Source of the DNA: Nocardioidaceae bacterium
Lineage (GTDB): Bacteria > Actinomycetota > Actinomycetes > Propionibacteriales > Nocardioidaceae
NCBI GenBank assembly: GCA_030447865.1
Contig: JAUJOD010000001.1
Coordinates: 544,909-608,908, forward strand
Length of the DNA stretch: 64,000 nucleotides
Reading direction: 5' to 3'
How positions within the stretch are numbered: the stretch's first letter is position 1; each line of letters starts with the position of its first letter. Positions 1-64,000 of the stretch are shown here, one piece after another. The position numbers were made by a program, and so were the translations under genes. Under the pieces are notes generated by a model, which was not told the DNA's origin, searched no databases, and saw only the letters and a list, made by a program, of their open reading frames with translations.

Positions 1-2
1 GC

Positions 3-1088
3 TGGCTCGCCGAGCACATGCTGATCCTGAAGCTCACGTCGCCGTACGGCCTGGTCAAGTACGTCGCAGCGGCGTTCCCCAGCGCCTGTGGCAAGACCAA
101 CCTCGCCATGCTCGAGCCCACCATCCCCGGCTGGAAGGTCGAGACGCTCGGCGACGACATCGCCTGGATGCGCTTCGGCGACGACGGCCGCCTCTACGCC
201 GTCAACCCGGAGTTTGGCTTCTTCGGCGTCGCGCCGGGCACCAACGAGCGCACCAACCCCAATGCGATGCGCACGATCGAGCGCGGCAACTCCATCTTCA
301 CCAACGTCGCCCTCACCGACGACGGCGACATCTGGTGGGAGGGCATGGAGGGCGACCCGCAGCACCTGACCTCCTGGAAGAAACAGGACTGGACACCCGC
401 CACCGGCGAGCTCAGCTCCCACCCCAACAGCCGGTACTGCACCCCGATCAAGCAGTGCCCGATCCTCGCGCCGGAGTACGACGACCCGAACGGCGTACCG
501 ATCGACGCCATCCTCTTCGGTGGGCGACGGAAGACGACGATCCCGCTGGTGACCGAAGCGCGCGACTGGGTGCACGGCACGTTCATGGGTGCGACGCTGT
601 CGAGCGAGACAACCGCCGCGGCCACCGGCGCTGTGGGCGTCGTACGTCGTGACCCGATGGCGATGCTGCCCTTCATCGGCTACAACGCCGCCGACTACTT
701 CAACCACTGGATCACTGTCGGCAAGGAGCACGACGCAGCGAAACTGCCGCGCATCTTCTACGTCAACTGGTTCCGCCGCAACTCAGCAGGCGGATTCCTG
801 TGGCCAGGATTCGGCGAGAACAGCCGAGTCCTGAAATGGATCGTCGAGCGCATCGAGGGCACCGGTGAGGCCGCTGAAACGCCGATCGGTTACGTGCCGA
901 CTCTCGACGCTCTCGACCTTGCCGGTATCGAGGTCACGCGCGAGGAGGTCGAGGCGGCGCTCGCCGTCGACGCTGAGGAGTGGCGGGACGAGATCCCCTC
1001 GATCACCGAGTGGTTCGAGCAGTTCGGCGACAAGCTACCGACCGTGCTGTGGACCGAGCTCGACAGTCTCAAGGCCCGCCTCAGCTGA
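3..1088 (+). CDS. pckG: Phosphoenolpyruvate carboxykinase (GTP), 3' part
   Basis: This enzyme converts oxaloacetate and GTP to phosphoenolpyruvate, GDP and CO2, the entry step of gluconeogenesis in the cytoplasm. The frame is open from base 3 ([10 protein letters not shown]), so the gene begins before the window and the ATG at 18 is an internal Met. The kinase P-loop [12 protein letters not shown] lies just inside, and the conserved [12 protein letters not shown] and [19 protein letters not shown] stretches follow. About 360 C-terminal residues are present of the roughly 600 usual for the family. The gene ends 99 bases before a convergent YtxH-like gene. Identity is clear; only the 5' end is missing. 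Confidence 0.96.
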
Positions 1089-1187
1089 CCCCTCAAAGGT
1101 CGTCTCAGCCGGCCCCCTCCGATCCGCCCGATTGGACCAGGCGGAAAGCTCCGCACTGGGTCGGACGAATCCCCAGTGAGGGGTCGC

Positions 1188-1487
1188 TCAGATGCCCATC
1201 GGTGGGGCTGGTTGCCGGTTCTCCGGGCCCTCGTTGTTGGTCGGCTCGGCGCCCGCGACGCGCTTCGCCACGTAGACCGTTTCGCCTGGTGAACCCGAGG
1301 ACTCGCCCGTGGCCGAATCGACCGCACTGGCTGCCTTTTCCTTGGCCGCCTCTGCCTTGCGCTGCACCCGCGGGTCGGTCCACACTCGCTGCGCCTGGCC
1401 CTTGATCTGGTCGTACCGCTCACGGCCGGCCCGAGCACCGAGGACATACCCGATCGCTCCGCCAGCCAGCATCGTCAGCTTGCCCAT
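1188..1487 (-). CDS. Small YtxH-like membrane-associated protein
   Basis: A 99-residue protein starting MGKLTMLAGGAIGYVLGARAGRERY, a glycine-rich hydrophobic N-terminus typical of YtxH-type envelope proteins. A charged, Ala/Lys-rich helix follows (residues about 28-60), then a proline-rich tail. The ATG at 1487 was chosen because AAGGAG stands 5 bases before it and the hydrophobic segment begins there; the longer open frame upstream has no such site. Its role is unknown. It is convergent with pckG and stands alone. Confidence 0.6.
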   Translation of the reverse strand: MGKLTMLAGGAIGYVLGARAGRERYDQIKGQAQRVWTDPRVQRKAEAAKEKAASAVDSATGESSGSPGETVYVAKRVAGAEPTNNEGPENRQPAPPMGI

Positions 1488-1639
1488 GGTTTCTCCTTGT
1501 GTCGTACCGATCGTCGAGGTTCCCAACCTAGTGGACTGCTCTTCCCCTGCCCATTCGTCCAACCCAGGAGGGTCTACGCCTGGCGCAGTCGGACGAATCG
1601 CAAACCGGCTGGGCGGCGGGGGTGCTGCCGACGAGGTGG

Positions 1640-1729
1640 CGGAGGTGGCGGGATTTGAACCCGCGAGAGGGGATTACCCTCAACCCGCTTAGCAGGCGGG
1701 CGCCATAAACCGGGCTAGGCGACACCTCC
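1640..1729 (-). tRNA. tRNA-Ser (anticodon GCT)
   Basis: Read on the minus strand, a 7-bp acceptor stem (GGAGGTG with CACCTCC) closes a 90-nt molecule with a long variable arm, as in type II tRNAs. The anticodon stem CCCGC/GCGGG holds the loop CTGCTAA, giving anticodon GCT at 1691-1693, which reads AGC and AGU. The T-arm GGTTCAAATCC is standard and the discriminator base is G, the serine identity base. No CCA is encoded. Confidence 0.96.
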
Positions 1730-1784
1730 ACATCGCCGAGACGACGACCCCACACCTTATCGCCACACCTCGCGCGAAGAGCCG

Positions 1785-2270
1785 CTAGGGCGGCTCGCCC
1801 AGCCGGCGGTAACCGAAAGCCGTGTTCAGGCGTTCGTGCATCTCCCGCTGCGCCTCAGTTGCCCGCAGCCCCAGCAACGACAGCGGCACGAGCGACGTAC
1901 CCCCTCCTGCCAGCTCCACCACGATCGCTGGACCGGACGTCGAGGCCTGCATGTGCACGGACTCCACGCGGGACCACTCAGCAGCGGGTACGCCGCCGCC
2001 ACGCAGGTGCACGATCCGATATCCCGTGTCCGACAGCTCAAGGACGCGGGGTGGCCGGATCACCAACCAGATGCCCGCGGCGAGGCCGAGAGCCGTCAAT
2101 CCGGCCGCGACCAGGCTCAGCACTGTCACCGCCCCTTGACCGCCCCACGCACCCGCGGCTCCGACAAGGAGCCACAGCAGGCCCAGCAGGGCCGCGAGGA
2201 GGCCGACCACACGGAGTACCTGGGCGCGCGACCAGCGGTACGTCGTAACGTCGGTCGCTGCTGGACTCAT
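1785..2270 (-). CDS. PH-like domain membrane protein
   Basis: A 161-residue protein with two hydrophobic segments (about residues 16-36 and 44-66) followed by a soluble beta-rich part beginning RPPRVLELSDTGYRI, like the bacterial PH domains of small actinobacterial membrane proteins. ATG 2270 was chosen over the longer frame because AGGA lies 7 bases before it, and because longer versions run into the tRNA-Ser gene upstream. It sits between the two serine tRNAs on the same strand. Function unknown; the PH assignment rests on overall layout rather than a strict motif. Confidence 0.65.
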   Translation of the reverse strand: MSPAATDVTTYRWSRAQVLRVVGLLAALLGLLWLLVGAAGAWGGQGAVTVLSLVAAGLTALGLAAGIWLVIRPPRVLELSDTGYRIVHLRGGGVPAAEWSRVESVHMQASTSGPAIVVELAGGGTSLVPLSLLGLRATEAQREMHERLNTAFGYRRLGEPP

Positions 2271-2323
2271 CACCATTTCCTGTCGTCCGCACTCTCGCTT
2301 CAGCGTCCGCGTCGTCCGGCTGG

Positions 2324-2412
2324 CGGAGGAGGCGGGATTTGAACCCGCGGCTGACATCACTGCCAGCGACCGCTTTCAAGGCGGTTCCGATAGGCCGCTC
2401 CGGCACCCCTCC
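2324..2412 (-). tRNA. tRNA-Ser (anticodon TGA)
   Basis: On the minus strand, 5' GGAGGGG pairs with CTCCTCC (one G-U) and the discriminator is G. The anticodon stem ACCGC/GCGGT holds the loop CTTGAAA, so the anticodon is TGA at 2376-2378. The long variable arm and the T-arm with GGTTCAAATCC fit a class II serine tRNA. This is the second serine tRNA within 700 bases; the synthetase gene serS lies 9 kb away on the same strand. Confidence 0.95.
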
Positions 2413-2516
2413 AGCGACGGGCCGCGCGGGCCGCCACTCCCTCGATTGTCCCACCGACTGACCCAGTGCAACCCCCAGGTAGGCGCTGCGGCCGGAGCCG
2501 GGCGCTGCAGGCAGCG

Positions 2517-3329
2517 TCATGACGTGGGACGCTGGAGTATCTCCGGCGGTCCACCCATGCGCCGGTTTGCTAGTGACGGGTTGCGCTGACGCACTGACTT
2601 GACCCGGGCGGGGTCGAGGTCGCCGGTGGCTACCGCCTCCTCGTCACCAAGAGCGCACACGGTTACCCCCATCGGGTCGACGATCGTGCTGCGTCCGACG
2701 TACGACGACCCGGTTTGGCCGGCAGCGACGACGTACGCCGTGTTCTCGATCGCCCGCGCCCGCAGCAGGGTCGTCCAGTGGTCCTCCTTCAGTGGCCCGC
2801 GCACCCACGCGGCTGGCACCGCGAGGACGTCGGCGCCACGGTCGACCAGCGCCCGGGAGAACTCCGGGAAGCGCAGGTCGTAGCACGTCATCAGTCCCAC
2901 CCGGAAGTCGCCCACCGGTACGACGGTTGGCTCGACATCAGCCGGGCTGAGCCGCTCGGACTCCCGGTAGCCGAAGGAGTCGTACAGGTGCACCTTGCGG
3001 TAGGCGCCAGCCAGCTCACCGTCCGGTCCGGCCACGACCAGCGTGTTGAAGGGGCGCGTGGCGTCGTCGGAGCGCTCGAACATGCCCGCAACGATCGTCG
3101 CGCGGCACTCGCCCGCAAGGCGGCGGATCTCGCTGACGAACTCGCCGTCCAGGGGTTGCGCTACCGGGCCCAACGGCAGGTCAGGGGCGCCGAAGTCGTG
3201 CATGGCAGCCTCGGGTACGACGATGAGGTTCGCGCCAACTGAGGCCGCTTCGCTGGCCAGATCCTTGATCCGCTCGAGGTTCGCCTCGACGTCGGTCGAG
3301 GCGGCGAACTGGACGACACACGCGCGCAC
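2517..3329 (-). CDS. Carbon-nitrogen hydrolase (nitrilase superfamily amidase)
   Basis: A 270-residue cytoplasmic amidohydrolase. The nitrilase catalytic triad is visible: Glu40 in VVPEAA, a Lys near 107 in YRKVHLYD, and the nucleophile Cys near 143 in MTCYDLRFPE. The layout matches the NIT/omega-amidase branch, which deaminates compounds such as deaminated glutathione or alpha-ketoglutaramate; the exact substrate cannot be read from sequence. The GTG at 3329 (VRACVVQF) was chosen because the family begins there; the longer open frame is antisense to the next gene. It is divergent from the MobA-like gene. Confidence 0.88.
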   Translation of the reverse strand: MRACVVQFAASTDVEANLERIKDLASEAASVGANLIVVPEAAMHDFGAPDLPLGPVAQPLDGEFVSEIRRLAGECRATIVAGMFERSDDATRPFNTLVVAGPDGELAGAYRKVHLYDSFGYRESERLSPADVEPTVVPVGDFRVGLMTCYDLRFPEFSRALVDRGADVLAVPAAWVRGPLKEDHWTTLLRARAIENTAYVVAAGQTGSSYVGRSTIVDPMGVTVCALGDEEAVATGDLDPARVKSVRQRNPSLANRRMGGPPEILQRPTS

Positions 3330-3389
3330 GCCGCTCAGTCTGCCACCGGGCACGATGGCAACGCAGCGGCGAGTGGCACGATGTCGTGC

Positions 3390-4022
3390 ATGCCGTCGTA
3401 CGACGCCATCGTGCTCGCCGGGGGCAGTGGACGCCGACTGGGCGGAGTCGACAAAGCGGGGATCCGGGTTGGCGAGCAGACGCTGTTGGACCGGGCCCTC
3501 GATGCCGTCGCCGGGGCCTCCAAGCGTGTCGTGGTCGGGCCACCTCGGCCGCTCCCGCACGGCGTGCTGAGTGTGTCGGAGGAGCCACCGGGAGGGGGGC
3601 CGGCCGCCGCGATCGAGGCCGGCCTGGCCCAGGTGGTCGAGCCGCTCGTCGTGGTGCTGGCGTGCGACATGGCGCTGATCAACCGCGGTGTCGTTGCCGC
3701 GCTCGTGGCGGCTGCGGCTGGTCCGGTGGCTCTGGAGCGCCGCGACGGGGAGCCCCCTGCGACCGCGACGTCTGGTTCCCGCCGTTGCGACGGCGTACTG
3801 CTGGTGGACGAGTGTGGGCACCGGCAGCCGCTGGCAGCGGCCTACTGCGCCGACTCGCTGCGGCGCGCCATCGCTGGCCTCGGCACCGCCCGGGACGCCG
3901 CCATGCGCGAGCTCGTCGCGCAACTGCGCCTGGTCGAGCTGCCTGCGGGGCCTGACGCCACTTTGGACTGCGACACCTGGGAGAGTGTCGCCCGCTCCCG
4001 GGATCTGTTGGAGGAAGCATGA
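3390..4022 (+). CDS. MobA-like nucleotidyltransferase
   Basis: About 210 residues starting with the nucleotide-binding signature DAIVLAGGSGRRLGGVDK of the NTP-transferase fold. The usual role is transfer of GMP to molybdopterin, making the guanine dinucleotide cofactor. EEPPGGGPAAAIEAGL and the VVVLACDMALI stretch (metal-binding Asp) also fit MobA. A second ATG at 3381 would add three residues; neither has a clear ribosome site. Its stop overlaps the start of a DUF6457 gene by ATGA. A molybdopterin enzyme lies 2.5 kb downstream. MobA versus a related guanylyl- or cytidylyltransferase is not settled. Confidence 0.82.
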   Translation: MPSYDAIVLAGGSGRRLGGVDKAGIRVGEQTLLDRALDAVAGASKRVVVGPPRPLPHGVLSVSEEPPGGGPAAAIEAGLAQVVEPLVVVLACDMALINRGVVAALVAAAAGPVALERRDGEPPATATSGSRRCDGVLLVDECGHRQPLAAAYCADSLRRAIAGLGTARDAAMRELVAQLRLVELPAGPDATLDCDTWESVARSRDLLEEA

Positions 4023-4279
4023 GTTTGACGAGCTGGTCAGCGGAGCTCTGCGACGCGCTTGGGCTGGAACTCGAGGTCGACATCGACGCGATCCTCGACC
4101 TGGCGCGCGACGCGGCACACCAAGTGGAGCGACCGGCGGCGCCGCTCACCACCTTCCTGGTGGGGTACGCCGCGGGGCTGCGCGGCGGGTCCGCCGCAGC
4201 AATCTCCGACTGCGTCGACATCGGCACCCGGCTCGCCGCCTCACACGGTCCGATCCCACCGCTCCTGCCCGAGAACTGA
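4019..4279 (+). CDS. DUF6457 domain protein
   Basis: An 86-residue, mostly helical acidic protein (motifs LGLELEVDIDAILDLARDAAH and TTFLVGYAAG). This small domain is found in actinobacteria beside or fused to MobA proteins, and here its start overlaps the MobA-like stop by four bases, so the two are almost certainly co-translated. A helper role in molybdenum cofactor maturation is an inference from that pairing; no catalytic motif is visible. Confidence 0.75.
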   Translation: MSLTSWSAELCDALGLELEVDIDAILDLARDAAHQVERPAAPLTTFLVGYAAGLRGGSAAAISDCVDIGTRLAASHGPIPPLLPEN

Positions 4280-4358
4280 GCGCTCAATGCCCGCCGCTCC
4301 CACGGGGCGACTGGCGACACCGCCCCTGGCAGAGCATGCCGCGCGGGGGCGTGGTGGC

Positions 4359-4886
4359 TTAGGAGTCCGCGCGTCGAATGTAGAGATCGCGCAACAATGC
4401 GATCTCAGCGCCGTGGTGAATTTGCTCGTCGATGAGAATGCTTACGACCTCCCCTGCGCGGCGAGGGTCACCAAGGTGGCTGGGCCGTAGCTGGTCAAGA
4501 TCTTCGTCCACTGCGGTGCCGAACCACGTGGTGATCGCCTCCCGGCTCTCCTGCCAGTGCCGCAAAGCGGCAGCAGCGGTGGATGGCACCGGCAGGTCGG
4601 GGAAGTTGCGCAGCCCTGGGCCAAAGGCATGGTCCCAGTAGATCCAGTTGTCTGCGGCGATGTGCACGAGCCGCCAGGCGATGGTGGTTACGGGCGCCGG
4701 AAAGGGTGGGTCGAACTCGTACTCGTAGCCCCAGCCGCTGGGAGCACCGTCATCCGGTCTTACGTTCCAACAGTCCGACACCGGTTCCCAGAAGAACTCC
4801 TCATCCGTGAGTCCGTGACACCGTTCTAGCAGGCGCTCACCACTCACGCTCCAGAGCTCCGCAAGGTAAGCAACAGTCTCCGCCAT
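4359..4886 (-). CDS. DinB-family protein
   Basis: A 175-residue helical protein of the DinB/mycothiol-dependent enzyme fold. It has the N-terminal four-helix layout, RLVHIAADNWIYWDHAFG in the middle (metal-ligand His region) and ILIDEQIHHGAEIALLRDLY near the C-terminus, where the HHGAEI histidine completes the metal site. Members are often thiol-dependent S-transferases using mycothiol or bacillithiol, but the substrate is unknown. It is convergent with DUF6457 and divergent from the quinone oxidoreductase. Confidence 0.82.
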   Translation of the reverse strand: MAETVAYLAELWSVSGERLLERCHGLTDEEFFWEPVSDCWNVRPDDGAPSGWGYEYEFDPPFPAPVTTIAWRLVHIAADNWIYWDHAFGPGLRNFPDLPVPSTAAAALRHWQESREAITTWFGTAVDEDLDQLRPSHLGDPRRAGEVVSILIDEQIHHGAEIALLRDLYIRRADS

Positions 4887-4933
4887 CCGCTCATTCTCAA
4901 CCAGACTCGACCCCGGCGGTTACCCTGCACGCC

Positions 4934-5908
4934 ATGCGTGCTGTGCTGTGCCGTGAACCGGGCGGGCCGGACGTACTGGAAGTGCGAGACGTCCCTGACC
5001 CGACTCCAGGCGCTGGTGAGGTCGTGATTGCCGTCGCCGCCGCGGGCGTCAACCGAGCCGACCTGATGCAACGACGTGGCGTCTACCCACCGCCGGCCGG
5101 GGAGTCCGACGTGCTGGGGCTGGAGTGCGCAGGAACCGTCGCGGCGACCGGCGCGGAAGTCACCCGCTGGCGGGTCGGTGATCAGGTGTGCGCTCTGCTC
5201 ACAGCTGGTGGCTACGCCGAGCAGGTGGCGGTACCCGCCGGGCAGGTGCTCCCCGTGCCGCCCGGCCTCGACCTGACCGAGGCGGCCGCGCTCCCTGAGG
5301 TTGCCGCCACCGTGTGGTCCAACGTCTTCATGATCGCCGCTCTACAGCCCGACGAGTTCTTCCTGGTCCACGGCGGTGCCGGCGGCATCGGAACGACGGC
5401 GATCCAGCTGGCCACGGCGCTCGGCGCCCGCGTCGCATGCACGGTCGGTTCGGCGCACAAGGCCGAGGCGTGCCTGCGGCTGGGCGCCGACCTGGCGATC
5501 AACTACCGCGAGCAAGACTTCGTCGAAGAGGTACGCCGACTGGAACCGGCCGGCGTCGACGTGATCCTCGACAACATGGGCGCCTCCTACCTGGGCCGCA
5601 ACGTCGAAGCGTTGGCCACCGAAGGGCGGCTCGTCGTCATCGGGCTGCAGGGGGGTGCCACCGGCGAGCTCGACTTGCGGAAACTGCTCGGCAAGCGGGG
5701 CGCTGTCATCGCCACGTCGCTACGGTCACGTCCCGTCGCTGAGAAGGCCGCCATCGTGGCGAGCGTGGAGGAGCGCGTTTGGCCACTCATTGCTGACCGT
5801 CGGGTGCGCCCGATCGTGCACTCCACCGTCGCCCTCGACGGCGTACGCTCCGCGCACGAGTTGCTCGAGTCCAGCGGACACATCGGCAAGGTAGTGCTCA
5901 CGACGTAG
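4934..5908 (+). CDS. NAD(P)H-quinone oxidoreductase, zinc-type dehydrogenase family
   Basis: A 324-residue medium-chain dehydrogenase/reductase. The GroES-like N-terminal domain (AAGVNRADLMQRRGVYPPP) is followed by the Rossmann fold with HGGAGGIGTTAIQLATALGA for the NADPH pyrophosphate. Structural and catalytic zinc cysteines are absent, as in quinone oxidoreductases of the QOR/PIG3 type. It should reduce quinones or activated alkenes with NADPH in the cytoplasm. The proteasome-activator gene follows 9 bases after its stop, so the two probably share a transcript. Confidence 0.9.
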   Translation: MRAVLCREPGGPDVLEVRDVPDPTPGAGEVVIAVAAAGVNRADLMQRRGVYPPPAGESDVLGLECAGTVAATGAEVTRWRVGDQVCALLTAGGYAEQVAVPAGQVLPVPPGLDLTEAAALPEVAATVWSNVFMIAALQPDEFFLVHGGAGGIGTTAIQLATALGARVACTVGSAHKAEACLRLGADLAINYREQDFVEEVRRLEPAGVDVILDNMGASYLGRNVEALATEGRLVVIGLQGGATGELDLRKLLGKRGAVIATSLRSRPVAEKAAIVASVEERVWPLIADRRVRPIVHSTVALDGVRSAHELLESSGHIGKVVLTT

Positions 5909-5917
5909 GGTTGACAG

Positions 5918-6472
5918 ATGACCACCCCCATCGCGCCCCAACCGCCACCCACCGAGGACTCTCAGGTGTTGGTCGTCGGCCCAGACGGTACGCCAGCCGA
6001 GCCGCAGCGGGATGGCGGCGGCCCCGACCGGTCCATCACCGAGCTCGTGGAGCAGCCGGCGAAGGTGATGCGAATCGGCAGCATGATCCGCCAGCTGCTC
6101 GAGGAGGTGAAGTCGGCGCCGCTCGACGAGGCAAGCCGATCGCGGCTCGCCGAGATTCACCAGGCGTCGATCAAGGAGCTCGAGCAGGGGCTTGCACCGG
6201 AGCTCGTCGACGAGCTGGAGCGGCTCAGCCTGCCTTTCGCCGAGGAAACGCCAACCGAGGCGGAGCTGCGGATCGCGCAAGCGCAGCTCGTCGGCTGGCT
6301 CGAGGGGCTGTTCCATGGCATCCAGACAGTCGTCTACGCCCAGCAGATGGCGGCCCGGGCACAGCTCGAGCAAATGCGAAAGGCCCTCCCACCCGGCGCC
6401 ATGCCTAGTCCCGGCGGGCCGCCTGGCGCACCTGGCCGGCCCGAAGACCCCAGCAACGGCATGTACCTGTGA
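5918..6472 (+). CDS. bpa: Bacterial proteasome activator
   Basis: A 184-residue protein of the Bpa/PafE family, an ATP-independent ring that docks on the 20S proteasome and opens its gate for unfolded substrates. The helical core runs from about residue 45 to 160 (PAKVMRIGSMIRQLLEEVK through GIQTVVYAQQMAARAQLEQM), with disordered proline-rich flanks. The last four residues are GMYL, matching the C-terminal GQYL-type docking motif with one change. Length and layout match the family. It starts 9 bases after the oxidoreductase stop. Confidence 0.93.
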   Translation: MTTPIAPQPPPTEDSQVLVVGPDGTPAEPQRDGGGPDRSITELVEQPAKVMRIGSMIRQLLEEVKSAPLDEASRSRLAEIHQASIKELEQGLAPELVDELERLSLPFAEETPTEAELRIAQAQLVGWLEGLFHGIQTVVYAQQMAARAQLEQMRKALPPGAMPSPGGPPGAPGRPEDPSNGMYL

Positions 6473-6534
6473 CCTGACACCCGCGGACGCCCAGAAAGGC
6501 AATCCGGTGCAGGGGTCGGCGGAGAATCCCTAGT

Positions 6535-8160
6535 GTGACCACCACCAGCCGGACGCGCACCCTGCTCGGGGCAGCAGCCGGCCTGCTTTCGGCTGCTGCA
6601 GGAGTCGGCGCGTCACTGGTGGTGTCCGCCTTCGTTCGCGGCGCGCCAACCCCCATCACTGCCGTCGGTTCTCGAGTCATCGATGCCACCCCCGCCGCCG
6701 TCAAGGACTGGGCGATCCGCACGCTCGGCACCAACGACAAGCTCTTCCTGCTGACTGGCATCTTCATCGTGCTGGCCCTGCTTGCATGCGCCACTGGCAT
6801 CGTTGCCTGGCGCAGCCGCCCCTTGGCGCTCGGCATCACCGCAGCACTCGGGCTGGTCGGGCTGGCAGCGGCGTACGCCGACCGCACCCAGCTTGCTGGT
6901 CCCGGCAGGCTGGCTCCCGCTCTCGCAGCGCTGGTCGTCAGCGTCGGCATGCTCGCTTGGTTCACCGCCGGCTGGGGCGGGGCGCCGGCACGCACCGGCG
7001 ATGACGACCTGACCCGTCCGGCCGAACTGGCCAACCACCCCATGGCCGATCACCCCATGGCCCAGTCCGGCGCGCGAGCCGAGAACCCCGCCCCGGCCGG
7101 GTTCGACCGCCGCGCCTTCCTCGCCGCGGCCGTGGTCAGCGGCGCGGTGGCGACCACCGGCTTCGGCGCCGCGCGGCTGTTCGACGACGCCGGCACTCGT
7201 TCGCGAAGCGCGACCAAGCTGCCCCCGCCCACCAGCGCAGCGGCTCCCCTCGCCGCGGGTGCGTCGCTGTCGGTGGCCGGCATCACGCCGTACCTCACCG
7301 CCAACAAGGACTTCTACCGGATCGACACCGCGCTGACGGTGCCGCAGGTACCGGCCGCCAAGTGGACGCTGAAGATCCACGGACTGGTCGACAACGAGAT
7401 CGAACTGACCTTCGCAGACCTGCTCGACATGCCGCTGATCGAGCGCCGCGTCACGCTGACGTGCGTGTCCAACGAGGTCGGCGGCGAGTACATCGGCAAC
7501 GCCACGTGGCTGGGTGTGCGGATCGCCGACCTGCTGGAGCAGGTGGGCGTCAGCCCCGACGCCGACGCTGTCAAGTCCACTGCTGTCGACGGCTTCACCG
7601 TTGGTACGCCGCTCGCTGCGCTCACCGACGGCCGAGACGCCATGATCGCGATCGGCATGAACGGTGAGCCGCTCCCCCTCGACCACGGCTTCCCGGCCCG
7701 GATGGTGGTGCCCGGTCTCTACGGCTACGTGTCGGCGACCAAGTGGCTCGTCGACATGGAGGTCACCCGATTCGAGGACTTCACCGCCTACTGGACCGAC
7801 CGCGGCTGGGCCGCCGAGGCGCCGATCAAGACCATGAGCCGGATCGACGTGCCCGCGGGGTTCGCCGAGGTCCAGGCCGGCAAGGTGGCGGTGGCCGGCG
7901 TCGCCTGGGCGCAGCACACCGGTATCAAGGCCGTGGAGGTGCGCGTCAACGACGGCGACTGGCAGCCCGCTCGACTCGCCACCGAGGACACGGTCGACAC
8001 GTGGCGGCAGTGGGTCTACGCGTGGGACGCGACGCCAGGCTCACACACCCTGCAGGTCAGAGCTACTGACACCACCGGTTACACCCAAACGGGCCGGCAG
8101 GTCCCACCTGCACCCGACGGGGCCACCGGCTGGCACAGCGTCGAAGTGGCGGTCGCCTGA
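6535..8160 (+). CDS. Membrane-anchored molybdopterin-dependent oxidoreductase
   Basis: A 541-residue protein starting at a GTG. Four or five hydrophobic segments occupy residues 1-150. A linker with FDRRAFLAAAVVSGAVATTGFG (twin-Arg-like and hydrophobic) is followed by an extracytoplasmic sulfite-oxidase-fold domain. The cofactor-binding Cys is C310 in TLTCVSNEVGG, and a C-terminal dimerisation domain (about 440-541) begins near the ETMSRIDVP-like region. These enzymes reduce or oxidise S- or N-oxides; the substrate is unknown. The stop overlaps a possible start of the sigma factor gene downstream (TGATG at 8158), so the enzyme, sigma and anti-sigma genes form one cluster. Confidence 0.88.
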   Translation: MTTTSRTRTLLGAAAGLLSAAAGVGASLVVSAFVRGAPTPITAVGSRVIDATPAAVKDWAIRTLGTNDKLFLLTGIFIVLALLACATGIVAWRSRPLALGITAALGLVGLAAAYADRTQLAGPGRLAPALAALVVSVGMLAWFTAGWGGAPARTGDDDLTRPAELANHPMADHPMAQSGARAENPAPAGFDRRAFLAAAVVSGAVATTGFGAARLFDDAGTRSRSATKLPPPTSAAAPLAAGASLSVAGITPYLTANKDFYRIDTALTVPQVPAAKWTLKIHGLVDNEIELTFADLLDMPLIERRVTLTCVSNEVGGEYIGNATWLGVRIADLLEQVGVSPDADAVKSTAVDGFTVGTPLAALTDGRDAMIAIGMNGEPLPLDHGFPARMVVPGLYGYVSATKWLVDMEVTRFEDFTAYWTDRGWAAEAPIKTMSRIDVPAGFAEVQAGKVAVAGVAWAQHTGIKAVEVRVNDGDWQPARLATEDTVDTWRQWVYAWDATPGSHTLQVRATDTTGYTQTGRQVPPAPDGATGWHSVEVAVA

Positions 8161-8255
8161 TGGCGACCATGACCACGCTGCCCGTTCGCCGCTACCACCA
8201 GCGACTGCCGTGGTCGCTTCCGTGGCAGCGCGACGCGCATGGCACAGTTGGCGGC

Positions 8256-8831
8256 ATGCGCCAGCACGCCACCCGCCATGAGCTGGCCGAGGTGATGGCA
8301 CGCGTCGCCGCAGGCGAGCAGGCCGCCTTCGCGCACTTTTATGACGCCACCTCGCGCAGCGTGTTCGGCATTGTCCTTCGCGTGTTGCGGGACCGAGCGC
8401 AGGCAGAAGAGGTCACCCAAGAGGTGTACGTCGAGGCGTGGCGGGCCGCGGGCAGTTTCGACCCACTGCTCGGCTCCCCTTCGGCCTGGCTCAACACCAT
8501 CGCCCACCGCAGGGCGGTCGACCGCGTGCGGTCCGCAGAGCGCAGCGTGGCCCGTGACCAGCGGCACTTCGAAGCAGCCGAGACACTGCACGGTGCTGAC
8601 ACCGCAGATCTCGTGGTGGCAGCGGACGAAGGCCAGCGCATCCGTGCGGCGGTTGAGGGACTGCCGGAAGCCCAGCAGACCGCGCTGCGCCTCGCCTACT
8701 TCGAGGGGCGCACTTACCGAGAGGTCGCAGAGTTCCTCGAAGTGCCGTTGGGAACCGTCAAGACCCGCATCCGAGATGCCCTGCAACGACTTAAGAAGCA
8801 GTTAGGGGGGCAGCCCGATGAACGATCCTGA
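8256..8831 (+). CDS. sigK: ECF RNA polymerase sigma factor, SigK type
   Basis: A 191-residue ECF sigma factor. Region 2 (AAFAHFYDATSRSVFGIVLRVLRDRAQAEEVTQEVYVEAW) binds the -10 element and core polymerase. Region 4 (LPEAQQTALRLAYFEGRTYREVAEFLEVPLGTVKTRIRDALQRLKK) binds the -35. ATG 8256 gives the family length; an ATG at 8160 overlapping the previous stop would add 32 residues of no family character. The gene overlaps the RskA-like anti-sigma gene by 14 bases. The symbol follows the SigK/RskA pairing and is less certain than the sigma-factor call. Confidence 0.87.
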   Translation: MRQHATRHELAEVMARVAAGEQAAFAHFYDATSRSVFGIVLRVLRDRAQAEEVTQEVYVEAWRAAGSFDPLLGSPSAWLNTIAHRRAVDRVRSAERSVARDQRHFEAAETLHGADTADLVVAADEGQRIRAAVEGLPEAQQTALRLAYFEGRTYREVAEFLEVPLGTVKTRIRDALQRLKKQLGGQPDERS

Positions 8832-9630
8832 CGCGCAGGTCTACCCCTACGTCGTTGCGGCTCTGCCCCCCGACGAGGCCGCCGATTTCCAGACTCACCT
8901 CGCAGAGTGCGCCCAGTGCCGTGCCGAAGTCAAAGAGCTCCGCGAGGTCACCGCTCAGCTTTCGCAGTCAGTTGCCACCGAGCCGCCGCCCGCATTGCGC
9001 GACGCCGTGCTGGCAGCAATCGCGCGGACGCCTCAGCCGCCTCTGTCCAACGCGCAGTCGAGACCTGACGACGTGTCCACCGCGAGTCCGCGCCGCGACC
9101 GTGAGGTCACCGCCGAGCCGACCACCGCGACCGTCGTATCCCTGCATCGCTCACGATCCGGTCGACTTCCGGCACTGTTGGCTGCGGCGGCTGTGCTGGC
9201 CGCGCTGGCCCTGGGTGGGTGGGCCTTCCAGGCCAGGCAGGAAGCCCAGCAGACCGCGCAGGAGGTGACAGCCAACACCCAGCGGCTCACTGAGCTGCTC
9301 AGCGCCTCCGACGTCAGGGTCGTCTCGGGTCAGGTCACTACGACCGGCGGCACCGGCACCGTCGTTATGTCTCCCAGCCGCAAGCGGGCGGTGTTCGTCT
9401 CCACCGCGCTGCCAGAGCTACCGGAGGGGAAGATCTACGAGGCGTGGACCACCACGGACCGCGAGCCGGTCCCGGCGGCGATCTTCTCAGCCGGCGAAGC
9501 CAAGACGGCGGTGAGCCTGCCTGCCGCTGTCATCGACGCCCAAAGTGTCGGGGTCACTGTGGAGCCTGCCGGTGGGTCGCCAGCACCCACGAGCAAGCCG
9601 ATCTTCACGGTGCGAGTGCCGCGGGCCTGA
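8818..9630 (+). CDS. rskA: Anti-sigma-K factor RskA-like
   Basis: A 270-residue single-pass membrane regulator. Residues 1-50 carry the zinc-binding anti-sigma motif THLAECAQCRAE (His, Cys, Cys) that holds the sigma factor. One transmembrane helix follows (LPALLAAAAVLAALALGGWAF, about 118-138). The extracytoplasmic RskA domain (YEAWTTTD and the C-terminal PTSKPIFTVRVPRA) receives the signal. It overlaps the sigma factor gene by 14 bases and should sequester that protein until proteolysis releases it. Confidence 0.9.
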   Translation: MNDPDAQVYPYVVAALPPDEAADFQTHLAECAQCRAEVKELREVTAQLSQSVATEPPPALRDAVLAAIARTPQPPLSNAQSRPDDVSTASPRRDREVTAEPTTATVVSLHRSRSGRLPALLAAAAVLAALALGGWAFQARQEAQQTAQEVTANTQRLTELLSASDVRVVSGQVTTTGGTGTVVMSPSRKRAVFVSTALPELPEGKIYEAWTTTDREPVPAAIFSAGEAKTAVSLPAAVIDAQSVGVTVEPAGGSPAPTSKPIFTVRVPRA

Positions 9631-9639
9631 CCACGGCAC

Positions 9640-10233
9640 TCAGCCATGTGGACCAAGCTGCGGTTCGACCACCTGCTCGAAGGCGTCGAAGACCTCGTCC
9701 ATGCTCGGAAGCCGCCGCCGCTCCACGGATCGCCGCTCGTCGGGGGACGACGGGTTTCGCGCCCGTCGCAGGTGGCGCTTGACCGTCGACAACGAGCACT
9801 CCAGCCGAGCGGCCAGCATCTCCAGCGAGTCGTCGGGGTGGGCGGCGCGCATGCGGAGTACGTCGTCATGGTCGACCGGCTGTCGGGCACCGCGGGTGCC
9901 CGCCAAGGCGTCGACATCCTCCGCCTCGACCTGCACTCCTAACACCCGGCGGATGGCCGCTCGCTCACGGGCGCTGGTGCAGCCGACGTAGCCCGACACG
10001 TCCGTCTGGGCAACCGCCTTGTACATGCAGTCAGCCAAGATCGGGCAGGCAGCGCACGAGGCCCGGGCGGCAGCCGCGAGCTCCTCGTAGCCCTGCCAAG
10101 TCTCTGTCGACACCGACGACCGAACCGGCGGCTCTTCCAGCAACGGATGCAGATAGAGGTCGACGTTCGTTGAGCACGGCGTGGCAGCGAAGCTGTCCTC
10201 AGGCGGTCTACGCCCGAGGCTACGCTCCGTCAT
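9640..10233 (-). CDS. WhiB-like regulator with C-terminal helix-turn-helix
   Basis: A 197-residue protein. Four cysteines fit an iron-sulfur WhiB core: C20, then CAACPILADC (about 60, 63 and 69). The usual G-[VI]-W-G-G turn after the last cysteine is replaced by SGYVGC, and the gap between the first two cysteines is long. A second domain, about residues 120-158 (SLEMLAARLECSLSTVKRHLRRAR), is a clear HTH, so DNA contact may not depend on the WhiB tail. Convergent with rskA; its C-terminus lies 9 bases from the rskA stop. The target is unknown. Confidence 0.82.
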   Translation of the reverse strand: MTERSLGRRPPEDSFAATPCSTNVDLYLHPLLEEPPVRSSVSTETWQGYEELAAAARASCAACPILADCMYKAVAQTDVSGYVGCTSARERAAIRRVLGVQVEAEDVDALAGTRGARQPVDHDDVLRMRAAHPDDSLEMLAARLECSLSTVKRHLRRARNPSSPDERRSVERRRLPSMDEVFDAFEQVVEPQLGPHG

Positions 10234-10328
10234 TCGTGCCCCCCGTCGCCGCTGTGGCCGACTCCGACTGGTTCCGCTGGCGCAGACATTGTGCCAGTCC
10301 GAAGGCAGGTCCGGCTCCGCGTCGACTG

Positions 10329-11126
10329 TCAGCCTCGCCAGCTGTAGAGGTCAAACCACCGCGCCAGCTCCGTCACGACCCCGTCGTCGTAGATCGTGCC
10401 GGTCACGTCGTCCGCGACCGCCTTCACCTCCGGCGGTGACTGGCCCATGGCAACTCCCCGGCCCGCCCAAGCCAGCATCTCCAGGTCGTTGCGGCCGTCG
10501 CCGATCGCCAGTACGTCGGCTGGTCCCAGGCCCAGCTCAGCCGCCACGTCGGCAAGCGCAGCGGCCTTGGTCACCCCCTCCGGAGCGAGGTCCAACCAGG
10601 CGGTGTAGCCGACGAAGTAGTTCGTGCCATGCAGCCCGATCTGGTCGGCGAGGGCAAGGAAGTCCTCCGCGGAGGACTGGGGGTCGCGGATGATGACTCG
10701 GGTGACCGGCTCCTTGACCAGCTCGTCGAGCGGCTCTATCCATATCTGACCGCCGATCTCCCCGGCGGGAAAGTGCCGGTTGGCCCGGAAGCCGAGACCA
10801 ACCACCTCCACCGCCACCAGCGCGTCGGGCACCTGCTCGAGCACCACCCGCACCGCCGGCGCGGCGTCGAACGTGAGCGCGGACGTCACCGTCACGGGTG
10901 GGTAGGTGAACGTGACAGCCCCGTTGCTGGCGACGCAGCGGCCCGCCGGCAGCTGGAGCAGGTCGATGATGTTGCCGATGCCGGAGACGGAACGGCCGGT
11001 CGACAGCACCACCTCAGCCCCGGCAGCCCGAGCGGAGGCGACCGCCGACACCACGGCCGGTGTCGCGCGCTCCTCGGCGTCGACGAGGGTGCCGTCGATG
11101 TCGAGCGCGACGAGGGGGAACCTCAC
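10329..11126 (-). CDS. HAD-superfamily hydrolase (Cof type)
   Basis: A 265-residue phosphatase of the Cof/YbiV group. Motif I is [11 protein letters not shown] (nucleophile Asp), motif [10 protein letters not shown], and motif [18 protein letters not shown]; a large C2 cap lies between. Typical substrates are sugar phosphates or other small phosphoesters; the sequence does not say which. The start is GTG 11126, overlapping the serS stop by four bases, so it is co-transcribed with the synthetase. Confidence 0.9.
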
Positions 11127-12397
11127 TCCACCGGGTCTAACGTCTTTCGGCCGTGCAGGTAAGGCTGGAGCGGCTCGGGCACCGCAACGGTTCCGTCAGC
11201 CTGCTGGTGGTTCTCCAACAGCGCCACGATCGTGCGTGCGGTGGCCATCAACGTGCCGTTGAGCGTCGCGACGTGCTTGGCACCGTCGGCGAACCGGCTC
11301 CGGATGTTGAGCCGCCGGGCCTGGAAGTCGGTGCAGTTAGACGTTGACGTGAGCTCGCGGTACTTGCCCTGGGTGGGGATCCAGGCCTCGCAGTCGAACT
11401 TGCGGACCGCGGACAAACCGAGGTCGCCAGCCGCGGTGTCGATGACCCGGAACGGCAGTTCCAGCATGGTCAGCCAGTCCTTCTCCCATTGCAGCAGCCG
11501 CTCGTGCTCGGCGTAGGACTCCTCGACAGTGGTGTAGGTGAACATCTCGACCTTGTCGAACCAGTGCACCCGGAAAATGCCGCGGGTGTCCTTGCCGTAG
11601 GACCCTGCCTCCCGGCGATAGCAGGGGCTGACGGCGGCGTATCGGCGTGGCAGCGAGCTGGCGTCGAGGATTTCGTCGCTGTGGTACGCCGCCAGCGGCA
11701 CCTCCGACGTACCCACCAGGTAGAGGTCGTCGTCGGGAAGGTGGTAGACGTCGGCTGCGGCCTGACCCAGAAAACCCGTTCCCTCCATCGCGCGGGGCTT
11801 TACCAGCGCCGGCGGGATCATCGGGGTGAAACCGGCGGCCTGGGCACGCTCTATCGCCAGCTGGATCAGCGCCAGCTCGAGCAGCGCGCCGACGCCGGTC
11901 AGGTAGTAGAACCGGGCACCCGACACCTTGGCGCCCCGCTCGATGTCAATCGCCTGCAGCCGCTTGCCGAGCTCGACATGGTCGAGAGGCTCGAAGCCCT
12001 CGGCGTTGAAGTTTCGGGGAGAGCCGACGTGCTCCAAGACGACGTAGTCGTCTTCCCCACCCGCCGGTGCCTGCGGTGACGCGAGGTTGGGGAGCTGCCG
12101 CAGCACCGAGTTCACATCGGCCGCGGCGGCGGCCTGGGTGGTTTCGGCGCGCTTCACCTGCGTCGCCAGCTCGCGAGTACGCCGGAGCAGCTCTTGCCTG
12201 TCCTCGCCCTGCGCGCGGGCGACGTGCTTGCCGAGCGCCTTCTGCTCAGCCCGCAGCTCCTCGAACGCCGCGATAGCCGAGCGCCTTGCCTCATCCGCTG
12301 CCAGGATCTGATCAACCAGCTCCGGCGAGGCGCCGCGCCGGCGTTGTGCCTCGCGGGCCAGCTCGGGGGCGTCGCGGAGAACGCGCAGATCAATCAC
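11123..12397 (-). CDS. serS: Serine--tRNA ligase
   Basis: A 424-residue class II synthetase that charges tRNA-Ser in the cytoplasm. The N-terminal coiled-coil tRNA arm covers about residues 28-105. Motif 2 contains [20 protein letters not shown] and motif 3 [22 protein letters not shown] 12397 ([17 protein letters not shown]) is the family start; upstream codons in the same frame are spurious. Two tRNA-Ser genes lie on the same strand at 1.6-2.4 kb. The HAD hydrolase gene follows with a GTGA overlap. Confidence 0.97.
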
Positions 12398-12468
12398 CCG
12401 GTAAGGGTATCCGGGCTGGTGACGGCGCTTCGACCGAGATTCTCGGGCGCGTGAGAAAGTAGTCGGTC

Positions 12469-14052
12469 GTGACCGGGCACGTTGCCACCTCATCCACTCG
12501 ACGGCTGACCGCGCTGGCAGCCGTCGTGCTCGCTGTGCTGTTCGGTGCAGTGGCGGCGCTGGTGGCGGCTCGGTATCCGCCGCTCATGTCGCTGGACCGT
12601 GACGTCGTCGCCACCTGGAGCGGCGCCGTCGAAGGCACGCCGTGGCACCGGTTCTTCGTGGTTGTCGCCACCGTGACCCAGCCGTGGGTCGTGCGCGCCC
12701 TGTTGGTGGCGGTCGCGGCGGTGCTGGTGCTACGCAAGGCGACGCTGACAGCGGCGTGGATCATCACCGTCGTGGTCGTCAACGGGACGGCGGGAGAAGT
12801 GCTCAAGCTCGTGGTACGCCGTCCCCGCCCCGACGCGCTGGACCAGGTCGTGGGTTGGTCTTTCCCGTCCGGCCACGCCTCCGAGATCGCGGCGGGCATG
12901 GGCGTGCTCGTCGTACTCACGATGTCGCGGGTCGCTAGGGCGCCGCTTCGCCGGGCGTTGGTCGGGCTCGAGATTGCTGTCGCTGTGCTGGTCGGCTGCG
13001 ACCGGGTTCTCGTCGGCGCACATTACCCCAGCGACGTCGTCGGCGGCTGGCTACTGGGGTCGGCCGTCGTCTTGGCTGCCTATGCTGCCTACGGCGTACC
13101 GACCGCCACCAGGGCGATCGCCTCCCATCGACCGGTTTCGGCGCCGCCCGAGCGCCACCGCACGTTGGGCGTCGTGCTCAACCCGATCAAGGTGCCCGAC
13201 GCCGACGCCTTCAAGGCTCGCGTCGCGAACGCCGCCCGCGCGGCCGGTTGGGACGAGCCGCTGTGGTTCGAGACGACGGTCGACGACGCCGGGAGCTCGA
13301 TGGCGCGGGCGGCGGTGGCCGCCGGGGCTGACGTTGTCGTGGTGGCCGGCGGTGACGGGACAGTGCGGGTGGTGTGCGGCGAGATGGCCGGGTCCGGCGT
13401 ACCGGTCGGCGTTATCCCTTCAGGCACCGGGAACCTACTGGCCCGCAACCTCGGCATCCCGCTCGTGCCGGAGCTGGCCGTGGAGACAGTACTGCGCGGC
13501 CAGGACCGCGCCGTCGACGTCGTCCGGCTGGAAGGCGACGGCCTGGCCACGACGCGGTTCGTGGTGATGGCGGGGCTCGGCCTGGACGCCGCGATCATGG
13601 ACGGCGCCCCCGATGCGCTGAAGGCCCGGTTCGGCTGGCCGGCGTACCTGTTTGCCGGGGCGAAGCAGCTGCGCTACCCCGCGGTGCGCGTCGACATCAG
13701 CGTCGACGGCGCCGAGCCGGTACGCCGCCGGGCGCGCACCGTCGTTATCGGCAACGTCGGTAGCCTGCAAGCCGGCATCCCGCTGCTGCCCGACGCGCAG
13801 ATCGACGACGGGGTGCTCGACGTGGTCGTCATCGCACCGCGGCGCCTGTTCGGTTGGATCGGGCTGGCGTGGCGGGTCTTGACCAAGCACCCCCGCGTCG
13901 ACGAGCGCCTCGACCGATACACCGGCCGGTCGGTTGTGGTCAGGGCGGCACATGCGACTCCGCGGCAGCTCGATGGCGACACGGTCGGGGCTGGCACCGA
14001 GCTGCGAGCAGTGGTCGAGCCCGGCGTGTTGCTCGTCCGGGTCCCGCGTTGA
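12469..14052 (+). CDS. PAP2 phosphatase fused to diacylglycerol kinase-type catalytic domain
   Basis: A 527-residue bifunctional protein. The N-terminal half is a multi-pass membrane PAP2 lipid phosphatase with the three signature motifs [13 protein letters not shown] (in [14 protein letters not shown]) and [17 protein letters not shown]. From about residue 225 comes the soluble lipid-kinase domain, with [10 protein letters not shown] (GGDGT nucleotide loop) and [17 protein letters not shown]. One half removes a lipid phosphate and the other can add one, probably on inner-leaflet diacylglycerol, polyprenol or a phosphatidylinositol precursor. Start GTG 12469. Divergent from serS. Confidence 0.9.
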
Positions 14053-14159
14053 GCTGCGTCGGTCAGGTGCGGGCCGCCAGCCGGTGTGGGACGTTGCCTG
14101 GGTTCGATGCCCACGCGCGTCTCGGGCCTCGGTCGATGCCCGGCGATTAGGCTCCTGGA

Positions 14160-14633
14160 GTGCCCCTCGACAGGACGCTGCTCAGCTGGCTGACGATTGC
14201 AGCGGTGCTGCTGGCGTTCATGGCGCTTGTCGTGGCAGCCGCTGCCTGGCGTCGCGCCGGCCGCGTTTCCGGCCGCGCGGCGGGACGGGCCGGCACCACG
14301 CACCGCCCACCCTCCCCGCGCGGCACAGCGAAGGGAACGCCGCTTGCGGCCGACCAGGTGGCGGCGGAGATCGATGCTCTTCGCGCTGACGTGTCGAGCT
14401 CGCTGCGGCACCTCGCCGTCGTCAGGTACGACGCCTTCGGCGACATGGGTGGGCATCTCTCGTGGTCGATGGCGCTGCTCGATGACGCGGGCGACGGCGT
14501 CGTACTGACGTCGATCCACGGCCGCAGCGACGCCCGCACCTACGCCAAGAACGTCGCGTCGTGGACCGCGAACCAACAGCTGTCGCCGGAAGAGGAGGAG
14601 GCCATCCGGTTCGCCCGCACCGGCCAAGCCTGA
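14160..14633 (+). CDS. DUF4446 family membrane-anchored protein
   Basis: A 157-residue protein with one N-terminal transmembrane helix (WLTIAAVLLAFMALVVAAAAW) and a soluble C-terminal DUF4446 core: VRYDAFGDMGGHLSWSMALLDDAGDGVVLTSIHGR and SDARTYAKNV. In actinobacteria and firmicutes this gene often lies near serS or chromosome-partition genes; its function is unknown. Start GTG at 14160. Confidence 0.85.
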   Translation: MPLDRTLLSWLTIAAVLLAFMALVVAAAAWRRAGRVSGRAAGRAGTTHRPPSPRGTAKGTPLAADQVAAEIDALRADVSSSLRHLAVVRYDAFGDMGGHLSWSMALLDDAGDGVVLTSIHGRSDARTYAKNVASWTANQQLSPEEEEAIRFARTGQA

Positions 14634-14698
14634 GCCCGCAGGCATCGGTTGCGGTCGCCGAGTCGGTGCTGCCCTGGCTCTTGCTGATGCGAGCTGGC

Positions 14699-15214
14699 TC
14701 AGGAAAACTCCGCGCGGTAGTGCTCGGCCTGGGCCGGGTAGTAGTCGTCCCAGGCCACCGTCGCCACGTCGGCACCTGTCTCAGCCGCGACCAGCCGGTC
14801 GAGGTAGTAGTCCCAGCCCGGACCGACGTTTTCCGCAACGGCTGGATCTGACATCTCCTGGGCGAAGGTCAGCGTCGTGACGCCGTCGGACTCCTCCAGG
14901 TTCAGCTCGAGCCGCCACACCGTGTCGGGCTGCCCCTCGCCGGGGGTATGTGACCGGGTGACCAGATGGCGCGGTGGTTCGCAGACGTCGATGCGGTAGA
15001 TCTCCTCGGCCACGTCCTCTCCCTCGGCCGTCATCCGGAACGCCACCTGGCCCGAGGAGGGGTCGCCTGTCCACGTCCCGATCCATCGCACGAGGCGCTC
15101 CGGCTCCGTGACGGCCGCCCACACGGCGTCGATGGGTGCGTGGAAGGTCCGGGTGTAAACGATGTACGTCGTGCCGTCGTGCTCCTCGCGGCGTCCGGTG
15201 GGCTCGATGCTCAT
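14699..15214 (-). CDS. SRPBCC (AHSA1-like) domain protein
   Basis: A 171-residue START-fold protein (FHAPIDAVWAAVTEPERLVRWIG, then a beta-grip and a long C-terminal helix DPAVAENVGPGWDYYLDRLVAA). Such proteins bind hydrophobic ligands. ATG 15214 overlaps the stop of the ArsR regulator by four bases, a common actinobacterial pairing in which the regulator controls its own SRPBCC partner. The longer open frame upstream is antisense noise. Confidence 0.85.
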   Translation of the reverse strand: MSIEPTGRREEHDGTTYIVYTRTFHAPIDAVWAAVTEPERLVRWIGTWTGDPSSGQVAFRMTAEGEDVAEEIYRIDVCEPPRHLVTRSHTPGEGQPDTVWRLELNLEESDGVTTLTFAQEMSDPAVAENVGPGWDYYLDRLVAAETGADVATVAWDDYYPAQAEHYRAEFS

Positions 15215-15582
15215 GCGGTCTCCTCGGTGGCGTGGGGGCTGGTTCTCGGGGTCTGCTCGCCGACGTGCTCGCGCACCGTACGGCGGACCTCGAGGTCCAG
15301 CCCGTCGAGCGCGGACTCGGCAAACGGTGGACGCGGGGACAGCTCGTCGATGAGGTCGGCGATGGGGGCGAGGCCACCGGGCAGGAGCCGGTAGTGGCGC
15401 TCGCGGCCGTGGTCTTGAGCGGCTGTCAGGCCGACCTCGGTCAGGATCCGCAGATGCTTGCTGATCGCAGGCCGGCTGATCGGGTGGGGCGCCGCCAGGT
15501 CGGCGACCCGGGCCGGCCCGGCGGCCAGGCGCCGCAGCAGGTCGCGGCGTACCGGATCGGCGAGCGCCATGAAGGGGTCCAT
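15211..15582 (-). CDS. ArsR-family winged-helix regulator
   Basis: A 123-residue regulator. The winged helix is plain: ALADPVRRDLLRRLAAGPARVADLA, then PHPISRPAISKHLRILTEVGLTAAQ with the recognition helix RPAISKHL. No metal-binding ELCVCDL-type cysteines are present, so it is not a classical arsenic sensor. An inverted repeat lies 10 bases before the start, suggesting autorepression. It is co-translated with the SRPBCC gene. The leader is too short to show a ribosome site, so it may be leaderless. Confidence 0.9.
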   Translation of the reverse strand: MDPFMALADPVRRDLLRRLAAGPARVADLAAPHPISRPAISKHLRILTEVGLTAAQDHGRERHYRLLPGGLAPIADLIDELSPRPPFAESALDGLDLEVRRTVREHVGEQTPRTSPHATEETA

Positions 15583-15591
15583 GGAACATTA

Positions 15592-15607
15592 GTAACCGAT
15601 AAGTTAC
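15592..15607. promoter_or_regulatory. Putative ArsR operator
   Basis: GTAAC-N6-GTTAC, a perfect 5-bp inverted repeat that extends to 6 of 7 on each side. It sits 10-25 bases upstream of the ArsR start and next to a TACTAAT -10-like sequence on the minus strand. Position and symmetry fit the operator of the regulator it precedes; binding is inferred. Confidence 0.6.
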
Positions 15608-15671
15608 CAATCTTCAAGCGATTGACCGGGCGCATGCCCACCTGTGGGCACGCCGCCAAGAGCCGGCGACC

Positions 15672-16607
15672 TCAGGTCTGGCGGAGGCGGTTGAGCCAGG
15701 CTGCTGCGTCGGCGAAATCGGCATCCGCTGTGCCGGGAGCGACCGACGTAACGACCTGGTCAGCGCGAGGGTAAGAGCCGAGGAACCGAACATCAGCGCA
15801 GGTGCGGCGCAGTCCCATCAACGCCTCCCCGACCCGCGCGTCGCCGACGTGACCCTCGGCGTCGATCGAGAAGCAGTACCTGCCGAGCTCCGACCCCGCC
15901 GGACGGGACTCGATGCGGGTGAGGTCGACGCCGCGCACCGCGAACTGCTCGAGCAGCTCCAGCAGCGCACCGGGGTGGTTGTCCCGGATGAACGCGACAA
16001 GCGAGGTCTTGTCGGCCCCGGTCGGCGGCGGCGGCGGACCAGGTCGCGACACCAGCACGAAGCGGGTCACCGCGCCCGCCTGGTCGGCGATGGCCGAGGC
16101 CAGCGTCGACAGCCGATACGTCGTGGCGGCGATCGGGGCGGCGATCGCCGCGTCGTACGGCGAGTCCGGTACGGCGACACGTGCTGCCGCATGTGCGGTG
16201 GAGGACTCGAGCAGCACCTCGGCGTCGGGGAGGTGGGCCGCCAGCCAGCGCCGGCACTGCGCGGCGGCGTGCGGGTGAGTGGCGACGCGCCGGATCGTCG
16301 CTACGGACGTGCCGGGCTTGGCCAGCAGGGCGAACTGGACCTCGACGTGCACCTCGCGGGTGATCATCAGCGGTTCGCCCGTCGAGAGCTCGTCCAACGT
16401 CGCCGCAACCGCTCCCTCGACCGAGTTCTCCAGCGGTACGACGGCTCCGTCGACGGTGCCCGTCCGTACCGCGTCGAGCGCCAGCCCCACCGACCCGAAC
16501 GGCTGCAGCTCGGCCCGTGCCGCCGCGGGCAGCGACCGGAGCGCCGCCTCGGTAAACGTGCCCTCCGGCCCCAGGTAGGCGTAACTGGCGGGCGGGACTC
16601 CGGGCAT
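15672..16607 (-). CDS. pheA: Prephenate dehydratase
   Basis: A 311-residue enzyme that makes phenylpyruvate from prephenate in phenylalanine synthesis. The dehydratase domain spans residues 8-185, with YLGPEGTFTEAAL at the start, VVPLENSVEGAV, and the active-site AGAVTRFVLVSR. A C-terminal ACT domain (about 203-285) contains GALLELLEQFAVRGVDLTRIESRP, the phenylalanine-binding ESRP motif for feedback control. No chorismate mutase domain is present, as usual in actinobacteria. Divergent from larB by 32 bases. Confidence 0.96.
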   Translation of the reverse strand: MPGVPPASYAYLGPEGTFTEAALRSLPAAARAELQPFGSVGLALDAVRTGTVDGAVVPLENSVEGAVAATLDELSTGEPLMITREVHVEVQFALLAKPGTSVATIRRVATHPHAAAQCRRWLAAHLPDAEVLLESSTAHAAARVAVPDSPYDAAIAAPIAATTYRLSTLASAIADQAGAVTRFVLVSRPGPPPPPTGADKTSLVAFIRDNHPGALLELLEQFAVRGVDLTRIESRPAGSELGRYCFSIDAEGHVGDARVGEALMGLRRTCADVRFLGSYPRADQVVTSVAPGTADADFADAAAWLNRLRQT

Positions 16608-16639
16608 CTCACCAAGCGTAGAGACGCTAGATTTCGGCC

Positions 16640-17392
16640 ATGACCGACTCCCCCGCTGTGCCTCCAGCAGCAGCGGTATCAGGGGCCGCAGCGGGCTCCG
16701 TCGACCTCGGCTACGCGCGGCTCGACATCGACCGGGCTGCGCGCACCGGCGACGCCGAAGTGGTGTACGGCGCCGGTAAGTCGCCCGCTCAGGTTGTCGA
16801 GCTGCTCAGTTCGCTGCACGCCGCCCACCCCGACCGCACGGTGCTGGCGACGCGTCTCAGCACGGACGCGCTGGACGCTGTACGGGAACACGTGCCGGCT
16901 GCCGCTGTCGACGACGTAGCCCGGGCCGCCACCTTGGGGGCGCTCGGGAGGCCTCGGGGCCTGGTGGTCGTCGTGACGGCGGGTACCTCCGACGCGGCGG
17001 TGGCCGCCGAGGCAGCCCTGACCGCCAAGGTGTTCGGAGCCGCGTCCCGGGTCATCACCGACGTTGGCGTCGCGGGCCTGCACCGGTTGCTGTCGGTGCG
17101 GGACGAGCTGGCCGCAGCCGACTGCCTGGTGGTGGTGGCAGGGATGGAGGGGGCGCTGCCGTCGGTCGTCGGCGGACTGACCGGAGTCCCGCTGGTGGCG
17201 GTGCCCACGAGCGTCGGCTATGGCGCGTCGTTCGGTGGCATCGCCGCCCTGTTGGCAATGCTCAACTCCTGCGCTCCCGGCGTGACAGTGGTCAACATCG
17301 ACAACGGGTTCGGCGCGGGCGTGTTTGCCGCCCGGGTGGCCCGCAACGCCGCGCCCCGAGAAGCAGTCGTTCGCCAAGCAGCGGCACCGTGA
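16640..17392 (+). CDS. larB: Nickel pincer cofactor biosynthesis protein LarB
   Basis: A 250-residue enzyme that carboxylates and hydrolyses nicotinic acid adenine dinucleotide to pyridinium-3,5-biscarboxylic acid mononucleotide, the first step of the nickel pincer cofactor of lactate racemase. The PurE-like fold carries GYARLDIDRAARTGDAEVVYGAGKSP near the N-terminus, then VTAGTSDAAVAAEAAL and VGYGASFGGIAALLAMLNSC in the catalytic half. Its TGA overlaps the GTG of larC. Confidence 0.92.
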   Translation: MTDSPAVPPAAAVSGAAAGSVDLGYARLDIDRAARTGDAEVVYGAGKSPAQVVELLSSLHAAHPDRTVLATRLSTDALDAVREHVPAAAVDDVARAATLGALGRPRGLVVVVTAGTSDAAVAAEAALTAKVFGAASRVITDVGVAGLHRLLSVRDELAAADCLVVVAGMEGALPSVVGGLTGVPLVAVPTSVGYGASFGGIAALLAMLNSCAPGVTVVNIDNGFGAGVFAARVARNAAPREAVVRQAAAP

Positions 17393-18600
17393 TCGGCTGG
17401 ATCGACGCCGCCTCCGGGGCCAGCGGTGACATGCTGCTGGCGGCGTTGCTTGACGCGGGCGCCGACGAGGCTCTCCTGGTCGAGGCTGTCGCGGCTGTCG
17501 CTCCCGAGCCGGTCTCGCTGCGGTCGGAACAGGTGCGGCGCGGTGGCCTGGCGGCCCGCCGCACCTACGTCGAGGTGGCCGACTCCGCGACCCACCGGGG
17601 GCTGGGTGAGGTGCTTTCGCTGATCGATGCTGCCGATCTCGACGAAGTGGTCGCCGGACACGCTCGCGAGGTGTTCACGCTGCTGGCGCGGGCCGAGGCG
17701 GGTGTGCACGGCATCAGCCCGGACGCCGTGTCTTTCCACGAGATCGGGGCCCTCGACGCCATCGCCGACATCGTGGGGGTGTGCGCGGGATTCGTGGCGC
17801 TCGGGCTCGACGCCGTGCACTGCGGGCCGGTCACGGTGGGGTCGGGACGCGTCTCCACGAGGCACGGCTGGCTCAGCGTGCCGGCGCCAGCGGTCGCTGC
17901 ACTGTTGCGCGGCGTGCCGACAGCGGCCGGACCGGTGGCGGCCGAGATGTGTACGCCGACGGGCGCGGCGCTGCTCCGGCACTGGGTGACCGACTGGGGG
18001 CCGCAGCCGCTGATGGCGGTGCAGGCGGTCGGCACCGGTGCTGGCAGCCGGGACTTCCCTGACCACCCCAACGTCGTACGGCTGTTCGTCGGCACGCCTG
18101 CCCATGTCTCGAGCACCAGGCCGCCCGATCGACAAGCAGGCCAGAGAGCAGTCACCGACACGGCGGTCGTCTACGAGACCAACGTCGACGACCTCGACCC
18201 GCGGCTGTGGCCGCTGGTGCTGCAACGGCTGCTCGACGCCGGCGCCTCCGACGCCTGGCTCGTGCCGATCGTGATGAAGAAGGGCAGGCCGGCGCACACC
18301 CTGTCGGTGCTGACACGACCCGACCGGGCAGCAGCGGTGCGGGAGACGATCTTCACAGAGACCTCGGCGATCGGCCTGCGTGAACTCCTTGTCGGCAAGC
18401 ACGCACTTGACCGTGACTTCGGCTCCGTGCAGATCCAGGGGCAGCCGATCAGCATCAAGATCGCCCGCTCCGGCGGTGCGGTGGTGAACGTGCAGCCGGA
18501 GTATGACGACGTCGTTGCCGCCGCGGTCGCGCTCAACCGGCCGGTCAAAGCGGTGCTCGCCGCGGCGATCGCCGAGGCGCAGCGGGCTTGGTCGACGTGA
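17389..18600 (+). CDS. larC: Nickel insertion protein LarC
   Basis: A 403-residue CTP-dependent nickel insertase that completes the pincer cofactor. It begins with the family signature WIDAASGASGDMLLAALLDAG and continues with VSFHEIGALDAIADIVG, VSTRHGWLSVPAPA and MCTPTGAALLRH. The C-terminal domain carries ETNVDDLDPRLWPLVLQRLLDAGA and IVMKKGRPAHTLSVL. The gene is one uninterrupted frame, unlike the split larC1/larC2 of lactobacilli. The start GTG overlaps the larB stop. larE and the racemase larA are not in this window. Confidence 0.93.
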   Translation: MIGWIDAASGASGDMLLAALLDAGADEALLVEAVAAVAPEPVSLRSEQVRRGGLAARRTYVEVADSATHRGLGEVLSLIDAADLDEVVAGHAREVFTLLARAEAGVHGISPDAVSFHEIGALDAIADIVGVCAGFVALGLDAVHCGPVTVGSGRVSTRHGWLSVPAPAVAALLRGVPTAAGPVAAEMCTPTGAALLRHWVTDWGPQPLMAVQAVGTGAGSRDFPDHPNVVRLFVGTPAHVSSTRPPDRQAGQRAVTDTAVVYETNVDDLDPRLWPLVLQRLLDAGASDAWLVPIVMKKGRPAHTLSVLTRPDRAAAVRETIFTETSAIGLRELLVGKHALDRDFGSVQIQGQPISIKIARSGGAVVNVQPEYDDVVAAAVALNRPVKAVLAAAIAEAQRAWST

Positions 18601-19211
18601 CGGGTGCCGACTGGCACCTGATCCTGCTGAGCTTCGGGTTGATCTTCCCCGTCGAGCTGCCCGACAAGACCTTCGTCGCCGCCCTGGTGCTGTCGACCAG
18701 GTACTCGCCACTCGCGGTATGGATCGGGGTCGGTCTGGCGTTCGGGGTGCAGTGCCTGGTCGCCGTAACGGCTGGGCACGCGGTCTCGTTCCTGCCCGGT
18801 TGGATAATCCAGGCGCTCAGCACGGTGCTGTTCCTCATCGGCGCTGTCATCTTGATCCGGGCCGCACCGTCAGCCGACGAGGAGGAGAATGAGCAGGAGG
18901 AGGCGTTCGCTGCCAAGGCCGGCGCTCCGCGGAAGGGCTGGCACGCCGTCATCGCGTCCTTCCTCGTGATCTTCGCGGCCGAGTGGGGCGACTTGTCGCA
19001 GCTGTTGACGCTCAACCTGGTCGCAAACTACGGCTCACCGGTCTCGGTCTTCATCGGATCGTGGGCTGCGCTGCTCACCGTGTCCGGTCTGGCGGTCATC
19101 GGTGGCCGCGTGCTGCTCCGGTACCTGCGGCTCTCGCTGCTGCACTACATCGCCGGTGGGGTGTGCCTGCTGTTCGCGGGCCTGGGCATCGTCTCGCTGG
19201 CGACGGCGTAG
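18597..19211 (+). CDS. TMEM165/GDT1 family cation transporter
   Basis: A 204-residue six-helix membrane protein of UPF0016. The two family motifs are [15 protein letters not shown] in the first helix pair and [16 protein letters not shown] in the second, each with an acidic residue for the metal. A cytoplasmic acidic loop ([10 protein letters not shown]) separates them. Members move Mn2+ or Ca2+ against protons. GTG 18597 was chosen since it makes a 4-base overlap with larC; a TTG nine bases earlier is possible. Operon with larB and larC is likely. Confidence 0.88.
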
Positions 19212-19236
19212 GACCGCACCGATTAGGCTTCGCGCC

Positions 19237-20451
19237 ATGAGCAGCCATCTCGGCGTCGAGAGCGAGGTCGGGCGCTTGCGCACCGTGCTGCTGCACCGTC
19301 CGGGTGCTGAGCTCAAACGGCTCACCCCGCGCAACAACGACAGCATGCTCTTCGACGGGATTCCGTGGGTGGGGCGCGCTCAGGAAGAGCACGACGCGTT
19401 CGCCGCGGCGCTGCGCGACCGCGGTGTCGAGGTGCTCTACCTCGTCGAACTCCTCGCCGAGACGCTCGCTCAGCCCGCTGCCCGAGAGCAGGCCATCGAC
19501 CAGGCGACGTCGAGCTTGCAGATGGGCGAGACGCTGCGGCGGTACCTCTCGGGCTGGCTTGAGTCGCAGTCTCCCGACGACCTCGCGACGGCGATCACCG
19601 CCGGCATCCGCAACGACGAGGTGCGCGGCGGCCACGGGCTGGTGACGAGCCTGCTGCGGCAGGACGACTTCGTCCTCGACCCACTGCCCAATCTGCTGTT
19701 CACGCGGGACTCGTCGGTGTGGGTGAAGGACCGGGTTGCGGTGACCAGTCTGGCCATGCCGGCCCGGGCGCGAGAGACACAGCTGACCGAGCTGGTCTAC
19801 AGCTTCCACCCTCGCTTCGCCGGCACAGAGCGGATCCACGGATGGCACCGGGAACACCTCGAGGGCGGTGACGTGCTGCTGCTGGCGCCCGGCGTGATCG
19901 CCGTAGGGGTAGGTGAGCGTACGACGCCCGCGGGCGCTGAGCGGTTCGCCCGCCGCGCCTTTGCCGAGGGGCTCGCGGCGACGGTCCTCGCCGTACCCAT
20001 CACGCAGCAACGAGCGACCATGCATCTCGACACGGTCTGCACGATGGTGGACGTCGACGCCATCGTCATGTATCCCAACGTCGCCGACACGCTGATGGCG
20101 TACGCCGTCACGTGCCACCAGCCGAATGGCGACGAGGGGTTGTGCGAGCTGGAGGTGGCTGGGCCGGAGCCGTTCCTGGTCGCCGCCGCCAAAGCGATGG
20201 GCATCGACACGTTGCGCCAGATCGACACCGGCCTGGACCCGGTGACGGCAGAGCGCGAGCAGTGGGACGACGGCAACAACACGCTCGCGATCGCGCCGCG
20301 GCTGACCGTCGCGTACGAACGTAACGTCGAAACCAACGAGCGGCTCGAACAGGCCGGTATCGAGGTCGTCGCGATCGCCGGTTCGGAGCTCGGCTCGGGG
20401 CGGGGCGGCCCGCGCTGCATGTCGTGCCCCGTGTCCCGCGACCCGGTCTAG
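19237..20451 (+). CDS. arcA: Arginine deiminase
   Basis: A 404-residue cytoplasmic enzyme converting arginine to citrulline and ammonia. It starts with [16 protein letters not shown]. The guanidine-binding [14 protein letters not shown], the [10 protein letters not shown] motif and the catalytic histidine in [12 protein letters not shown] are present. The nucleophile is C394 in [16 protein letters not shown]. Length is typical. No carbamate kinase or ornithine carbamoyltransferase gene is adjacent, so the rest of the pathway is elsewhere or absent. Confidence 0.95.
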
Positions 20452-20511
20452 CAGCCAGCCCGTTCTGCCTACGGGTGCAACGTTTACCGCCACCCAGACG
20501 ACGTACTGGTT

Positions 20512-20979
20512 GTGACTGATACCGACACGGCGCCGCCCGGCTTCGAGGAGACCTACACCGAACATCGGCTGGCTCTCGTCCGGTTGGCGTTCCTCATGTG
20601 TGGCTCCCGAGACTTCAGCGAAGACCTTGTGCAGAGCGTCTTCACGTCTGCTCATCCACGCTGGCACGAGATCGACAACCACGTGGCGTACCTGCGACGG
20701 TCCGTGGTGAACCTCGCCAAGGACGGTCAGCGCCAGCACTTCCGGCGGCTGCGTCTGGCACCGCCGCTGCAGCCAGCGCCGGTCACCTCGATGCCTGAAC
20801 TCGATGAGACCTGGGCGCTGATCCTGCGCCTCCCGTCGGCGCAGCGCGCTGTCGTCGTCCTCCACTACTACGAAGACCTGCCTCTCGTCGAGGTAGCGAA
20901 GCTCCTTGACCGCCCGGCGAGCACGGTTCGCTCAGACCTCCACCGAGCCCTCGATCGGCTTCGAAAGGCACTCGCATGA
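20512..20979 (+). CDS. SigE-family ECF sigma factor
   Basis: A 155-residue sigma factor of the actinobacterial SigE-like group. Region 2 (HRLALVRLAFLMCGSRDFSEDLVQSVF) and region 4 (LPSAQRAVVVLHYYEDLPLVEVAKLLDRPASTVRSDLHRALDRLRKAL) are complete. The start is GTG 20512. Its last four bases overlap the downstream membrane protein gene (ATGA), a standard layout for this group, so that protein probably regulates it. Confidence 0.88.
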   Translation: MTDTDTAPPGFEETYTEHRLALVRLAFLMCGSRDFSEDLVQSVFTSAHPRWHEIDNHVAYLRRSVVNLAKDGQRQHFRRLRLAPPLQPAPVTSMPELDETWALILRLPSAQRAVVVLHYYEDLPLVEVAKLLDRPASTVRSDLHRALDRLRKALA

Positions 20980-21692
20980 CAACCAAGCATCTAACCGAGC
21001 CCGAACTCGACCAGCACCTTCGGCGGACCCTGCAAGCAGTTGCCGCCACCATCGACGGTGAGCCCACCGCCGCGCCCAAGCGGCGTCGTCTGGGACGCCG
21101 CACCATGGTCGGCCTAGGGGCAGTGACCATCGCCGTTCCGATGGCCGCCGGAGCCTTCTATGGCGTTGGGTCCGAGTACGTCGACAAGATCCCGCCGGAC
21201 AACGTGATCGTCGCTGGCAGCATCGATGAGAACCGCTACTGGCTGGTCGAGTCCTCCAGCACGGACGATTGCGGCAACCCGGAGCCGGGGGCGGAGCTCG
21301 TCGTCGAGGACAGAAACATCCTGGGACGGGAGTGGAACACGCTCGGAATCACCTACGGCGACCCACGAATCGTGCGCCGAGGCGGACAAATAATGGGCTG
21401 GTGTGGGTATGACGTCTCAGACGCCCTGGCAGATCCCGCGCGCTCGGATTCGGGGGGATCCTTCGTAGACGATACGTTCTTGCTGCGCTACGCCGTTCAC
21501 CCCGCCGTCACAGCGCTCCGGGTGACGATCGACGGATCCACGCAGAGGATCGAGGTTCACTCCCTGAATGGGGCCGGCTACGCGATCTTCGAGGTGCCAG
21601 CAGACAGCGCACAGTACACCGTCGAACTCCTCATCGATGGTGAAGTGGTTCCTGGCTCCCGCGAGACCCGTGCAGTCCCTGAGCCCAGGTGA
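20976..21692 (+). CDS. Membrane protein downstream of sigma factor, likely its regulator
   Basis: A 238-residue protein. A basic N-terminal region (about 1-48) with RRRLGRRTM precedes one transmembrane helix (MVGLGAVTIAVPMAAGAFYGV). The exported part contains three Cys (DDCGN, MGWCGY) and a beta-rich C-terminus. No zinc anti-sigma motif is visible. Position alone suggests it senses a signal and restrains the sigma factor whose gene it overlaps. Otherwise unrecognised. Confidence 0.6.
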   Translation: MTTKHLTEPELDQHLRRTLQAVAATIDGEPTAAPKRRRLGRRTMVGLGAVTIAVPMAAGAFYGVGSEYVDKIPPDNVIVAGSIDENRYWLVESSSTDDCGNPEPGAELVVEDRNILGREWNTLGITYGDPRIVRRGGQIMGWCGYDVSDALADPARSDSGGSFVDDTFLLRYAVHPAVTALRVTIDGSTQRIEVHSLNGAGYAIFEVPADSAQYTVELLIDGEVVPGSRETRAVPEPR

Positions 21693-21854
21693 GCGACGAA
21701 CTGGGAGCCGGCTGTCGCCGTGGCTTCGGGCGGTACCACCGCGGGACATAGTGGACCCGGCCGTTACTGACGGGGGATACAGCAACGACCGGGTTAGTAG
21801 AACAGTAAAGCGCATTGGGGACCCGACACAAGTCACCCCTAAGCAAACTGTGCC

Positions 21855-22805
21855 TCAGCGGATCGTGACCTGGCGGTTCGCGAGACCCGACCGGGCTGCC
21901 CGCTCCTCGGGGGTGAGCGGCCCGATCGTGTCTAGCGCCTGGCCAAGACGCTCAGCGAACGCCGCTGCGGGCGCCTCGAGGGCGTCGGCTCCGGTCCCGA
22001 CGGGCAGGTCCCAGACAGGCACCAACAACCCGTGGGCGCGAAACGACCCAACCAACCGGCTCTGCGGCCCGAGTGAGTCAGCCCCGGCGGCGTGCAGCCG
22101 GGCCAACGCGTCGAGTGCGGCGTCCTCGTCGTACGGCAGCACCCATCGCAAGTGCTCCTTCGTGCCGACTGAGGTCCAGTAGGCCGCCTCCACGGAGGTC
22201 AGTCTGCTGGTCGGGTCGATTGAGGAGTTCAACCGCTCGAGGGTGGCCGCCACCGAGGCGTCGGACTCATCGACGTCGTCGAACCAGAAGTCAAAGCCCG
22301 ACAGCACCGTGACATCGAACGCCCAGTCGGGGTCCACCACGTCCTGCAACCGTGGACCGGGGCCAGCCAAGGCGGGCATCATCACGGTGGTTCCAGGTTC
22401 ACCCGACAGTGCCAGCCGCAGCGCCTCGGCGAGGTCCCGGCTCGGGTCACCCGACTGGTGGGCGACCTGGAGCGCGACCCAGACCGCACCGTCGTCGCGG
22501 ACCTGGGCGGGCGCAATCCCGGGAAGGACTGTGGCCACCTTGACGACACGCCCCGCCGCGGCCCCGTCGTACGCGTCGTCGAGCAGCCGCACCGGAGCTG
22601 TCGCTGCGGGGACGAACTCCCGCAGCGCCACCCAGTCGCACTCGCCCGGCAACCCGGCGAACGTGCGCACGACGTACGGCACTGTGTCGTCACCACTGCC
22701 GTGGCAGGCCTTGTAGCGGCGGCCCGAGCCGCACGGGCACGGCTGCCGCGGACCGATGCCGTCGGTTGGGGAGCGGTCGCGCTTCGACCGTGTCTTCTTG
22801 GCCAT
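21855..22805 (-). CDS. DUF5926 protein with SEC-C zinc motif
   Basis: A 316-residue protein that opens with a basic stretch (MAKKTRSKRDRSP) and then a SEC-C-type metal motif PCPCGSGRRYKACHG. The rest is an actinobacterial domain of unknown function (DUF5926) with WALREFVPAATAPVRLLDD and LTSVEAAYWTSVGTKEHLRWVL. SEC-C motifs bind zinc and often contact ribosomes or SecB-like partners. ATG 22805 replaces a longer frame because the basic motif is the family start. It follows the zinc-ribbon gene after 19 bases on the same strand. Confidence 0.82.
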   Translation of the reverse strand: MAKKTRSKRDRSPTDGIGPRQPCPCGSGRRYKACHGSGDDTVPYVVRTFAGLPGECDWVALREFVPAATAPVRLLDDAYDGAAAGRVVKVATVLPGIAPAQVRDDGAVWVALQVAHQSGDPSRDLAEALRLALSGEPGTTVMMPALAGPGPRLQDVVDPDWAFDVTVLSGFDFWFDDVDESDASVAATLERLNSSIDPTSRLTSVEAAYWTSVGTKEHLRWVLPYDEDAALDALARLHAAGADSLGPQSRLVGSFRAHGLLVPVWDLPVGTGADALEAPAAAFAERLGQALDTIGPLTPEERAARSGLANRQVTIR

Positions 22806-22824
22806 CAGGTTCCTCGCGAGGCGC

Positions 22825-23913
22825 TCAGTACCGCTGGTCCGGCCAGCCCGCATAACTGCTCGCCGGCGCCCCCGCTGAACCTCCGTCGTCGGCATCAGCT
22901 CGCCTTCGCAGCGCGGCGAACAGGCCGATCAGCAAGCCGATCGCCAGCAGGGCGAAACCACCGCCAACCACCATTGTGGCGGTCACCCCCTCCTCGCCCT
23001 GGGCCGCTTGGTCGCCAGCGTCGGTCACCCCGTTGGCCAAAAACAAGCCAACGAGTACGGCGATGGCGCCCAGCACCGCCACCGCCAGGCCAGTCTTCTC
23101 CAGCCCCCCTCCCCCCGGCTTCTTGCCGAGCAGCCGCGACAGCCACAGCCACAGGGCGATCAGCGCCACCAGACCGACGACGACGAGGAAGATGGTGTCC
23201 AGCAGGTCGCTGGACTTGGCATCGTCGACACTCACCGACTGACCGTCGGCGAAGTCCTGGAAGATGCCGCGTCGGGCGCTGAACGCCCACACGGCGTATG
23301 CCAGCGACAGCACGGAGGCGAGTCCGAGCAGCGCCGGCAGCAGCTTGGAGGCCCCGTCGGAGGTGGCCGTCGTACCCGCGGAGGTGGTCGTTGGCCAGCC
23401 GGTCCCGGCTGCTGACGCCCCGCCCGGGTACGTCGTCCGGTGCGGATCAAATGCGGCCGGACCCGGCGGGTAGCCACCGCCGGTGGGTCCCGCCGCTGTC
23501 GCCCCAGCGGGGAGGACGGCGGTGTGTTCGTTCCCCGAGCGGCCCATGGGGGCGGTCGGCCCGGCGGCGGGTGGCCAACCGGCCTGCGCAGGTGGCTGCG
23601 GCGGCCACGCCTGTCGCTGGGGATGGGCCGGCGGGTGCTGCTGGCCAGTCGACGGCTGGCCAGTTGACGGTGGCCCTCCTGGCGGTCTGCCTCCGGGCGG
23701 CGGTCCTCCTGACGGTCGGCCTCCCGGCGGCGGCCCTGCCGGCGGCGGCCCTGCCGGCGGCGGCATGGACTGGTACGGCGGCCGCGGACCGGCGCTGCCA
23801 GGCTGAGCGGGCTGGTAGGGGGGTCCTGCGGGCGGCGACTGGACCGGGAGCCCGCACCGCGCGCATGCACTGATGCCGGGCTGGTTCTGCAGCCCACAGC
23901 GAGGACATTGCAT
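22825..23913 (-). CDS. Zinc-ribbon proline/glycine-rich membrane protein
   Basis: A 362-residue protein. Residues 1-20 are a zinc ribbon, MQCPRCGLQNQPGISACARCG (CxxC, CxxC). Residues about 25-190 are low complexity Pro/Gly-rich with short repeats of PPGGRP and GGPP type. The C-terminal part has four hydrophobic helices, such as LLPALLGLASVLSLAYAVWAF and AVLGAIAVLVGLFLANG. Function unknown. The start at 23913 was chosen at the zinc ribbon; upstream codons in frame look random. Convergent genes are absent, so it may share a transcript with DUF5926. Confidence 0.7.
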   Translation of the reverse strand: MQCPRCGLQNQPGISACARCGLPVQSPPAGPPYQPAQPGSAGPRPPYQSMPPPAGPPPAGPPPGGRPSGGPPPGGRPPGGPPSTGQPSTGQQHPPAHPQRQAWPPQPPAQAGWPPAAGPTAPMGRSGNEHTAVLPAGATAAGPTGGGYPPGPAAFDPHRTTYPGGASAAGTGWPTTTSAGTTATSDGASKLLPALLGLASVLSLAYAVWAFSARRGIFQDFADGQSVSVDDAKSSDLLDTIFLVVVGLVALIALWLWLSRLLGKKPGGGGLEKTGLAVAVLGAIAVLVGLFLANGVTDAGDQAAQGEEGVTATMVVGGGFALLAIGLLIGLFAALRRRADADDGGSAGAPASSYAGWPDQRY

Positions 23914-24022
23914 GAGAACCCCAATCTTGACTGGATCGTCGGCGCTTAGCCGAGCGTACCGAAGCGAGGGTTGCCGTGAGCCACCCTTTGGGCGTGGAGC
24001 AACCCCAGCCACCACCCTCCGC

Positions 24023-24074
24023 GATTCGTCCGGGCGGACCACACTCAGACCCTCCGCACTCGGGCGGACGAATC
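24023..24074 (-). terminator. Inverted repeat after the ATPase gene
   Basis: GATTCGTCCG at 24023-24032 pairs perfectly with CGGACGAATC at 24065-24074, with 32 bases between. It lies 14 bases beyond the ATPase stop and before the zinc-ribbon gene, both on the minus strand, so it could end the ATPase transcript. No U-run follows, so the terminator call is tentative. A 24-nt part (24052-24075) recurs at 1149-1172. Confidence 0.4.
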
Positions 24075-24087
24075 CGATGGGCAGAAG

Positions 24088-25290
24088 TCACACCCGCTGC
24101 GTGCGCAGGAACTTGCCGAAGTGCGGAACGGTGAAGCGCACGACGCCACGCTCCTCGGCGTACACGAGACCCTTCTTGATCAACCCGTCGCGTGCCGGCG
24201 ACAACGACTGCGGCTTGCGCCCGAGTGCCGCCGCCACCTCGGCGGTGAGCACCGGTCCGTCCTGGTTGCTGAGACCGAGGTCAGCCATGGTGCGCATGTA
24301 CTCGCGCTCAGCCGGCGTCGCCCGCTCGAACCGGGCACCGAAGAAGCCGACAGCGAGCTCGCCCTCTGCCGTGGGGGCAGCCTCCTTCACATCGGTGGCG
24401 GTGATCGGGCTGGTCGGGGCCGCGTCCCACGTCACCTTGCCGTACGCCTGGACGAAGTACGGGTAGCCGTCGGTGAGGCGGTAAAGCGCGTCGAGCGCCT
24501 CGTCGTCGTACCCGACACCTTCGGTCCCGGCGGGGATCAGCAGCGCGCGATCGACTTCCGGCCGCGGCAACCTGCCGACCTCGCGGTAGTGGAAGAGCCG
24601 TTCCGCGTAGGACTTCGCCGCCGACAACGCGACGGGCAGGTGCGGCAGGCCGGCACCGACGACGATCAGCGGCGCTCCTTGCTGGCTGAGTTCGTGGCAG
24701 GCCGCGCACAGCGCCGACAGCTCCGCGGATGCGACGTCTTGCATCTCGTCGACGAACACCGCTACGCCGACACCGAGGTCACCGGCGAGGCTAGCCACCT
24801 CGGTGAACAACTCGAGCAGGTCGACCTCAAGGTCGCCGGAGTCGGCCCGCCCGCGAGCCGCTGGTACGTCGGTGGGTGGCTGCCAGCGATGCCCCGTGCG
24901 GTCAGCGAGCTGCGTCCGCAGCGCAAACGCCTTGAGTACACCAGTCACCTCGCCGACCCGGTCATGGTCTCGATGCCGATGACCCAGGTCGCGGACGGCG
25001 CCGTGGATGGCCTGGGCCACGGGGATGCGCAGGGTGGAGTCGGGCCGCGCCTCGAGCTTGCCGGTGCCCCACGCACGCTGGATGGCCAGGCTGCGCAGCG
25101 CGTTGAGCAGCACCGTTTTGCCGACGCCGCGCAGGCCGGACAGCACCAACGAGCGCTCGGGCCGTCCGTGTGCCACCCGCTCCAGCGTGATGGCGAACTG
25201 GCGGAGTTCACTGTCTCGCCCAGCAAGCTCAGGTGGGCGCTGGCCGGCTCCGGGGGCATACGGGTTACGAATCGGGTCCACGACTAGCAC
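24088..25290 (-). CDS. AAA-like ATP-binding protein (ORC/CDC6-like) with winged helix
   Basis: A 400-residue protein. A P-loop (SGLRGVGKTVLLNALRS) near residue 52 and a Walker B (VAVFVDEMQDVAS) near 183 define a STAND/ORC-like ATPase core. A lid region follows (LTDGYPYFVQAYGKVTWDAA). The C-terminus (about 335-400) is a winged helix: LTAEVAAALGRKPQSLSPARDGLIKKGLVYAEERGVVRFTVPHF. Such single-protein ATPases are common in actinobacteria and their targets are unknown. It stands alone on the minus strand. Confidence 0.83.
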   Translation of the reverse strand: MLVVDPIRNPYAPGAGQRPPELAGRDSELRQFAITLERVAHGRPERSLVLSGLRGVGKTVLLNALRSLAIQRAWGTGKLEARPDSTLRIPVAQAIHGAVRDLGHRHRDHDRVGEVTGVLKAFALRTQLADRTGHRWQPPTDVPAARGRADSGDLEVDLLELFTEVASLAGDLGVGVAVFVDEMQDVASAELSALCAACHELSQQGAPLIVVGAGLPHLPVALSAAKSYAERLFHYREVGRLPRPEVDRALLIPAGTEGVGYDDEALDALYRLTDGYPYFVQAYGKVTWDAAPTSPITATDVKEAAPTAEGELAVGFFGARFERATPAEREYMRTMADLGLSNQDGPVLTAEVAAALGRKPQSLSPARDGLIKKGLVYAEERGVVRFTVPHFGKFLRTQRV

Positions 25291-25378
25291 TCTATGAACC
25301 CCTCTAGTGTTTTCCCTAGATTGGCGTAGCCAGTGTTAGCGCGCGTCGCTCGCCGGCTCCTGGCCGGGGTCGGGGCCG

Positions 25379-25717
25379 TTAAGCCACGAAGGCAGTGCCT
25401 GCGTCGTCTCGGACCATCGGTCGGCCAGCCGCCTCCCAGGCAACCATCCCGCCAGCCAGGTTGACCGCATCCCGCCCCTGAGCACAGAGGAACTGGGTCG
25501 CCTGCGCGGAGCGGCCGCCAACCTTGCAGACGACGAGGATGCGATGCTCGGCGTCGAGCTCAGTGAACCGTTGCGGCACCTGCATCAGCGGGATGTGCAG
25601 CGCACCCGCAATGTGCCCTGCCTGCCATTCATCGTCCTCTCGTACGTCGAGCACGGTGACGCCCGGAGACGGTTCGACCGGGGCGGCGGTGACGTCGACT
25701 TCGGGGAGGGAGTGCAT
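25379..25717 (-). CDS. Rhodanese-like domain protein
   Basis: A 112-residue single-domain rhodanese. TVLDVREDDEWQAGHIAGALHIP is the N-terminal motif and LVVCKVGGRSAQATQFL holds the active-site cysteine loop (CKVGGRS). It transfers sulfane sulfur or acts as a thiol carrier in the cytoplasm. Start ATG 25717, with a G-rich ribosome site before it. Confidence 0.9.
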   Translation of the reverse strand: MHSLPEVDVTAAPVEPSPGVTVLDVREDDEWQAGHIAGALHIPLMQVPQRFTELDAEHRILVVCKVGGRSAQATQFLCAQGRDAVNLAGGMVAWEAAGRPMVRDDAGTAFVA

Positions 25718-25871
25718 GCCCCCCACTGTGCCACTGGCCGCGCCGGCCAATGCAACCTCTGCCGATTCATTCGCGTCTTGGTCGCGTGAGTAGCGAGAGC
25801 AGCGGTCGCCAACGGTGCGGAAGGATGGTGGCGCAGTGCATCTCTTAGTCGGGACAGGAGCGGTCGATGGA

Positions 25872-26352
25872 ATGAAACGGTCGAGCACTGCCGCCAAGGA
25901 CGCCGAGTTCGCGGAGTACATGGCTGCTCGCCAGCCGAGCCTGCTGCGCGCGGCGTACCTCCTCACCGGTAACCGGCACGCGGCCGAAGAACTGGTGCAG
26001 AACGCGCTCGCCAAGCTGTACCTGTCCTGGGACAAGGTGCAGCGTCGAGATCTCCTCGACCGCTACGTGCGCCGGATCATGGTCAACGAGAACAACTCGC
26101 TGTGGCGGCGCGCGTGGAAGCGCAACGAGGTGTCGACCGACGACGGTCGTGTCCTACGAGCGGCCGCAGAACAGTGCGCTTCTCGTCAGGGACATGGTCT
26201 GGGAGGACGACTCGCACGCATTGACGACCGTGTACGAGGACGGCGCCTGGCACATCCTCCGGCTGGATCTCGACGGCAACATCGAGGCAGCGTCGAGCGC
26301 GGTCACGGCCGATGAGGTCAACAGCCTCTTCCGGTTCTCCACCACCCCGTAA
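25872..26352 (+). pseudogene. Remnant: sigma-factor N-terminal half joined to a WD40-like C-terminus
   Basis: Residues 1-90 from ATG 25872 are region 2 of a SigE-family sigma factor (SLLRAAYLLTGNRHAAEELVQNALAKLYLSWDKV). After about 26145 that frame becomes meaningless. A second frame then gives SYERPQNSALLVRDMVWEDDSHALTTVYEDGAWHILRLDLDGN up to a stop at 26350-26352, which resembles the end of the beta-propeller proteins often encoded after such sigma factors. Sigma region 4 and most of the neighbour are gone. The simplest reading is one internal deletion that joined two adjacent genes out of frame. Confidence 0.65.
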
Positions 26353-26364
26353 CCAGCGCGGCCA

Positions 26365-27225
26365 TTACTTGAGCAGCCGCGACAGGCGGCGGTCGGCGAG
26401 CGGCTTGCCGCCTGTCTGGCAGGTGGGGCAGTACTGCAGCGCTGAGTCGGCGAAGGAGACCTCGCGCACCGTGTCACCGCAGACCGGGCATGGGCTGCCC
26501 GCCCGCCCATGCACCCGAAGGCCCGACTTCTTCTCCTTCTTCAGCTCCGCCGCCGCCAAGCCCTCGGAACGCTCGATCGCGTCGCGCAGCGTGGCGCTGA
26601 TCGCGTCGTACAGCTGCTGTACGTCCTCAGCCGGCATCGCAGCTGGCTTGTACGGCGACATCCTGGCGACATGGAGGATCTCGTCGGAGTAGGCGTTGCC
26701 GATGCCCGCGATCACCGCCTGGTCGCGTAGCACCCCCTTCACCTGGGAGCGCCCAGCCGCCGCCAAGATGTCCGCCAGCACATCGACGGTGAAGTCCGCG
26801 CTGAGCGGGTCGGGGCCGAGGCGGGCGATCCCAGGTACGTCGGCCGGCTCGCGCACGACGTACACCGCCAACCGCTTCTGCGTGCCGGCCTCGGTGAAGT
26901 CCAGTCCTGAGTTGTCGTCGAGCACCAACCGGGCGGCCAGCGGGCTCTTGCCGGGTCGTGGTGGAGCCGTCGGCACCTCGTCGCGCCACCTGATCCAGCC
27001 GCCTCTGGCGAGGTGTACGACCAGGTGCAGGTCGTCGACGCAGATGTCGAGGAACTTGCCGTGCCGAGCGACACCCCCGATGAATAGGCCCTGCAGAGCG
27101 CTTGGCGCTGGGTCGAAGGTCTTCAGCGCCGAGAACGCCACCACGTCGAGCCGGGCGACCGCCCGACCGTCGAGGCGGGCCGCGAGGTCGGTCGCCAGGG
27201 CTTGCACCTCGGGAAGTTCCGGCAC
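26365..27225 (-). CDS. Fpg/Nei-family DNA glycosylase
   Basis: A 286-residue bifunctional glycosylase/AP lyase. The sequence opens VPELPEV; the Pro after the removed Met/Val is the catalytic amine and the Glu after it is essential. ARHGKFLDI contains the conserved lysine. The H2TH region (VKGVLRDQAVIAGIGNAYSDEILHVARMSP) and the C-terminal zinc finger CPVC-N16-CPTC are complete. It removes oxidised bases. GTG 27225 fixes the N-terminal Pro; the longer frame cannot be right. Fpg versus Nei cannot be separated by eye. Confidence 0.92.
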   Translation of the reverse strand: MPELPEVQALATDLAARLDGRAVARLDVVAFSALKTFDPAPSALQGLFIGGVARHGKFLDICVDDLHLVVHLARGGWIRWRDEVPTAPPRPGKSPLAARLVLDDNSGLDFTEAGTQKRLAVYVVREPADVPGIARLGPDPLSADFTVDVLADILAAAGRSQVKGVLRDQAVIAGIGNAYSDEILHVARMSPYKPAAMPAEDVQQLYDAISATLRDAIERSEGLAAAELKKEKKSGLRVHGRAGSPCPVCGDTVREVSFADSALQYCPTCQTGGKPLADRRLSRLLK

Positions 27226-27380
27226 TGTCTCAGTGTGCCTGGTTCTGCGCCTTTGCCCTGGGGGGGCCAGGCACTGACCCGGGTGCTCGAGTTCGGTGAG
27301 CCTCGTCACCGAAGCCGTAACTCGGGACGCCTAGCATCGACGGCGTAAGGCTTGAGTTCCCGTGCGGAAGGATCGGTTCG

Positions 27381-27713
27381 ATGTCTGTGCAAGCGGTTTG
27401 GAACGGCGCTGTCCTTGCCGAGAGCGACGACACCCACGTCGTGGAAGGCAATCACTACTTCCCGCCTGATTCGTTGAATCAGGAGTACTTCGCGCCGAGC
27501 TCCAAGAAGACGGTGTGCCCGTGGAAGGGCATCGCGTCGTACTACTCGATCACCGTGAACGGCGACACCAATTCTGACGCAGCGTGGTACTACCCGCACC
27601 CCTCGCCGTTGGCACGCAAGATCAAGGACTGGACGGCGTTCTGGAACGGCGTCGAGGTGGTCGACGTACCCGATGCGAGCGACGAGGAGCGGGCCGCCGA
27701 TGACAGAGCTTGA
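27381..27713 (+). CDS. DUF427 domain protein
   Basis: A 110-residue protein of the DUF427 fold (VQAVWNGAVLAESDDTHVVEGNHYFPPDSL, KKTVCPWKGIASYYSI, and AWYYPHPSPLARKIKDW). The family is widespread and of unknown function. AAGGA lies 9 bases before ATG 27381. It overlaps the radical SAM gene by 14 bases, which links it to that operon. Confidence 0.88.
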   Translation: MSVQAVWNGAVLAESDDTHVVEGNHYFPPDSLNQEYFAPSSKKTVCPWKGIASYYSITVNGDTNSDAAWYYPHPSPLARKIKDWTAFWNGVEVVDVPDASDEERAADDRA

Positions 27714-29337
27714 GAAGGCGACCCGGTCGAAGAGCGAACCGGCAAGGACGAAGCAGGACCGCAACGAGGTGTTCCTCGAGTTCACCCGGTCGATCTGCCC
27801 GGTCTGCAAGGTGGTCGTCGACGCCCAGGTGAACATCCGCGATGACAAGGTGTACCTGCGCAAGCGGTGCCGGGAGCACGGCGAGTTCGAGGCGCTGGTC
27901 TATGGCGACGCCCAGATGTACCTGGACTCCGCCCGGTTCAACAAGCCGGGCACGATCCCGTTGGAGTTCCAGACCGAGGTCCGCGAGGGCTGTCCGCTCG
28001 ACTGCGGACTGTGTCCCGACCACAAGCAGCACGCGTGCCTGGGAATCATCGAGGTGAACACCGGCTGCAACCTGGACTGTCCGATCTGCTTCGCCGACTC
28101 TGGTCACCAGCCCGACGGCTACTCGATCACCCTCGAGCAGTGTGCGGCCATGCTCGACGTGTTCGTGGCCAGCGAGGGCGAGGCGGAGGTGGTGATGTTC
28201 TCCGGCGGCGAGCCGACCATCCACAAGGAAATCCTGGCAATGATCGACCTGGCGCAGCAGCGCCCGATCAAGGCGGTCAACCTCAACACCAACGGAATCC
28301 GGCTCGCCTCCAACAAGCGGTTCGTCGCCGAACTCGGTCGGCGCAACCAGCCGGGCCGCGCAGTCAACGTCTACCTGCAGTTCGACGGTCTGGACGAGCG
28401 GACCCATCGCGCGATCCGCGGCCGCGACCTGCGCCACATCAAGCAGCGGGCCTTGGACAACTGTGCCGCCGCCGGCTTGACGGTGACGCTGGTCGCCGCC
28501 ATCGAGCGCGGCGTCAACGAGCACGAGATCGGCCCGATCATCGAGCATGGGCTTGGCCATCCAGCGGTCCGCTCGATCGCTTTCCAGCCCGTGACCCACT
28601 CCGGGCGGCATGTGGAGTTCGACCCGTTGACCCGGTTGACCAACTCCGACGTGCTGCACCTCATCGCCGCCCAAGTTCCGCAGTGGTTGACTGCGCAGGA
28701 CTTCTTCCCCGTGCCGTGCTGCTTTCCCACCTGTCGGTCCATCACCTACCTGATCACCGACGGCGTACCCGGCGAACCCGACTTCGGCCTGATCCCGATT
28801 CCTCGGCTGTTGAACGTCGAGGACTACCTCGACTACGTCTCCAACCGGGTGCTGCCCGACGACGGTGTCCGCGAGGCGCTCGAGAAGCTCTGGAGCGCCT
28901 CGGCGTTCGTCGGCACCGACACCTCCAACGACCGGCTGCGCCATGTCGCCGCCGCATTGGACTGCGCGGATGCCTGCGGAGTGAACCTGCCCGAGGCCGT
29001 GAACGACATCGCCGACAAGGTCTTCATGATCGTGGTCCAAGACTTCCAGGACCCCTACACGCTCAACGTCCGACAACTGATGAAGTGCTGCGTGGAGGAG
29101 ATCACCCCCGACGGGCGGCTGATCCCGTTCTGTGCCTACAACTCCGTCGGTTACCGCGAGCAGGTCCGCGCGCAGATGTCCGGCGTACCGGTCGCCGACG
29201 TGGTCCCCAACGCGGCGCCGCTGCAGCAGATACTCACCGACTCGCCGTACGGCTCCAAGGTCGTCTCCTCCGCCAACGGCAGCGGACAGCCTGCGGCGGG
29301 CGACGCCGCCACGACCGCCGCCCGCAGACCGCAATGA
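27700..29337 (+). CDS. Radical SAM protein of the MJ0619/tetraether-synthase-like group
   Basis: A 545-residue enzyme. The radical SAM motif is NTGCNLDCPICFADS (Cys 123, 127, 130), with SGGEPTIH for SAM binding. Unlike simple radical SAM proteins it has extra N-terminal cysteine sites: SICPVC (Cys 33, 36) and REGCPLDCGLCPDHKQHACLG (about 101-115). A C-terminal CCFPTCRS and MKCCVEE suggest more iron-sulfur or metal sites. This layout is that of proteins once annotated as pterin methyltransferases, including the archaeal tetraether lipid synthases. ATG 27700 has GAGGAG 10 bases before it. It overlaps the methyltransferase start by ATGA. The product is unknown. Confidence 0.82.
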   Translation: MTELEKATRSKSEPARTKQDRNEVFLEFTRSICPVCKVVVDAQVNIRDDKVYLRKRCREHGEFEALVYGDAQMYLDSARFNKPGTIPLEFQTEVREGCPLDCGLCPDHKQHACLGIIEVNTGCNLDCPICFADSGHQPDGYSITLEQCAAMLDVFVASEGEAEVVMFSGGEPTIHKEILAMIDLAQQRPIKAVNLNTNGIRLASNKRFVAELGRRNQPGRAVNVYLQFDGLDERTHRAIRGRDLRHIKQRALDNCAAAGLTVTLVAAIERGVNEHEIGPIIEHGLGHPAVRSIAFQPVTHSGRHVEFDPLTRLTNSDVLHLIAAQVPQWLTAQDFFPVPCCFPTCRSITYLITDGVPGEPDFGLIPIPRLLNVEDYLDYVSNRVLPDDGVREALEKLWSASAFVGTDTSNDRLRHVAAALDCADACGVNLPEAVNDIADKVFMIVVQDFQDPYTLNVRQLMKCCVEEITPDGRLIPFCAYNSVGYREQVRAQMSGVPVADVVPNAAPLQQILTDSPYGSKVVSSANGSGQPAAGDAATTAARRPQ

Positions 29338-30125
29338 CCAGCGCGGGTGAGGTGAAGGCCTGCTGCGCGGCGGCGTACTCCTCCGACGTGGTGGCACTGC
29401 TGCTGGGCGACTCCTACCACCCCGGCGGCCAGGCACTCACCCGCCGCCTGGCAGCCGTCATGGGGCTGCGCACCGGCCAGTCGGTGCTGGACGTGGCCTC
29501 CGGTCGCGGCACGTCGGCGCTGACGCTTGCCGGCGATTACGGCGCGACGGTGGTCGGCGTTGACCTGTCCGCGCCGAACGTCGCGATGGCCGACGGGTCT
29601 GCCAAGGCCGCCGGACTTGGCGACCGCGTTCACTTCCGCACCGGTGACGCCGAGCAGCTGCCGGTGCCGGACGGAAGTGTCGACGCAGTGGTGTGCGAGT
29701 GCGCGCTGTGCACCTTTCCGGACAAACCGGCGGCCGCCGGAGAGTTCGCGCGAGTCCTGCGACCCGGTGGCCGGGTCGGCATCACCGACGTCACCGTCGA
29801 TCCGGATCGGTTACCGGCCGAGCTCACCACGCTCAGCGCCTGGGTCGCCTGCGTCGCCGATTCCCGCCCAGCCGCCGAGTACGCCGACATCCTCGCCGGC
29901 GCCGGTCTGCGCGTCACCTCCATCGAGCGCCATGACGAGGCCATCGCACGGATGATCGACCAGATCGAGGCCCGGCTGCAGCTCCTGCAGATGACGGCAC
30001 GCGCGACGATCGAGTCGTACGGCGTCGACCTCGGCCGCGCCGCGCCGGTGCTGGCGGCGGCCAGGGCGGCAGTAGCCGACGGCGTACTCGGCTACGCCCT
30101 CCTGGTCGCGGAGAAACCCGCCTAG
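29334..30125 (+). CDS. SAM-dependent methyltransferase
   Basis: A 263-residue class I methyltransferase (motif I LDVASGRGTSALTLAGDYGA, VDLSAPNVAMA, then FRTGDAEQLPVPDGSVDAVV, and RVLRPGGRVGITDV). The N-terminal KACCAAAYSSD and CECALCTFPDK are cysteine-rich, recalling ArsM-like enzymes, though no arsenic gene is near. It is translated with the radical SAM gene by a 4-base overlap, so the methyl group and the radical chemistry probably act on the same substrate. Confidence 0.85.
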   Translation: MTSAGEVKACCAAAYSSDVVALLLGDSYHPGGQALTRRLAAVMGLRTGQSVLDVASGRGTSALTLAGDYGATVVGVDLSAPNVAMADGSAKAAGLGDRVHFRTGDAEQLPVPDGSVDAVVCECALCTFPDKPAAAGEFARVLRPGGRVGITDVTVDPDRLPAELTTLSAWVACVADSRPAAEYADILAGAGLRVTSIERHDEAIARMIDQIEARLQLLQMTARATIESYGVDLGRAAPVLAAARAAVADGVLGYALLVAEKPA

Positions 30126-30250
30126 CGACCGGCCTGACGTCGCAGCCTTCCAACTGTGACCGCGCTTACTGAACGCTCGAGCACAGCGCCGTAGCGTCAA
30201 CCGCAGAGCCACCAATTGTCGGTGGGTGGCAGCAAGCAAAGGAGCCTGTG

Positions 30251-30703
30251 ATGGCTAACGTAAGCGCGCCTTCGACAACCGGCACGATCTCAGTGGGCAG
30301 AGTGGCCAACGGCGTTGTCGGGGGGCTGGTCGGCGGGGTGCTGTTCGGCATCCTCATGCAGATGATGGACATGATCGCAATGGTGGCGATGCTGGTCGAC
30401 AGCACATCCGTCGCCGTTGGGTGGCTGGTTCACCTGACCATCTCGGCCCTCATCGGGGCCAGCTTCGCCGTGCTCTTGGGCGGTCTGGCCACCAGCTGGG
30501 GCAAGGCTGCCGCGCTGGGTATGGGGTACGGCCTGGTGTGGTGGGTGCTGGGCGCGCTGCTGCTCATGCCGGCGCGGCTGGGCATGGACGTTTTTGTGGT
30601 GAACAAGATGGCCTGGCAAAGCCTGTTGGGTCACCTGATCTACGGTCTCGCCCTGGGGCTGGTGTTCGCGGCCCTGACACGGCGGCACACCAGTAACCGC
30701 TAG
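30251..30703 (+). CDS. Four-helix membrane protein
   Basis: A 150-residue protein with four hydrophobic segments (VGGLVGGVLFGILMQMMDMI, TISALIGASFAVLLGGLA, LGMGYGLVWWVLGALLLM, LIYGLALGLVFAALTRR). AAAGGAG lies before the start. An inverted repeat GCCACC-N11-GGTGGC (30208-30230) precedes it and could be an operator or leader hairpin. Function not recognised; the layout is similar to small actinobacterial hypothetical membrane proteins. Confidence 0.6.
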   Translation: MANVSAPSTTGTISVGRVANGVVGGLVGGVLFGILMQMMDMIAMVAMLVDSTSVAVGWLVHLTISALIGASFAVLLGGLATSWGKAAALGMGYGLVWWVLGALLLMPARLGMDVFVVNKMAWQSLLGHLIYGLALGLVFAALTRRHTSNR

Positions 30704-30879
30704 AGCGCGGGATGCCGCGTGGGAACGATCCTGTCCATCAGGACGCGGCAGGGCAGCTAACCGCGCCAGCTCCTGTTCACCGTCCCTCAGGAGCGTACTG
30801 TCTAGCGGGAACGCTGGATGACTTGGAGCGGATCAACCCCCCACCATGGGCACCCGGCCAACGCGAGGAGATTGCCGAC

Positions 30880-31581
30880 GTGGAACGAGCAGCCGCGACC
30901 GGCGATGACATCTGGTGCATGGCAGAGGTCGACATCTTCGCCGACCTATCCGAAGCCGAGATGGAGGCAATCGCCGCCGCCGCGCCGATGAAGGCCTACT
31001 CGGCCGGTGAACTTCTGTACTCGCCGCACCAGCCGGTCGAGACGCTGTTCATCTTGAAGAAGGGGCGGGTCCGCATCTTCCGTGTCTCCCCTGAGGGTCG
31101 AGCACTCACCACGGCCCTGATCGCGCCTGGCACGGTATTCGGCGAGATGGTGCTCCTTGGCCAGCAGATGCACGACCACTTTGCCGAAGCACTCGACGCG
31201 GTCGTGGTCTGCGTGATGAGTCGCGCCGACGTGCACCGGTTCCTGCTGTCGGACCCGCGCATTGCGATGAGGATCTCGGAGATTCTCGGCCGCCGGCTGG
31301 CCGAGCTCGAGCGCCGACTCTCCGATGCTGTGTTCAAGAGCGTGCCGCAGCGGATCGCGGCCACCTTGGCCGTGCTCGCACGCGAACAGCAGAAGCGGTC
31401 GCTGGGCCGCGGCGTTCAAGTGGCGCTCACTCATGAGCAGATCGCCGCCCTGACGGGTACCTCCCGCGAGACCGCTACGAAGGTGCTCGGCGAGTACGCC
31501 GAACGCGGGCTGCTCCGGCTCGGCCGCGGCAAAGTCACCGTGCTGGACCCAGGCGCCATCACGGCCGAGGCCGGAGATTAG
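30880..31581 (+). CDS. Crp/Fnr-family regulator
   Basis: A 233-residue regulator. The cyclic-nucleotide-binding beta-roll (about 18-135) contains FILKKGRVRIFRVSPEGRALTTALIAPGTVFGEMVLLGQ. A long dimer helix (RISEILGRRLAELERRLSDAVF) leads to the winged helix with recognition helix LTHEQIAALTGTSRETATKVLGEYAERGLL. It has no Fnr cysteine cluster. GTG 30880 was chosen for GAGGAG 9 bases upstream. Direction and spacing suggest it is separate from the membrane protein before it. Ligand unknown. Confidence 0.88.
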   Translation: MERAAATGDDIWCMAEVDIFADLSEAEMEAIAAAAPMKAYSAGELLYSPHQPVETLFILKKGRVRIFRVSPEGRALTTALIAPGTVFGEMVLLGQQMHDHFAEALDAVVVCVMSRADVHRFLLSDPRIAMRISEILGRRLAELERRLSDAVFKSVPQRIAATLAVLAREQQKRSLGRGVQVALTHEQIAALTGTSRETATKVLGEYAERGLLRLGRGKVTVLDPGAITAEAGD

Positions 31582-31598
31582 GTCGCGCTCTCGGTGGC

Positions 31599-32261
31599 CT
31601 ACCGCCAGGGCGCCGGCAGGGGCACGGCCAACGCGCGCCGCAGCAGGCGCAGGTAGTCCCGGCGCGGCACTTCGACGACGCCGAGCGTGCGTAGGTGCGG
31701 GGTCGCCCACTGTACGTCGAGCAGCCGGTGCGGCTCGCCGTCGCTGAGCAGCTCGACCAACGCGACAAGCGCCACCTTCGACGCGTCGCTGGCGTGATGG
31801 AACATCGACTCGCCGGCGAACAACCCGCCGACCGCGACGCCGTACAGCCCGCCGACGAGGTCGCTGCCGCGCCATACCTCGACCGAGTGCGCCCACCCGA
31901 GCTGGTGCAGCCTCGAGTACGCCGCCACGATGTCGTCATCGATCCACCCGCCCTCGCGGGCGGGGTCGGCACAGTTGGCGACCACATCGTCGAAGGCGAC
32001 GTCGACAGTCGTGGTGAACCTCTTGACCGACTGGCGCAGCGACCTGGTCAAGCGCAGCCCGGTCAACGGCAGGACCGCCCGCTCCACCGGGCTCCACCAG
32101 GCGACGTTTCCGCCGTCTCCCAGCGGCATCGGGAAGAGACCCTGTCGGTAGGCACCGAGAACGGTGCCCGGCTCCAGATCGGCGCCGATGGCAACCAGGT
32201 CGTCGTCGGCCTCGAGGGGGTCAGGGAAGACCCAGTTCGTTGCCAGGGGCTCGCTGGGCAT
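31599..32261 (-). CDS. aat: Leucyl/phenylalanyl-tRNA--protein transferase
   Basis: A 220-residue enzyme that adds Leu or Phe from charged tRNA to proteins with an N-terminal Arg or Lys, marking them for ClpS/ClpAP degradation. The family motifs FPDPLEADDDLVAIGADLEPGTVLGAYRQGLFPM and WWSPVERAVLP are at the start. GESMFHHASDASKVAL is the acceptor site, and LLDVQWATPHLRTLGVVEVPRRDYL closes the enzyme. Convergent with the Crp gene. Confidence 0.95.
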   Translation of the reverse strand: MPSEPLATNWVFPDPLEADDDLVAIGADLEPGTVLGAYRQGLFPMPLGDGGNVAWWSPVERAVLPLTGLRLTRSLRQSVKRFTTTVDVAFDDVVANCADPAREGGWIDDDIVAAYSRLHQLGWAHSVEVWRGSDLVGGLYGVAVGGLFAGESMFHHASDASKVALVALVELLSDGEPHRLLDVQWATPHLRTLGVVEVPRRDYLRLLRRALAVPLPAPWR

Positions 32262-32338
32262 GCCGCCTCCTCCCGACCGTCCGCCGCCTCTGCGTAGGGT
32301 AGGAGAGCGACAAGCCGGATCGGGCGAGGAGTGCGGTT

Positions 32339-33019
32339 ATGGGTGCAGGCAGCATCGTTGGGCGAGTCATCGGCTCGTCAGCAACCAAGCGTGCCCCTGA
32401 TATGGCGGCGAACCTCATCCGCCAGGCGTTCGACCGGGCTGTCGACGGTGCGGGTCCGCTGAAGGGTGCCGCCGAGGCCGCCGACCACAAGCTGGCCGAC
32501 TGCAACGGCGATGTCGACGAGGCGATCGACAAGCTCGTCGACTCCCACGTGCGACTTGCCGGTGCCCAAGGCTTCGTCACGAACCTCGGCGGGGCGGTGA
32601 CGATGGCGATGACGATCCCCGCGAACATCTCCGGCCTCGCCCTGCTGCAGTGCCACCTGGTTGCGGGCATCGCGCACCTGCGCGGCTACACCTTGTCCGA
32701 TCCGCGGGTGCGCAACGCCGTACTCGCCTGCATCCTCGGCGCCGACGGGGTCAAGGAGCTCGTGAAAGATCACCGCCTGCCGGGCGCTCCGATGGTGATC
32801 GCCACAGCGCCGCAGCACGACCCAGAGCTGGATCAGCGGATCGCCACCGAGGTTGCGACGGCGCTGATCGCGCAAGTTGCCGGCAAGCGCACCGCGGCCA
32901 TGGTGGGCCGCCGCATGCCGGTAATCGGTGGCGGCGTCGGCGCGGTCACCGACGGGTGGGACACCTATCGGGTGGGCCGGTACGCCGCCAAGGAGCTCAA
33001 GCAGCGCACCCGCCCATAG
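32339..33019 (+). CDS. EcsC-family-like protein
   Basis: A 226-residue protein. It begins with a glycine-rich stretch (MGAGSIVGRVIGSS). The helical core includes AGAQGFVTNLGGAVTMAMTIPANISGLALLQCHLVAGIAHLRGY and a C-terminal GRRMPVIGGGVGAVTDGWDTYRVGRYAAKEL. This resembles the EcsC family of cytoplasmic proteins linked to ABC exporters. No ABC transporter gene is close, so the partner is unknown. GAGGAG precedes the ATG by 8 bases. Confidence 0.6.
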   Translation: MGAGSIVGRVIGSSATKRAPDMAANLIRQAFDRAVDGAGPLKGAAEAADHKLADCNGDVDEAIDKLVDSHVRLAGAQGFVTNLGGAVTMAMTIPANISGLALLQCHLVAGIAHLRGYTLSDPRVRNAVLACILGADGVKELVKDHRLPGAPMVIATAPQHDPELDQRIATEVATALIAQVAGKRTAAMVGRRMPVIGGGVGAVTDGWDTYRVGRYAAKELKQRTRP

Positions 33020-33090
33020 CGGTCTCAATTAGCGCACCCGCATCCAGCGGGTGGTGTGCTTACGCCAGCTAACGACGTACCCGGGGCACC

Positions 33091-33179
33091 TTCACTAGGT
33101 GAAACCATCTTCACTAGGTGAACGGCTCCCTAAACCGGGCATTTCGGGCGTCTGCGCGACCTTCTGCCTAGTCAAGATC
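33091..33179. repeat. Tandem palindromes and intergenic repeat copy 1
   Basis: Two copies of TTCACTAGGTGAA (33091-33103, 33110-33122) follow the EcsC-like stop. From 33110 a 70-base unit aligns without gaps to 44921-44990, sharing the palindrome, GAACGGC, CATTTCGGGC and the end CCTAGT-AAG. The tail of the unit repeats the palindrome in reverse. No gene covers it. The 33020-33248 gap otherwise holds nothing recognisable. Confidence 0.7.
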
Positions 33180-33248
33180 CGGGAGATGCCGCCGAGGCGG
33201 CTAGGCCGAGTGTGCGTGGTTGGATCAGCCGAGATCCGGGACCGGCGA

Positions 33249-34187
33249 TCAGGTGAGGTTTGGCGCGAGGGCGGTGACCACGCGGGAGGCGGGCTGTTTC
33301 CCGATCTGCGCGGCCATCCAGGCACTCGTCTCGATCAACGCCGGCAGGTCGACGCCGGTCGCGACGCCCATGCCGTGCAGCTGCCAGACCAGGTCCTCGG
33401 TGGCCAGGTTGCCCGTCGCGCTCTCGGCGTACGGGCACCCGCCGAGCCCGCCGGCGGCCGCGTCGATGACGGTCACCCCGCAGCGCATCGCGGTCAGCGC
33501 GTTGGCCAGCGCCTGGCCGTAGGTGTCGTGAAAATGTACGGCGACCTGCTCGGCGCCGACTCCGGCCTCGGCCAGCCCGGCGAGCAGTCGCTCCACCTGA
33601 CCTGGCGTGCCGACCCCGATGGTGTCGCCCAACGACAGCTCCGAGCAGCCGAGCTCGATCAGCCGACGGCCCGCCTCGACGACCTGGCCGACGGGCACGT
33701 CACCCTCCCACGGGTCGCCGAAGCACATCGACAGGTAGCCGCGCACGCGCAGCCCCTCCTGCAGCGCCCGCCGTACGACCGGTTCGAACATGGCGTACTG
33801 CTCGTCCATGCTCCGGTTGAGGTTTCGGGCGGCGAACGACTCGGTGGCGCTGGCGAAGATCGCGATCTCGCGCACACCCTTGGCGAGTGCCCGCTCGAGC
33901 CCCCGCTCGTTCGGCACCAGCACGGGCATCCGGTCGGCGGCGTCAAGGTCCAGCGCGTCGACGAGCTGCTCGGCGTCAGCGAGCTGGGGCACCCAGCGGG
34001 GGTGCACGAAGCTGGTCACCTCGACCGCCGGCAGCCCCGCCGCGACCAGCCGGTTGACGAACTGCGCCTTGACCTCGACCGGAACGATCGCCGACTCGTT
34101 CTGCAGCCCGTCGCGGGGGCCGACCTCGTAGACGGTGACCTTTGCCGGCATACCCGGCGCAGGCTCGACCTGCGGCAGTCGGGTCAC
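33249..34187 (-). CDS. Hydroxymethylglutaryl-CoA lyase
   Basis: A 312-residue TIM-barrel lyase cleaving HMG-CoA to acetyl-CoA and acetoacetate, the last step of leucine degradation. VTVYEVGPRDGLQNE is the signature, with SLGDTIGVGTP, VHFHDTYGQALANAL and the catalytic-Cys loop AAAGGLGGCPYAESATGN. GTG 34187 overlaps the carboxylase stop; a Met 12 residues inside is an alternative start. It is the last gene of a three-gene operon. Confidence 0.94.
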   Translation of the reverse strand: MTRLPQVEPAPGMPAKVTVYEVGPRDGLQNESAIVPVEVKAQFVNRLVAAGLPAVEVTSFVHPRWVPQLADAEQLVDALDLDAADRMPVLVPNERGLERALAKGVREIAIFASATESFAARNLNRSMDEQYAMFEPVVRRALQEGLRVRGYLSMCFGDPWEGDVPVGQVVEAGRRLIELGCSELSLGDTIGVGTPGQVERLLAGLAEAGVGAEQVAVHFHDTYGQALANALTAMRCGVTVIDAAAGGLGGCPYAESATGNLATEDLVWQLHGMGVATGVDLPALIETSAWMAAQIGKQPASRVVTALAPNLT

Positions 34188-36160
34188 TGGTCGTTCCCGT
34201 GGTGGACGACGAACAGCCGCGCACCCAGGTTTACCTGCTCGCCCGCTTTGGTGTTCACCTCGGCCACCACCCCCTCGAACGGTGCCGTCAGCACCAGCTC
34301 CATCTTCATCGCCTCCATGACACCCAGTGTGGCGCCCGCCTCTACAGGTGCCCCGACCGTGGCCTGCACCGACAGCACGGTGCCCGGCATCGGGGCGGTT
34401 ACCGACCCGTCGCCGACCACGGCGCGCCCGCCGGGGCCGAAGGCATCGGGCCGGTCGAAGACGTACGTCTGCCCGCGGAAAGCGACGAGCACGTGGTGCG
34501 GCTCCACCAGCACCTGTCCTTCGTGCACCTGCCCGTCGATCTCGAGCCGCAACCACGGGTCAGCGCCACCCACCGGACGCACCTGGAGGCGTCCGGATGG
34601 CCCGCTGACCGACCCCGCGGCGACATCGACGGTCAACAGCCGGCTGTCCCCCGCGACTGCAGCATTGGACAGCTCCAGGGGTACGGCGGCCGGTGCCGCC
34701 CCGGCTCGCCAGCCGTCGGCGACGGCGAAGGGGTGCGTGGTGTCTCTGTTCGTCGCGCCGGCAGCACCCGAGGTGGCGAGGCCCCACGCGGCGAGGCACC
34801 AGGCCTGCACCGGGGTCTCCAGCTGCAGCTCGTCAGGGTGAGAGTCGAGCCAGCCGGTGTCGATGGCGCTGTCGCGGTAGAAGGGCGATGCGGCCAGCGT
34901 CCGCAGGAAGCCGAGGTTGGTGGTCAGGCCAAGGATGGCCGTCTCGTCCAGAGCGGTCACCAGGGCCCGGCGGGCCGCCTCTCGGGTGGCACCGGTGGCG
35001 ATGATCTTGCCCAACAGCGGGTCGTAGTGCGTGCTGACCCGTTGTCCGGAGACCAGCGCCGCGTCGACCCTGGCCCGAGCCGGCCAGGTGACCAGGCTGG
35101 CAACGCCCGCTTGCGGCAGAAAGCCGGCGTAGGGGTCCTCGGCGTACACCCGCGCCTCGATCGCGTGGCCGCGCAGTGTGACGGCCTCCTGGGTGAAGGG
35201 CAGCGGCTCCCCCTGAGCGACAGTGAACTGTAGGTCGACGAGGTCGAGGCCGGTGACGATCTCGGTCACGGGGTGCTCGACCTGCAGCCGGGTGTTCATC
35301 TCCAGGAAGTAGGCGTCGTCCCCCGAGACCAGGAACTCCACGGTGCCAGCGTTGACGTAGCCGACCGCAGTCGCCAGCGCCACGGCCGACGACGTCACCA
35401 CCCGACGTACGTCGTCGGAGATGACCGTTGCTGGTGCCTCCTCGATCACCTTCTGGTGGCGGCGCTGAACGGAGCAGTCCCGCTCGAACAGGTGCACCAC
35501 GTGGCCGTGTTCGTCACCGAATACCTGCACCTCGATGTGGCGGCCGTGCTCGACGTACCGCTCGAACAGCACGGTGTCGTCCCCGAACGCAGCAGCCGCC
35601 TCTCGCCGAGCCGCCGCGACAGCCTCGGGTAGGGCCGCCGCATCTCGGACGACCCGCATGCCCTTGCCGCCGCCTCCCGCCGCCGCCTTCACCAGCAGCG
35701 GCAGCCCCACCTGTTGGAGCACGGCGTCGAGGTCGTCGCCACTGGCCGGGTCAGCAGCGGGTACGACGGGCACGCCCGCCGCGACGGCGATCTGGCGGGC
35801 TCGGTCCTTGCTGCCCATCGCCTCCATCACCGCAGCGGGTGGCCCGACGAAGACCAGGCCAGCGTCGGTGACGGCCCGCGCGAACGCCGCTCGCTCCGAC
35901 AAGAAGCCGTAGCCGGGGTGGACCGCGTCAGCACCCGCGCGCTCGGCGGCGCTGAGCAGCGCAGGAACCGACAAATAGGACTCCACCGCGGAGGCAGGGC
36001 CAATGCGGACGGCCGTGTCGGCCTCGCTGACGTGCAAGGCGTCGCGGTCAGCGTCGCTGTAGACGGCGACGCTCCGCAACCCGGCCGCCGACGCAGCGCG
36101 GATGACCCGCCGGGCGATCTCGCCCCGGTTGGCCACCAAGACAGTGCCGAAACGCGTCAC
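34184..36160 (-). CDS. Methylcrotonyl-CoA carboxylase biotin-containing alpha subunit
   Basis: A 658-residue protein. The biotin carboxylase half (1-450) has VANRGEIARRVIRAA, KAAAGGGGKGMRVV (ATP-grasp loop), EMNTRLQVEHPVTE and the ERDCSVQRRHQKVIEE region. The C-terminal BCCP domain carries the biotin lysine in VMEAMKMELVLTAP. It carboxylates biotin with ATP and bicarbonate for the adjacent carboxyltransferase. Neighbouring HMG-CoA lyase makes 3-methylcrotonyl-CoA the likely substrate, though acetyl- or propionyl-CoA cannot be excluded by sequence. Confidence 0.9.
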   Translation of the reverse strand: MTRFGTVLVANRGEIARRVIRAASAAGLRSVAVYSDADRDALHVSEADTAVRIGPASAVESYLSVPALLSAAERAGADAVHPGYGFLSERAAFARAVTDAGLVFVGPPAAVMEAMGSKDRARQIAVAAGVPVVPAADPASGDDLDAVLQQVGLPLLVKAAAGGGGKGMRVVRDAAALPEAVAAARREAAAAFGDDTVLFERYVEHGRHIEVQVFGDEHGHVVHLFERDCSVQRRHQKVIEEAPATVISDDVRRVVTSSAVALATAVGYVNAGTVEFLVSGDDAYFLEMNTRLQVEHPVTEIVTGLDLVDLQFTVAQGEPLPFTQEAVTLRGHAIEARVYAEDPYAGFLPQAGVASLVTWPARARVDAALVSGQRVSTHYDPLLGKIIATGATREAARRALVTALDETAILGLTTNLGFLRTLAASPFYRDSAIDTGWLDSHPDELQLETPVQAWCLAAWGLATSGAAGATNRDTTHPFAVADGWRAGAAPAAVPLELSNAAVAGDSRLLTVDVAAGSVSGPSGRLQVRPVGGADPWLRLEIDGQVHEGQVLVEPHHVLVAFRGQTYVFDRPDAFGPGGRAVVGDGSVTAPMPGTVLSVQATVGAPVEAGATLGVMEAMKMELVLTAPFEGVVAEVNTKAGEQVNLGARLFVVHHGNDQ

Positions 36161-36167
36161 GTGCGGC

Positions 36168-37775
36168 TCACATCCGGAAGACGCCGTAGCGGGGCTCGGT
36201 CACGGGGGCATTGGCCGCAACGGCCAACCCCATGCCGAGCACGCGGCGGGTGTCGACAGGGTCGATCACCCCGTCGTCCCACAGCCGAGCGGTTGAGTAG
36301 TAGGGCGAGCCCTGGTGCTCGTACTGATCCCGGATCGGCGCCTTGAACGCCTCCTCGTCGGCGCCGGACCACGGTTCGCCACGCGCTTCCAAACCGTCGC
36401 GGCGCACCGTGGCCAGCACCGACGCAGCCTGCTCGCCGCCCATCACGGAGATGCGCGCGTTGGGCCACATCCAGAGGAACCGCGGGTCGTAGGCGCGGCC
36501 GCACATCCCGTAGTTCCCTGCTCCGAACGACCCGCCGATCACGACGGTGAACTTCGGCACCACCGAGCAGGCGACAGCCGTTACCAGCTTGGCGCCGTCC
36601 TTGGCGATGCCGCCCGCCTCGTACTGGCGCCCCACCATGAACCCGGTGATGTTCTGCAGGAAGACGAGCGGTACCCCCCGCTGGTTGCACAGCTCGATGA
36701 AGTGGGCGCCCTTCAGGCTCGACTCGCTGAAGAGGATCCCGTTGTTGGCGACGATGCCGACCGGGTAGCCCCAGATGCGGGCGAACCCGCACACCAGCGT
36801 CTCGCCGTACAACGCCTTGAACTCGTGCAACCGCGAGCCGTCGACGATGCGCCTGATCACCTCGCGCACGTCGTACGCCGTGCGGGTGTCGCTCGGTACG
36901 ACGTCGTAGAGCCCCTCGGGGTCTTCGAGCGGGTCCTCCGGTTCCGCGGCGACCACCGACGCAGGGGTACGCCGCTCCAGCGTGCCGACGATCGAGCGCA
37001 CGATCGCCAGCGCCTCGGCGTCGTCGTCGGCCAGGTGGTCGACGACGCCGGAGGTGCGGGCGTGGACGTCACCGCCGCCGAGGTCCTCGGCGGTGACCAC
37101 CTCACCGGTCGCGGCCTTCACCAGCGGGGGACCCCCCAGGAAGATCGTGCCCTGGTTGCGGACGATGACCGTCTCGTCCGACATCGCCGGCACGTACGCC
37201 CCGCCGGCCGTGCACGACCCGAGCACCGCAGCGATCTGGGCGATGCCGCGAGCCGACAGGTTGGCCTGGTTGAAGAAGATCCGGCCGAAGTGGTCGCGGT
37301 CGGGGAACACCTCGTCCTGCAGCGGCAAGAAGGCCCCGCCGGAGTCGACGAGGTAGATACACGGCAGCCGGTTGGCGGCGGCGACCTCTTGGGCCCGCAG
37401 GTGCTTCTTGACCGTCATCGGGTAGTAGGTGCCGCCCTTGACTGTCGCGTCGTTGGCCACGACGACGCACTCCCGGCCGCTCACGGTGCCGATGCCGGTC
37501 ACGATTCCGGCGCTCGGTACGGCGTCGTCGTACATGCCGTAGGCAGCGAGGGGGGCAATCTCGAGGAACGGTGACCCGGCGTCGAGCAACCTGTCGACGC
37601 GGTCGCGCACGAGCAGCTTGCCGCGGCTTTGGTGCCGAGCCCTCGCGGCGTCGGACCCGCCGCGGCGCACCGCCTCGAGCCGTTGCCGCAGCTCGGCCAC
37701 GCTCGGACGCAGCGAGGCGTCCGGCGCCCTGGGTTCGGTGACGACGCCGGTGGCCTCGCCACGTGCGTCGCTCAT
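36168..37775 (-). CDS. Methylcrotonyl-CoA carboxylase carboxyltransferase beta subunit
   Basis: A 535-residue carboxyltransferase that moves CO2 from biotin to 3-methylcrotonyl-CoA. It has the crotonase-like repeats: [71 protein letters not shown], and [52 protein letters not shown] and the IVANNGILF motif separate it from acetyl-CoA carboxylase beta. First gene of the operon; the alpha gene follows after 7 bases. Confidence 0.93.
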
Positions 37776-37950
37776 GCGCCTCCAGACAGCGGGTAGCCAA
37801 CCACCTGCCGGCGTACCCGTTTCTGCCCTGCGACGGTTAGCCGTTGGCGTCCTAGGTTAGCGCCGCGGCACCGGGCCGACGGACGGCATGCCGTAGGCTG
37901 CACGGTCCGAGCCGACGCCGCACATCTGCGCCGGAAGGGGGTGTGGTGTT

Positions 37951-39255
37951 GTGGCGAACCGCGTCTTCCTGCACGTCGGCACGCCCAAGACCGGCACGAC
38001 GTACCTGCAGAGCCTCTTGTGGGCCAACAAGGATGCGCTCAAAGAGCAGGGGTTGCTGCTCCCGTTGAGTCGGGTGCGTGAGCACTTCTACCTGTCCAAC
38101 ATCGCCCGCGACGACGAGCGGCCCCTTGAGACAATGCCGCCGCACGGGCACACCGCGTGGGAGCGGATGCTCGCCGAGGTGGGCGACTGGGACCGTGACG
38201 CGCTGATCAGCCACGAGCTGTTCGCGATCTGCTCCGCGGAGCGGGCCCGGTGGGCCGCCGAGTCTCTCGCGACCGTCGCGGCCGAGGTGCACATCATCGT
38301 GACCGCTCGTGATCTGGCCCGCCAGGTCCCGGCCGAGTGGCAGCAGACGATCAAGCACGGCCGCTCTCACCGGCTGGCCGAGTTCTACGAGGACCTGCGC
38401 TCCGAGCACCCGACGGTGGTCTTCTGGCGGGTGCAGGACCTGCCCGACGTGCTCGGGAGGTGGTCAACCGGCGTCGTCGACGAGCGCGTGCACCTCGTCA
38501 CCGTTCCGCCGACCGGTGCCCCGCGCGACCTGCTGTGGACCCGTTTCGCGACGCTCATCGGCGTCGATCCCAACAGCGTCGATGTCTCGGTCGAGGCGCC
38601 GAACGAGTCACTGGGCGTCGACGAGGTGGAAACCTTACGGCGAATCAACCTTCACGCCCCCGCGGACGAGGAGATACCGCGACAGCAGCTGCTGGTCCGG
38701 CAGGTGCTCGCAGAGGGCATCCTGGCGGCGCGGCCTCATGCGCAGCGGTTCGCGCCACCGGCGCGTGAGCACCCTTGGGTCGTCGACCGCGGCACGCAGA
38801 TGGTGCAGGAGCTGCGGCAGTCGGCGTACGACGTCGTCGGCGACCTCGACGAGCTGCTGCCGCCGCCAGAGCCTCTGCACGGACCGGACCCCGACGAGGT
38901 GGACGATACGGCTGTGGCGCAGGTCGCGGTCGAGACAGTGAGCGCTGTCTTGTACCGCACCCACGAGCTCGAGACGCAGCGGCTGACCACGCAGCTCCGT
39001 TCGCTGGAGCAGCGGTTGACTTCCCTGCAGCAGCGGCTGGCCTCGGCCCAACAGCAGCTCAAGGTCAGGACCGAGCGCGTGCAGAAGCTGGAGCAACGCG
39101 TCAAGACGCTCGAACGGCGCGCCAGGACGCTCGAGCAGCAGCTGGCAGGTGCCCGCCAGGCTTTCCGGGAGGAACGGGCACAGCCTCTCAAGGTGCACCT
39201 GCGCCGCCGGGCCGGCCTCGTCAAGCGCAGGCTGCTGCGCCAGCCGCTGCCGTAG
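37951..39255 (+). CDS. Sulfotransferase-like protein with C-terminal coiled coil
   Basis: A 434-residue protein. The N-terminal HVGTPKTGTTYLQSLL is the 5'-PSB loop that holds PAPS in sulfotransferases, and HIIVTARDLARQVPAEWQQ resembles the 3'-phosphate loop. It lies 102 bases before a paralog with the same layout. From about residue 335 to 410 there is a heptad coiled coil (LRSLEQRLTSLQQRLASAQQQLK). The final basic stretch is RRRAGLVKRRLLRQP. Start GTG. Substrate unknown, probably a cell-surface carbohydrate; transfer of sulfate is inferred. Confidence 0.75.
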   Translation: MANRVFLHVGTPKTGTTYLQSLLWANKDALKEQGLLLPLSRVREHFYLSNIARDDERPLETMPPHGHTAWERMLAEVGDWDRDALISHELFAICSAERARWAAESLATVAAEVHIIVTARDLARQVPAEWQQTIKHGRSHRLAEFYEDLRSEHPTVVFWRVQDLPDVLGRWSTGVVDERVHLVTVPPTGAPRDLLWTRFATLIGVDPNSVDVSVEAPNESLGVDEVETLRRINLHAPADEEIPRQQLLVRQVLAEGILAARPHAQRFAPPAREHPWVVDRGTQMVQELRQSAYDVVGDLDELLPPPEPLHGPDPDEVDDTAVAQVAVETVSAVLYRTHELETQRLTTQLRSLEQRLTSLQQRLASAQQQLKVRTERVQKLEQRVKTLERRARTLEQQLAGARQAFREERAQPLKVHLRRRAGLVKRRLLRQPLP

Positions 39256-39357
39256 TCGTCGCTGAAAAGCCTCTAGCTCACCCCGCCGAACCGTGTCAGC
39301 CCGGCGGCACGCGGCGCCGGTGATAGCGTGTGCCGATCAGCCAGTCGAGGGGCTCAG

Positions 39358-40551
39358 ATGGCGAAGCGAGTCTTTCTGCACGTGGCCACCCCGAAGTCGG
39401 GAACCACATACCTGCAATCGGTGCTGTGGCACAACGCCGAGGTCCTGCGCAAAGCCGACCTGCTGCTGCCGGGCACGTTCCAAAGCCACTACACCGCGGC
39501 AAAGGGCGTCACCATGCGTCGGCGCATGCGGGAGGTCGACATCGACATCGGCACCGCCTGGGCACAGCTCGCCAAGCAGACCAACCGGTCGCCCGGTGGT
39601 GCGCTGATCTGCCACGAGTTGTTCGCCCCCGCGAGCACCGAGCAGGCCGAAGCTGCCAAGTCAGCCCTTGACACTCCGGAGACCCATCTCGTCCTGACGG
39701 CTCGGGCCCTGCACAAGCAGGTGCCCGCCTCCTGGCAGGAGGGCGTGAAGGGCGGCGGCATGCTGCCGTTCGACACGTTCGTTCACCATGTCCGCCACAA
39801 CCGGGGCAAGGGGCAGTGGTTCTGGAGCGTTCAAGACCTCGGTGACGTCGCCTCGCGTTGGGGGGCCGGCATCCCCGCCGACCGCGTCCACATCGTCACG
39901 GTGCCGCCTGACTCTTCAGACCCCACGTTGCTGTGGCGGCGCTACGCCTCCGTGCTGGGCATCGACCCAGCCACGTGCGATGTCGACGTCCCGAAGCGGA
40001 ACGTGTCGTTGGGCTGCGTCGAGGCAGAGGTGCTCCGGCGTCTGCACAGCCGCCAGGACCCCCGGTTCCGAAAGAGCCGGGGGCGCAGCTACGTGCCGTG
40101 GACACGCAAGCTGCTCGCCGTCCAGATCCTTGGCCAGCGGCACAGCGCGCCGTTCGGCCTGCCAGCCGACGCCCGCCACTGGGTCTCAGAGCGTACGGCG
40201 GCCATGGTGCGCGAGGTCAACGACCGGGGCTACCACGTGGTCGGTGATCTGGAAGACCTCGGCTGGCGGCCGCCGGCACCGGAGACCCGGCTGGTGTCGT
40301 CGGTCACCGAGGAGGAGGTCGACGATGCATGCGCGTGGACGATCACCCGGCTGCAGGAGGAGCTGGTGAAGCGTCAGCCCGCCGCCGTACCACCCACGGT
40401 TGGTCCTGACGACGGCGTCGACGGGATCCTTGAGCTGCTCGAGCACATCCGAGCAGCCGACACCGGCACTCAGCCGCGGCCCGCTCCGCCGAAGCGAACC
40501 TCGACTGCCCGACGGCTGCGCGCCGGCCGGCTGTCGTGGCGCCGCAGCTGA
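39358..40551 (+). CDS. Sulfotransferase-like paralog
   Basis: A 397-residue protein, closely parallel to the previous gene: MAKRVFLHVATPKSGTTYLQSVLWHN, VLTARALHKQVPASWQEGVK, WFWSVQDLGDVASRWGAGIPADRVHIVTVPP and TLLWRRYASVLGIDP. It lacks the coiled coil and ends in a short basic tail. The two were probably made by tandem duplication and then diverged. ATG 39358 gives the shared N-terminus; there is no neighbour that shows the substrate. Confidence 0.75.
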   Translation: MAKRVFLHVATPKSGTTYLQSVLWHNAEVLRKADLLLPGTFQSHYTAAKGVTMRRRMREVDIDIGTAWAQLAKQTNRSPGGALICHELFAPASTEQAEAAKSALDTPETHLVLTARALHKQVPASWQEGVKGGGMLPFDTFVHHVRHNRGKGQWFWSVQDLGDVASRWGAGIPADRVHIVTVPPDSSDPTLLWRRYASVLGIDPATCDVDVPKRNVSLGCVEAEVLRRLHSRQDPRFRKSRGRSYVPWTRKLLAVQILGQRHSAPFGLPADARHWVSERTAAMVREVNDRGYHVVGDLEDLGWRPPAPETRLVSSVTEEEVDDACAWTITRLQEELVKRQPAAVPPTVGPDDGVDGILELLEHIRAADTGTQPRPAPPKRTSTARRLRAGRLSWRRS

Positions 40552-40724
40552 CGCGGCATCCGACATCTGCGGCTGGAAAGATCCGACCTGGTGATCGCTA
40601 GAGCGTGGTCAGCGTCGGATCGTTTCCACGTGGGGCGGGCTTGCTCTTGCCGGTCAGACATGCTTCAGTTGAACCGTGGTTGAGACAGCTGCCACGCGGC
40701 CCTTCGTTGAAAGGCCCCAACGGA

Positions 40725-41639
40725 ATGTCTCCCGTTTTTTCCCCTGCTGACCTGTCCCAACACCTGTACTGCGTAGATTCCACCGACCACTCCGGCTGTG
40801 ACCGGGCCGAGCGCACCCATGAACTCCTGCTGCGGGCAGTTGACGCCGACGAGGCCGAGCGTGAGCGGCTGCACGAAGAAGTCGTGCTGCTCAACGTCGA
40901 GGTGGCTGAGTCCATCGTCATGCGCTACCGCAACCGCGGCGTACCGGTGGAAGATCTTGTCCAAGTCGCCTGCCTCGGACTGGTCAAGGCCGTCCACGGG
41001 TTCGACGCGGCCAAGAGCGACAACTTTCTCAGTTACGCCGTGCCCACAATTCTGGGTGAGGTGAAGCGCTTCTTCCGTGACAACGCCTGGGTGGTACGCC
41101 CCCCTCGCCGCATTCAGGAGCTGCAGGCCGAGATCTCCGCGGCATCGGCTCGGTTGATGCACGAGACGGGTCGGCCACCGACGCCTCGCGACATCGCCGA
41201 CGACCTCAACCTTGAGGTCGACGTGGTGAGCGAGGCGCTCACCGCCGATGGCTGCTTCTCCCCCAGCTCGCTCGACCGGCCCAGCGGGGACGACGAGACT
41301 GCCACCTTGTCGGACGTGTTGGGCGAGCGCGACCCGGGGTTCGAGCGGGCCGAGGCCGTCGTGGCGCTGCGGCCGCTGTGCCAGCAGCTGTCCGAGCGGG
41401 ACCGCCGCATCGTCTACCTGCGTTTCTTCCACGAGTGGACCCAAGCGCGCATCGCCGAGGAGTTCGGCGTCACGCAGATGCAGGTGTCGCGGTTGCTGAC
41501 CCGGATCTTGAAGCAGCTGCGCAGCCAGCTCGGTGCACCCGACGCTCCAGCCGAAACGGCCGCCGTCACTGCCGATTCACCGCCGAGTGGGCGCAGCGTC
41601 GAGAACGCTTTCGAGGTGCCGGAGGTCCGCGCCAGCTAG
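40725..41639 (+). CDS. SigB/SigF-type (group 3) RNA polymerase sigma factor
   Basis: A 304-residue sigma factor. Region 2 (VRNR-like YRNRGVPVEDLVQVACLGLVKAVHGFDAAKSDNFLSYAVPTILGEVKRFFRDNAW) is followed by region 3 (PRRIQELQAEISAASARLMHETGRPPTPRDIADDLNL) and region 4 (LSERDRRIVYLRFFHEWTQARIAEEFGVTQMQVSRLLTRILKQLR). The three-domain layout is that of stress/sporulation SigB and SigF proteins. ATG 40725 has AAAGG 10 bases before it. No anti-sigma or anti-anti-sigma gene is adjacent, which is unusual for the group. Confidence 0.9.
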   Translation: MSPVFSPADLSQHLYCVDSTDHSGCDRAERTHELLLRAVDADEAERERLHEEVVLLNVEVAESIVMRYRNRGVPVEDLVQVACLGLVKAVHGFDAAKSDNFLSYAVPTILGEVKRFFRDNAWVVRPPRRIQELQAEISAASARLMHETGRPPTPRDIADDLNLEVDVVSEALTADGCFSPSSLDRPSGDDETATLSDVLGERDPGFERAEAVVALRPLCQQLSERDRRIVYLRFFHEWTQARIAEEFGVTQMQVSRLLTRILKQLRSQLGAPDAPAETAAVTADSPPSGRSVENAFEVPEVRAS

Positions 41640-41689
41640 CGCCGGCGGACTCGCCTGCGCACACGTACTGCCGGCCTGCGGCTTGCACT

Positions 41690-41782
41690 CACCGTTTACC
41701 GCCGTGTCGCGGTAGACGTACGCCGGTGACGGGTCCGGCCCACCGTCTACCGCCGTATAGCGGCAGACGTACGCCGAGGTGA
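41690..41782. repeat. Two palindromic 35-bp repeats
   Basis: CACCGTYTACCGCCGTRTMGCGGYAGACGTACGCCG occurs at 41690-41724 and 41741-41776, a period of 51 bases, with a weaker third form just upstream. Each holds a short inverted repeat (TACCGC and GCGGTA or GCGGCA). They fill the gap after the sigma-factor gene and may be a protein-binding array or a terminator; there is no U-run. Confidence 0.65.
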
Positions 41783-41828
41783 TTGCCGGCGCGGGACGTC
41801 GGGAGTTGCCGTCTGGTACACCTGCGGC

Positions 41829-42452
41829 ATGTCCTTGATCTGGTACGCCGAAACGCCCCTCCGCCGCAGCCGGCAGATCGTCGCTGACGTCGTCGCCGTC
41901 TTAGCCCTGCTGGTTTGCTACTGGATCGGCACTGGAGTCCACGACCTGACCGCCGAACTCGCGGCGCCCGGACGGTCGCTTGAGTCCGGAGGTGCCGCTC
42001 TCGCCGAACGGATGACCGAGGCAGGCGCCGCGGCCAGTGAGGTGCCGTTGGTTGGCGACAGCCTGCAGGAGCCGTTCGACCAAGCCAGCCAAGCCGGCCG
42101 TTCGATCGAAGACGCCGGGGTCAGGCAGCAGGAAGTGGTGCAGACCTTGGCGCTCGCCCTTGGATGGGTGACCGGCGGCGTCCCCGCTCTCGTGGTGCTC
42201 GCCCTATGGCTGCCGAGACGGTTGCGCTTCGCCCGCCGAGCGGCGTACGCCCGGCGACTGATGCAAGGTGGCGCCGGTCTCGACGTCTTCGCCTTCCGGG
42301 CCCTCGCCGGGCAGCCGATCGCCGAGCTGGCTCGACTGCGCACCGATCCGGCCGCGGGTTGGCGCAACCGGGATCCAGAAACGATCGAGGCGCTCGCGGC
42401 GCTCGAGCTGCGCGGTCTTGGCCTGCGCCCTGGCGGTAGCCGAGCGGGTTGA
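41829..42452 (+). CDS. Hypothetical membrane protein
   Basis: A 207-residue protein with two transmembrane helices (VVAVLALLVCYWIGTGV and LALALGWVTGGVPALVVLALWL) around an exported loop with a helical amphipathic segment. A cytoplasmic tail with LARLRTDPAAGWRNRDPETIEALAALELRGLGL follows. The tail may bind a partner. I do not recognise the family. It stands alone. Confidence 0.6.
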   Translation: MSLIWYAETPLRRSRQIVADVVAVLALLVCYWIGTGVHDLTAELAAPGRSLESGGAALAERMTEAGAAASEVPLVGDSLQEPFDQASQAGRSIEDAGVRQQEVVQTLALALGWVTGGVPALVVLALWLPRRLRFARRAAYARRLMQGGAGLDVFAFRALAGQPIAELARLRTDPAAGWRNRDPETIEALAALELRGLGLRPGGSRAG

Positions 42453-42523
42453 CGCAGGTGCCCTCCCCCGAGCTCCGTGCCTGCGTTGAGCGAGCGCACC
42501 TGTTCGGCACATAGCGTGAGGCT

Positions 42524-43401
42524 ATGAGTGACGCCTTCGCCGCAGCTGACCGCTTTCTCATGAGCAACGCCCGGCTCCTCGAGCGGCGGCTCTTCGCCGC
42601 GTTGTTCCTCGGCCAGTCTGCGGGCAAGGTCGTCGATGTGCTGCGGGGCTACCAGAACGAGGACGGCGGGTTCGGGCATGCCCTGGAGCCGGACACCCGC
42701 TGTCCGGCGAGCCTGCCGATCTATGTCGAGGCGGCGCTCCAGGCGCTCGCGACTGTCGGTACCAGCGACGAGCGCATGGTGACGGCAGCCTGCGATTTCT
42801 GGGGCGGGTAGCGACCGACGCTGACGCGGGTGGAGCGGTGCCCCTTGCCTTCCCGGTTATCGAGTCCTTCCCGAGGGCCGCGCACTGGACGGAGTGGACC
42901 TATGCCCCAGCGCTCAACCCGACCGCCGGCCTGGTTGGGTTGCTTCACCGGCTGGACTTCGAGCACCCCTGGAGGGACGAGGCGCAGGCGTGGTGCTGGC
43001 AAGCCATCGACGCGGGCGTTCCCGCCGGCGCGCACACCCTTTCGGAAGTCCTCGTCTTTCTTGAGCACGTCCCCGAGCGCGCCCGCGCCGAGGCGGCGGC
43101 GGTCGCCCTGGCCAAGCGGTTCGAAGAGATGCCCGACGTCCATCTCGACCCTGAGGCCCCCGGCTACGGCCTCTCCCCGCTCCACTTCGCCCCGACGGCG
43201 GACGCCCGCTGGCGCCAGCTCTTCACCGACGCCCAGATCGAAGCGGACCTCGATCATCTCCAACGCTCCCAGCAGCACGACGGCGGCTGGCCCGTCTCGT
43301 GGGAGCCACCCGGCGAGACCGCCGTGCTGGAATGGCGGGGCGTGGTCACCCTTCAGGCGCTTCGTAGCCTCTCCTCGTACGGACGGCTGTCTCTGAGCTG
43401 A
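42524..43401 (+). pseudogene. Frameshifted prenyltransferase-repeat-like protein
   Basis: Frame 2 gives MSDAFAAADRFLMSNARLLE through GYQNEDGGFGHALEPDTRCP and VTAACDFWGG, then TAG. Frame 1 continues at once with VATDADAGGAVPLAFPVIESFPRAAHW and ends EWRGVVTLQALRSLSSYGRLSLS. Adding one G to the GGGG at 42801-42804 joins them into a single protein of about 292 residues, typical of squalene-cyclase/prenyltransferase-repeat proteins (QNEDGGFG motif). As assembled, the gene is broken; a real mutation or a sequencing slip is possible. Confidence 0.75.
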
Positions 43402-43490
43402 AGCAGGCGAACGTCCGGTGGCGGACCTCGGGGGCCTTCCGCTTGAACGGTTCGTTCGGTTCTTGAAGCAGCACCGATGCATGCGCGTCG

Positions 43491-43504
43491 CTATACATGT
43501 ATAG
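43491..43504. promoter_or_regulatory. Palindromic operator before the toxin-antitoxin pair
   Basis: CTATACATGTATAG is a perfect 14-bp palindrome 21 bases before the antitoxin ATG and overlapping a TATA-rich -10-like stretch. RelB-type antitoxins repress their own operon through such palindromes. GAAAGGAGGTTGACG follows as a strong ribosome site. Confidence 0.65.
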
Positions 43505-43525
43505 TCGACGAAAGGAGGTTGACGA

Positions 43526-43744
43526 ATGTTGGCTTTGAGGTTGCCGGCCGAGGTCGAGGCGAGACTCGAGGCGTTGGCCCGACGCACAGGACGTTCCAAG
43601 TCGTTCTACGCCCGCGAGGCGATCCTTGAGCACTTGGAAGACCTGGAGGACCTCTACCTGGCAGAGGATGCTCGAGCCGAGCACTACGCCTCCGGAGGCG
43701 CCACCGTCTCGATGGAACAGGTGATGGAGCGGTACGGCGAGTGA
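43526..43744 (+). CDS. relB: RelB-like ribbon-helix-helix antitoxin
   Basis: A 72-residue protein. The N-terminal beta strand and helices (MLALRLPAEVEARLEALARRTGRSKSFYAREAILEHLEDLED) form a ribbon-helix-helix DNA-binding domain. The acidic C-terminal part (EDARAEHYASGGATVSMEQVMERYGE) is the toxin-binding arm. It overlaps the toxin start by four bases. It should neutralise the RelE-like toxin and, with the upstream palindrome, repress the operon. Confidence 0.85.
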   Translation: MLALRLPAEVEARLEALARRTGRSKSFYAREAILEHLEDLEDLYLAEDARAEHYASGGATVSMEQVMERYGE

Positions 43745-44004
43745 CATACGCCGTCGAGTGGTCGAGGCGGTCCGAGAAACAACTCGCAAAGCTGGATCGG
43801 CAGGTCGCGAGGACCCTTGTTCGCTTCATGTACGAGCGGGTCCACGTCGCCCAGGATCCCAGAAGCATCGGTAAGCAACTCCAGGACTCCGAGTTCTGGC
43901 GCTACCGAGTCGGTGACTATCGGATCCTGTGTGAGATCCAGGACGAACGGCTGACAGTGCTCGCCGTCGACTTGGGCCATCGTCGTGAGGTCTACCGGCG
44001 CTGA
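43741..44004 (+). CDS. relE: RelE/ParE-family toxin
   Basis: An 87-residue toxin of the RelE/ParE fold. VEWSRRSEKQLAKLDRQVARTLVRFMYERV opens, and FWRYRVGDYRILCEIQDERLTVLAVDLGHRREVYRR is the family C-terminus, with the RVGDYRI and HRREVY basic residues that act on ribosome-bound mRNA in RelE. GTG 43741 overlaps the antitoxin stop. RelE versus ParE action cannot be decided from length, but the C-terminal HRREVYRR favours RelE. Confidence 0.88.
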   Translation: MTYAVEWSRRSEKQLAKLDRQVARTLVRFMYERVHVAQDPRSIGKQLQDSEFWRYRVGDYRILCEIQDERLTVLAVDLGHRREVYRR

Positions 44005-44101
44005 CGCGGTCTCTGCGCCCTGGCGGTCGACGTACAGCCGAGGCGGACTTCAGGGCAGGAATTGGGTTGCGGCCCCCGCGCCCCAGCGTGAGGCTGCTGG
44101 C

Positions 44102-44827
44102 ATGGATGGATTCGATCCGGCGCAGAGCTTCGGCCCTGAGGTCGCCCAGCGTTACGACGACCAGCTGCGCGGAGACGAAGCCGAGACCGTCGACTTGCTT
44201 GCTGGCCTTGCGGGCGCAGGCCCCGCGCTGGAGTTCGCGATCGGCACCGGCCGCATCGCGCTCCCGCTGGCCGAGCGCGGCATCGGCGTCGACGGCATCG
44301 AGCTGTCCTCAGACATGGTTGCCCGGCTGCGAGACAAGCCGGGCGGCGCCGCGCTCCACGTGACCATGGGCGACATGGCGCGCGCGACCGCGCCCCGGAA
44401 ATACCCGCTCGTCTATCTCGTCTTCAACACCATCTACAACCTTCTGACCCAAGATGACCAGGTCCGCTGCTTCGAGAACGCTGCCCAACACCTCACTGAC
44501 GACGGCGTATTCGTCGTGGAGGCCGGCGTGCCGTGGGCCTGGTTGCGGGGGAACCAATTTGTTGACGTGGAGTACGTCGCGAACGGTGAGGTGGTCCTCG
44601 ACGTGAACCGGTACGACCCGGTCACGCAGATCCTCGACGAGAACCACGTCACCCTGACCAACGCCGGCGTGCGGCTCGGGCCCATTTCGCAACGGATCAG
44701 CTGGCCGAGCGAGCTGGACCTGATGGCCCGGATCGCCGGGTTGCGCCTCGTCGACCGCTGGGGCGGTTGGAATCGTGAGCCGTTCACCGCCAGGAGCGAA
44801 CGCCACATCAGCGTCTACTCCCGGTAG
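44102..44827 (+). CDS. Class I SAM-dependent methyltransferase
   Basis: A 241-residue methyltransferase. Motif I is LEFAIGTGRIALPLAERGIGVDGIE (first acidic residue of the GxGxG region), then VTMGDMARATAPRKYPLVYLVFNTIYNLLTQDDQ. ATG 44102 was chosen at MDGFDPAQSFGPEVAQRYDDQL, the usual start of this group. The substrate is unknown. The gap behind it (44828-45282) holds only the repeat at 44921 and the next gene's leader. Confidence 0.85.
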   Translation: MDGFDPAQSFGPEVAQRYDDQLRGDEAETVDLLAGLAGAGPALEFAIGTGRIALPLAERGIGVDGIELSSDMVARLRDKPGGAALHVTMGDMARATAPRKYPLVYLVFNTIYNLLTQDDQVRCFENAAQHLTDDGVFVVEAGVPWAWLRGNQFVDVEYVANGEVVLDVNRYDPVTQILDENHVTLTNAGVRLGPISQRISWPSELDLMARIAGLRLVDRWGGWNREPFTARSERHISVYSR

Positions 44828-44920
44828 CGGTTCGCCGCGGCTCCGACGATCCACCGACCACACCTGAACGCCGAGCTCCCGCCGTCACCGCTTCGGGGAC
44901 GTCCTCGGACCTAAGGCATG

Positions 44921-44990
44921 TTCACCGGGTGAACGGCGGGTCAGACCTGACATTTCGGGCGCGGGAGCGACCCCTCACCTAGTGAAGGCG
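44921..44990. repeat. Intergenic repeat copy 2
   Basis: This 70-base stretch aligns without gaps to 33110-33179. It opens with TTCACCGGGTGAACGG, shares CATTTCGGGC exactly, and ends CACCTAGTGAAGG, the reverse form of the opening palindrome. It lies after the methyltransferase stop, as the first copy lies after a stop. The middle is less conserved. No gene covers it. Confidence 0.7.
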
Positions 44991-45282
44991 CCGGAAGCGC
45001 ATGGCTAGCGGTGCGAGAGCCGGGGCGCGACCTCCCAGCTGCGGTAGCTGGCGGGCGTCGGGAGGTGAGCTGCGGCGGCCGTAGCCGGCCCGCGCGGTCG
45101 GGATGCCGTCGCCGCGCAGGTTGTGTTGCGGCCGTACCGCGGCCCCGCTTCGTCGCTTCATAGTCATGCTGACTGATCGCGAGTCACATTCGCACTTTGC
45201 GTCGTCGCGGAGGTCGTGGTCTGCTGGCGCCCGGCCCGCGAGGATAGCGCGGCCACCGCAGCAGGCATCAAGGGAGCGCCCT

Positions 45283-46192
45283 GTGACCATCCACGCCGAC
45301 GATCGGCCACACGGCCACCTGTACCGCCAGTTGCTTGGCGGGCTGTCCGCTGGCCTTGCTGCGTGGCTGATCGGTGCACTGCCTTGGATCGTCGACGGGC
45401 TTCTGCTGCCCATTTCGTCGGCGTGGCCATCGGTCACAGCCTCGGACGAAGTGCGCGTGGCTTTGCCGTTCGGGGAGTACCAGCTCACCGGCATCCTCGT
45501 CACCACGTTCATCGGTGGTGCGGTTGCCTCGCCGGTCGCGCGGCTCGCTTCACGTCGGACGGCTCCCGCCTGGGTCGGCGTGCTCGGGGCCTTGTTCGGG
45601 CTGGGCGGCGCGCTCGTTCACACCCTGCTCGTTGTGCTGCCGCTCGTGGCTGATCGAGCCGAGGCCCAGATGTTGGCGACCGCGCTGGCGTTGCTAGCCG
45701 GCGCCGGCATCGTGCTCGGCCTGTTCGTAGGCGCCGGCTTGGTCCGGCGGATGGCGTGGTGGTCACCTCTGGGCGGCGCGCTGCTGGCCGCAATGCTCAC
45801 CAGTTGGATCGTCGACCTGCTCAATCAGAGCTGCCAGCCGGAGGTGCTGACCTCGCCCCGTTCAACCGGCACTCCATGTGGCTGGTCGCGGTCCTGCTCG
45901 CTGCGGCACTGCTTTGGGTCGGCTGGCGTCCAACTGGTCGAATGCTCTGGTGGCCGGCCGTGGTAGCGGTGCTCTGGATCTGGCCGGCGGTCACGGCGGC
46001 GTTGTTCTACGAGCCGAGCTGGCCGACGCGACTCGCGACGTCTTCCTCCAGGCCCTGGTGCCGGGCAACCACGCAGTCGCGCCCTACGTCGTCGGCGTCC
46101 TGGCCGCGTCCGGCATCGTCGTGAGCGCCTCACTTCGTGCACGGGCGCCGGACAGCGACCGGGGCCTCAGCTCTACGTCCGTCGGCGGGTAG
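45283..46192 (+). pseudogene. Frameshifted multi-pass membrane protein
   Basis: From GTG 45283 (AAGGGAG upstream) one frame gives hydrophobic helices such as LYRQLLGGLSAGLAAWLIGALP and VGVLGALFGLGGALVHTLLVVLPLV up to about 45840. A second frame then continues with MWLVAVLLAAALLWVGWRP and MLWWPAVVAVLWIWPAVTAALF. A third ends with DATRDVFLQALVPGNHAVAP and VVGVLAASGIVVSASLRARAP. Two single-base shifts, near 45840-45870 and near 46000-46030, join them. The family is unrecognised. Confidence 0.65.
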
Positions 46193-46231
46193 GGGAACTG
46201 GGACGGCGACCATCGCCCGCTTGCTTGAGGC

Positions 46232-47128
46232 TCAGTGAGCGGGTCGCCGCAGCGGTGTGATTGCGGTGCGTGCGAGTTCTCCGATTGCGGTGTCGACGCG
46301 TGGTAGGTGGCGTTCGTTTCGTACCGCCTCGGTGAGGACGCTGACGGCGATCGGGTGCTCGTGTGGGAACTGGACGACTGCGGCCTCGTGGCGCAGGCGC
46401 CCGAGTGTTCCGGTCTTGCCGAACACGCCGACGTCGTCGTGGGGGAAGCCCGAGCCAAGGCGGTGTCGCCAGGCCTGGAGGCCCATGGCGTCTCGGACAC
46501 AGCGGTGCGAGGGGGTTGCTCGTTGCCACAGCCGGGCCAGCACCTGGCACATTTCGATCGCGGTGGACGCGCTGGAGTATGCGGGGTCGTACTCGCGGGT
46601 GTGCACCGCGTGGTCGGGGTCGGCGAGCCTGATGTGGACGTCGGTGGGCGTGGTCGCGCCGATCTCGCGCATGATCTGTCGCTGGACGGCGCCCGATCCG
46701 CGGCGTACCACCGTGCCTGGTACGCCGAGCGCGACTAGGTGAGCATTCAGCCGCTCCTTTCCGATGTGCTCGATCAGGGCGTCGGCACATGCGTTGTCCG
46801 ATACCGCCAGCATCAGGCGGGTGGCGTCGCGGGCGGTGAGAGTCACGTCGTCGAGGAGCATCGCTACGCCGGTGGGGCCCGGGGTCCGGCCTTGCCGGCG
46901 CATTCGGATCGGGGCACGCGAGTCGAGCTCGCCGGCGGCGACCAGGTCGGCCCACACCAACGCCAGTGGCAGCTTGTACAGGGAGGCGACCGCTACCGGT
47001 TCCGAACCGAGCAGGCCGATCTCCATTGAGGGCTCGGCAAGCCTGCGGGCGTGCAGGTTCACCCGAATGCCGGCGTCTGCCGCGATCGCGCGCAATTGGT
47101 CAACCACGTGTGCGTCGGTGGGACTCAT
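46232..47128 (-). CDS. Class A beta-lactamase-like serine hydrolase
   Basis: A 298-residue cytoplasmic-looking protein (no signal peptide). The SxxK nucleophile is SLYK (S49, K52), the SDN motif is at 110-112, and KTG is at 238. These three motifs place it in the class A beta-lactamase fold. No ExxLN omega-loop motif with Glu166 is visible, so true beta-lactamase activity is doubtful; an esterase- or amidase-type member is possible. Its start overlaps the end of the LysR gene by ATGA, so they are one transcript. Confidence 0.8.
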   Translation of the reverse strand: MSPTDAHVVDQLRAIAADAGIRVNLHARRLAEPSMEIGLLGSEPVAVASLYKLPLALVWADLVAAGELDSRAPIRMRRQGRTPGPTGVAMLLDDVTLTARDATRLMLAVSDNACADALIEHIGKERLNAHLVALGVPGTVVRRGSGAVQRQIMREIGATTPTDVHIRLADPDHAVHTREYDPAYSSASTAIEMCQVLARLWQRATPSHRCVRDAMGLQAWRHRLGSGFPHDDVGVFGKTGTLGRLRHEAAVVQFPHEHPIAVSVLTEAVRNERHLPRVDTAIGELARTAITPLRRPAH

Positions 47129-47959
47129 CGCGACAGGGCCCCCTCGAGGGAGGCCCTGACCGCCAGGTGCTCGACCTCAGGCCGTCGCGCCCGGACGGGC
47201 GGCAGCACGATCCTCACCCGTAGGGGCGGCACGGCCGGGTCCTGCCCAGTCTCGTCGATAGCCGGCCGCACCGAGACAGCCCGGTCAGCCGCGACCAGTG
47301 CATCGCGCTGGGCGGGGTCGCTGCTCTCCACCACGTCCCCCGGGGTGGCCGGCACGTCGTAGCGCATCCACGAACTGGTCGTGCGCCGGTGGCTGGTGGT
47401 GCCGCGGCGGCACCACCACCGGGCGGGCGATGCTGCGCAGGAGCGCGGACGAAGGACCTTCGGCGGTGACGAGTCGCTGCGCCAGGCGGAAGACGTCGCC
47501 GGGCTCGAGGCCATCCACCACGCCGGGGTGCCTGATCACAGCGACGTCCAGCAACCCGTCGTGGATCCGGTTGACGAGGGTGGTGCTCCCTGCAATCTCA
47601 GGTACGGCCTCCATGCCAGCGTCGACCAGATGTCGGCATAGGACTGGGATCGTGGGACCGAGGTCGCCACACAGGCCGAGGCGTACCTGGGTCGGCAGCG
47701 AGAGATGCTGGACGACCTGATGAAAGTCGTCAGCAACCCGGAGAACATCACGGGCCGGGCCCAAGAGTTGCTGGCCCGCTGGGGTGATGCGGACACCTCG
47801 CGCGTCGCGATCGAAGAGCCGAACGCCAAGGTGGCGCTCCAACCGTTGGATCCCTTGGGAGAGTGGCGGTTGGGTCATTCCCAGGTCCTGGGCGGCGTGA
47901 CCGAAGTGCCGGGCGTCGGCCACCGCGGCGAAGAAGCTGAGGTGTCGCAGCAGGTCCAC
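47125..47959 (-). pseudogene. LysR-family regulator, frameshifted
   Basis: From GTG 47959 the N-terminal HTH is intact (MDLLRHLSFFAAVADARHFGHAAQDLGMTQPPLSQGIQRLERHLGVRLFDRD), and the effector domain follows to about SIARPVVVPPRHH. Near 47370 the frame slips: the second frame gives MRYDVPATPGDVVESSDPAQRDALVAADRAVSVRPAIDETGQDP up to TGA 47125. Together they give a LysR protein of about 277 residues ending in a 4-base overlap with the serine hydrolase. A LysR box lies upstream. As assembled the C-terminus is lost. Confidence 0.75.
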
Positions 47960-47967
47960 CGCAACAG

Positions 47968-47984
47968 GATATGAGATCGCTATC
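47968..47984. promoter_or_regulatory. LysR box between divergent genes
   Basis: GATA-N9-TATC, an inverted repeat that contains the T-N11-A pattern of LysR operators. It is 9 bases before the LysR start and 57 bases before the penicillin-binding protein start, in the divergent gap where such a regulator usually binds to control both genes. Confidence 0.6.
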
Positions 47985-48040
47985 GTGCCGGGTCGTCGAT
48001 TGTCTTTGACTCTTGCGATGAAGCCTCAGAGGATCGCGTC

Positions 48041-49915
48041 GTGCGATTGCCTCCTCACGCCGCCGTGGCGTTGCTTTGCGTTCTGGGCGGGCTGGCCGCG
48101 TGCTCCGACGTTGACGGCGAGTCCGCCGACGAGGCCGCGGAGCAACTGGCTACCGGCCTGTCGACCCACTCGCTGGAGCAGGTCCAGCTCACCAGCGACG
48201 CGGACCGTGAGCGCTACGCGGAAGTTGTGCGCAACATGCGAGACCTCCCGGTGCAGGTGAGCGCCACAGAGGTGGACGAAGACGACTCGTCTGCAGCCGT
48301 CACGCTCGCATGGACGTGGACCTTGGGGGACTTAGAGTGGGCTTACGAGACCACCGTCGAACTGATCGACAGCGCCGGGACCTGGGAGCTCGACTGGGAA
48401 CCGCAGTCCGTGGCGCCCGGCCTGCGCGCCGGCGAGGCCCTCGATGTCGACCTGCTGACCGGTGAGCGGGGCGACATCCTCGGCGCCGGCGACCAGTCGC
48501 TCGTCACTGAGCGGCCCGTCGTGCGCTACGGCCTTAACAAAACCGCCACTAAACCGCGGCGGTGGAGGGACAGCGCCACGCGCATCGCCCGCGCCGTGGG
48601 GGTCGATGTGGCCAGTTTTCGTCGCAAGGTCGACGCCTACGGTGAGGCGGCTTTCGTGGAGGCCATCGTGCTGCGGACCGAAGATGCTCGGGAGCTGATC
48701 GACGCCGAGTACGCCGAGATTCCGGGGGCTGCCGTCATCGAGGACGAGATCCCGCTGGCGCCCACAAAGGAGTTCGCGGCACCGCTCCTCGGCACGGTCG
48801 GGATGGCCACCGCCGAGATCATCGAGGAGTCGAACGGGTCCATTCAGGAGGGCGATGAAGTCGGCCTGTCGGGGCTGCAGTCTCGCTATGACGGCCAGTT
48901 GCGCGGTGAGCCCGGTGTTCGTGTCCAAGCCGTCGACTCCTCGGGCGATGAACGGACCCTGTTCAGCAAGGGTGCCCGCGACGGCAAGGATCTCCGCACG
49001 ACGTTGGACCTGGACCTGCAGCTCAAGGCGGAGAGCGTCCTGGCAGAGTTCACCGCCGAGGCTGGGCCGCACAGCGCCTTGGTCGCGATTCGGCCCTCCA
49101 CGGGGGAAGTGGTCGCGGCGGCCAACGGGCCGACCAACGAGGGCTTCAACGCCGCGACAGCCGGGCAGTACGCGCCCGGCTCCACCTTCAAGGTGGTCAC
49201 CGCGCTGGCTCTGTTGCGGTCCGGTATCGCTCCGAGCGACGTCTTGGAGTGCGGTGCCACCACGGTGGTCGACGGCCGGTCGTTCAAGAACTACGACGAC
49301 TACCCGAGTGCCGGTCTTGGGTTGATCACGCTCACGCAGACGATCGCCAACTCGTGCAACACCGGGTTGATCAACACCCGCAGCGCCCTCGACGGGGACA
49401 CGCTGGCGCAGGCCGCTGCCGCGCTCGGTATGGGCGTCGACCACGACCTCGGCTTCCCGGCCTACTTCGGCCAAGTCCCTCCACCAGCCGGTGCCACCGA
49501 CCAGGCGGCCAGCCTGATCGGACAGGGCCGAGTCCTTGCCAGCCCGCTGACCATGGCAACGGTCGCCGCCTCGACCGCGGCTGGGGAAGCGGTCCTCCCG
49601 ATCCTCCTCCCGGACCTTCAGGTGCGTCAGCAGGAGCCGACAACGCCCCTCACGTCTACCGAGGCAGAGGAGCTGCGGGCCATGATGAGAGCCGTCGTCA
49701 CCGAAGGATCCGCCACCTTCCTCGCCGACCTGCCCGGCGACGTCGCCGCCAAAACCGGCACAGCCGAGTACGGAACCCCCGACGCGGCAGGCTCGCTATC
49801 CACCCATACCTGGATGATCGCCACCCAAGGCGACCTCGCAGTGGCCGTCTTCGTCGAAACCGGCCAGTCCGGGAAAGTGACCGCGGGCCCGATCCTCGAA
49901 GCGTTCCTTAGGTGA
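48041..49915 (+). CDS. Penicillin-binding protein with MecA-N domain
   Basis: A 624-residue cell-wall transpeptidase. A lipoprotein-type signal (ALLCVLGGLAAC) suggests anchoring outside the membrane. An NTF2-like MecA-N domain (about 25-130) is followed by a linker/dimerisation region. The transpeptidase domain has the nucleophile motif STFK (S381, K384), SCN (438-440) and KTG (K571, in AKTGTAEY). This resembles low-affinity class B enzymes such as PBP2a and PbpA-like proteins. GTG start. It lies opposite the LysR/serine hydrolase pair and precedes a broken lipoprotein gene. Confidence 0.9.
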   Translation: MRLPPHAAVALLCVLGGLAACSDVDGESADEAAEQLATGLSTHSLEQVQLTSDADRERYAEVVRNMRDLPVQVSATEVDEDDSSAAVTLAWTWTLGDLEWAYETTVELIDSAGTWELDWEPQSVAPGLRAGEALDVDLLTGERGDILGAGDQSLVTERPVVRYGLNKTATKPRRWRDSATRIARAVGVDVASFRRKVDAYGEAAFVEAIVLRTEDARELIDAEYAEIPGAAVIEDEIPLAPTKEFAAPLLGTVGMATAEIIEESNGSIQEGDEVGLSGLQSRYDGQLRGEPGVRVQAVDSSGDERTLFSKGARDGKDLRTTLDLDLQLKAESVLAEFTAEAGPHSALVAIRPSTGEVVAAANGPTNEGFNAATAGQYAPGSTFKVVTALALLRSGIAPSDVLECGATTVVDGRSFKNYDDYPSAGLGLITLTQTIANSCNTGLINTRSALDGDTLAQAAAALGMGVDHDLGFPAYFGQVPPPAGATDQAASLIGQGRVLASPLTMATVAASTAAGEAVLPILLPDLQVRQQEPTTPLTSTEAEELRAMMRAVVTEGSATFLADLPGDVAAKTGTAEYGTPDAAGSLSTHTWMIATQGDLAVAVFVETGQSGKVTAGPILEAFLR

Positions 49916-50487
49916 TCCACCAGCTGGCCCGGTGGTTTGCTGCCCTTCCCCTGATCGGGGTGGCCTGCACCGCTTGCGTCGCCGGCGACGCCCGGAAGGC
50001 GGCGGAACTGAACTGGAGTCGTCCCGATGCGGGGCAACGGTGGTGTCAGGTCCTCGGGAACTCCGAGATCACAGCGCTCATCGAGGCGGCCGACGAGTCG
50101 GGCTCGCCCTGGCAGACGATCGACTCGGGCGAGTTCGAGTAGGGCTGCACCATCGCGGCCACGATGGAGGGCCGCGGTCTCGACCAGGAGGAAACCCCGC
50201 CCCCACTACTCACCATCAACTCCAGCCTTATCGCCCCGAAGACCCCAGAGACCATCGCGGCCGGCAACTACATCCCTGTAGGCGCCGGCCTCACCGCGCC
50301 GGTCGCGTCTCACGGCCACGGGGTCTGGTCGGTGGAGCCGGCGGGGGAGTACTTCGCACGCAGGCCGTGCCCGCCCCTCGACTTCGCCGGTTCCGCCCCG
50401 CCGGATGATCTGCAGGTCCACCTGAGTGTCAACGACCCCGACGCTGTCGCCGCAGCCGAGGCGCACGGGTGCCGCCGCCGGCAGTGA
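49912..50487 (+). pseudogene. Lipoprotein gene interrupted by an in-frame stop
   Basis: GTG 49912 overlaps the previous stop. The product opens with a signal peptide ending GVACTAC, then CQVLGNSEITALIEAADESGSPWQTIDSGEFE and TAG at 50140. The same frame continues GCTIAATMEGRGLDQEETPPPLL with GVWSVEPAGEYFARRPCPPLDFAGS up to 50487, so one coding frame (about 191 residues) is cut by a single stop. A read-through or stop-codon error is possible. The family is not recognised, beyond a small secreted protein. Confidence 0.65.
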
Positions 50488-50646
50488 GATCTCGACACCT
50501 CGAGTCGGCCCCTCCGGGGACCAGGAAACGCTTGCGCGCGGCCTGCAGCTGACGGCCAGCGCTCGGCGATCTCGGCCCAGGTGTCGATGGCCAGAGTTGC
50601 TCCGTGAGATCGACAAGGGACTCAGAAACTCCCGCGTCGGCATCAC

Positions 50647-50890
50647 ATGGTTACCCCGGCGCTGCTAAGAAGCATCGAGGCCGAGGGCATCGCGGAGAAG
50701 GAACTCTCTGTGCTGCTCGCGAGCGGCCGGGTGATCCCCGTCGCCCACGGGACGACGTTCGAGGCCCCCCGGGGACGTCAGCCCCATGCTCGCCACGCAC
50801 TCCGGGCTGGACACCGCGGAGTCGTCCCTGGAAGACGTCGCCGCCAAGGTCGCCGCCGCCGCCGCGGCGCTCGCCGAGGACGAGGTCTGA
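50647..50890 (+). pseudogene. Small frameshifted ORF
   Basis: MVTPALLRSIEAEGIAEKELSVLLASGRVIPVAHGTTFEAP runs in one frame, and the adjacent frame then gives DVSPMLATHSGLDTAESSLEDVAAKV and ends LAEDEV with TGA at 50888-50890. The first part is faintly like the N-terminal helix-turn-helix of AbiEi-type antitoxins (an ELxxLxxSGRxxPVxxG pattern). A single-base shift near 50770 would join them. Identity weak. Confidence 0.35.
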
Positions 50891-51577
50891 CGGGATGACG
50901 CGCGACGCCCCCCGGGACCCTCTGGTGTCGGGGCATGGGCGCTGGCGACTTCCCGACCGCCCTTTCAGTCGATTTCATGCGAGCGCGGACCTGCGCCGTC
51001 GTGCACCGCCCGGGGCGCCCCCTAGTGACAGTGACGCGCCCGACCCCGTCGTCGAGCACGACGCGTGGCTCCCCGAGCGTCCGTGCGGCCTCGTAGTCTG
51101 GGTCCCGCCAGAGACCAGGACGCTGCCTCGTTCCGCGAGTGATACGGTTCGCCGCTCCCGCCGGCCAGCACCGCCTCGGCGCGTTCCCTGAGCCAGCGAA
51201 CGGTTGCCATCGGAGTCACTTACGCACCTTCTGAGGTTGTGCCCGAGGTGATCGACGCAGTCCGAGGAGCCCGTGTCCCTCCGGCGCCGTCCGTCCCGCC
51301 GGCCAACGGGAGTGCACCCCGGAGGGGTGCACTCCGATTCGCAGATCTCCGCGAGCTGTCCCAGAAAGTTGCCGTGGAGTGATCGCCCAACATCAGCACT
51401 GCGACTTAGGTGACTGAGACGAGCACCCACAACCACACCAGGAGGAAACGCCTCAGTAACGGTGACAACCGAATATCACGAGGCTCCAAACCGCCGGCCC
51501 CACGAAGTTGGCGCGGGGAATGGACGAAGCCCCGGGTCCGAGGACCCCGGATCCGAGGACACGGGGCCTGTCTGACG
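50891..51577. other. Gene-poor stretch with decayed fragments
   Basis: No intact gene is visible. Minus-strand pieces such as MATVRWLRERAEAVLAGGSGEPY (51022-51210) and DYEAARTLGEPRVVLDDGVGR (about 51000-51105, another frame) look like one decayed ORF. A plus-strand frame from 50895 (MTRDAPRDPLVSGHGRWRLP) is also possible. The stretch contains the hairpin at 51309-51335 and leads into repeat A. Confidence 0.4.
51309..51335. terminator. Strong 12-bp hairpin
   Basis: GGAGTGCACCCC-GGA-GGGGTGCACTCC is a perfect 12-bp stem with a three-base loop. It lies in the gene-poor stretch before repeat A. It has no U-run on either strand, so a rho-independent terminator is possible but not proven. Confidence 0.5.
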
Positions 51578-51754
51578 CGTGCGCGAGGGGGGAGTTGAAC
51601 CAGAGCGATCTGACGCTGCGTTTCACTGTTTTCGCAGGTCAAAGCGGGTTTCGCCGCTCCCGTTGCCTCCCGTTGAACACCCTTTCCAGGTGGGGTGTGC
51701 TACACGAGGTAGCACCAGCGAGATCTTGAGTTGAGTACGGCGGAGTCCCGCCGG
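51578..51754. repeat. Flanking direct repeat A
   Basis: This sequence aligns to 54698-54873 with a constant offset of 3120 and a single gap near the end; over 150 compared bases about 137 match. It has long identical runs around GGAGTTGAAC, TTCGCAGGTC, GCGGGTTTCGCCGCTCC and CGTTGCCTCCCGTTGAACAC. It bounds one side of the metallopeptidase/deaminase module. It does not fold into a tRNA. Confidence 0.8.
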
Positions 51755-51859
51755 ACGCCCTACAGACTACCCGGAGCGGCCGAATTCGAGCGAGCCTCGC
51801 TGCATGGCGATGCTGCCGAAAAGGTTGCGGCGCCCTCCATGACTTCCGGTGGTTGCCAC

Positions 51860-53748
51860 TCAGCCCAAAAGTTCGCTCTCCGGATCATCCCGGACGCGTG
51901 AAAATTGAGGACCGGTGGGGTACTCGTACTTCTCGTTGCTTGCTGATCCCGGACTCGTCGTCCACAGAACGAGTTGAGCGATCCGTTCCCCTGGCGTCAA
52001 CGCGATGGGGACTGTGCTCAAATTCACGAGTTCAAAGTTAAACATCCGTGAAGGTTTGGGTGCACTTGCACCGCGGTGGCAGACAGGAGGCCGAGACGTC
52101 CATAACTCGACCTCGTGAGCACCTGCGCCGTCAGATCAGCCGGAATTACCAGGTACTCCAAGGTAGCACCCAGCACGAGCTCGCCAGGGTGGAGCATATA
52201 CTTCTCGTCCCAGGCCATCTCATAGGCAATTTGCATGGAACGGGGATCCTGTTTGCGATTCAACGGATCAAACGCACTCGTGCTGCTTCGGCGGAAAGCT
52301 ATAAAGTGTCGCCCCACGCGCAGGTCCAATCCTGCGCCACGTGGCAGGTGCACCAGCGGCGTAGCTACAATCGCGTGCTCGTCGGTTCTTTGTAGGCGAC
52401 CGAGCAGATCGGCAGCGGATAGCGCACCGCCCGAAGCGGGCGGTATACCGGCGGGATTACCGGACGCATCAAGGCCGTTCGGTCTGGTCGCACCTCTCTT
52501 ATGCCAGCGATCGATAAACGTGATGGAGTCGATCGCCTTTTTCCCCAACTTGTCGTAAGGCGTTTTGGCGTCCTCCCTGCGGGCGATCCACGCCGCGTTG
52601 ATGACGTCGGAGTCGACAGGCCGTGCCGAGGATGCGTCGGCCAATTGGATGACGTCGGTCCCAGGTACCCCAGCGTGCAACCGATCCGCAATCTCGCCGA
52701 TCGCGGCAACGCGCTCAGCGAATGGATACGCTCCTGTGCCCATGCCATGCGACACACTCTCCAAGTCCGCAACGTGCGAGCTGAACAAGGCCGAGAGATA
52801 GTCAGCCCACGCCTCTGATCTGGGTGTTGTTCTTGAAAGCACATCTACCCAGGGAGCGAGCGTTCCGCTTAGGCGCGAGTCAATGACAATGCCTAGAGAA
52901 TCAAGAAGCAGCTTGATTCGAAGATTTCCGGGTGGATGCGTTGTGTTGAGGTCGTCCATCGCCCCAATCACCGTGAAGTACTCTGCCAGAGCGCAGACCG
53001 CAGAGGGGCCAAACCTACTGAGGGCATAGAAGTCGCACAACAGTTCCGTTGCCCAGGACATTGCAATCTGATAGAGGCCCCTCGCTATTTGTCGGGAATC
53101 GTTAGTCCCGCGTGCTTGAGGATTATGAAAAGTGCCGGCGCTGGAAAAGTCGAACTTCTGCCGCAAATCATATTGATCCAACAGTGAATGCTCGGCAACA
53201 GCTATGTGAGCAACTTCGTGACCTAGGAGTATCGGGCTCCACACAATGCCGTTTCCTTCGATGCGCGGTACCTGAAATAGCGCGAACTTTTCAGGGGGTA
53301 CCGTTTTGCCGCCATAACGGTAGACTACGCGGCTAACGTCACCATAGGTTGTCAGAAAGTTGTCCACTTTGCCGTGGGACAGGACAACACCATAGTCACT
53401 AACGCTAAGCCCCTGCAGCTCCTCGCGTAGTTGCTCGAGAAGTGCGTGTGAGAGCTCTGGGCGAGTACCGTGCGACAGGTGAAGATCAACAAATCCTGCT
53501 ACCGCAACCGTTCCGCGAAGGAACCCGGAGAGGATCTGATACAACGCATCGTCATCGACACTGTTTTGCACCTCGTATTCGAGCGCAGAGCGCAACTCAT
53601 CCGGATACTTTCCAAACAGCTCCAGTATCCTTCGATGATCAGCCCGCTTGGTAGAGAGTGCTCCGAGCAACCGATTGACGGTTTCCTCGAGCACTTCTGC
53701 TCTTGCCAGCAGAGCCTTCTCCAGTGCCTGGTTGAGCTGGTTGGCCAT
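51860..53748 (-). CDS. HEXXH metallopeptidase-like protein fused to dCTP-deaminase-like domain (frameshifted near the 3' end)
   Basis: From ATG 53748 one frame gives 574 residues to TGA 52024. Residues 1-160 are helical. A metallopeptidase-like site follows: GHEVAHIA (H177, E178, H181) and ATELLCDFYAL (candidate third ligand E235). From about 465 to the end is a dCTP-deaminase/dUTPase fold: GAGLDLRVGRHFIAFRR, LHPGELVLGATLEYLVIPADL, RSSYGRLGLL and NLHGCLT. The frame then stops, but the next frame runs on as FELVNLSTVPIALTPGERIAQLVLW to TGA 51860. One missing T near 52037 explains this. The repaired protein has about 629 residues and regains the catalytic Glu of deaminases (FEL). The fusion is not a family I know. 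Confidence 0.75.
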
Positions 53749-53760
53749 CGCGTTACGCCC

Positions 53761-54231
53761 TCAGAGCGCTACTGTGTGCTCGCCTACCCTGCCTGTTTCT
53801 CTCAGCGCCGAATCTGAGAGGGAGCGCAAGATCTCTATCAATCGATCCGTCGCTGCGGAGGAATCACCCTCACGGGCCGCTCGGAGCTGAGATGCAACCC
53901 GCTCGAGGAAGTCTGCGAAGTCCCCCGTCCCACTGACGTCTTGAATGGTGTCGATCGCCGCGTCGACTTGAGATGCGAGCGCACTAGTCGGTTGCCGACC
54001 TGATGTCCCGTGGGTTGCGAAGAACTCGACCGCATGGGCCGCTTGCACCATGAGGCTGGCTAGGGACTCCAACGTGGAGAGGTCCCGTGAGTCGAGGTTG
54101 TGCCCCTGCTGTACCCGCCGCAGGGAGGCAGTCGCTCGGGAGGACAACACAGCTAGGTCGACGAAGCCGGCATCGTTCCCCAAGAGGTCGTGAGACGAAG
54201 CACCGCTGTTTGATCCCTTATTTGCAGTCAC
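53761..54231 (-). CDS. Hypothetical partner of the metallopeptidase/deaminase protein
   Basis: A 156-residue, mainly helical protein (SSRATASLRRVQQGHNLDSRDLSTLESLASLMVQAAHAVEFF, and ADFLERVASQLRAAREGDSSAATDRLIEILRSLSDSALRETG). It lies 12 bases upstream of the large fusion gene on the same strand, so both are one transcript. GTG 54231 has AAAGGGG 5 bases before it; a longer frame has no site. No motif is recognised. The pairing suggests a dedicated partner, sensor or inhibitor; that is inference. Confidence 0.55.
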   Translation of the reverse strand: MTANKGSNSGASSHDLLGNDAGFVDLAVLSSRATASLRRVQQGHNLDSRDLSTLESLASLMVQAAHAVEFFATHGTSGRQPTSALASQVDAAIDTIQDVSGTGDFADFLERVASQLRAAREGDSSAATDRLIEILRSLSDSALRETGRVGEHTVAL

Positions 54232-54246
54232 GATAACCCCTTTGAG

Positions 54247-54262
54247 TCGAACGTATGTTCGA
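54247..54262. promoter_or_regulatory. Inverted repeat in the divergent promoter
   Basis: TCGAAC-GTAT-GTTCGA lies between the divergent partner gene and the winged-helix gene, 16 bases before the partner start. A related CTTCGAATCC stands 23 bases before the winged-helix ATG. The winged-helix protein is the likely ligand; binding is inferred. Confidence 0.5.
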
Positions 54263-54354
54263 AGTGTCTCATCTGCCACCTCCACATGCAATGACCCTAC
54301 TCGTTACGATCTAATTCCAAATGCTAACTTCGAATCCAGAAGGAGCGTGTCGCG

Positions 54355-54636
54355 ATGGAGGTCGAGGACTTCTCGGATCAGCTCTTCGGCCGCTACCGCG
54401 CTCTCCGTATCTACAGCGTCATCGCCTCGATGTCAGACAAGTTCACAACCGCCGAGGTGGCTCGTCTGAGCGACGCCGCGGGCCCAGACTGCTCGAAGGA
54501 ACTCCGCAGGCTGGTCGATCTAGGGGTACTTCGCACCGTCGACCGTCGCGGAGCCTACGAGCGCCCCGCGTCCCAGTTCTGGATCGCGATGGGGATGCTC
54601 GCGGAGTACGCGGAGGATGAGCGCCGCGTGCGTTAG
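54355..54636 (+). CDS. Small winged-helix regulator
   Basis: A 93-residue protein. FGRYRALRIYSVIASMSDKFTTAEVARLSDAAGPDCSKELRRLVDLGVLRTVDRRGAYERPASQFW is a winged helix (recognition helix DCSKELRRLVDLG, then a basic wing). GAAGGAG stands before the ATG. It is divergent from the two-gene module and probably controls it through the inverted repeat between them. Confidence 0.7.
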   Translation: MEVEDFSDQLFGRYRALRIYSVIASMSDKFTTAEVARLSDAAGPDCSKELRRLVDLGVLRTVDRRGAYERPASQFWIAMGMLAEYAEDERRVR

Positions 54637-54697
54637 CGCCTCTTTAGCAATCAGCCCAGATCCAGCCGATCGAACAGCGGCTCACCTGCAACTCGCT

Positions 54698-54873
54698 CGT
54701 GCGCGAGGCAGGAGTTGAACCAGAGCGACCTGACGTTCCGTTTCAACGTTTTCGCAGGTCAGAGCGGGTTTCGCCGCTCCCGTTGCCTCCCGTTGAACAC
54801 CGTCTCCAGGTGGGGCGTGCTACACGAGGTAGCACCAGCGCGATGTTGAGTTGATCTCGGCGAAGCCCGCCGG
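54698..54873. repeat. Flanking direct repeat B
   Basis: The second copy of the repeat at 51578-51754, in the same orientation, 3120 bases away. The two copies lie on either side of the metallopeptidase/deaminase module, like the ends of an inserted or transferable unit. The rest of 54637-55078 holds no gene. Confidence 0.8.
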
Positions 54874-55078
54874 CTGAGCTCCAGAGTATCCCGACTTCGA
54901 CCCGTCAGACGAGGGCAGGACTGGCGGGAATCGGACAAATTTCGAGCGAGTGGGGACGTGCTCCGCCCTCGCGTACTGACTTTGGCTGTGCAGCGTGCCC
55001 GTCGGGGACGATGACGCCCACATTGCGGCCGACCTGTCGCGGGAAGAGTTCACGCCCCCGCGTTGCCTTGACTAGCGT

Positions 55079-56557
55079 GTGCACGTGATCACAGGCGACT
55101 TGAAGGCCAAGGTTGACCGCATCTGGGACTCGTTCTGGTCCGGCGGCATCAGCAACCCGCTCGAGGTCATCGAACAGATCACCTACCTGCTCTTCCTGCG
55201 CCGTCTCGACGACCTGCAGACCCTCGCCGAGAAGAAGGCTCGCCTCACCGGCGGGGTGATCGAGGACACCAAGTTCCTGCCAGGGCAGGAGCACCTGCGG
55301 TGGAGCAGGTTCAAGAACCTCGACGCCGACCTTATGTACACGACCGTCGCCACCGAGGTGTTCCCCTTCCTCCAACGGTACGGCGAACAGGTCGGCGGCG
55401 ACGACTCGACGTACTCCGACCACATGAGGGACGCGCGCTTCACGATCCCGACCGCTGCCCTGCTGTCCAAGGTCGTCGACATGCTCGACGACATCCCCAT
55501 GAACGACCGGGACACCAACGGGGACCTGTATGAGTACCTGCTGTCCAAGATCGCCTCGGCCGGGGTCAACGGACAGTTTCGGACGCCGCGGCACATCATC
55601 AAGCTGATGGTGGACATGGTCGCCCCAGAGCCGACCGACGAGATCTGCGACCCGGCCTGTGGGACCGCGGGCTTCCTGGTGGCAGCCAGCGAGAACATCC
55701 GCGAGACGCACCCGACCGCGCTGACCGACGCTACACAGCGCCAGCACTTCCATCGCTCGATGTTCCACGGCTACGACTTCGACTCCACCATGCTCCGCAT
55801 CGGCAGCATGAACATGCTCCTGCACGGCATCGAGGCGCCCGACATCCGCTACCGGGACTCGTTGTCCGAAGGAGCGAGTGCGGTCGCCGAGAAGTACACA
55901 TTGGTTCTCGCCAACCCTCCCTTCGCCGGCTCCCTCGACTACGAAGCGACGTCCAAGGACCTGCAGCGCGTCGTGAAGACCAAGAAGACCGAGCTGCTCT
56001 TCCTTGCGCTGTTCCTCAAGCTCCTCAAGCCCGGGGGCCGAGCCGCGGTCATCGTTCCCGACGGCGTGCTGTTCGGTTCGTCCAACGCGCACAAGTCGCT
56101 GCGCAAGACGTTGATCGAGGACCAGAAGCTCGACGCCGTCGTCAAGCTGCCTTCAGGTGTCTTCCGGCCGTATGCCGGGGTCTCCACCGCGATTCTGTTC
56201 TTTACCAAGACCAACTCCGGCGGCACGGACGAGGTTTGGTTCTACGACGTTCGGGCGGACGGGTTCTCGCTGGACGACAAGCGCAACCCGGTCGAGGTCA
56301 ACGACCTCCCCGATGTGCTGGCTCGCTGGGCCTTGCGGACGACAACCGAACGGCACCGTCCCCGCACCGACCAGTCCTTCTCCGTGTCCAAAGCCGACAT
56401 CGTCGCCCAGGGATACGACCTCTCCCTGAACCGCTACAAGGAGATCGTCCACGACGAGGGCGAACACCGCCCTCCGTCAGAGATCATCGCTGACATCGAG
56501 CAGTTGGAGGACGAGATCGCCAAGGGCCTGGCCGAGCTGAAGGCAATGCTCTCGTGA
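55079..56557 (+). CDS. hsdM: Type I restriction-modification methyltransferase subunit HsdM
   Basis: A 492-residue adenine-N6 methyltransferase. The N-terminal helical domain ([36 protein letters not shown]) binds HsdS. The SAM motif is [13 protein letters not shown] (from about 191), and the catalytic motif is NPPF (about 279). [19 protein letters not shown] and a C-terminal coiled region ([20 protein letters not shown]) complete it. It protects host DNA with HsdS. GTG 55079; its stop overlaps hsdS by GTGA. Confidence 0.96.
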
Positions 56558-57690
56558 GGACGGCCCGGCTGAGCGATGTCGCGAAGCTCGACTACGGGTT
56601 CGCTTTCGATTCGAAGCGGTTCAACAAAGAGGGTCGCGGCTTGCCACTCGTGCGCATTCGTGACGTTGTCCCCGGCCGCTCCGACACGTACTACTCCGGG
56701 GAGTACACCGATCGCTACCTCGTGGAGGACGGCGACTTCTTGATCGGCATGGACGGTCAGTTCAACCTGGCGTGCTGGCAAGGAGGCAAGGCGCTACTCA
56801 ACCAGCGAGTCTGCCGTATCGGCGCCCTCGACGACTCGCTCGACCGTGCCTACCTTGCTCGGTTCATGCCCGCCGCACTCAAAGCCATTGAAGACTCGAC
56901 ACCATTCGTTACGGTGAAGCATCTCTCCGCTGGGGTCTTGGGCGGCGTTCGAGTACCCCTTCCCCCCCTACCCGAGCAGCGCCGCATCGCCGCGATCCTC
57001 GACCACGCCGACGCCCTCCGCACCAAGCGCCGCCAAGTCCTCGCCCACCTCGACGCCCTCACCCAGTCGATCTTCCACGAAATGTTCGGCGACACGCCTC
57101 CGGACGCGACAGTGGGCGACATCGCCGAAATCCAGGGTGGCCTTCAGGTGTCGGCTAAGCGCAGCTCACTCCCAGTTGAAGTGCCCTATCTCAGAGTTGC
57201 GAATGCACACCGGGGCCGGGTGGACCTGAGCGAGGTCAAGACCTTGCGCGCGACCGAAGCTGAGGTCGTGCGTACTCGGCTCGTACCTGGGGATCTGCTT
57301 TTCGTGGAAGGCCACGCGAATCCTATGGAGGTTGGGCGCGTTGCAATGTGGAGTGACGAGATCCCGAAGTGCGTTCACCAAAATCACCTGATCCGGGGCC
57401 GAGTCAACCAGTCTCGCGTGTTGCCGGTCTTTGCCGCCACGTGGCTAAATACCTACGCTGGTGCGGCCCACTTCCGACGGGCAGGTAACACAACCTCAGG
57501 CCTCAATACGATCAGCGCCTCCGTCGTGCGCAGCGCTCCGATTCCGTTGCCGTCGCTAGGGCTTCAGCACCAATTCGTAGCTCGGGCACAGCACGTAGCG
57601 GCCCGACGGACCTCCGTGCGGCGCGCCCTAGCTGCCAACGACGAGCTCTTCGCCTCCCTCCAGTCCCGCGCCTTTCGAGGGGAGCTGTGA
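56554..57690 (+). CDS. hsdS: Type I restriction-modification specificity subunit HsdS
   Basis: A 378-residue protein with two target-recognition domains (about 1-140 and 185-340). Each ends in a conserved spacer helix: LPPLPEQRRIAAILDHADALRTKRRQVLAHLDALTQSIFHEMFG between them, and PIPLPSLGLQHQFVARAQHVAARRTSVRRALAANDELFASLQSRAF at the end. It defines the bipartite DNA target for HsdM and HsdR; the target cannot be predicted from sequence alone. Confidence 0.94.
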   Translation: MRTARLSDVAKLDYGFAFDSKRFNKEGRGLPLVRIRDVVPGRSDTYYSGEYTDRYLVEDGDFLIGMDGQFNLACWQGGKALLNQRVCRIGALDDSLDRAYLARFMPAALKAIEDSTPFVTVKHLSAGVLGGVRVPLPPLPEQRRIAAILDHADALRTKRRQVLAHLDALTQSIFHEMFGDTPPDATVGDIAEIQGGLQVSAKRSSLPVEVPYLRVANAHRGRVDLSEVKTLRATEAEVVRTRLVPGDLLFVEGHANPMEVGRVAMWSDEIPKCVHQNHLIRGRVNQSRVLPVFAATWLNTYAGAAHFRRAGNTTSGLNTISASVVRSAPIPLPSLGLQHQFVARAQHVAARRTSVRRALAANDELFASLQSRAFRGEL

Positions 57691-57693
57691 CCG

Positions 57694-58782
57694 ATGCCAG
57701 TTGAGATGAGGATGTGGCGCATCGATGGCGACCAGCCCCGGCCGCTGACAGCCGCGGTGCTTCCTGCCGAGAAGGATCTCCACCAGTTCCTCGCCCAAGA
57801 CGCTTCGTTGCTTGGTGAGCGGCTCTTGGTCGTCGGGAGTGAAGTGCTGACGCCGTACGGCAAGCGCATTGACCTGCTGGCGATCGATGCCGACGGCAAC
57901 CTACACCTGCTGGAGCTCAAACGCGACAAGACCCCGCGTGAGGTAGTCGCCCAAGCGCTCGACTATGGCTCATGGGTCTCGACCCTGTCGCGCGACCACG
58001 TCATCGACATCGCGACTGGGCATCTCGACGAGCGGTTCGAGGTCGCATTTGAGCGCGTATTCGACAGTCCACCGCCCGACGAGTTGAACGGCGAATTGCA
58101 CCTCACCATCGTGGCGGCCGAGCTGGACGGCAGCTCAGAGCGCATCGTCACCTACTTGCGTGGCTTCGGCGTGCCCGTCAATGCGGTCTTCTTCTCGTAC
58201 CTGGAGGACGAAGGGCGGCGCTACCTCGCGCGGAGTTGGCTGGTCGACGATCAGGTGGTCTCCACCGCGCCGGGTTCGAAGAAGAGCAAGCGCGCGCAGT
58301 GGAACGGTCAGGACTGGTACGTCAACTTCGGCACCCACGGCCGCGACTGGCAAGACGGTCTAGAGGTCGGATTCGTCTCAGCCGGCGGATCGCCGCGTTC
58401 GTCAAGGACGTTGCGCACCATCCCCGTGGGCGACCGTGTCAACGTCTACGTTCCGGGGAGTGGCTATGTCGGGGTGGGGGTGACTCTCGCGGAGGCCAAG
58501 CGGTTCGATTCCGCGCTCATTCAGCGTGACGGCCAATGGGCGCCTCTCGCCAGACAGGAGCTACGTGGAAGCTACCGGCATGCCGCACCCGAGAAGGTGG
58601 AGACAGACGACTTCGCCGAGTGGGTGCTCCCCGTCAAGTGGCTGACCGCCGTTCCCCTGGATGCGGCGTTTAGCGAGCCAGGCCTCTTCTCGAACCCCGG
58701 CACGTCGTGCAAGCTGCGCCAGGAGTTCACGCTGGAACGACTGGCTGCTCACTTCGATCTCGACAAGGACGGCGAGGACTGA
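57694..58782 (+). CDS. NucS/DUF91-like nuclease domain protein
   Basis: A 362-residue protein starting 3 bases after the hsdS stop. The N-terminal part holds a PD-(D/E)XK core: GKRIDLLAIDADGNLHLLELKRDKTPREVVAQALDYGSW (D near 53, then ELK). That is the form seen in NucS/DUF91-type nucleases. A central domain (IVAAELDGSSERIVTYLRGFGVPVNAVFF) and a C-terminal domain with HAAPEKVETDDFAEWVLPVKWLTAVPLDAAF follow. Its position within a type I operon suggests an accessory nuclease or DNA-end binder for the system. Confidence 0.78.
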   Translation: MPVEMRMWRIDGDQPRPLTAAVLPAEKDLHQFLAQDASLLGERLLVVGSEVLTPYGKRIDLLAIDADGNLHLLELKRDKTPREVVAQALDYGSWVSTLSRDHVIDIATGHLDERFEVAFERVFDSPPPDELNGELHLTIVAAELDGSSERIVTYLRGFGVPVNAVFFSYLEDEGRRYLARSWLVDDQVVSTAPGSKKSKRAQWNGQDWYVNFGTHGRDWQDGLEVGFVSAGGSPRSSRTLRTIPVGDRVNVYVPGSGYVGVGVTLAEAKRFDSALIQRDGQWAPLARQELRGSYRHAAPEKVETDDFAEWVLPVKWLTAVPLDAAFSEPGLFSNPGTSCKLRQEFTLERLAAHFDLDKDGED

Positions 58783-58889
58783 TGAGCAACTTCGACTTCA
58801 CGAAGACCAAGCCCGCCGATCTGCGCCTGGCTGCTCGCGCGGCACGCTGCGCCCTGGTGATGAGTTCCATTCGCTATCGGTCTGAGTGA
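58782..58889 (+). pseudogene. Leftover copy of the hsdR start
   Basis: ATG 58782 overlaps the nuclease stop. MSNFDFTKTKPADLRLAARAARCALVMSSIRYRSE is 35 residues, then TGA. The first 19 bases match those at 59759-59777, the true hsdR start. The ORF looks like the first part of hsdR cut short, as if hsdR once followed the nuclease gene directly and the toxin-antitoxin pair was inserted behind a duplicated start. Confidence 0.6.
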
Positions 58890-58968
58890 CCAACTTTCAA
58901 GCGGCGATAGCACGGCCGGGTTCTGCAGGCCCATATCGACAGCGATAACAGTTGGTTACGCTGTGTTC

Positions 58969-59412
58969 ATGGACATCCGAGCGGAGCGGCGGGCCGCTAG
59001 TCTGAGCCAGTCACAGCTGGCTAGGGCTGCAGGAGTCCCGCAGCCAAACCTGTCGGCGTACGAGAACGGTCGCCGGGTGCCCTCTCCAGAGGTACTGGAA
59101 CGGATCAACCGCGCGCTCAGGGGACGACCCTCCGCGCGGGTCAATCAGCACCGAGACTCGATCCGGGCCCTGGTGGCTAAGCATCACGCCGTCGCGCCCC
59201 GGATCTTCGGGTCCGTCGCGCGAGGGGACGACGAGCCCGGGTCTGACATCGACCTGCTCGTCGATTTCACCGACGAAGCGTCACTGCTTGACGAGATCGG
59301 CCTTCGGCTGGCACTTTCCGACCTCCTCCAGGTCGAGGTCGACGTGGTAGGTGCAGACAGTCTCAAGGGCCAGGTACGTGAGCGGGTCCTGCGAGAAGCG
59401 GTGGCGGTGTGA
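58969..59412 (+). CDS. mntA: HTH-MntA fusion antitoxin (nucleotidyltransferase)
   Basis: A 147-residue protein. An XRE-type HTH (LSQSQLARAAGVPQPNLSAYENGRRVPSPEVLERI) is fused to a MNT nucleotidyltransferase domain with GSVARGDDEPGSDIDLLVDF (about residues 81-97, the GS-N9-DxD metal site). MntA-type antitoxins AMPylate a tyrosine of the HepT toxin to silence it. ATG 58969 is preferred over a GTG six bases upstream. It overlaps hepT by GTGA. Confidence 0.9.
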   Translation: MDIRAERRAASLSQSQLARAAGVPQPNLSAYENGRRVPSPEVLERINRALRGRPSARVNQHRDSIRALVAKHHAVAPRIFGSVARGDDEPGSDIDLLVDFTDEASLLDEIGLRLALSDLLQVEVDVVGADSLKGQVRERVLREAVAV

Positions 59413-59762
59413 CGGAGTCGCAACGGAAGGCACTCGACGCGGCCGAGCGCGTTGTCGCCGTTTGCGACGTCCTTGTGGGCTTGGTTCCGTCCGACGTCGA
59501 CGCCTTTGCGGCCGACTTACGCACGCAGTGGGCCGTCGAGATGGGTCTCATCCGCATCGGCGAGGGCGTCAACCGAATCCCCGACGAGGTGCTCGAGCTC
59601 TTTTCCGAGCAGCCCTGGCGGCAGATCATCGCCATGCGCAACTTCGCCGCCCACCAGTACGACGACCTCGACCCCCGGCGAGTGTGGCGCACGGTCACCC
59701 GCGACGTTCCCCGCCTGCGCGCCTACCTCGTCGAAACAGTCATCCCGGGGCTCGAACGATGA
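59409..59762 (+). CDS. hepT: HepT-like HEPN toxin
   Basis: A 117-residue HEPN-domain protein. The RNase motif is RNFAAHQY (R77, H82, Y84), the R-X4-H-X-Y that HepT uses both as catalytic site and as the AMPylated tyrosine. LRTQWAVEMGLIRIGEGVNRIP and PWRQIIAMRNFAAHQYDDLD are the HEPN helices. It should cut RNA unless MntA modifies it. The stop overlaps the ATG of hsdR by ATGA. Confidence 0.92.
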   Translation: MTESQRKALDAAERVVAVCDVLVGLVPSDVDAFAADLRTQWAVEMGLIRIGEGVNRIPDEVLELFSEQPWRQIIAMRNFAAHQYDDLDPRRVWRTVTRDVPRLRAYLVETVIPGLER

Positions 59763-62700
59763 GCAACTTCGACTTCATCCAGAAGACTCTGCCGGCGGTC
59801 CACGCCGACTGCGTGCGTGCGGAGTCCTACGTCTCCAGCGACCCCGCGGCCGCGTGCTTCTACAGCCGGCGAGCGATCGAGCAGCTCGTGAGGCACCTGT
59901 ACGACGTGATGGGTTTGCCCGCGCCGTACCAGAACGACCTCGCCGCTCGACTCAACGACTCGGCGTTCAAGGCGAAGGTCGGAGTCGGGATCACCTCGAA
60001 GCTGAACCTCATCCGACGGGTCGGGAACACCGCTGCCCACGAAGGTAGGCCGATCCAAGCGCAGACGGCGCTCCAGGTGCTGCGCGAGCTCTTCCACGTC
60101 GTGGTGTTCGCCGCCTTCCGGTACTCCACCGACCCGCGAGGTGTGCCGACCAGCAAGCAGTTCGACCCGTCGCTGGCCGCGAAACGCGCACCGTTGTCGC
60201 GACCCGAACTCGTCGCTCTTGCAGCGAAGTTCCGGGCCCAAGACGCTGCGCACGCCAAGGCGCTGGCGGACAGGGACGAGCTGGCAGCGGCCAAGGACGC
60301 CCAGATCGCCGCACTCAAACTGCAGATCGCCACTGCTCAGGCGGAGAACACCGAGCAGGACCACCACGACTACTCGGAAGCCGAGACCCGCCGCCTGATC
60401 ATCGACGTCCTGTTGGCCGAGGCCGACTGGCCGTTGGACCAGCACCGGGACCGGGAGTACCCGGTCTCGGGCATGCCGAACGCTGCCGGCACGGGGTTCG
60501 TCGACTACGTGCTTTGGGGTGCCGATGGCCGCCCGCTCGCGGTGGTCGAGGCCAAACGTACGACTACGAGCCCGCAGGTCGGGCAGCAGCAGGCGAGGCT
60601 GTACGCCGACTGCCTCGAAGCGGAGTTCGGGCGTCGGCCGGTGATCTTCTACACCAACGGCTACCAGTACTGGGTCTGGGACGACGCCGCGTTCAGCGCT
60701 TCCGGGCGGGGCGGCTACGCGGCGCGAGAGGTCCAGGGCTTCTACACCCGCGACGAGCTGGAGCTGCTGATCCAGCGGCGGGAGACCCGGCTGCCGCTCG
60801 CCGGGGCGCCGGTGGACGCAGCGATCGTCGAGCGCTACTACCAGACCAGGGCGATCAAGGCGGTGGGTGCCGCGTTCGACGGCCGGCAGCGCGAGGCGCT
60901 CCTGGTGATGGCCACCGGGTCGGGCAAGACCCGCACCGTCATCGCGCTGGTCGACCAGCTGATGAAGGCCAACTGGGTCAAGCGGGTGCTCTTCCTCGCC
61001 GACCGGACCGCTCTGGTCAACCAGGCCGTCGGTGCGTTCAAGACCCATCTGCCGGGCGTCACCACCGTCAACCTGGTGACCGAGAAGGCGACGGACGGGC
61101 GGGTGTACGCGTCGACGTACCCCACGATCCTGAATCTCGTCAACGAGGTGGAGGGCGGCCAACGCAGGTTCGGACCCGGCTACTTCGACCTCATCGTGAT
61201 CGACGAGGCCCACCGCTCGGTTTACCAGAAGTACGGCGCAATCTTCGACTGGTTCGACTCCTACCTCGTGGGTCTCACCGCGACCCCGAAGGACGAGGTC
61301 GACCACAACACCTACCGGCTCTTCCACCTCGAGGACGGCGTCCCCACCGACGCCTACGGGTTGGACGAGGCGGTGGACGACGGGTTCCTCGTGCCGCCGT
61401 TCGGGGTGTCGGTCGGCACCAAGTTCCTCCGCCAGGGCATCACCTACGCCGACCTGAGCGAGGAGGAGAAGGACGAGTGGGACGCCCTGGACTGGGGCGA
61501 GGACGGTCCGCCGGACGCGATCGACTCCGAAGAGCTCAACCGGTTCCTGTTCAACGAGGACACCGTCGACAAGGTGCTCGCCAGCCTGATGACGGACGGC
61601 TACAAGGTCGCCGGCGGCGACCGGATCGGCAAGACGATCATCTTCGCCAAGAACCAGGCGCACGCCGAGTTCATCGAGCAGCGGTTCAACATCCAGTACC
61701 CCGAGTACGGCGGCGAGCTCGCCCGGGTGATCACCCACCACGCGACGTACGCCCAGAGCCTCATCGATGCTTTCAAGCAACCAGACAAGGCGCCGCACAT
61801 CGCGATCAGCGTCGACATGCTCGACACTGGCATCGACGTGCCCGAGGTCCTCAACCTGGTGTTCTTCAAGATGGTCCGTTCGAAGTCGAAGTTCTGGCAG
61901 ATGATCGGCCGGGGCACCCGCCTGCGCCCGGACCTGTTCGGACCCGGGGAGGACAAGAAGGACTTCTTCGTCTTCGACTCCTGCGGCAACCTCGACTACT
62001 TCAGCCAGGATCTCCCCGGCTCCGAGGGGTCGCTGCAGAGGTCACTCACTCAACGGCTGTTCGAATCGCGGCTCGGACTGGTCGTCGCTCTCGACGACGC
62101 CAGCGCGGCGCCGGAGCTGCGGGAGTCGGCAGCGACGTGGCTGCACGAATTCGTGGCCGGGATGAACCTCGACAACGTCCTCGTCCGCGCGCACCGTCGC
62201 CAGGTTGAGACCTGGACCGACCGCAAGCGGTGGGCTTCGGTGTCCAAGGACGACGCGGGAGAGATCCTCGAGCACCTGGCTGGCCTGCCGTCCGCCGTAC
62301 AAGACCCGGACGAGGACGCCAAACGCTTCGACCTGCTGGTGCTGCGCCGCCAGCTCGCGCAGCTCGACGGGGATGCGGTCACAGCCGAACGGGTCCGCGA
62401 GACCGTGCAGGCCATCGCCGCCGCGCTGTTGTCGAAGCGAACCATCCCATCGGTCGCCGAACAGCTCCCGCTGCTCGACGACGTGGCCGGCGACGAGTGG
62501 TGGGTCGACGTCACGCTCCCGGTGCTCGAAGTCATGCGGCTGCGGCTGCGCGAGCTGGTCCGCTTCGTGGAGAAGACATGGCAGAGCCCGATCTACACCG
62601 ACTTCGAGGACACCCTTGACGACGCCATCCCGGTCGACCTGCCCCAGGTGACCTCCGGGATGAACTGGGAACGGTTCCGCGCGAAAGCGCAGGCGTACCT

Positions 62701-63136
62701 CAAACAGTACGAGAACCACGTCGCCCTGCAGAAGCTGCGCCGCAACAAGCCGCTCACCAACGACGACCTCGACTCACTCGCCGAGATGCTCATCGCTTCC
62801 GGAGGCGACCAGCAGGTCGACATTGCCTGGGTCACCGAACGCGCCGGGGCGCTCGGCCCGTTCATCCGCTCCCTCGTCGGCCTCGACCGCGTCGCCGCGA
62901 CCGAAGCGTTCGCCGCGTACCTAGACGAGACGAAGTTCTCCGTCGAACAGGTGCGGTTCGTCTCCTTGATCGTCGACGAGCTCACCACCAACGGAGCCAT
63001 GGAACCCGCGCGGTTGTTCGAGTCGCCCTATACCGACCATGGCCACGTCGACGTCATCTTCCCGCAGGACGTCGAGGTCATCGTTGAGATCCTTCGCGAT
63101 GTCAATCGCAACGCCCTGCCAGCCGGCGCCGCGTGA
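59759..63136 (+). CDS. hsdR: Type I restriction enzyme endonuclease subunit HsdR
   Basis: A 1125-residue protein. Residues 1-120 are a DUF4145 domain (MSNFDFIQKTLPAVHADCVRAESYVSSDPAAACFYSRRAIEQL). The PD-(D/E)XK nuclease has D249 and E264 with K266 (FVDYVLWGADGRPLAVVEAKR). The SF2 motor has Walker A ATGSGKT (385-391), DEAH at 482-485, and motif VI in QMIGRGTRLRPDL. A long C-terminal helical domain binds HsdM. ATP-driven translocation precedes cleavage of unmodified DNA. Its ATG overlaps the hepT stop. Confidence 0.96.
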   Translation: MSNFDFIQKTLPAVHADCVRAESYVSSDPAAACFYSRRAIEQLVRHLYDVMGLPAPYQNDLAARLNDSAFKAKVGVGITSKLNLIRRVGNTAAHEGRPIQAQTALQVLRELFHVVVFAAFRYSTDPRGVPTSKQFDPSLAAKRAPLSRPELVALAAKFRAQDAAHAKALADRDELAAAKDAQIAALKLQIATAQAENTEQDHHDYSEAETRRLIIDVLLAEADWPLDQHRDREYPVSGMPNAAGTGFVDYVLWGADGRPLAVVEAKRTTTSPQVGQQQARLYADCLEAEFGRRPVIFYTNGYQYWVWDDAAFSASGRGGYAAREVQGFYTRDELELLIQRRETRLPLAGAPVDAAIVERYYQTRAIKAVGAAFDGRQREALLVMATGSGKTRTVIALVDQLMKANWVKRVLFLADRTALVNQAVGAFKTHLPGVTTVNLVTEKATDGRVYASTYPTILNLVNEVEGGQRRFGPGYFDLIVIDEAHRSVYQKYGAIFDWFDSYLVGLTATPKDEVDHNTYRLFHLEDGVPTDAYGLDEAVDDGFLVPPFGVSVGTKFLRQGITYADLSEEEKDEWDALDWGEDGPPDAIDSEELNRFLFNEDTVDKVLASLMTDGYKVAGGDRIGKTIIFAKNQAHAEFIEQRFNIQYPEYGGELARVITHHATYAQSLIDAFKQPDKAPHIAISVDMLDTGIDVPEVLNLVFFKMVRSKSKFWQMIGRGTRLRPDLFGPGEDKKDFFVFDSCGNLDYFSQDLPGSEGSLQRSLTQRLFESRLGLVVALDDASAAPELRESAATWLHEFVAGMNLDNVLVRAHRRQVETWTDRKRWASVSKDDAGEILEHLAGLPSAVQDPDEDAKRFDLLVLRRQLAQLDGDAVTAERVRETVQAIAAALLSKRTIPSVAEQLPLLDDVAGDEWWVDVTLPVLEVMRLRLRELVRFVEKTWQSPIYTDFEDTLDDAIPVDLPQVTSGMNWERFRAKAQAYLKQYENHVALQKLRRNKPLTNDDLDSLAEMLIASGGDQQVDIAWVTERAGALGPFIRSLVGLDRVAATEAFAAYLDETKFSVEQVRFVSLIVDELTTNGAMEPARLFESPYTDHGHVDVIFPQDVEVIVEILRDVNRNALPAGAA

Positions 63137-63458
63137 TGTCCGCCCCCAACGCGGTGCTGAACTCAGCCTCGCAACACCGTCTACGTATCGCTCACGCCGC
63201 GCGACTGCGAATGCGCCGCAACTGCAGCGACCTCCCCACCGATAGCTGCAGCACTGTCGAGCATCAACGAGCACTAACGACGCTGCGGAGATCTAGTCCT
63301 CAGTTGCCTCTGCAAGCCCCCCCAAATCGTCGGCACGCATGCTACGAAAGTCGTAGATGGGGTCGCCCGTGATCGGGTGGCTGACGTACGGTCTTAAGAC
63401 CGTCCTCGCTCGGGAGCCGATGACGCGTGAGCTACCGCCGGAGACCGATCGCTTCCTC
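63137..63458. other. Gap after hsdR with a C-terminal-like ORF fragment
   Basis: No complete gene is visible. A minus-strand frame from about 63490 to a TAG at 63293 ends SHPITGDPIYDFRSMRADDLGGLAEATED, which looks like the tail of a real protein whose front is now in the duplicated area. Only a TTG start is available. The stretch is otherwise empty. Confidence 0.4.
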
Positions 63459-63830
63459 CAGATCAAATGGGCAGCGGCTCGGTCACGCAACGACCGCGTT
63501 CTGGCGCGACTCCAACGGTGCCGAGGCCGCTGGCTGGGACGCTGCCTACAGCTCCGAACGACGGTCTACCTCAACCCGATGGGTTCTGACTGATCTTGCC
63601 CCAGAAGCACCCGCTGCTGAGAACTCGCCCGCTTAGGCAGCTCTCAGATCAAATGGGCAGCGGCTCGGTCACGCAACGACCGCGTTCTGGCGCGACTCCA
63701 ACGGTGCCGAGGCCGCTGGCTGGGACGCTGCCTACAGCTCCGAACGACGGTCTACCTCAACCCGATGGGTTCTGACTGATCTTGCCCCAGAAGCACCCGC
63801 TGCTGAGAACTCGCCCGCTTAGGCAGCTCT
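63459..63830. repeat. Perfect 186-bp tandem duplication
   Basis: 63459-63644 and 63645-63830 are identical over all 186 bases by direct comparison. The junction and the far end share the four bases CAGA, a typical microhomology for tandem duplication. The unit contains the last codons of the minus-strand gene at the right edge. Both copies are flanked by different sequence, so this is a local event. Confidence 0.9.
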
Positions 63831-64000
63831 CAGAACGATGACGCTCTCACGCATCCAGCCGTCATCGTCGGTGCGTCGGCGAAGCATCCGCGCAACGCAG
63901 ACTTCTTCGACCATCCACTCGGCCTGTTCGGCCAAGCCCGCGATAACCAGATCAGCCGCCACCACAAACCGCTGGTCACCCTCGCCGTGGGCAGAGTTGC
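63819..64000 (-). CDS. C-terminal part of a hypothetical protein
   Basis: Read on the minus strand from the window edge: NSAHGEGDQRFVVAADLVIAGLAEQAEWMVEEVCVARMLRRRTDDDGWMRESVIVLRAA, then TAA at 63819-63821 (59 residues, frame open to 64000). The gene begins outside the window. The family is not recognised. Its last codons fall inside the 186-bp duplication, so a second copy of the tail lies at 63633-63644. Confidence 0.6.
   Translation of the reverse strand, partial: NSAHGEGDQRFVVAADLVIAGLAEQAEWMVEEVCVARMLRRRTDDDGWMRESVIVLRAA

Follow-up and report, generated by a model that had tools for sequence, protein, structure and literature searches.

Direct repeats ending in a tRNA-Leu sequence probably delimit an integrase-less cassette in a Nocardioidaceae genome

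Our results indicate that two direct repeats flanking a three-gene module, in a 64,000-nucleotide stretch of a Nocardioidaceae genome (the window), are very probably attachment (att) sites of a tyrosine integrase that targets tRNA-Leu genes, and that the module is probably a stacked cassette without an integrase of its own. Each repeat would be the right end of one inserted element, formed by a putative integrase-binding arm of about 150 nt followed by a core derived from the tRNA-Leu 3' end. Under the recombination chemistry and route of transfer that we infer, a new circular element would integrate at the tRNA gene and displace the earlier ones, giving rise to a tandem array on the same strand. 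Here, the array would comprise the tRNA-Leu gene, an integrase island with type I restriction genes (up to copy 2), the three-gene cassette (up to copy 1) and the left end of the next cassette. The module could have been brought in, or could be mobilised, by an integrase belonging to a neighbour or helper, acting in trans or on a composite to which the module belongs. Recombination between the repeats or an unknown mobiliser had been suggested in the original prediction; this is revised here, given that the repeats appear to be tRNA-Leu attachment sites and that an integrase family occupies the tRNA end of such arrays.

The repeat pair and its tRNA-derived core

Similar direct repeats in the same orientation, about 3120 bp apart, had been predicted, and they are real: 171 nt are 89% identical in ungapped alignment, with a start-to-start spacing of 3120 (Table 1), and a gapped alignment carries the match out to 51773 and 54893. 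A search of the whole genome (3.1 Mb) recovered two copies only, the second with 90% identity (E 1.1e-62), which excludes chance as well as a generic, multi-copy dispersed element unrelated to gene cargo. An exact 23-base pattern taken from the repeat had no match in the genome contigs. A short motif from the middle of the repeat recurs at unrelated places in other genomes (near position 1500 of L005, L006, L007, L009 and L011), one of them in a terminator after a tRNA-Val.

Read on the minus strand, both copies terminate in the 3' end of tRNA-Leu(CAG), with two differences in copy 2. The core was recognised through the tRNA-Leu(CAG) of a relative and then by pattern in the genome itself. The intact tRNA-Leu(CAG) gene lies outside the window, at G000:C3:617750-617834, in the same orientation and 18 kb to the right of copy 2. 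A tyrosine integrase gene starts about 0.1 kb after it, also in the same orientation, and is frameshifted, being split over two frames. The island thus has an intact tRNA at one end, a displaced tRNA fragment at the other and an integrase, albeit frameshifted. The site consensus consists, in order, of a palindromic arm, about three direct repeats of about 10 bp, a short inverted repeat and the tRNA core, and the reverse complement of the outer arm of the repeat is present between the tRNA and the integrase start. In this genome and in a genus mate, the arm variant beside the integrase is the one found in the repeats of this genome; most other arrays have a different variant in common, and G242 has a third. 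Across genomes, the arms next to the integrase covary with those of the repeats, and this matching ties the integrase to the repeats.

Table 1. Features of the repeat-bounded region (window coordinates)
Feature	Position	Strand	Remarks
Putative class-B left end	51237..51583	-	Terminator, conserved ~200 nt and arm palindrome; directly left of copy 1
Putative att, copy 1	51578..51748	-	Right end of three-gene cassette; palindromic arm, tandem ~10 bp arm repeats, tRNA-derived core
Core of copy 1	51580..51600	-	Identical to part of a relative's tRNA-Leu(CAG) 3' end
Rest of deaminase-like domain, other frame	51860..52045	-	Continues the domain in a different frame
574 aa ORF	52024..53748	-	N-terminal HEXXH zinc-peptidase-like region, C-terminal dCTP-deaminase-like domain; frame broken near 3' end
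156 aa small protein	53761..54231	-	Conserved partner; 34% and 20% identity in two relatives
93 aa protein	54355..54636	+	Winged-helix/AbiEi-like according to weak profile matches; conserved partner, 42% identical in one relative
Putative att, copy 2	54698..54868	-	Right end of tRNA-proximal integrase island and left boundary of three-gene cassette
Core of copy 2	54700..54720	-	Differs from copy 1 at two positions
hsdM	55079..56557	+	Cargo of integrase island right of copy 2
hsdS	56554..57690	+	Integrase island right of copy 2
PDC-S11 candidate defence nuclease (NucS/Shedu-like)	57694..58782	+	Integrase island right of copy 2
ORF containing hsdR	59351..63136	+	Homology from residue 138; integrase island right of copy 2

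The claim that the repeats enclose only a three-gene module is correct locally, where three ORFs are found, but both repeats are part of a larger island that extends to tRNA-Leu(CAG). No integrase lies between them, as had been stated. Copy 1 closes the three-gene module, whereas the integrase island that ends in copy 2 is 18 kb long and contains the type I restriction genes at 55-63 kb of the window. Embedded in the restriction operon, at 57694-59762, are the gene of the PDC-S11 nuclease and a PDC-S09-like gene that combines an HTH with a nucleotidyltransferase; next to the latter is an ORF of 117 aa without a family match, which we take to be its HEPN partner.

In G002 and G036, tRNA-Leu(CAG) is located beside fhaA, and the genes of window 34-38 kb are found downstream of it; in G002 this is also the case for the genes of window 32-33.5 and 40.6-41.6 kb. 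This synteny points to a variable region that begins here at about 41.6 kb in the window and reaches as far as the tRNA. There is no clean empty site for this genome: in G002, where the locus is syntenic, tRNA-Leu(CAG) is followed by 5.2 kb of different DNA before the first shared gene. The genes at window positions 41640-51237, a region absent from that locus, include one of the beta-lactamase family (46232-47128), one for a LysR regulator and one for a penicillin-binding protein that has a MecA_N-like domain.

Sites, arrays and integrases across the family

BLAST of the repeat over 197 relatives was poorly productive, with 12 matching genomes including its own and mostly short chance or tRNA matches, so a sequence-only profile was built from four repeat copies. 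When searched over 341 Nocardioidaceae genomes, the profile matched 115 at E<=0.01, many of them weakly and with little beyond the tRNA; weak matches (E 0.001-0.01), many of which extend hardly beyond the tRNA-derived end, were left out of the counts. At E<=1e-6 an att was found in 44 of the 341 genomes. An order-wide scan of 391 genomes gave a site at the same threshold in 24, of which 23 belong to Nocardioidaceae.

We examined 36 spans from 32 of the 44 genomes, containing 50 sites at E<1e-6. ARAGORN found a tRNA-Leu in 17 spans (CAG in 12, GAG in 5), in every case on the same strand and upstream of the sites. The readable cores match the local isoacceptor in all 17 arrays; one of the two G382 sites is truncated and coreless. 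No full site was present in the stretch examined at 20 further tRNA-Leu loci.

Two to four sites on the same strand occur in 11 of the 36 spans, which is not a frequency, as the spans were picked for having matches. After exclusion of 19 segments open at one side, 31 are bounded on both sides, 17 of them starting at a tRNA and the remaining 14 at another att. The integrase family is present in 8 of the 17 tRNA-proximal segments and in none of the 14 internal ones, and among the families listed it is the sole one common to all eight integrase segments. The tRNA-proximal segment of G382 carries the integrase as broken pieces only. Across the family, the integrase is encoded in 26 of 341 genomes at E<=1e-60, and att was found in 19 of these 26 vs 25 of the other 315 (Fisher p 8e-14, uncorrected for kinship). 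As a counterpoint, several genomes have integrase-less arrays without any close integrase: among 11 genomes with sites but no intact adjoining integrase, 7 have distant integrases only (mostly about 25-40% identity), 3 have no integrase match at E<=1e-10, and the other is G382 with its broken copy. Phage relatives of the integrase are about 30% identical among the matches listed (216 records). In G296, G353 and G442, no more than about 50 bp separate the arm side of a site from the start of the integrase gene, which points away from the site; in this lineage the integrase occupies the right end.

The segments begin in two different ways. In integrase islands the core is followed by a terminator, arm sites and then the integrase. 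At 14 other starts (class B) there is a terminator with about 200 conserved nt, unlike the integrase type, and eight of these open bounded integrase-less segments. Two of the 36 spans (G365_C81 and G080) show an integrase-type left end after the att with no integrase match there. Class B might instead be the left end of another integrase lineage, but the bounded class-B segments contain no integrase by homology, and none of the 15 largest shared families listed is represented in every one of these segments. The class-B sequence to the left of copy 1 finds independent support in a pairwise match at E 7.5e-29, the profile value of E 2.6e-64 being circular, as this sequence is among the 14 from which the profile was built. 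It suggests that a further cassette begins there, the right end of which was not found. After copy 2 there is neither left-end class nor a terminator, so the left end of the three-gene module itself is eroded or atypical.

Cassette exchange and the origin of the module

Evidence for movement comes from a 7.36 kb integrase-less cassette encoding IetA, IetS and AbiTii, which is 99% identical from att to att in G318 and G349. The chromosome on the tRNA side is 74-81% identical between both genomes and the downstream flanks are unmatched. On the left the arms differ and similarity reaches the level of the cassette only just past the core, whereas on the right identity stops just past it; the boundaries of the exchange are thus at the core or within about 20 nt of it. 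In addition, G078, G349 and G437 share an integrase island of 27 kb, with 99% identity along about 20 kb, and the tRNA-side flanks of these three genomes differ by roughly 17-26%. The context of the island varies: no second site was found in G078, in G349 it precedes the IetAS/AbiTii cassette, and in G437 it precedes a 9.6 kb integrase-less cassette with QatABCD (QatA-D). Near-identical units between diverged flanks indicate that integrase-less units have, to judge from these comparisons, moved recently, alone or in company.

The proposal that the repeats bound an exchangeable cassette is therefore upheld, since different cargo between two such repeats was sought in relatives and found, and one cassette is shared across species; the repeats are not unrelated to cassettes in related genomes. 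Cargo is not restricted to defence, as an integrase-less cassette of G334 (L104, 5080-16418) carries metabolic-looking genes including an AraC-type regulator. Small tRNA-Leu(GAG) cassettes in G387 (L113) and G392 (L150) encode a CopG-type protein and a PIN-domain protein, possibly as toxin-antitoxin cargo.

None of the three genes of the window module is an integration or transfer gene. In the 574 aa protein, a weak match to Peptidase_M48 accompanies a dCTP-deaminase domain, and the HEXXH motif is kept in three relatives, itself counted; its AlphaFold model has a pLDDT of 33. Plasmid and phage searches with this protein returned only matches to the dCTP-deaminase domain, covering about 10-21% of the query, among the matches listed. 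The order of the three genes is kept in G112, where they adjoin hsdR, and G199 has two of the three, the large gene there lying in two frames. Among 84,980 species genomes scanned, the module was located at two loci, both in Nocardioidaceae (Marmoricola and Nocardioides); judging by identity and position, these are probably the genomes G112 and G199 again. At L063 and L064, the only other known locations of the module, no att was found nearby. PADLOC gave no match for the first two proteins and only a weak PDC-M05A match for the third, and did not assign the module to a known defence system. The neighbouring defence genes make it a candidate anti-phage system, a role that we infer from them only. 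The break in the peptidase-deaminase gene (52024-52045) may be real decay or a sequencing error, and the frameshift of the integrase may likewise be due to decay or to assembly errors. The module is probably an integrase-less cassette that is likely frozen at present: with the broken integrase frame and the two core differences, it is probably immobile now unless helped.

A stronger form of this proposal, which we advance tentatively, is that the integrase-less segments are dedicated non-autonomous cassettes of 2-37 kb, moved in trans by one integrase family, and that the module is a new defence system. If so, Nocardioidaceae would possess an integron-like, tRNA-anchored system that stacks exchangeable defence arrays at tRNA-Leu, where each cassette, with its own conserved left end and right attachment arm of about 150 nt, would move as a precise unit. 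It is also possible, though doubtful, that the module is a cis-mobilizable remnant that lost its integrase by deletion, within plain tandem accretion as in the streptococcal and Dehalococcoides islands. Such tandems are documented in the portions of the literature available (PMC5704250, PMC3146451), the sequence after copy 2 fits neither left-end class, and the integrase of this genome is frameshifted. As an account of integrase-less cassettes in general, accretion of remnants is at odds with the many that have a common left end unlike the integrase type and with a whole cassette 99% identical across diverged species, which is unlike a dead remnant. For the window module itself, a purely decayed origin is possible.

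Homologous recombination between the long repeats could also swap cassettes with no site-specific enzyme, and 171 nt at 89% identity would permit it. We consider this improbable, given the differing left arms of G318 and G349, with similarity rising just past the core, and the loss of right-end identity at the same place; furthermore, the repeats end in tRNA sequence and the intact tRNA lies beside an integrase. Least probable is that the repeat encodes a structured small RNA regulating or marking the cassette, a small RNA having been suggested earlier: the palindrome has compensatory changes in 2 of 17 predicted pairs, but matching arm sequences beside the integrase gene explain these without an RNA, the consensus energy of the whole repeat (-16.4 kcal/mol over 28 sequences) includes a covariation term of only -0.19 kcal/mol, so that no conserved covarying structure spans the repeat, fold z-scores are -1.1 to -1.9, and there is no Rfam match at the repeats.

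Relation to known mobile systems

Attachment by a tRNA-Leu-targeting integrase, as preferred here, bears on the open problem of how defence genes without a recombinase move between strains. The cassette boundary can be read to a few bases and a candidate enzyme and sites can be named, which makes mobilisation in trans directly testable. The shared arm also provides a search handle, in that any DNA between two arms is a candidate cassette, and it is in this way that the peptidase-deaminase module stands out.

In integrons, integrase-less cassettes with a shared recombination site are inserted serially at a fixed landing site, an outline that resembles the arrays described here. An integron is defined by an IntI integrase and attI beside the array; in contrast, these arrays begin at tRNA-Leu with a phage-type integrase that is borne by a cassette and not fixed beside the array, the target is a tRNA gene and the cassettes measure 2-37 kb. 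With regard to attC-type folded sites, no conserved fold of the whole site was seen over 28 repeats. The tycheposons of Prochlorococcus likewise have tRNA 3'-end repeats between stacked cargo and a tyrosine recombinase. Anti-phage dCTP deaminases are known, and the module shares with them a dCTP-deaminase-like domain in a defence-rich island; in this case, the domain is fused to a HEXXH peptidase-like region and has two partner genes.

The cis-mobilizable elements (CIMEs) are defined, in the available part of PMC5704250, as decayed ICEs or IMEs. Like CIMEs of the ICESt1/ICESt3 type in that account, the module lacks an integrase, is bounded by att-type sites and lies in tandem with an integrase-bearing element; it has no integration or transfer genes. 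Concerning decay, no ICE or IME remnant genes were seen in the module, class-B left ends differ from the integrase type and the module's own left end is atypical. Unlike the CIMEs covered there, many of the integrase-less cassettes here have in common a conserved left end of their own, and one cassette is shared between species at 99% identity. The ssrA islands of Dehalococcoides, 16 with an integration module and 15 without, are similarly arranged in tandem downstream of a tRNA-like gene, as far as the accessible text of PMC3146451 goes. They use a serine recombinase, an ssrA target and a repeat of only 20 bp, whereas the arrays described here have a phage-type tyrosine integrase, tRNA-Leu and an arm of about 150 nt at each boundary. 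The additive flexible islands of Methylophilaceae (PMC10872708) also show recurring tRNA 3'-end repeats between stacked cargo modules; in that other lineage the repeat is the last 20 bp of the tRNA, and the part of the article at hand mentions neither a long arm nor two left-end classes. A study of genomic islands in Nocardioides and other Gram-positives (PMC11706625) does not describe these arrays in the portion available, and a literature search of partial coverage, mostly of abstracts, found no description of the Nocardioidaceae system. Tandem tRNA/tmRNA islands with integrase-less members and cis-mobilizable elements are thus already known from the accessible sections of these papers, and what is new here is that the boundaries share a long arm and that a left-end class exists apart from the integrase type.

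Follow-up and report, generated by a model that had tools for sequence, protein, structure and literature searches.

What does a protein do that joins a metallopeptidase-like half to a half resembling dCTP deaminases (DCDs), and is this pairing part of a conserved unit? The question arises from a locus within the window, a stretch of 64,000 nucleotides from a Nocardioidaceae bacterium, in which a sequence-only reading had noticed the fusion together with a partner of 156 residues and a divergent winged-helix gene. The zinc-binding residues were found exactly as claimed there (H177-E178-VA-H181 and E235), and the features of the locus are collected in Table 1. Our answer is a tentative one, held at somewhat less than even confidence: the locus would encode an SOS-induced stress or abortive-infection module in which a peptidase effector is gated by nucleotide binding to an altered DCD domain and restrained by the partner.

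Table 1. Features of the module and its surroundings; positions are those of the window.
Feature	Position	Strand	Remark
Fusion gene, main frame, 574 aa	52024..53748	-	N-terminal helical region, M48-like peptidase domain, DCD start
C-terminal end of DCD, second frame	51860..52045	-	DCD/dUTPase profile resumes at position 127
Helical partner, 156 aa	53761..54231	-	12 bp upstream of fusion
Divergent winged-helix regulator gene, 93 aa	54355..54636	+	
Left direct repeat, 171 bp	51578..51748	+	
Right direct repeat	54698..54868	+	89% identical to left repeat
HEVAH zinc-binding motif, H177-H181	53206..53220	-	HE.AH in 8/8 homologs
Third metal ligand E235, within W..E..CD	53044..53046	-	8/8 homologs
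DCD active-site motif RSSYGRLG	52090..52113	-	
Perfect LexA/SOS box TCGAACGTATGTTCGA	54247..54262		30 nt upstream of partner start
Type I restriction-modification operon: hsdM, hsdS, PADLOC PDC-S11 gene, hsdR	55079-63136		right of module

The bracketing by direct repeats described earlier could be verified. The two copies enclose the fusion, partner and winged-helix genes and are the only ones in the genome, and the restriction operon reported beside the module is of type I. No tRNA was called at the repeats of the window; one end of the repeat resembles a tRNA T-arm by eye, as in attachment-site remnants, and a distant counterpart is present in another genus of the family (L061, about 1440-1600; 81% over 78 bp). 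An Rfam search with the module and its repeats gave no convincing match (one sub-threshold miRNA match, E 0.61). The unit had also been characterized as lower in GC than its neighbours. This holds for the fusion (56.7%) and the partner (61.1%) in comparison to hsdM (63.6%), the upstream PBP gene (68.2%) and the window (67.9%), but not for the winged-helix gene (64.9%). Likewise, the inverted repeat announced before the winged-helix gene exists (8 nt, 54258-54265/54327-54334) but lies near the chance level, being reached in 7% of shuffles; it overlaps the LexA box.

The fusion of a metallopeptidase-like with a dCTP-deaminase-like domain proved to be one conserved protein, found in eight genomes, all of Actinomycetota (the window, G247, G476, G406 and L044-L047, the last four obtained by scanning public genomes), with the metal ligands kept in all of them. 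After the first full-length relative had been obtained, the N-terminal half alone served as query to avoid housekeeping DCDs; in every instance found, this half is fused to a DCD domain. The fusion is rare, with full-length matches in 2 of 396 genomes of a phylum sample, 3 real matches among 395 genomes of a class sample, and 1 of 66 and 1 of 395 genomes in two further classes. No relatives were obtained from genome contigs by a single-sequence scan, from viral contigs by profile scans, or from plasmids and phages by tblastn with the N-terminal half. The whole fusion, searched against plasmids and phages, gave DCD-domain matches only, among the matches listed. A candidate in G492 (E 8.9e-6 over 73 positions) was rejected: it disappeared with a better profile and lies opposite an aldolase gene.

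Seven of the eight fusions are intact, and the window copy is the broken one. Its frame stops after ...HGCLTL, just ahead of the position of the catalytic Glu in DCDs, and we regard it as frame-broken because a separate open reading frame on the same strand encodes the remainder of the DCD domain. Programmed frameshifting was considered and rejected, since this position lies within one uninterrupted frame in the seven relatives and inspection by eye showed no canonical slippery heptamer; the break is more likely to stem from a recent mutation or an assembly error. If the break is real, the window copy would have no active DCD.

Conserved motifs and profile comparisons characterize the N-terminal half as a putative zinc peptidase. 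All eight fusions share the motifs GHE[VL]AH, W..E[LV].CD, GP and HPP..R, and residues 174-281 match the Pfam peptidase M48 family weakly (E 0.02, 15.2 bits against a gathering cut-off of 20.3), with two of the eight members listed at all. When the profile was compared by hhalign with three M48 peptidases of the host genome, the score was 41.5; none of 100 column shuffles exceeded 22.1, the reversed profile scored 14.0, and the alignment places HEXXH and THPP..R in register. In the predicted model of this half, with pLDDT mostly 75-95, HEXXH and the Glu are located in two long helices (in the L046 model HEXXH corresponds to residues 185-189 and the Glu to E243). The structural matches include Ste24p (4il3, Z 7.3, rmsd 6.3, 191 aligned residues), with values in the middling range for helical models; a sequence search of the PDB with the N-terminal profile returned nothing meaningful. 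Since the M48 matches stay below the Pfam cut-off, motifs and profiles are the basis for proposing peptidase activity. M48 peptidases (HtpX/Ste24) are largely membrane proteins. They share with the fusion HEXXH, the Glu ligand followed by D, and HPP..R in the same order; unlike them, the fusion is joined to a DCD domain.

The second half is clearly of the DCD type. The Pfam DCD profile matches all eight fusions (best E 5.3e-34), the domain forming the last ~120 residues of the 574-codon frame in the window (E 9.6e-18), and the best solved match is the DCD-dUTPase of M. tuberculosis (2qxx, E 6.6e-33), that of B. halodurans also being among the best. With the dCTP deaminases and DCD-dUTPases (TIGR02274; PDB 2qxx, 1xs1) it shares the fold, RSS.GRLG, the catalytic Glu and the C-terminal strap; the Glu and the RSS.GR motif are kept in all seven intact copies and the strap KY..PTGPEFSK is conserved among the fusion DCDs. 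It differs from them by the attached peptidase-like domain, by its position in a separate clade and by the motif-III Asp, which occurs in 28 of 28 ordinary DCDs and in none of the eight fusions. There it is replaced by His, Asn or Glu, and the loop TAG..D.G of ordinary DCDs reads TA[VT]..[HNE]P. As this Asp contacts the sugar or the catalytic water in DCDs, we infer that the fusion has probably changed its ligand or lost a hydrolase step. The known DCDs form trimers, need no zinc and have no relationship to the zinc-dependent dCMP deaminases (PMC12088426).

The alteration of the pocket in all eight copies also bears on the idea of a deaminase effector with a protease as off-switch, which the sequence-only reading had put forward and which thereby becomes one of several readings. 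The DCD domain would drain dCTP and raise dUTP during infection, the peptidase would mature or destroy it, and the partner would keep it off. Such a role is consistent with the conserved catalytic Glu, RSS.GRLG and strap, and PMC12088426 cites dCTP deamination as an established means of phage defence. The fusions have, however, lost the Asp of ordinary DCDs, and their base-binding loop differs. AvcD and the DCD of Tal et al. 2022, nucleotide-depleting anti-phage deaminases, are zinc-dependent enzymes of the CDA fold; they resemble the fusion in having a cytosine-nucleotide deaminase as possible weapon, but the fusion has the dUTPase/DCD fold. Because the folds are unrelated and none of the eight members matches a PADLOC 2023 family, the earlier analogy to these enzymes found no support, and we consider a deaminase effector rather unlikely. 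With the catalytic Glu kept, the domain could nevertheless be a plain enzyme instead of the sensor assumed in the nucleotide-gated peptidase that we prefer. It is probably not the housekeeping enzyme, since a dUTPase and a DCD-like protein with two domains in tandem, in a 443-codon open frame, are encoded elsewhere in the host genome (loci G000:C3:163118-164188 and G000:C2:290846-291106).

The partner is obligate: in all eight loci a helical protein of 156-216 residues is encoded directly upstream of the fusion, with a gap of -4 to 25 bp. A profile built from four partners recovered three of the other four loci among 1304 frames, and the reverse profile recovered all four of the first group, likewise from 1304 frames. 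These cross-group matches were the best non-training ones (weakest E 0.0043); the L044 partner was missed by the profile of the other subgroup. The partner is modelled as a five-helix bundle, for which fold comparison gave generic helical-bundle matches only (e.g. FliS, Z 8.1), and it carries an invariant Gly-Glu pair near the C-terminus. Adjacent and co-conserved, the two genes are reminiscent of a toxin-antitoxin pair, with a fusion that is large for a toxin.

The regulator is less constant. Its divergent winged-helix gene was confirmed, and relatives of it occur in half of the loci (window, L046, G476 and G406); the best matches of the window gene are weak AbiEi/PDC-M05A models. L044 carries an HTH_3 gene in its place, and in L045, L047 and G247 no winged-helix relative was found. 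Just upstream of the winged-helix gene of L046 we observed a perfect 11-nt inverted repeat (CAATTACTAGA/TCTAGTAATTG, 7417-7439), reached by 0 of 2000 shuffles, which is likely the operator of that regulator.

Another control element, absent from the sequence-only reading, is the LexA box. Perfect CGAAC-N4-GTTCG sites are located upstream of the partner in the window (-30 nt), L046 (-36 nt), G247 (-71 nt) and G476 (-92 nt). They are the only perfect ones in the 159,420 bases of the eight loci, and shuffling of the 64-kb window gave 0.17 perfect boxes on average. As these boxes precede the partner in four of eight loci and fit the LexA consensus of Streptomyces venezuelae, tCGAAC-N4-GNNCGa (PMC9380542), the DNA suggests that at least half of the copies are likely under LexA control. 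Such a switch would also fit a function in DNA repair or in mobile elements without defence. In the first case the fusion would be an enzyme serving DNA-damage tolerance or the nucleotide pool, its partner acting like a chaperone; it would be a repair accessory induced by SOS and not a conflict system. The LexA boxes agree with this, as do the supply of dTTP synthesis by DCD enzymes and the metabolic gene surroundings of two copies. It gives no reason for a peptidase, though, the host already possesses its dUTPase and tandem DCD-like protein, and the patchy distribution across classes and the RM, BovA and integrase neighbours argue against it as well, which makes a repair role very unlikely in our view.

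The surroundings of the copies bear on mobility and on defence. In a tree with 28 ordinary DCDs the DCD domains of the eight fusions fall into a single clade (support 100/100), in which the window copy pairs with L046 from the Acidimicrobiaceae, another class (97/83); the module thus moves horizontally. The window copy adjoins the type I RM operon, and L046 is accompanied by a C5 methylase, Vsr, a SacI-like endonuclease and PDC-S11. A tyrosine integrase and an HTH_17 excisionase-like gene lie near G476, and BovA-like and PbeA-like genes, a helicase and, by eye, a MobF-type relaxase gene near G247. Judged by eye, L045 and L047 are situated among metabolic genes, so that the linkage to defence islands, found for several copies in defence or mobile contexts, is partial. 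Taken together, the cross-class clade, the repeats, the rarity and the integrase, BovA and RM neighbours are the pattern of a mobile accessory module, for which a defence role is plausible. Genes of the candidate defence family PDC-S11 were seen near both sister copies (window 57694-58782, in the type I RM operon; L046 5959-6657, beside a type II RM cassette). In G247 the BovA-like CHAT gene extends across two adjacent frames (L031 6405-8503), possibly another broken or two-gene defence system.

The mobile contexts raise a further alternative. HEXXH peptidases act in mobile-element control, DNA-damage response and phage exclusion (ImmA/ImmR, IrrE/DdrO, CapP/CapH, Lit), Lit standing for phage exclusion and CapP for the control of defence. 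By analogy to ImmA/ImmR or IrrE/DdrO, the module could be an SOS regulatory switch of mobile elements, in which DNA damage would lead the peptidase to cut either the regulator or the partner. Genes or element transfer would be switched on in this way, and phages would not be affected directly. HTH genes adjoining a HEXXH peptidase, including the HTH_3 gene of L044, would suit this idea, and so would the LexA boxes and mobile contexts. Yet only four of the eight loci have this regulator, the others lacking it or carrying another type, while the partner is present in all, and between the repeats of the window no further gene is left to be regulated; we therefore judge a pure switch unlikely. The four known systems also belong to other peptidase families, and neither a DCD domain nor an obligate helical partner of this kind is known from them.

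In accordance with the sequence-only reading, no described system with the same pairing was found, neither in PADLOC 2023 nor in the openly accessible papers searched. Papers mentioning a 'DCD domain' were set aside as dealing with a different domain. It is the architecture that appears to be undescribed; both component folds are already known. The trimeric dUTPase fold serves as a nucleotide-gated signal for repressors in the SaPI phage dUTPase-Stl system (PMC5593958), where a separate phage enzyme binds the repressor, whereas in the module the domain shares one protein with the putative peptidase.

For the preferred peptidase module the following course of events can be proposed. LexA, together with the module's own winged-helix protein in half of the copies, would keep expression of the partner-fusion operon low; induction would follow once RecA is activated by DNA damage, whether from phage attack or another source. 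The fusion would then assemble, probably through its DCD domain, which is trimeric in relatives, and the altered pocket would bind, perhaps still deaminate, a nucleotide. Nucleotide binding and the helical partner would jointly gate the M48-like zinc peptidase, which as effector might cut a host protein, a phage protein or the partner itself. In this scheme we infer peptidase activity, nucleotide gating, partner inhibition and the defence role alike. The occurrence of LexA box and winged-helix gene in four of eight loci each, and the metabolic surroundings of L045 and L047, count against it. The narrower version, an immune module in which a nucleotide sensor of dUTPase fold turns on the fused zinc peptidase during phage-induced DNA damage, with the partner as a check, appears doubtful to us. 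If the scheme is true, it would bring together, for the first time, LexA control, a dCTP-deaminase fold repurposed to sense nucleotide pools, and an effector that is a peptidase. One could then test directly whether dNTP pools are read by bacteria as the trigger of a response based on a protease, with eight natural copies, seven of them intact, as starting material.

Within the type I RM operon beside the module, two further genes were noticed by eye. An XRE-type HTH joined to a nucleotidyltransferase-like (MNT) domain (58963-59412) is followed by a DUF86/HEPN-like protein (59409-59762), and the two apparently form a toxin-antitoxin pair located before hsdR.
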